Assembly (NCBI GenBank): GCA_008501735.1
Contig: QQUF01000018.1
Span: 1-17,015, forward strand
DNA from: Calditrichota bacterium
GTDB lineage: Bacteria; CLD3
DNA: 17,015 bases
Direction: 5' to 3'
In this document: positions 1-17,015 of the stretch, in pieces
How positions within the stretch are numbered: the first letter of the stretch is position 1
Layout: every line of letters begins with the position of its first letter
Made by a program: the position numbers and the translations under genes
The notes under the pieces: model-generated
The model's database searches: none
Seen by the model: the letters and a program-made list of their open reading frames with translations, nothing else
What the model was told of the DNA's origin: nothing

Positions 1-1
1 T

Positions 2-1732
2 TTTGAAGGTTTGGAAGTTTCTGATGCTCAAGTAGCTTTCCAACATCTTTTCAGTTACATAGCTTTTGTTGCGACGATTCCTGTTTTGCTTTTGCTTGGA
101 GGCGAACTTGTCAAAAGGTGGTTTTGGGAAATTCGAGAAACTAAAAACGTTATCTCGTTAGACGGAATTGCTTTTGTCGCAATTTCCGCTGCTTTCCTAA
201 AATCCGTTTACAATCTTTGGGTTGGAGAAGGTCACACTTACTTTGAAACTGTAACAATGACTTTGCTTTTCATAACCGGTGGAAGATTAATCATTGGTTC
301 GATTAAAGGGCAAATGAAACAGAGCCTTGCAACTCAAATCAAAGACATTGAAAAACAAAACTCAGCTTTGAAGGTCGGTGAAACTGTTGAACTAGTTTCA
401 GGAGACGAAGTTCCGGTTGACGGTGAACTTCTGACTCAAGGTTATTTTGACGAGGCTTCTTTGACAGGTGAAAGTCAAGTTGTTTTGCGTAAAATCGGTG
501 AAACGGTTTTGAGTGGAGCAGTTGTCGTTGATTCTCCGATTAAACTAAAAGTAACTCGTTCAGGCAACGAACACACTTTGGCAAAACTCGAAACAGCAGT
601 CAACAAAGCCTTAGTTGAAAAAGGTAAACTTCGTGCATTGATTGACAAAATTGCAAAAATTTTATTTTTTATTACGGTTGTAATTTCTGCTGGAGTTTTT
701 ACTTACTGGTACCAAACTGTAAGTCTTGAAGAAGCGATTTTGAATGCAATGGCAGTTCTTTTGGTTTCTTGTCCTTGTGCTTTGGGAATTGCCGTTCCAA
801 TTGTTAGTTACCAAACAATTTTAAAGGCTTTGGCGAGTAAAATTTTAATCCAAAATCCGCAAGTTTTGGAGACAATTCCTAAGGTTAAACATCTCTTTTT
901 TGATAAGACAGGAACTCTTACAAATAAAAATTTCTCAAAAATAAGAGTAGAACTGAGCGAAGAATTTGAAGACTTACTTTTCTCAATTGTGAGTAATTCA
1001 AAACACCCAATCTCGGTTAGAGTTGCAAAAGAATTAAAGAAAAGTAAGATTCTCGAACTTCAAAATTTAAAAGAAATTACAGGTTTTGGACTTCAAGCTG
1101 AATTTGAAGGCAAGGTTTACAAATTCGGTTCAAAAGATTTTTGTGGGATTGAAGAAACTGACTCGGAGTTTACGGAAGTTTACTTCACCGAAAACTCAAC
1201 ACTCGTCGGCAAAGTTTCACTTGAACCCGAACTTCGCGAAGGTGTGAAAGAAGTTCTTGCAGAAATTCCTGTTGCTGACAAAAGAATAATTTCCGGAGAC
1301 AGGAGAAAACCAACAGAGTTGATTGCAGAGTTTTTTGGCATAAAAGGTGTTGCTAATTTGAAGCCTGAGGAAAAACTGTCTCTAATCGAAGAAACGCAAA
1401 AAAGCGGAATTTTGATGATGGTTGGAGACGGGTTGAATGATGCTCCTTCTTTAGCAAAAGCTGACATTGGAGTTACTTTTTCATTCGGAACTGATTTGAG
1501 CAAAATCTCAAGTGATGTTGTGATTTTGAGTGAAAGTTTGAATCCGCTCAAAGAGCTTTTTGAGTTGGCGACTTTTTCAAGAAAAAAAATGTACCAGAAT
1601 GTTTTTTGGACACTTGCTTACAATTCTGTTGCAATGATTTTAGCTTGTTTTGGGCTTCTTCACCCGATTGTTGCGACTTTTGTAATGTTCACTTCAAGCA
1701 TTTTCGTAATTTGGAATAGTTACCGAAAATGA
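2..1732 (+). CDS. P1B-type Cu+-transporting ATPase (CcoI/FixI- or CopA-like), 5'-truncated by window edge
   Basis: Inner-membrane heavy-metal pump that moves Cu+ out of the cytoplasm, powered by ATP. The frame is open to the window's first bases (F-E-G precede the TTG at 11), so the N-terminus with any HMA metal-binding domain lies outside. Counting from TTG 11: actuator loop TGES 152-155, membrane metal site CPC 254-256, phosphorylation motif DKTGT 298-302 (Asp298), the P1B-specific HP dipeptide 332-333, and hinge GDGLND 472-477. The last helices carry a YN pair and an MFTSS motif, which match the Cu+ (P1B-1) pattern. The downstream genes, especially the SafE-like protein at 2985, favour a cbb3-oxidase-maturation (CcoI) role over plain copper detoxification; this is inference from context. 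The ATPase identity is certain, the subtype less so. Confidence 0.93.
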   Translation, partial: FEGLEVSDAQVAFQHLFSYIAFVATIPVLLLLGGELVKRWFWEIRETKNVISLDGIAFVAISAAFLKSVYNLWVGEGHTYFETVTMTLLFITGGRLIIGSIKGQMKQSLATQIKDIEKQNSALKVGETVELVSGDEVPVDGELLTQGYFDEASLTGESQVVLRKIGETVLSGAVVVDSPIKLKVTRSGNEHTLAKLETAVNKALVEKGKLRALIDKIAKILFFITVVISAGVFTYWYQTVSLEEAILNAMAVLLVSCPCALGIAVPIVSYQTILKALASKILIQNPQVLETIPKVKHLFFDKTGTLTNKNFSKIRVELSEEFEDLLFSIVSNSKHPISVRVAKELKKSKILELQNLKEITGFGLQAEFEGKVYKFGSKDFCGIEETDSEFTEVYFTENSTLVGKVSLEPELREGVKEVLAEIPVADKRIISGDRRKPTELIAEFFGIKGVANLKPEEKLSLIEETQKSGILMMVGDGLNDAPSLAKADIGVTFSFGTDLSKISSDVVILSESLNPLKELFELATFSRKKMYQNVFWTLAYNSVAMILACFGLLHPIVATFVMFTSSIFVIWNSYRK

Positions 1733-1774
1733 GAATGTTTTTGGTAATCAAAAATATTAAAGAAAAGAAAAATA

Positions 1775-2692
1775 ATGGCAAAAAATAGCGGTAAAGCTTT
1801 CGCATTTGGGATTCTTGCAGTCTCGATTTTAATTTTTATTTTTTATCCCGACCCGCTTTGGAATTCTGTTCATCAAAGTCTGCTGAGTAGGGTTTTGGTG
1901 AGTTATGCTTCGGTTCCGACTCTTGTCGCAATCTCACTTTTGGCAGTGAAAAAATTTACATTAAGGTCTTTGATTGTTGATTCTTTGATAATTTCGGCAA
2001 TGAAAATGGTTTTTACTGCGGCAATATTTTTCATTTACATTTCTCCAAACAAATCAGGAAAACCTCCTGAAATTACCGAAGAAAGTAAAACAGAGATTCA
2101 CGTCGAACACTACAAAAAAGACGAAGATTTTGAATCGGGGAGTTTGAAAGGAACTTTTGTTTTTGATTCTGCAAAATTCGATGGTATTCCGATTGTTGCA
2201 CTTTTCGACCTGAAAACAGGAAAGTCAAAAAGCAAAAAAACTCACGAAGCACAAATTACTGACTGTTGCATTCTGCCAGAAATTCTTCTCGCTCAAGCAG
2301 GAGACAAGTTGAACTTTGAAAACACCACAAATGAGCTAAAACCAATTTATGGTAAAGTTGAAAGTGGGAAAAATTATTTTCAAAAGGCAATTCCGGGTGG
2401 TTCGGTTGCAAAGGGAATTCGACTTAAGAAACCTGCTCATATAATTTTGGACAACAACGATATTGGAACAAAACTTAAAGAGCAAAACATTTTAGTTTTT
2501 TCAAATCCTTACTTTGCAGTTTTGGACTCAAGTAATTCATTCGAATTTTTAGATGTTCCAACGGGCAAAACGCAATTAGGAATTTGGTTTATTAAGGGAA
2601 AAAATTTCATAGATTTAGCAAATCCTGATTTTGTTTTTGAAACAGAAATTAAGTCAGGTTTGACAGTAGAAAAAGATTTCAAAATTAATTAA
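1775..2692 (+). CDS. Membrane-anchored protein with C-terminal cupredoxin/carboxypeptidase-regulatory-like beta domain
   Basis: 305 aa, not recognised as a named family. Three hydrophobic segments (about residues 11-25, 37-58 and 66-90) are followed by a charged linker (95-125) and a beta-rich domain to the C-terminus, which should be periplasmic. The domain resembles the plastocyanin-like/regulatory-like domains often found beside respiratory and copper genes. The stretch from residue 242 (FSNPYFAVLD) and the following 'DVPTGKTQLGIW' match the usual 'HPYFAV..D..G.F.I.DVP.GTY.L..WH' pattern, but the usual copper-binding His residues are missing. Two adjacent cysteines, Cys164-Cys165, sit where the family's single Cys normally lies. 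It starts at ATG 1775, 42 bases after the ATPase stop, with only a purine-rich leader (AAAGAAAAG) as RBS. It is probably co-transcribed with the ATPase; a copper-handling or oxidase-assembly role is inferred. Confidence 0.75.
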   Translation: MAKNSGKAFAFGILAVSILIFIFYPDPLWNSVHQSLLSRVLVSYASVPTLVAISLLAVKKFTLRSLIVDSLIISAMKMVFTAAIFFIYISPNKSGKPPEITEESKTEIHVEHYKKDEDFESGSLKGTFVFDSAKFDGIPIVALFDLKTGKSKSKKTHEAQITDCCILPEILLAQAGDKLNFENTTNELKPIYGKVESGKNYFQKAIPGGSVAKGIRLKKPAHIILDNNDIGTKLKEQNILVFSNPYFAVLDSSNSFEFLDVPTGKTQLGIWFIKGKNFIDLANPDFVFETEIKSGLTVEKDFKIN

Positions 2693-2707
2693 GTAAAGGC
2701 AAAAAAA

Positions 2708-2977
2708 ATGGGAGTGTTCGTAGAAAAATACGCCGACATAATTTACTCAACTCTTTCAATTTTTTCGGTAGGTTTGATGTTTTGGTTTATTGTTCAATCA
2801 ATCAGAGGTCGTAATGAAGGCAAAAGCGAAGAAGAAAGTTGGGAATTAACTTCTTACTTTGTTTATGGGGCAGGTTTGTTTTTTATGCTCATTTGTGCGT
2901 TCTTTTTTATTTGGGCAGATTCATTTGAACAAATACTTGACGTGCTTGTCCATAAGTATTTGAGATTAATTTCTTAG
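2708..2977 (+). CDS. Small two-helix membrane protein, function unknown
   Basis: 89 aa. Two clear transmembrane segments (about residues 13-31 and 50-69) are separated by a short charged loop rich in Glu and Lys; the C-terminal tail is amphipathic. It starts at ATG 2708, 15 bases after the preceding stop, with AAGG at 2695-2698. Its stop codon overlaps the ribosome binding site of the next gene. It occupies the place where cbb3-maturation operons often carry the small protein CcoS or CcoH, but it shows neither the single-helix CcoS pattern nor a FixH-like periplasmic domain, so neither name is given. A role as a small accessory subunit of copper delivery is inferred from position only. Confidence 0.75.
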   Translation: MGVFVEKYADIIYSTLSIFSVGLMFWFIVQSIRGRNEGKSEEESWELTSYFVYGAGLFFMLICAFFFIWADSFEQILDVLVHKYLRLIS

Positions 2978-2984
2978 GAAATTT

Positions 2985-3680
2985 TTGGAATTTGTTTCCA
3001 CATTTTTAATCGGGTTTCTGGGAAGTTTTCATTGCATTGGAATGTGCGGTCCGATTGTTCTTGCACTTCCTTCGAGTGATTCAAAAACTTCACTTATTGT
3101 TAGTCGCCTGATTTACAACTTTGGTAGAATCGTAACTTACGCTTTTCTAGGTGGAATTCTTGGAGTGCTTGGCGGAAAAATCATTCTTTCAGGTTACCAA
3201 GAAATTCTGTCCATTTTCCTTGGAGTTGTCTTAATTGCTTTTGCAGTTTTCCCTTACCTTTTGGACAAAGTTTTTTCAAAAGGAATCATTGAGCCTCTCA
3301 TTTCGCCACTCAAAAACTTCGTTTCTACATTTTTAGCTTCAAAGTCAAAAGTTGCATTTTTTCTAATTGGAATTTTGAACGGTTACTTGCCTTGTGGACT
3401 CGTTTACGCAGGACTTGTGAAGTCGGTTCATTCAGGAACTTTGGTTTACGGCTCGTTGCATATGCTTGCTTTTGGTTTGGGAACTTTGCCTTTGATGTTT
3501 GCTTGGGGAATTTTGAGCAATTTTCTGACGCTCAAAGCACGACGAATCGGAAATTATATCGCACAGTTTTGGCTCATTGTGCTTGGAGTGATTTTTATTC
3601 TTAGAGGTTTATCTCTTGGAATTCCTTACATCAGCCCAATTCTTGATTCCGTTCTCGGAGTCCCTCAGTGTTGTCATTAA
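2985..3680 (+). CDS. Sulfite exporter TauE/SafE-like (UreH/DsbD_2-type) membrane protein
   Basis: 231 aa, about six membrane helices. It belongs to the UreH-like/DsbD_2-type group, commonly annotated as 'sulfite exporter TauE/SafE' and often next to CcoI and CcoS. Diagnostic motifs: His16-Cys17 followed by M20-C21-G22-P23 in the first helix, and N132-G-x-L-P-C137-G in the middle. The tail ends Cys-Cys-His, another plausible thiophilic metal site. The start is the non-canonical TTG at 2985, chosen because AGGAA at 2976-2980, overlapping the previous stop, is correctly spaced from it and because the family's conserved N-terminus begins there. Translation is probably coupled to the gene at 2708. 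A role in copper or thiol handling for oxidase assembly is inferred; the transported substrate is unknown. Confidence 0.88.
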   Translation: MEFVSTFLIGFLGSFHCIGMCGPIVLALPSSDSKTSLIVSRLIYNFGRIVTYAFLGGILGVLGGKIILSGYQEILSIFLGVVLIAFAVFPYLLDKVFSKGIIEPLISPLKNFVSTFLASKSKVAFFLIGILNGYLPCGLVYAGLVKSVHSGTLVYGSLHMLAFGLGTLPLMFAWGILSNFLTLKARRIGNYIAQFWLIVLGVIFILRGLSLGIPYISPILDSVLGVPQCCH

Positions 3681-3749
3681 AAGCAGATTTCAGAAGTTGG
3701 TTTGTCGGCAATTTTGAAAATCCGTTCCAATCCGTGATTCAAACTTCCC

Positions 3750-5108
3750 TCAATGTTTCAGCTTCAAAAGTTCCTTGTCGCTCAAATAATTTGGAATTAG
3801 CCAAAGTCCCAAAATTGCCCCTTTAAGCATTGTTGTAATTCCGATTGTCCACCAAATTCCTTCGATTCCGTAAAGGCTTGCAAAGTAAATTGCCAAAGGA
3901 ATTCTGCCTAAATTTATCGGAGTGGAGATTGCGATTGTCGGAACAGTTTTTCCAAGTCCTGCAAATGCTCCTTCAAAGGTCAATTCAAGTCCTAAGAAAA
4001 GTTCAAAGTAACCGATAATTTCCAAGTAAGTTCCTGAAGCTTCCGCAAGAATTATGTCATCTGTGAAAAAACTTGCAATCCAAGTACCTTTGAAAATGAA
4101 AAGCAAACTAATCACAAGACAAATTACGGCACTAAAAAAAGCAGTGTAGTTTACGGATTGGCGGACTCTTTCAAATTTTCCTGCTCCAAGATTTTGTCCA
4201 ACCATTGTTGTGGCTGTTACCAAAAATCCTAAACAAATGGGCCAAAGGAATCCTTCGATTCTGTGACCAAGTGTCAAAGCGGCGACTTGAGTTGTTCCGT
4301 ATTCTGTGATTAATCTTGTTAGGTGAATGTAAACGTAACTGAAAAGAAGACCGTTCAAGGCGATTGGTGAGCCGATTTTTGCAATTTTAAAAAGAGTTTC
4401 CTTTTTGGGCAGAACTTTTAATTTCCAGTAAAAGCCTCTTTTACGAAGAAGGTAAAAGCCCCAAATCACTCCAACAAAATTTGAAAAAACTGTTGCCAAA
4501 GCAGCACCAAAAAGTTCAAGCCTTGGAAAACCGTAGTAACCGAAAATCAAAAGTGGGTCTAAAATGCAGTTTAGTAAAATTACCACTGAAAGAATTTTTA
4601 TCGGAGTTACGGTGTCTCCACTTCCACGAAAAGTTGCGTCAATCGAAAAAAGCATTCCGAGAAGCGGAACTCCAAAAAGCATCACGTTAAGGTAGTCAAG
4701 AGCCAAAGTAACAACTTCTGGTTCTAAATTCATAAAATCCATTAGTGGAATGCTTAAAAGGTAGAAAATTATTGCTGAACTTACGGAAACCCAAAGTGAA
4801 AAATGATAACCTGAACTTGCAATTTTCCGCCCTTTCTCAAAGTCCTTTGTTCCCCAAGATTTTGCAACGAGTGAGTTGATTCCTACTTCGGCAATTTGTG
4901 TAATCGAAATTAAACACCACGAAACAAAAGCCCAAGCAGCGATGCTTGCGATGGCTTTTTCACCAAGTTTCGCAATCCAATAAATGTCAACAAGGTGAAA
5001 AAATGTTTCAAGGAAAAAGTTTCCCATTGCAGGAACAGCGAGAAAAAGAGCAGCTTTGGGAACGCTACCGTTAAGAATTAAATCTGAATTTTTGGAAGAT
5101 TCTGACAA
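3750..5108 (-). CDS. MATE family multidrug/Na+ efflux transporter
   Basis: 452 aa, the normal length for a 12-helix MATE transporter, which exports cationic compounds in exchange for Na+ or H+. The N-terminus has the family pattern: 'NGSVPKAALFLAVPAMG' leading to 'LVDIYWIAKLG', then 'AIAAWAFV'. Further family features are the 'DATFRGSGDTVTPIK' loop between helices 4 and 5, and the matching second-half loop 'FEGAFAGLGKTVPTI'. The start is a TTG (complement of 5106-5108). No in-frame ATG lies upstream before a stop at 5121-5123, and the conserved N-terminus requires this start; no strong Shine-Dalgarno precedes it. It converges on the SafE-like gene (69-base gap) and diverges from the secreted protein at 5247. 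Substrate unknown. Confidence 0.93.
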   Translation of the reverse strand: MSESSKNSDLILNGSVPKAALFLAVPAMGNFFLETFFHLVDIYWIAKLGEKAIASIAAWAFVSWCLISITQIAEVGINSLVAKSWGTKDFEKGRKIASSGYHFSLWVSVSSAIIFYLLSIPLMDFMNLEPEVVTLALDYLNVMLFGVPLLGMLFSIDATFRGSGDTVTPIKILSVVILLNCILDPLLIFGYYGFPRLELFGAALATVFSNFVGVIWGFYLLRKRGFYWKLKVLPKKETLFKIAKIGSPIALNGLLFSYVYIHLTRLITEYGTTQVAALTLGHRIEGFLWPICLGFLVTATTMVGQNLGAGKFERVRQSVNYTAFFSAVICLVISLLFIFKGTWIASFFTDDIILAEASGTYLEIIGYFELFLGLELTFEGAFAGLGKTVPTIAISTPINLGRIPLAIYFASLYGIEGIWWTIGITTMLKGAILGLWLIPNYLSDKELLKLKH

Positions 5109-5171
5109 AAGGTGAATTCTTTAAGTTTTTAGATTTCTTTGTTTTAACTACAAAAATTATTACTTTCAACG

Positions 5172-5186
5172 GCTTCATTTTGAAGC
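5172..5186. promoter_or_regulatory. Inverted repeat in the divergent MATE/T9SS-protein intergenic region
   Basis: GCTTCA-TTT-TGAAGC: a 6-bp perfect inverted repeat with a 3-base spacer. It sits in the 138-base gap between two divergent genes, 60 bases before ATG 5247. It could be an operator for either gene or chance. No convincing promoter pair was found around it. Confidence 0.3.
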
Positions 5187-5246
5187 AGGCTAAGTTACCA
5201 TTTGAAGAATGCAATTAAAAACAAAATTTAGTAAGGATAACACTAA

Positions 5247-7157
5247 ATGGACAAAATTAAAATTTGTTTGGCAGTAGGAATACTTTGTGGAAGTTACAGT
5301 TTTTCGTTCGCTGGAGACGGACCAGGTGGAATTGGAACAACTGACGGAAGTTCAAGTTTGATTCTTTGGCTAAACCCAAGTGAAGGAACAACAGTTGACG
5401 GCTCGAATAACTTAACCGCTTGGACTGACCAAAGTGGAAACGGAAACAATGCTTCAACAACAGCAAGTTCAGAACCTTTGTTAGTAAGTAATGTGAGGAA
5501 TGGGTTTCCTGTTGTACGTTTTGATTCTGGAAACAGTGAATTTATGAATCTTGGAAATGCAACTTCAGGAGACTTGAACATTAATCCAAATTCAACGGAT
5601 TTGTCAATTATTGCAGTTACGGATAACAGCACGACAGGAACCGGAGTTTTGATGGGAAAAAGTGCTTCAAGTAGTTCAAGCACTCAATACGAATTTGCTT
5701 TTAGCGGAACAACTTCAATTTCTTTAAACGGAGGTGGAAACTCTAATTCGTTTACAGTTGGGACTTCAGGATTTCACATTTTCAGTTTTACAATTAAAGA
5801 CACAACTTTTAGTACAAGACCTTTGACATTAATTACTGACGGAACAGACACTTTTCCCGCAGTTGGAGTTTTAACTGGTTCTACAACGAATTCACACAAT
5901 GTAAATCTTGGAAGAAACACTCAAGGAGCGAATAATTTTTTTGACGGAGACCTTGCAGAATTAATAGTTTACAACTCTCTTAACACAGTTCAAGCACAAA
6001 TTGGAATCAATTACTTAAGTGCGAAATACGACATTTCGATTTCAGGATTTTACTCTGACAAATACGCTGGAGACACAAATGGAAACGGAGATTTTGATTT
6101 TGATGTTGCAGGAATCGGAAGAGATGTAAACGGAACTCACACAACTTCCGAGTCAGCAGGTTTGAAAGTTACAAATCAAGGTTTTCTTAGTGCCGATGAC
6201 ACTTACTTAATTTACGGACACAAAGAAACAAGCAACACTCAAACAACAAGTGGAGTTTCAGGAGGAGTTGAAGCGAGGTTTTTACGTTCTTGGCATTTTG
6301 ATTTGACAGGAACAGGCTCGGGAAATGTTGACATCGTTTTTGATTTTGCAAAAGCGGGAATCGCTGGAAGCCCAAGTGGAAGCAGTTACGTTTTGCTCAC
6401 TTCAAGTGATGACGGAGCGACTTTTACGGAAGTTGCAGGAGTTACCGACAATGTTTCGGGAACAGAAGTTCAGTTCAACGGAGTTGCAAGTACAAGTCTT
6501 GTTGATGGAAATGTTTACACTCTTGGAACGACAGATTTGACAGACAGTTCTTTACCTGTAACTTTGACCGAATTTTCAGCAAGTGAGCAAAATGGAAAAG
6601 TAGTTTTGAATTGGACAACAGCTTCTGAACTCAACAATCTTGGATTCATTCTTAACCGTTCAACTAACAGCAAAAATTTTATTGAAATTGCTTCACACAG
6701 GAATTTTCCTGAACTTAGAGGTTTTGGTTCAACTCCAAGTGAGAAGTTTTACACTTTTGTTGATGACTCGGAATTTTCTCAAGGAACAACTTACACTTAC
6801 AAAATCCAAAGCCAAGATTTTGACGGTGAAATTCACAACTACGATGAATTTGCAAGCATTACTTTCGACGGAAAGATCGAACTTACTTACAAGTTAGAGC
6901 AGAATTTCCCGAACCCTTTCAATCCAACAACTACGATTAATTACGAATTGGAAATTACGAATTACGAAAAAAGTAAATTGGTGATTTTTAATGTTTTGGG
7001 TGAAAAGATTAAAGAATTTGAACTCACTAAAAACAAAGGTTCTGTTGTTTGGGACGGGAAAAATACAGAAGGAAGTTTGGTCTCAAGTGGAACATATTTT
7101 TACAAAATCGAAGCAGAAAACTTTTCAGAAACTAAAAGAATGACTTTAGTTAAGTAA
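5247..7157 (+). CDS. Secreted LamG-like / FN3-like protein with type IX secretion C-terminal sorting domain
   Basis: 636 aa exported protein. A Sec signal peptide covers about residues 1-22 (KICLAVGILCGS..., cleavage near SFA-GDG). Residues ~37-265 form a LamG/concanavalin-A-like domain: 'LWLNPSEGT', 'LTAWTDQSGNGNNA', 'GDLAELIVYN', 'QIGINYLSAKY'. Residues ~270-440 resemble the beta domain that usually follows it in Bacteroidota (Asp/Gly-rich 'AGIGRDVNGTHTTSES'). Residues ~440-545 are FN3-like ('SLPVTLTEFSA', 'VVLNWTTASELNN'). From residue ~550 comes the FlgD-like T9SS sorting domain, with NFPNPFNPTTTINY starting at 553 and a final 'SGTYFYKIEAENFSETKRMTLVK'-type tail. The sorting domain directs passage through the type IX system to the cell surface or medium. 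The LamG fold suggests carbohydrate or adhesive binding; no catalytic domain was seen. It is monocistronic, with RBS AGGA at 5234-5237 and a strong terminator at its end. Confidence 0.88.
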   Translation: MDKIKICLAVGILCGSYSFSFAGDGPGGIGTTDGSSSLILWLNPSEGTTVDGSNNLTAWTDQSGNGNNASTTASSEPLLVSNVRNGFPVVRFDSGNSEFMNLGNATSGDLNINPNSTDLSIIAVTDNSTTGTGVLMGKSASSSSSTQYEFAFSGTTSISLNGGGNSNSFTVGTSGFHIFSFTIKDTTFSTRPLTLITDGTDTFPAVGVLTGSTTNSHNVNLGRNTQGANNFFDGDLAELIVYNSLNTVQAQIGINYLSAKYDISISGFYSDKYAGDTNGNGDFDFDVAGIGRDVNGTHTTSESAGLKVTNQGFLSADDTYLIYGHKETSNTQTTSGVSGGVEARFLRSWHFDLTGTGSGNVDIVFDFAKAGIAGSPSGSSYVLLTSSDDGATFTEVAGVTDNVSGTEVQFNGVASTSLVDGNVYTLGTTDLTDSSLPVTLTEFSASEQNGKVVLNWTTASELNNLGFILNRSTNSKNFIEIASHRNFPELRGFGSTPSEKFYTFVDDSEFSQGTTYTYKIQSQDFDGEIHNYDEFASITFDGKIELTYKLEQNFPNPFNPTTTINYELEITNYEKSKLVIFNVLGEKIKEFELTKNKGSVVWDGKNTEGSLVSSGTYFYKIEAENFSETKRMTLVK

Positions 7158-7160
7158 TTT

Positions 7161-7196
7161 TGTAGGGAACAAAAATTTTTGTTCCCTACATTTTTT
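7161..7196 (+). terminator. Rho-independent terminator: perfect 30-bp palindrome plus T-run
   Basis: The left arm TGTAGGGAACAAAAA (7161-7175) is followed directly by its exact reverse complement (7176-7190) and six T's (7191-7196). It begins 3 bases after the stop of the T9SS protein and must end that transcript. The central AAAAATTTTT would form the loop, leaving roughly a 12- to 13-bp stem. Confidence 0.9.
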
Positions 7197-7256
7197 CCCA
7201 CCTCTTAAAAAAAATTTAAAATTCTTTGAATTTTTATTTCATAAAAAAGTTATGAA

Positions 7257-7276
7257 TTGCGAAATAATTGTCGCAA
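7257..7276. promoter_or_regulatory. Inverted repeat upstream of the pterin operon
   Basis: TTGCGA (7257-7262), 8-base AT spacer, TCGCAA (7271-7276): a perfect 6-bp dyad of operator size. It lies just upstream of a candidate -7 box at 7283 and 50 bases before ATG 7326. It overlaps the region where a -33/-35 element would sit. Confidence 0.4.
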
Positions 7277-7282
7277 ATGAAT

Positions 7283-7290
7283 TATATTTG
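7283..7290 (+). promoter_or_regulatory. Candidate Bacteroidota-type -7 promoter element
   Basis: TATATTTG matches the TAnnTTTG -7 consensus of the Bacteroidota primary sigma factor and lies 35 bases before ATG 7326. No exact TTTG -33 box is found at the expected 19-base distance, so support is partial. Confidence 0.4.
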
Positions 7291-7325
7291 GCGAGAAAAT
7301 TTTAACAAAAACAAAAGGTATTTTA

Positions 7326-7733
7326 ATGATTCATTTAGTCAGAAAGGTTCAATTTTGTGCCGCTCACAGACTTCACACAGACAAACTTTCGATTGAAGAA
7401 AACAAACGAGTTTACGGAATTTGTAACAATGAAAATGGTCACGGACACAACTACGAACTCGAAGTTACAATTGCAGGCGAAGTTGACCCGATAACAGGAA
7501 TGGTAATGGATTTGAAAGAGCTTAAAGAGATAATTGAAAAAGAAATCGTAGATAAAGTTGACCACAAAAATCTAAACTTCGATGTCGATTTTTTAGAAGG
7601 TCTTGTTCCGACAGCAGAAGTTGTGACGATGAAATTTTGGGAAATTTTAGAAGACAAAATTCCACACGGAAAGCTTTACAGAATTAGGCTTTGGGAATCA
7701 AGTAACAACGTTGTCGAATTCTACGGAAATTAA
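7326..7733 (+). CDS. 6-pyruvoyltetrahydropterin synthase (PTPS/QueD family)
   Basis: 135 aa, usual family length. PTPS converts dihydroneopterin triphosphate, the FolE product, to 6-pyruvoyl-tetrahydropterin. QueD relatives instead make 6-carboxytetrahydropterin for queuosine. Zn ligands are His14 (AAHRL) and His39/His41 (HGH). The catalytic Cys33 is spaced C-x5-HGH (ICNNENGHGH), as in biopterin-type PTPS, not the C-x3-HGH of typical QueD. The catalytic pair Asp79-His80 (DHKNLN) and substrate-binding Glu124 (LWESSNN) are present. ATG 7326 is preceded by AAAGG at 7314-7318. The gene opens a three-gene operon with folE (21-base gap) and a short-chain reductase. The context and the C-x5 spacing argue for tetrahydrobiopterin rather than queuosine; no other queuosine gene is in view. 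Automated pipelines may label it queD. Confidence 0.92.
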   Translation: MIHLVRKVQFCAAHRLHTDKLSIEENKRVYGICNNENGHGHNYELEVTIAGEVDPITGMVMDLKELKEIIEKEIVDKVDHKNLNFDVDFLEGLVPTAEVVTMKFWEILEDKIPHGKLYRIRLWESSNNVVEFYGN

Positions 7734-7754
7734 ACTCAAACCGAAAGAAAACAG

Positions 7755-8297
7755 ATGCAAGAATTAGTAAGAAAAATGCTTTCCGAAGTTGGTGAGAACC
7801 CTGATAGAGAAGGACTTTTGGACACTCCGAAACGAGTTGACAAGAGTCTAAGATTTCTGACAGAAGGCTACGAAATGGACCCGAAAGCGATTATTGAAAA
7901 AGCTCTTTTTGATGCTGAAGAAAGTGAAATGGTAATTGTAAAAGACATCGAACTTTACTCACTTTGCGAACATCATATGCTTCCGTTTTTTGGAAAGTGC
8001 CATATTGCTTACATTCCAAATGGAAAAATTGTCGGACTTTCAAAATTGCCACGAGTAGTTGATATTTTTAGTAGAAGATTGCAAGTTCAAGAAAGGCTGA
8101 CCTCGCAGATTGCAAATGCGATTAATGAATATTTGAATCCGCTTGGAGTTGGAGTAATTGTTGAAGCTGCTCATTTTTGTATGATGATGCGAGGAGTTCA
8201 AAAGCAAAACAGCCAAACAATCACTTCTTGTATGCTCGGCGAATTTCGTGACTCTTCCAAAACACGCAACGAATTTCTAAAATTAATCGGAAAATAA
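7755..8297 (+). CDS. folE: GTP cyclohydrolase I
   Basis: 180 aa, slightly short but complete. It catalyses GTP to 7,8-dihydroneopterin triphosphate and formate, the first step of folate and biopterin synthesis. Visible motifs: '[16 protein letters not shown]' (residues 13-28); the Zn site Cys71-E-H-His74 in 'LCEHHMLPF' with the third ligand Cys142 in '[11 protein letters not shown]'; the binding loop '[12 protein letters not shown]' (94-105) with '[10 protein letters not shown]'; and 'QNSQTITS' near the end. This is the classical zinc type IA enzyme, not the IB (FolE2) form. ATG 7755 lies 21 bases after the PTPS stop with only a weak purine-rich RBS (GAAAGAAAACAG), so it probably depends on the upstream gene. 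The next gene starts one base after its stop, consistent with translational coupling. Confidence 0.96.
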
Positions 8298-8298
8298 A

Positions 8299-8988
8299 AT
8301 GGCTCTTGTTGTAATTACAGGTGGAACTTCGGGAATTGGACTTGGACTCGCTGAAAGATTTGCCGACAAAAATTTTGAAGTAATTGTTACAGGGCGTAAC
8401 GAAGATAAATTTCTTAAAAACCGAGTCAATCCAAAGATTCGGTTTTTAAAATGCGATGTAACGAATGAAAAGGAAGTCAACTTTTTTGCAAATTCTGTTT
8501 CGCTGGACTACAAAGGCGTAGAAATTCTCATTAACAACGCAGGTTTGGGAGTTGTTAAACCGATTTCGGAAACGACTTTGGAAGAATGGAATTTGACTTT
8601 GCAAACAAATCTGACAGGCACTTTCTTGACAACAAAAGCGTTTTTGCCCTTGCTTGAAAATTCCGAAAACTCTCACATTTTTAATATTAATTCGGTTGCT
8701 GGAAAAGTTGCTTTTCCAAGTTGGGCTTCTTACTGTGCTTCAAAATTCGGTTTGACAGGTTTTACAAACGCACTTCGTGAAGAACTTCGACCTAAAAAAA
8801 TTCGTGTAACAAGCGTTTTCCCTGGAGCGATTAACACTGACTTTTGGAATTCAGTAGAAGGCGATTTCCCAAGAGAAAAAATGATGACTCCCGAAGATGT
8901 TTTCGGAGCAATCTATTCCGCTTACACAACTCACCCAAGAGCTTTGGTTGAAGAAATTTCAATCGGACTCGCAGGTGGGGTTTTGTAG
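8299..8988 (+). CDS. Short-chain dehydrogenase/reductase, probable sepiapterin (6-pyruvoyl-tetrahydropterin) reductase
   Basis: 229 aa classical SDR. Rossmann cofactor motif TGGTSGIG (residues 7-14), 'CDVT' (52-55), NNAG (79-82), and a complete catalytic set: Asn104, Ser132 ('NSVAG'), Tyr145 and Lys149 (Y-C-A-S-K). Arg33, shortly after the second beta strand ('VTGRN'), fits NADPH preference. Substrate specificity of SDRs cannot be read from motifs. It starts 1 base after folE and two genes after PTPS, the exact partners of sepiapterin reductase, which reduces 6-pyruvoyl-tetrahydropterin to tetrahydrobiopterin with NADPH. That function is therefore inferred from context. It could also be a generic ketoreductase. 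A GGA in the folE end (8289-8291) is the only RBS. Confidence 0.85.
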   Translation: MALVVITGGTSGIGLGLAERFADKNFEVIVTGRNEDKFLKNRVNPKIRFLKCDVTNEKEVNFFANSVSLDYKGVEILINNAGLGVVKPISETTLEEWNLTLQTNLTGTFLTTKAFLPLLENSENSHIFNINSVAGKVAFPSWASYCASKFGLTGFTNALREELRPKKIRVTSVFPGAINTDFWNSVEGDFPREKMMTPEDVFGAIYSAYTTHPRALVEEISIGLAGGVL

Positions 8989-9010
8989 GGATTTATTCTA
9001 TAAAGTTTTT

Positions 9011-9649
9011 ATGGAGAAGATAAGTTTATCGCGAAAAGAGATTGAACGACTTGCTAAAGACAATGCAGATTTTTATAACTTAGATATAAATCGTGTGAGT
9101 AGTTTGCTTATTTTACAAATAATACAATTAGAAGCAAGTAGGTTAGTTAGCCCAAATAATATTCTTGATGAAGTTAAGTATCTTGATGGGCTAACCTCTT
9201 CAACACTAACTAAAAAAGAAAACTGCTTTAAAAAGTTGCCTCTAAAAGGGCTGTTCAAGAAACATTTTTTCTGTGCTGGCTTTTTAGCTCAAAACTTAAT
9301 GTCTAATTTTGGTATAGAATATGGTGGTAATAAAAAATTAAAAAATTTAATTAACTGTGCATTTGACGAAGATAAATTTGGTTTTTTAGATAAAAAGTCT
9401 CTCAATAAATTAGGCTACGATATGATTGAGGGTGCTTACGAAGAGAGAGCTAAAAGTAAAAGACTTACAGGTGAGTGGATTTTGTATCAAGAATTTCAAG
9501 GTAAGAATTATTATTTGACTTTAGCTTTTCACACAGAAAAAGATGAAGATGTGTACAGAAGAGTGTGTGATATTTATAATTTTGACTTTCCTTTTTTAAA
9601 GAGGGAGTCTTTAGGAGAAGGATTTAACAGTGTAAAACAGGATAATTAA
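9011..9649 (+). CDS. Hypothetical protein with atypical codon usage, possibly horizontally acquired
   Basis: 212 aa, family not recognised. No signal peptide or membrane helix is seen. The protein is charged and probably soluble; helical N-terminal half, then 'SKRLTGEWILYQEFQGKNYYLTLAFHTE' spread over the C-terminal half, which looks like two beta strands. ATG 9011 is preferred over the longer frame that opens at 8897, because the longer one would overlap the SDR's catalytic reading frame by 92 bases. No good RBS precedes it. Codon choice departs from its neighbours: I count 14 TTA of 28 Leu codons, 7 TAT of 10 Tyr codons and 5 ATA Ile codons. folE has about 2 TTA of 19 Leu codons and no ATA. 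This suggests a transferred gene inserted between the pterin operon and the NYN gene. Confidence 0.65.
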   Translation: MEKISLSRKEIERLAKDNADFYNLDINRVSSLLILQIIQLEASRLVSPNNILDEVKYLDGLTSSTLTKKENCFKKLPLKGLFKKHFFCAGFLAQNLMSNFGIEYGGNKKLKNLINCAFDEDKFGFLDKKSLNKLGYDMIEGAYEERAKSKRLTGEWILYQEFQGKNYYLTLAFHTEKDEDVYRRVCDIYNFDFPFLKRESLGEGFNSVKQDN

Positions 9650-9654
9650 GCTCT

Positions 9655-10143
9655 ATGAAAAAAGTCGCAATTTTTGTTGATGTTCAAAATGTTTACTACA
9701 CGACCAAAGAGGCTTACCGAAGCAATTTTGATTACAACAAATTTTGGGCAAAAGTAACTGAAAATCGGGAAGTCGTTGAAGCCTTTGCTTATGCAATTGA
9801 GAAAAATGACGAGAAACAAAGACAGTTCCAAAACATTCTTCGAGCAATCGGGTTTGATTTGAGGCTAAAGCCTTTTATCAAAAGAAATGACGGTTCGGCA
9901 AAAGGTGATTGGGACGTAGGAATTACTCTTGATGTTGTTGAATTTGCGAAGGAAGTTGACGTTGTAGTTTTGGTAACTGGTGACGGAGATTTTGATTTGT
10001 TAGTAAATCACGTCAGGAAAAATTATGGAGTTGAAGTCGAAATTTATGGCGTAAGAAAACTGACGGCTTTTTCTCTGATTCATTCGGCGACAAAATTTAT
10101 CCCGATTGAAGGTGATTTGTTGTTAAATTCTAAAAAATTGTAA
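9655..10143 (+). CDS. NYN-domain (LabA/DUF88, PIN-like) protein
   Basis: 162 aa single-domain protein of the NYN family, a PIN-like fold that uses clustered acidic residues and metal to cut RNA. Key residues are in place: Asp9 and Asn12 in 'IFVDVQNV', Lys83/Asp85/Asp87 in 'AKGDWDVG', Asp93, and the 'LVTGDGDFDLLV' strand with Asp110/Asp112/Asp114. The close 'YGVEVEIYG' strand and 'LIHSATKFIPI' end match LabA-like proteins. The gene starts 5 bases after the atypical gene at 9011; its likely RBS AGGA (9639-9642) lies inside that gene. The RNA target and biological role are unknown. Ribonuclease activity is inferred from the family, not shown. Confidence 0.87.
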   Translation: MKKVAIFVDVQNVYYTTKEAYRSNFDYNKFWAKVTENREVVEAFAYAIEKNDEKQRQFQNILRAIGFDLRLKPFIKRNDGSAKGDWDVGITLDVVEFAKEVDVVVLVTGDGDFDLLVNHVRKNYGVEVEIYGVRKLTAFSLIHSATKFIPIEGDLLLNSKKL

Positions 10144-10209
10144 CAGATAATTTTACGGCTCGTAATGGAGCTAAAACTTAATTCTAACTAAAAAAGGAAA
10201 GGAATTGAA

Positions 10210-10833
10210 ATGAAAAAATTTCTTCATTTCGGACTCATTACACTTTTAATTTTATGCTCATCTTTTTCTGTTTTTGCAGAGGAAATGGCGAAACCTGAAA
10301 TTGGCAAACAAGCTCCAAATTTTGAACTTATGGGAGCAGATGGAAAAGCCTACAATTTAGCAGACTTTAAAGGCAAATTTGTAGTTCTTGAATGGATTAA
10401 TTTCGATTGCCCTTTTGTAAAAAAACAATACCAAAAGTCAGGTAAAATGCCTTCTTTACAACAACAGTTTACAGAAAAAGGTGTTGTTTGGCTTTCGATT
10501 TGTTCTTCTGCCGAAGATAAACAAGGAAATTTTTCAAGAGATGTTTTAGAGGCAAGAATGAAAGCTGAAAAACATTCTGCAACGGCTTATCTTTTGGACG
10601 CAGATGGAAAAGTTGGAAAAATGTATGATGCTAAAACTACTCCTCATATGTTCGTAATTAACCCAAAAGGCGAATTGGCTTATATGGGAGCAATTGACAG
10701 TATTCGTTCTACAGACCCAGAAGACATTCCTAAAGCAAAAAATTATGTTTCTGATGCTCTCAATGCTTTGTTGAGTGGAAAAGAAGTTGAGAAAAAAGTT
10801 TCAAAACCTTACGGTTGTTCTGTGAAGTATTAG
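10210..10833 (+). CDS. Exported redoxin / peroxiredoxin-like thioredoxin-fold protein (single active-site Cys)
   Basis: 207 aa. Signal peptide 1-23 with Ala-type cleavage (VFA-EEM), so periplasmic. AhpC/TSA-like thioredoxin fold: 'GKQAPNFELMGADGKAYNLADFKGK' region, active site 'NFDCPFVKK' with Cys67, and cis-proline in 'KTTPHMFVI' (Pro145). The second Cys of a CxxC is replaced by Val70. A C-terminal Cys203 in 'PYGCSVKY' is conserved in this family and could resolve an oxidised Cys67. Cys98 ('SICSS') is a further candidate. The gene has strong SD signals (AGGAAAGGAA at 10195-10204) and its own terminator, so it is probably monocistronic. A thiol-peroxidase or disulfide role is inferred. It is convergent with the ArsR gene. 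Confidence 0.9.
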   Translation: MKKFLHFGLITLLILCSSFSVFAEEMAKPEIGKQAPNFELMGADGKAYNLADFKGKFVVLEWINFDCPFVKKQYQKSGKMPSLQQQFTEKGVVWLSICSSAEDKQGNFSRDVLEARMKAEKHSATAYLLDADGKVGKMYDAKTTPHMFVINPKGELAYMGAIDSIRSTDPEDIPKAKNYVSDALNALLSGKEVEKKVSKPYGCSVKY

Positions 10834-10856
10834 AAGCGAAATTTCTTTTTAATTTT

Positions 10857-10892
10857 AGAGCATTGTTTTAGAAATCAAACAATGCTCTTTTT
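10857..10892 (+). terminator. Terminator of the redoxin gene, overlapping the 3' end of the ArsR gene
   Basis: AGAGCATTGTTT (10857-10868), 8-base loop, AAACAATGCTCT (10877-10888): a perfect 12-bp stem followed by TTTT on the + strand. The minus-strand side lacks a T-run, so it ends the redoxin transcript in one direction. The right arm encodes the last ArsR codons and the left arm reaches its stop codon. Confidence 0.85.
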
Positions 10893-11191
10893 GTTTCGAT
10901 TGAGGCTTGCGTGGTTGAACAAACAATTTCGCACATTTGAAAAATTGCAGGATTTGCGATTCTGTAAAAAACCATATTTTTTTCTTTACGGCGTGTTACA
11001 AAGTCCGCTTCAAAAAGCATTTTCAAATTTTTAGAGACATTCGCTTGTTGAAGCTCTGTCAATTCTATTATTTGAGAGACGCTTTTTTCCCCTTCTTGAA
11101 GACTAATCAAAATTTTTAACCTTGTCGGCTCTGCTAAGAGTTTGAACTTTTTGCTAACAAGTTCGATGAGTTGCTCATTTTGTAATTGCAT
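10868..11191 (-). CDS. ArsR/SmtB-family transcriptional regulator with C-x3-C pair
   Basis: 107 aa winged-helix repressor. N-terminal helix, then 'FKLLAEPTRLKILISL' (residues 16-31), 'VSQIIELTELQQANVSKNLKMLFEADFV' recognition helix-turn-helix (38-65), and wing 'RRKEKNMVFYRI' (67-78). The only two cysteines, Cys87 and Cys91, lie one helical turn apart in the C-terminal dimerisation helix. This is a possible site for a thiophilic metal, persulfide or disulfide. The DLCVCDL-type arsenic motif of the recognition helix and the helix-2 Cys of SqrR/BigR sensors are both absent. Excellent RBS (AGGAG, complement of 11199-11203). It diverges from the MMPL operon across 137 bases that contain dyads and a promoter, so it probably represses that operon and itself. 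Inducer unknown. Confidence 0.9.
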   Translation of the reverse strand: MQLQNEQLIELVSKKFKLLAEPTRLKILISLQEGEKSVSQIIELTELQQANVSKNLKMLFEADFVTRRKEKNMVFYRIANPAIFQMCEIVCSTTQASIETKRALFDF

Positions 11192-11207
11192 TTAATTACT
11201 CCTACGT

Positions 11208-11221
11208 GTAATCTGTATTAC
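11208..11221. promoter_or_regulatory. Small inverted repeat next to the ArsR start
   Basis: GTAAT-CTGT-ATTAC, a perfect 5-bp dyad 17 bases upstream of the ArsR start codon. It could be an autoregulatory site but is short enough to be chance in AT-rich DNA. Confidence 0.25.
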
Positions 11222-11245
11222 TAATTTGTTATGTGATAATTTAGT
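11220..11245. promoter_or_regulatory. Candidate ArsR operator (imperfect 26-bp inverted repeat)
   Basis: Arms ACTAATTT (11220-11227) and AATTTAGT (11238-11245) pair at 7 of 8 positions around a 10-base centre. The size and position between arsR and the MMPL promoter's -35 box fit an ArsR-family operator. Binding is inferred. Confidence 0.4.
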
Positions 11246-11255
11246 ATCTTTTCTG

Positions 11256-11284
11256 TTGACAAGTCAAGAGTTAATTTTTAAATT
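11256..11284 (+). promoter_or_regulatory. Candidate promoter of the MMPL operon
   Basis: Perfect -35 TTGACA (11256-11261), 17-base spacer, -10-like TAAATT (11279-11284, four of six consensus bases). Transcription would start near 11291, about 38 bases before ATG 11329. Confidence 0.55.
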
Positions 11285-11300
11285 TGGATTAAATTCCAAA
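11283..11300. promoter_or_regulatory. Inverted repeat over the predicted MMPL transcription start
   Basis: TTTGGA-TTAAAT-TCCAAA, a perfect 6-6-6 dyad. It overlaps the -10 box and predicted start of the MMPL promoter, where a bound repressor would block RNA polymerase. Confidence 0.45.
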
Positions 11301-11328
11301 ATAACTATTTCGTGATATAGGAAATAAA

Positions 11329-13659
11329 ATGAAAAAACAAATCATAAACTTCTCGATAAATTCTCCAAAAACAGTAATTGTCTTGTCTATTTTGCTTTTT
11401 CTCGCAGCATTGGCTCAATTCCCAAAAGTGAAAATTGATACGAACCCAGAGCATATGCTCAGTCAAAACGAAGAAGTAATTCTCCATCACCACGAACTTA
11501 AAGAGAAGTTCAAACTCGAAGATATTCTTGTTGTTGGGATTCACAAAGAAAGTGGCGTTTTTAATCCTAAAACTTTAGAAGCGGTTGCTTTAATCACAGA
11601 AGAAGCTCTTGAAATGGAAGGAGTAATTGCTAATGACGTTGTTGCTTTGACAGAAGTTGATGACATTGTTTCCGATGGTGGAACGATTAAGGTTGAAACC
11701 TTGATGGAAGAAATTCCAGAGACTGACGAAGAAGGGCGGCAAATTCTTGAAAGAATAAAACTAAATCCGCTTTTTAACGGGAAGCTTGCTTCCGACGACG
11801 GAACTTTAGTTACAATTTTTGTTCCTATTGAGTCAAAAGAAATCAGTGCAGAGTTAGCCGAGAAATTGAAAGTATCCTCAGAAACTCATCTTAAAAACGG
11901 CGAAGATTTTCTTGTTGCGGGTTTACCAGTTGCAGAATCGACTTTTGGTGCAGAAATGTTCAAACAAATGGCAGTTTACGCACCGCTTGCAGGACTCGTG
12001 ATTTTCCTTTTGCTTTTATTCTTTTTCCGTTCGGCAAAAGTTATCGCTGCTCCGATGATAATTGCTGTAATGACAGTTGTTTACACAATGGGAGCTTTGA
12101 TTGGACTTGGTTTTACGGTTCACATTATGAGCTCAATGATTCCGATATTTTTGATGCCGATTGCAGTTTTGGATTCCACTCACATTGTCAGCGAATTTTA
12201 TGACACTTACCAAAAAACGAAAGACAGCAAAAAGACTCTACGAGAAGTTTTAAATACGCTTTTTATGCCGATGCTTTTCACTTCTCTTACAACAATTGTT
12301 GGCTTTGCTTCACTTGCTTTTACTCCAATTCCTCCTGTAGAAGTTTTTGGTTCTTTCGTTGCTCTTGGGGTTTTTCTCGCTTGGCTTTTAACAATGACTT
12401 TTTTACCTGCTTTTATCTCTTTAATGCCTGCAAAAGCACTTGAAAACTTTGGAACAGCAGAAGAAGGCAAAGAAACTTTACTTGATAAATTCCTCGCTTT
12501 CACTTTCAGAGTCTCAAAAACTAATGGAAAATTAATTCTTGCCGTTGTAACAATTCTTTTTGTGATTTCTGGTTACGGAGTAACAAAAATTATTGTTAAC
12601 GACAATCCTGTGAATTGGTTCAAACCTGACCACGAACTTCGCAAAGCTGATGTTTTGATGAATTCAAAGATTGGCGGAACTTATATGTCTCACTTGGTTT
12701 TTACAGGTGAAGAAGACGTGATGAAATCGCCTGAAGTCGTAAATTACATTCGAGACTTACAAGACAAAATGGACGCAGACGAACGAGTTGGAGCAACAAC
12801 TTCAGTAATTGACATTTTAGAAAAAATCAATCTTGAGCTTCTCGGGAAAATTGATATTCCGCAAACTTTGGAAGGAATTGCACAGTATTTATTTCTTTTT
12901 GAAATTTCAGGTGGCGACCCGGAAGATTTATTCAAATTTGTAACTCCTGAGTACTCGGACGTTCACATTTGGATTCAAATGCCAAAAGGTGACAACAAAA
13001 TTATGCACGATTTTGCACTTGAGTATGAAAATTATTTGGCAGAAAATCCACCTCCCGAAAATATCCAAACTTATTGGGCTGGTTTGAATTACGTGAATGT
13101 TGTTTGGCAAGACAAAATGGTTGGTGGAATGGGAAAATCACTAATTGGAAGTTTTGTAATGGTTTTGGTGATGATGACTTTGCTTTTCCGTTCATTCAAA
13201 TGGGGAATAATTTCGATGGTTCCGCTAAGTGTTACAATTGTTGGAATTTATGGACTTATTGGCTTTTCAGGGAAGTTTTACGATATGCCAATTGCTGTTC
13301 TTTCGTCTTTGACACTTGGGCTTTCAATTGACTTTGCGATTCACTTTATCAAAAGAGCAAGAGATATTCACGCAGAAACAAACGATTTTGCTAAAACAAT
13401 CGACTTACTTTTTGAAAGCACAGGAAGAGCAATTTCCCGAAATGTAATGATTATTGCAATTGGTTTTTTACCGCTGTTCTTTGCCACTTTGGTTCCTTAC
13501 AAAACGGTTGGTACTTTCTTCTTTTTGATAATGATGATGAGCGGATTTGCTACACTTTTCATTTTGCCCTCGATTTCAAATGTTTTTAGTAAATCGCTTT
13601 TTAAAACTCAAGACAAACCACAAATTAAAAATTTAGAACACTCTTTGGAGGTAAATTAA
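11329..13659 (+). CDS. MMPL / RND-superfamily exporter
   Basis: 776 aa, the size of MMPL-type RND permeases that export lipids, hopanoids or other hydrophobic molecules using the proton gradient. The two-fold repeat is clear: helix 1 (~14-31), a periplasmic domain, five helices (~214-370), helix 7 (~400-420), a second periplasmic domain, and five more helices (~603-752). Each half carries the conserved intramembrane acid: Asp282 in 'PIAVLDSTHIVSEFYDTY' and Asp668 in 'LTLGLSIDFAIHFIKRARD'. RBS AGGAAA (11319-11324) precedes ATG 11329. It is the first gene of a likely operon with DUF2892, LolA-like, OsmC and outer-membrane barrel genes, and diverges from an ArsR repressor. The cargo is unknown; the LolA-like partner favours a lipid or lipoprotein-like substrate. 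Confidence 0.93.
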   Translation: MKKQIINFSINSPKTVIVLSILLFLAALAQFPKVKIDTNPEHMLSQNEEVILHHHELKEKFKLEDILVVGIHKESGVFNPKTLEAVALITEEALEMEGVIANDVVALTEVDDIVSDGGTIKVETLMEEIPETDEEGRQILERIKLNPLFNGKLASDDGTLVTIFVPIESKEISAELAEKLKVSSETHLKNGEDFLVAGLPVAESTFGAEMFKQMAVYAPLAGLVIFLLLLFFFRSAKVIAAPMIIAVMTVVYTMGALIGLGFTVHIMSSMIPIFLMPIAVLDSTHIVSEFYDTYQKTKDSKKTLREVLNTLFMPMLFTSLTTIVGFASLAFTPIPPVEVFGSFVALGVFLAWLLTMTFLPAFISLMPAKALENFGTAEEGKETLLDKFLAFTFRVSKTNGKLILAVVTILFVISGYGVTKIIVNDNPVNWFKPDHELRKADVLMNSKIGGTYMSHLVFTGEEDVMKSPEVVNYIRDLQDKMDADERVGATTSVIDILEKINLELLGKIDIPQTLEGIAQYLFLFEISGGDPEDLFKFVTPEYSDVHIWIQMPKGDNKIMHDFALEYENYLAENPPPENIQTYWAGLNYVNVVWQDKMVGGMGKSLIGSFVMVLVMMTLLFRSFKWGIISMVPLSVTIVGIYGLIGFSGKFYDMPIAVLSSLTLGLSIDFAIHFIKRARDIHAETNDFAKTIDLLFESTGRAISRNVMIIAIGFLPLFFATLVPYKTVGTFFFLIMMMSGFATLFILPSISNVFSKSLFKTQDKPQIKNLEHSLEVN

Positions 13660-13660
13660 A

Positions 13661-13867
13661 ATGACACTCGAAAATACAATCCGAGCAATTGCAGGAACTT
13701 TTATCTTGATTTCTCTTTCTTTAGGTTACTTTGTAAGCTCTTACTGGTTTTTGTTCACAGCATTTGTCGGAGTAAATTTAATTCAGTCTTCTTTTACAAA
13801 ATGGTGCTTGATGGAAGACATTTTAAAAGCAACAGTCTTTAAAAATAAGATTGGAAGTTGTTCTTAG
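13661..13867 (+). CDS. DUF2892 (YgaP-like) small inner-membrane protein
   Basis: 68 aa with two hydrophobic helices (about residues 8-23 and 27-43). The pattern 'TIRAIAGTFILISLSLGYFVSSYWFLFTAFVGVNLIQSSFT' over residues 6-46 is the DUF2892 signature. In other genomes it is found alone, or fused to rhodanese in YgaP, and frequently among sulfur/persulfide genes. The conserved Cys after the second helix is Cys49 (KWCLMED); Cys67 lies at the tail. It starts 1 base after the MMPL stop, and its GGAGG RBS (13647-13651) is inside the MMPL gene, so the two are co-translated. The molecular role of DUF2892 is not established. Its tight coupling suggests an accessory subunit of the exporter or a sulfur-linked function; both are inference. 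Confidence 0.85.
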   Translation: MTLENTIRAIAGTFILISLSLGYFVSSYWFLFTAFVGVNLIQSSFTKWCLMEDILKATVFKNKIGSCS

Positions 13868-13941
13868 TTTTAAAAATCATTGGATTATAAAATGAGAAAG
13901 TTTTTTCTATCGAATTGCTTAGAGCCATCCGATATATGATT

Positions 13942-13951
13942 TCACGAAATA
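13942..13951. repeat. Copy of a 10-bp motif shared with the MMPL leader (11306-11315)
   Basis: TCACGAAATA here is the exact reverse complement of 11306-11315. With five flanking bases on each side, 15 of 20 positions match. Both copies lie within 30 bases upstream of a start codon in the same locus, so it may be a shared regulatory site. Confidence 0.35.
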
Positions 13952-13971
13952 ATTTTTTTAAAGGATAAAAA

Positions 13972-14766
13972 ATGAACACAATAAAATTTTTCTCAAAAAT
14001 ATTTTTTCTCAACTTAATAATTTTTACAACTGCTTTTGCACAAAATGCAGAAGAAATTATGATGAAAAGCCACCTGAACTACTACTACGCTGAAAATGAC
14101 GGAAAAGCAAAAGTTAAAATGGTGCTCACGAATAAAAGAGGCAAAGAACGAGTTCGTGAATTTGTAATGTTAAGGCTTGACAAAGAAGAAGGCGGAAAGC
14201 AGTTTTACTACACTTACTTTGAACAGCCAAGCGACGTGAAACGCACAACCTTTATGGTTTGGAAAAACGTTGGTGAAGACGACAGTCGTTGGATTTACGT
14301 TCCTGCAATTGATTTGGTAAAAGAAATTGCAGCTGCTGACAAAGGGTCAAGTTTTGTTGGTTCGGATTTTTCTTACGAAGATGTTTCAGGAAGGCATTGG
14401 ACTTCTGACATTCACGAAGTTTTAAGAGAAGAATCGGTTGAAGGAAAAGATGCTTTTGTTGTGAAGTCAGTAGCAAAAGAAGGCAAACCTGCTTTTGCTT
14501 ACACAATTACTTGGGTTGACAAAGTGGATTTACTTCCACTAAAAATTGAATTTTATGACAAAAAGGACAAGCTCGAAAAGGTCTTCCGCGCAGTAAAAAT
14601 TGAGGAAATTAACGGTGTAAAAACTGTAACTCACAGACAAATGGAAGACGTGAAGAAAAAACATACAACAGACATTTTCTTTGAAAGCATTGATTACAAC
14701 GTCGGTTTGACAGAAGATATTTTTACAGAACGTTACTTGCGAAAAGCACCAAAAGTAGTCAAGTAA
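13972..14766 (+). CDS. Outer-membrane-lipoprotein-sorting-like (LolA-like) periplasmic protein
   Basis: 264 aa. Signal peptide 1-23 (TAFA-QNA). The body matches the LolA-like family commonly paired with MMPL exporters: 'GKAKVKMVLTNKRGKERVREF', 'DVKRTTFMVWKN', and the diagnostic stretch 'DDSRWIYVPAIDLVKEIAA' to 'GSDFSYEDVSGR' (about residues 103-142). Further on come 'YTITWVDKVDLLPLKIEFYD' and 'VTHRQMEDVKKKHTT'. The fold is a half-barrel with a hydrophobic groove, so it probably carries a lipid-like cargo across the periplasm. It lies between the MMPL pump and the outer-membrane barrel, as expected for a carrier. RBS AAAGGA at 13960-13965. The 104-base gap upstream of it may hold a second promoter. 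Confidence 0.9.
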   Translation: MNTIKFFSKIFFLNLIIFTTAFAQNAEEIMMKSHLNYYYAENDGKAKVKMVLTNKRGKERVREFVMLRLDKEEGGKQFYYTYFEQPSDVKRTTFMVWKNVGEDDSRWIYVPAIDLVKEIAAADKGSSFVGSDFSYEDVSGRHWTSDIHEVLREESVEGKDAFVVKSVAKEGKPAFAYTITWVDKVDLLPLKIEFYDKKDKLEKVFRAVKIEEINGVKTVTHRQMEDVKKKHTTDIFFESIDYNVGLTEDIFTERYLRKAPKVVK

Positions 14767-14863
14767 TTTAAAATTCGTTGTTTTGAGTCAAAAGGCAGAA
14801 ACTGCATTTTCTGGTACAGATTTTGGCACTAATACTTTCATGCAACAATTTACTCTTAAAAAT

Positions 14864-14869
14864 GAGAGG
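14864..14869 (+). promoter_or_regulatory. Ribosome binding site that fixes the OsmC start
   Basis: GAGAGG six bases before ATG 14876. The reading frame stays open upstream to a TTG at 14783, but that start has no Shine-Dalgarno and would add 31 residues not typical of OsmC. Confidence 0.7.
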
Positions 14870-14875
14870 TTTACA

Positions 14876-15316
14876 ATGTCAACTCAACATATTTACGCAA
14901 CTCACGTGCAATGGAAATCTGAAAAAATAGGAAATCTTACTTCCGATGGATTTTCGGAAATTGAAGTCGCGACACCAGTTGATTTTGGAGGACACGAAGG
15001 AATTTGGAGCCCTGAGCATCTTTTTGTGGCTTCTGCGAACGTTTGTTTTATGACTACTTTTCTGGCTTTAGCTCCAAAGTTTGGACTCAAGTTTCATTCC
15101 TTCGATTCTGATGCAATTGGTAAGGTTGAGAAAGTAGAAGGTAAAGGTTTTGAAGTAACTGAAATTATGCTCAAACCAAAAGTTGTAATTGAAGATTCCA
15201 AAGACGAAGCTAAGGCACTTAAAGTTTTAGCAAAATCTGAAAAATATTGCCTTATTTCCAACTCAATGAAGTCTGAAATTTTAATGGAGCCAGAAGTAAT
15301 CGTTCCATTTTTTTAG
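14876..15316 (+). CDS. OsmC/Ohr family thiol (peroxidase-type) protein
   Basis: 146 aa, the usual OsmC length, cytoplasmic. The two family cysteines are present: Cys57 in 'ASANVCFMTTFLALA' and Cys125 in 'SEKYCLISNS'; 'GIWSPEHLFVAS' with Glu47 forms the rest of the active site. In Ohr and OsmC these residues reduce organic (lipid) hydroperoxides using lipoyl or other thiols. This variant belongs to the general OsmC group rather than clear Ohr. ATG 14876 was chosen over TTG 14783 because of RBS GAGAGG and family length. It sits between the LolA-like gene (109-base gap) and the outer-membrane barrel (84-base gap), an unusual place for it. A link to peroxidised lipid or persulfide cargo is speculative. 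Confidence 0.9.
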   Translation: MSTQHIYATHVQWKSEKIGNLTSDGFSEIEVATPVDFGGHEGIWSPEHLFVASANVCFMTTFLALAPKFGLKFHSFDSDAIGKVEKVEGKGFEVTEIMLKPKVVIEDSKDEAKALKVLAKSEKYCLISNSMKSEILMEPEVIVPFF

Positions 15317-15334
15317 AATAGAAAATTCTAAAAA
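15310..15334. terminator. Weak AT-rich hairpin after OsmC
   Basis: TTTTTAGAA (15310-15318), 7-base loop, TTCTAAAAA (15326-15334): a perfect 9-bp stem overlapping the OsmC stop. It is mostly A-T pairs and has no T-run on the + strand, so it is at best a weak attenuator or mRNA-end hairpin. Confidence 0.3.
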
Positions 15335-15400
15335 TTAGTCTTTAAAAGTTGCTTTCCTTGAAAAATACCCTATTTATTTTAATTAAGAGAACTACATAAA

Positions 15401-16612
15401 ATGACTCGTAAATTCTTAATTTTACTACTTTTAATTTTTGCTTCTAACAGCTTACTTTTTGCGGAAGGTTTGAACGGTTTTGTCGAAAGTAATTTTTCAC
15501 CGAGAGTTTCAGAAAACCCTTTTTTCAAAAACGATGATTACGTTTCGGCGGAGTCACGACTTCAACTTTCTTACCAACATTTTGGCGAAATCGGTGAAAC
15601 ATTTTTCAAAATGGATTTCATAAATGACCAAGTTAAAGACACAACAATAATTGAACTTCGAGAGGCGAACATAAAATTTTCACCTTTTGAATTTATGGAC
15701 GTGAAAGCTGGAAGACAAATTCTGACTTGGGGAGTTGGAGACTTAGTTTTTGTGAATGACATTTTTCCAAAGGATTGGAATTCCTTCTTCTCTGGAAGAG
15801 GTGTTGAGTACTTAAAAGCTCCAAACGATGCGGTAAAGTTTTCATTTTTTAACAACTTTGCAAATCTTGACTTTGTTTTCATTCCAACTTTTGAGGCAGA
15901 CCGTTTACCCGAAACCGAAAGATTTTCTTATTGGAACGGACAAAGTCTTTCAAATTCTTCTTTAACTATTAAGAAACCTGAAAAGACTTTTGGCAACCAA
16001 GAATATTCCTTTAGGCTAAGCAAAAGGCTTTTTAACTACAAAACTTCACTTTACTACTACAGAGGGTTTTGGAAAACTCCAAAAGGACAAACCGCAACTT
16101 TTACAGGTTTTTACCCTGAACTTGATGTTTACGGAGCAAGTTTTAGAGGGCAACTTTTGGGTGGTATTTTTGCAGGAGAATTTGGTTACTACAATTCACG
16201 AGAAGACAAAAACGGCGACAATGCTTTCGTAGAAAACTCATCTTACCGTTACCTTGTTAACTTTGAGAAAGAAATTGTCGCTGACTTAACAGGAAATATT
16301 CAGTACTACTCAGAAATTATCAAAAATTTTGACGAAAACACACAAGCTAAAGGAAGAGAAGAATTTCGATATTTGGTAACAACAAGACTTACAAAAAGAC
16401 TTTTTTACGAAACTTTGACTCTTTCGTTTTTTGCATTTTACAGTCCATCGGAAAAAGATTTTTACTTGAGACCTGAAGCAACTTACGGGTTTTCTGACAA
16501 TTTGAAGCTTTCTGTTTTAGGAAGTATTTTTGGAGGTAAAGAATCCTTCACAATGTTTGGACAAAACGAAGACAACTCGAACGTGAGCTTGCGTTTAAGA
16601 TATTCTTTTTAA
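15401..16612 (+). CDS. Outer-membrane beta-barrel protein of the MMPL locus (DUF1302-like)
   Basis: 403 aa. Signal peptide 1-21 (LLFA-EGL). Alternating hydrophobic/polar strands rich in Tyr, Phe and Gly throughout, with a C-terminal Phe ('VSLRLRYSF'), are the marks of an outer-membrane barrel inserted by BAM. The segment 'FMDVKAGRQILTWGVGDLVFVNDIFPKDW' over residues ~98-126 has the 'GRQ.I.WG.GD....D' motif of porin-like DUF1302-type proteins that accompany MMPL and LolA-like genes. In this locus it would be the outer-membrane end of the export or import route. ATG 15401 has a modest RBS (AAGAGA at 15385-15390), and the 84-base leader could carry its own promoter. The exact family is uncertain; the barrel is not. 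Its stop overlaps the convergent gene's stop. Confidence 0.82.
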   Translation: MTRKFLILLLLIFASNSLLFAEGLNGFVESNFSPRVSENPFFKNDDYVSAESRLQLSYQHFGEIGETFFKMDFINDQVKDTTIIELREANIKFSPFEFMDVKAGRQILTWGVGDLVFVNDIFPKDWNSFFSGRGVEYLKAPNDAVKFSFFNNFANLDFVFIPTFEADRLPETERFSYWNGQSLSNSSLTIKKPEKTFGNQEYSFRLSKRLFNYKTSLYYYRGFWKTPKGQTATFTGFYPELDVYGASFRGQLLGGIFAGEFGYYNSREDKNGDNAFVENSSYRYLVNFEKEIVADLTGNIQYYSEIIKNFDENTQAKGREEFRYLVTTRLTKRLFYETLTLSFFAFYSPSEKDFYLRPEATYGFSDNLKLSVLGSIFGGKESFTMFGQNEDNSNVSLRLRYSF

Positions 16613-16890
16613 TCACTTTGGGAGAATAGTTTTAACAACTCTTCTTTTTCTGTTTTGTTAATTCCTTCTTTTCCTAATTTTAATCTCTGAGTTCGCGTTT
16701 CCTTTTCCAAGTTCCCTTTTAAACTAAAAAGGCTGTTCGGGGAAATTCCCTTACAGCCTAAAAATTTTACGTTACGAATAACTTCTCTGTCATTCGTAAC
16801 AACAAAAGTATTTTGTTTTTGTTTGCCTGCCAAGCTTACAATTAGTGAATCGGCATCTTTGAAAGGCTTTTTTGAGTAGTGAACTTGAAT
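16609..16890 (-). pseudogene. YacP-like NYN-domain protein, C-terminal part only (truncated at junction)
   Basis: About 93 codons remain. The frame reads [20 protein letters not shown], then 'NTFVVTNDREVIRNVKFLGCKGISP', then a Lys/Glu-rich tail ending LFSQSD. The Asp pair in 'KDADSLI' and the 'TNDREV' motif match the second half of YacP-like NYN nucleases, which associate with ribosome and tRNA processing. The N-terminal half with the first catalytic Asp is absent: the frame runs into unrelated sequence and a stop at 16897-16899, just where a glutamate dehydrogenase fragment begins on the other strand. The TTG at 16833 is an internal Leu, not a start. It is either a gene cut by an assembly join or rearrangement, or a true pseudogene. 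The stop (16609-16611) overlaps the barrel gene's stop. Confidence 0.65.
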
Positions 16891-17015
16891 CGTGGTTCAA
16901 GGATTTGGAAATGTAGGTTATCATGCTGCAAAATTTCTGCAGGATGGCGGGGCCATCGTCACAGGTATTGCAGAATATGCGGGAGCCATATATAATACCC
17001 GTGGATTGGATATAG
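16889..17015 (+). pseudogene. Glutamate dehydrogenase fragment (Rossmann region), headless and cut by window end
   Basis: The frame reads [18 protein letters not shown], then '[12 protein letters not shown]' and '[11 protein letters not shown]', running off the window end. This is the NAD(P)-binding segment of hexameric glutamate (or Leu/Phe-type) dehydrogenase, which interconverts glutamate and 2-oxoglutarate. The dinucleotide motif GFGNVG is intact. The ~200 residues that should precede it are missing: an in-frame TGA lies at 16886-16888 directly upstream. No start codon or RBS fits. By count the last 124 bases are about 45% G+C, higher than the rest of the window. It may continue intact beyond 17015; here it is an incomplete piece joined to an unrelated gene. 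Confidence 0.8.

Follow-up and report, generated by a model that had tools for sequence, protein, structure and literature searches.

An HAE3-like pump, LolA-like carrier and outer-membrane barrel found beside sulfur genes in several bacterial phyla: a candidate envelope conduit for hydrophobic cargo

The window—a stretch of 17,015 nucleotides from a Calditrichota bacterium (contig QQUF01000018.1)—carries a divergent ArsR gene followed by five genes in the order MMPL-DUF2892-LolA-OsmC-barrel (Table 1). All six had been named in a preliminary description of this DNA, and open reading frames and Pfam profiles recovered each of them where it had been placed. The ATG of the DUF2892 gene lies one base past the MMPL stop codon, and the OsmC gene is likelier to start at ATG 14876, which is preceded by GAGAGG, than at TTG 14783. 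The window's own cassette has no sulfur enzyme other than OsmC; its sulfur-linked set consists of ArsR, DUF2892, and OsmC.

Table 1. Genes and control region of the cassette, in positions of the window
Feature	Position	Strand	Evidence and residues
ArsR-family repressor, divergent	10868-11191	-	PF01022 E 8e-12; Cys at 87 and 91
Divergent control region	11192-11328	.	Promoter-like match and candidate operator dyads
MMPL/HAE3-type RND pump	11329-13659	+	PF03176 E 3e-32; proton-relay residues D282, D668, H672
DUF2892 / YgaP-like_TM transmembrane protein	13661-13867	+	PF11127 E 1e-10; invariant Cys C49
LolA_like, predicted periplasmic carrier	13972-14766	+	PF17131 E 7e-55
OsmC-like protein, two Cys	14876-15316 (ORF from TTG 14783)	+	PF02566 E 4e-16
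Outer-membrane beta-barrel	15401-16612	+	Weak DUF1302, PF06980 E 1e-6; predicted model

What kind of transporter do these genes encode? The pump scores 112.4 bits against PF03176, for which the gathering cut-off is 20.5. Its top NCBIfam match is TIGR00921 (HAE3), yet the score of 184 bits lies below the curated cut-off of 351.9, so by sequence the pump is HAE3-like rather than a strict member by that model. The aspartates of a proton relay are in place, D282 in TM4 and D668 in TM10. Alignment with relatives showed D668 and H672 to be invariant (121/121), as expected, at the level of sequence, for a working proton-driven RND pump; the D282 position holds D in 95 relatives and N in 23. The model of the carrier (pLDDT 86) has its best structural match in LolA3 of Porphyromonas gingivalis (9tp6, TM 0.82) and also matches 3bk5 and 4z48, solved relatives of the LolA-like family, against a TM of only about 0.4 for classical LolA. 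Through the LolA3 match, the modeled carrier would have a LolA-type fold with a hydrophobic cleft. LolA3 has a hydrophobic groove and binds LolB only weakly (PMC13103446), and by analogy this weak interaction fits a carrier that does not belong to the lipoprotein pathway. For the barrel, the model (pLDDT 77) is porin-like with 18 strands and has modest structural matches (TM about 0.5). The single cysteine of DUF2892 is invariant in 56 of 56 homologues. Cysteine depletion of the conduit, considered as a sign of sulfur cargo, was rejected as such: proteins of a control clade are similarly Cys-poor.

How widely is this arrangement distributed? We assembled 126 loci, the window and 125 relatives, by similarity of the MMPL pump alone; the relatives comprise 25 named loci and 100 taken from whole genomes in four phylum-level groups, whose phylum labels were taken from the named loci used as centers. 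At a cut-off of E 1e-100, the Nitrospirota group has the pump in 47 of its 245 genomes and the Zixibacteria group in 72 of 132; at 1e-110, the Desulfobacterota-like group has it in 55 of 345 genomes and the Omnitrophota group in 37 of 193. Within the window's own phylum, only one of nine genomes, namely the window's own, carries it (E 1e-80), and this patchy presence suggests that the organism acquired the pump locus horizontally. On a FastTree phylogeny, where support values are local only, the window's pump pairs with a Latescibacterota locus (support 97) within a clade that includes the Zixibacteria group (99). A sister clade of pumps of about 900 residues (18 loci) also has the trio of pump, carrier, and barrel; one of its loci adds SQR and rhodanese, and two add DUF2892. 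The trio is thus general, and the sulfur link is confined to part of the family, because this sister clade is mostly the bare trio.

We then asked which genes recur beside the pump. Unsupervised clustering of neighbors across the 126 loci placed the LolA-like gene in 115 and the barrel in 116, and the claim of a trans-envelope system, made up of RND pump, LolA-like carrier, and barrel, is upheld by their being kept together in most loci. After the trio, the commonest families were ArsR (77 loci), DUF2892 (56), and SQR (46), followed by two DsrE clusters (43 and 20), DsrH (29), and ECF sigma factors (27); a further cluster of 29 loci, "MTase284," is a mixture of methyltransferases and was given no weight. 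Gene calls in the loci were the longest open reading frames, and small genes may be missed or mislabeled in these counts. Recurrent neighbors lie nearly always on the pump's strand. When sequence near the pump (about 1130 kb) was compared with sequence far from it (584 kb), the near/far counts were 56/0 for DUF2892, 95/0 for DsrE, 29/0 for DsrH, 15/0 for rhodanese, 54/3 for SQR, and 81/5 for ArsR, the last two being about eightfold enriched near the trio. At least one of SQR, DsrE, DsrH, or rhodanese is near the pump in 66 of the 126 loci, and one of these or DUF2892 in 105.

These counts bear on the view that ArsR, DUF2892, and OsmC are chance neighbors of a generic trio. That view is contradicted for ArsR and DUF2892: ArsR is enriched near the trio, and DUF2892, DsrE, and DsrH occur near it only and almost always on the same strand. 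It holds for OsmC, which is beside the trio in just 2 of 126 loci (the window and L023), and probably for an upstream TlpA-like gene. As a whole we regard it as extremely improbable. Clustering beyond chance thus stands for five of the six genes. OsmC had been described as a defining part of the system; as a core component it was rejected on this count, and it is probably, judging by its distribution, a lineage-specific insertion outside the core. The proposed link to lipid-peroxide stress, for which OsmC had been the only evidence, loses its support with it. The upstream gene reaches the TlpA-like profile threshold in the window only, and another redoxin lies near the trio in L021.

The sulfur or persulfide link in the same description fared better, being borne out by the recurrence of SQR, DsrE, DsrH, and rhodanese in several phyla. 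Nitrospirota loci read ArsR-DsrE-DsrE-DsrH-SQR-MMPL-LolA-barrel; in the Desulfobacterota-like group, ArsR comes with SQR, a methyltransferase, or both, ahead of MMPL-LolA-barrel. Omnitrophota show ArsR-MMPL-LolA-barrel-DUF2892 or ArsR-SQR-MMPL-x-x-LolA-barrel. Zixibacteria loci begin with an ECF sigma factor and an anti-sigma factor, which has an HxxxCxxC motif in 22 of 24 cases, and continue with MMPL-LolA-barrel-DUF2892. Two loci of the Zixibacteria clade, to which the window's pump belongs, have the order rhodanese-DsrE-SQR-MMPL-LolA-barrel-DUF2892.

Does the regulator point to the inducer? The window's ArsR scores above the cut-off of the metalloregulator model NF033788 and reaches 47.9 bits against the BigR equivalog model, well below its cut-off of 155. 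Its Cys pair had been taken to point to sulfur, persulfide, or lipid-peroxide stress. Alignment does not support the pair as a known persulfide-sensor motif: the alpha-2 Cys of BigR aligns with I29, and a BigR/SqrR-type alpha-2/alpha-5 dithiol was rejected, the protein having C87/C91 instead. C87 is common to 26 of 68 aligned ArsRs and C91 is found in the window's alone. Cys classes among the family's ArsRs include C16+C87 (25 loci) and C37/C75/C103/C104 (about 20 loci), and in L025 an ArsR domain and, after it, a rhodanese domain are encoded in a single frame. Lack of the canonical Cys pair has also been reported for ArsR-type regulators at shdr sulfur-oxidation loci (PMC12423496). Metal or metalloid stress, with ArsR responding to arsenic or a thiophilic metal and metal-thiol or organometal species leaving through the conduit, would suit the regulator's family, its NF033788 score, and the resemblance of the four-Cys class to metal-sensor Cys sets. 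The recurrent neighbors, however, are sulfur enzymes, with no metal resistance family among them in the 126 loci, and we consider this explanation improbable.

The control region contains a promoter-like TTGACA-17-TAAATT at 11256-11284 (+) and two candidate operator dyads, ATTAC-N8-GTAAT at 11195-11212 and TACTAATTT/AATTTAGTA at 11219-11246, each a consensus match only. Across the set, even-spacer dyads are in excess 5' of arsR relative to shuffles that kept base composition only, with no single motif established. Of the 68 regions upstream of arsR, just one contains the SqrR-type operator ATTC-N8-GAAT.

Are these neighbors true sulfur genes? Against solved SQR structures, the L017 SQR matches that of Aquifex at E 1e-105 and that of Acidithiobacillus at about 1e-95, and the two redox cysteines of SQR are conserved in 46/46 and 47/50 sequences; judged by these matches and residues, the cassette SQRs are genuine. 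A different motif, KCPxAP, is present in the SQRs of Omnitrophota and Zixibacteria, so at least two SQR types are, on motif evidence, recruited to the cassette. The 116-aa gene is DsrE and the 91-aa gene DsrH. Among the 193 genomes of the Omnitrophota sample, SQR (E 1e-25) occurs in only two, in both about 230 bp upstream of the pump on the same strand, a linkage in the sequence that is difficult to account for unless the two are functionally coupled. SQR presence requires at least 16 changes on the pump tree; that is, its inferred history is one of repeated association with the pump, or loss. In the Zixibacteria group, the cassette is present in 8 of 10 genomes with SQR vs. 72 of 132 overall, a co-occurrence that is not persuasive; linkage, rather than whole-genome co-occurrence, was the informative signal there. 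Plasmid pILYOP01 of Ilyobacter polytropus, a cultivable carrier of the cassette, has LolA-barrel-MMPL (pump 46% identical) downstream of genes for an FAD oxidoreductase, selD, yedF, and a DUF3343 protein. The cysteines of the FAD oxidoreductase rule it out as an SQR; the neighbors point to sulfur/selenium chemistry, although linkage in a single genome proves nothing. Gene neighborhoods and alignments together leave the sulfur association of the pump family well supported.

What, then, is carried? The window's genome gave no detectable SQR, and neither did 35 of the 37 carriers among Omnitrophota or the majority of those among Zixibacteria; an SQR product therefore cannot be all that is carried. 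This absence in most carriers of two phyla also favors a general exporter of lipids or other hydrophobes (a fatty acid, isoprenoid, or hopanoid-like lipid), for which sulfide or thiol stress would be one inducer and the sulfur genes co-regulated passengers. Monoterpene export by AmeABCD (PMC6394551), the sister clade with its trio mostly free of sulfur genes, and the pump's weak similarity to the HpnN and BstA profiles are in keeping with such an exporter, but the recurrence of SQR, DsrE, DsrH, rhodanese, and DUF2892 beside the pump spans several phyla and involves different SQR types; we judge such an exporter somewhat unlikely.

We tentatively favor, at a little under an even chance, a different interpretation, which places the locus in a sulfur-associated subfamily within the HAE3-RND/LolA-like/DUF1302-barrel trio and has it provide a conduit for hydrophobic cargo, serving sulfide or sulfane-sulfur handling under thiol-bearing regulators. 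The most economical reading would be that such handling has repeatedly recruited a proton-driven conduit for hydrophobes. By this scheme, the MMPL pump would take hydrophobic cargo out of the inner membrane, driven by the proton gradient; the LolA-like protein would ferry it in its cleft through the periplasm; and the cargo would leave via the outer-membrane barrel, the order of transfer and the direction of export being modeled on AmeABCD. The conserved neighbors suggest that the system serves sulfide or sulfane sulfur. DUF2892, with its invariant Cys, may be a membrane accessory that binds or relays sulfane sulfur, and thiol-bearing regulators could act as the switch—ArsR here and the ECF sigma factor with a Cys/His zinc anti-sigma factor in the nearest relatives.

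The most likely cargo would be a hydrophobic sulfur species (for example, S8 or polysulfane) or else a lipid modified with sulfur. S8 is the most interesting candidate because it is hydrophobic and a product of sulfide oxidation; the main alternative is a lipid, sulfur-modified or ordinary. That the cassette is a dedicated exporter of zero-valent sulfur (S8/polysulfane) across both membranes seems to us distinctly unlikely, but if this sulfur-export reading were true, it would supply a missing step between membrane sulfide oxidation and extracellular sulfur. An SQR beside a complete inner-to-outer-membrane hydrophobe conduit offers a deletable genetic candidate for sulfur exit. For the extracellular S0 globules of Chlorobaculum tepidum, passage through the outer membrane must exist, and vesicles have been proposed (PMC12285230). 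The cassette also offers a way into the function of several little-understood families (MMPL/HAE3, PF17131, DUF1302, and DUF2892).

How does the cassette relate to known systems? RND pumps for hydrophobic lipids include the hopanoid transporter HpnN and the sterol transporter BstA (NCBIfam names), but the window's pump, with 82 of the 752 bits required for the first and 23 of the 1400 for the second, falls far short of the curated cut-offs. MMPL pump and LolA_like protein also occur together in operon PG1175-1181 of P. gingivalis, and this operon and related Porphyromonas/Prevotella operons are among the genes most strongly induced by iron/heme limitation (PMC10434189, PMC10470040). Together with the carrier's best structural match—LolA3 (PGN0947), which we do not presume to be the PG1175-1181 carrier—this induction would suit a transporter of a lipid-like siderophore, a porphyrin, or another iron-related compound. 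PG1175-1181, however, is TetR-controlled and includes ABC transporter genes, with no sulfur genes described, and the recurrent neighbors across the 126 loci include no iron gene family; we hold this alternative to be very improbable.

The sulfur-associated conduit that we favor shares with the BigR/SqrR/YgaV operons an ArsR-family repressor over sulfur genes, and in Escherichia coli ygaV-ygaP an ArsR is paired with YgaP, whose membrane part is of the DUF2892 family (PMC5823870, PMC9774250). The alpha-2/alpha-5 Cys pair of those ArsRs is missing from the window's, and the BigR/SqrR/YgaV operons have no described RND pump, LolA-like carrier, or barrel. The open-access literature yielded no described SQR/MMPL/LolA system. 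Among the closest studied relatives is AmeABCD of Castellaniella defragrans, where an HAE3 RND pump, a periplasmic LolA-superfamily (DUF1329) protein, and a DUF1302 outer-membrane protein are encoded in one operon (PMC6394551), a combination that the window reproduces. AmeABCD protects against hydrophobic compounds, exports Nile Red, and serves monoterpene efflux; it differs in its fourth protein, AmeC (COG4447), which has no gene in the window and no such recurrent neighbor family in the 126 loci, and in its setting, a monoterpene degradation island with no DUF2892, ArsR, SQR, or Dsr genes described (PMC6394551). The trio itself is of the known AmeABCD type.

What surrounds the trio of MMPL (RND) pump, periplasmic LolA-like carrier and outer-membrane barrel in other genomes? 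Ilyobacter polytropus, a cultured Fusobacteriota strain, carries it on plasmid pILYOP01 (locus L155, 2179-10577), where selD, yedF and a DUF3343 gene adjoin it, neighbors that hint at selenium or sulfur chemistry. Several comparison loci from the Nitrospirota group (L051, L055, L063-L065 and L070) have extra genes inserted between the MMPL and LolA genes; the insert consists of a 130-aa gene, a conserved ~463-aa gene and, usually, a rhodanese-labeled gene.

Features of the window outside the trio
Feature	Position	Remark
P-type ATPase, two genes for small membrane proteins, DsbD_2/cytochrome c biogenesis gene	11-3680	
Large secreted protein	5247-7157	Type IX secretion C-terminal sorting domain
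6-pyruvoyl-tetrahydropterin-synthase-like, GTP cyclohydrolase I-like and short-chain dehydrogenase genes	7326-8988	Consecutive; from translations alone
Exported TlpA/AhpC-like redoxin	10210-10833	Directly upstream of arsR, the divergent repressor gene
Strong terminator-like stem	10857-10888	Between redoxin gene and arsR
Contig end with glutamate dehydrogenase fragment (PF00208)	16890-17015	Fragment has 45% GC; borders minus-strand gene

The contig end looks chimeric: the glutamate dehydrogenase fragment adjoins a minus-strand gene, truncated at that point, whose GC content is 33%, and their junction is probably an assembly artifact. Because the large secreted protein bears a type IX sorting domain, its organism likely has that secretion system. 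The gene row at 7326-8988 is reminiscent of a tetrahydrobiopterin-type pathway, and the cluster at 11-3680 resembles one for cytochrome oxidase assembly.
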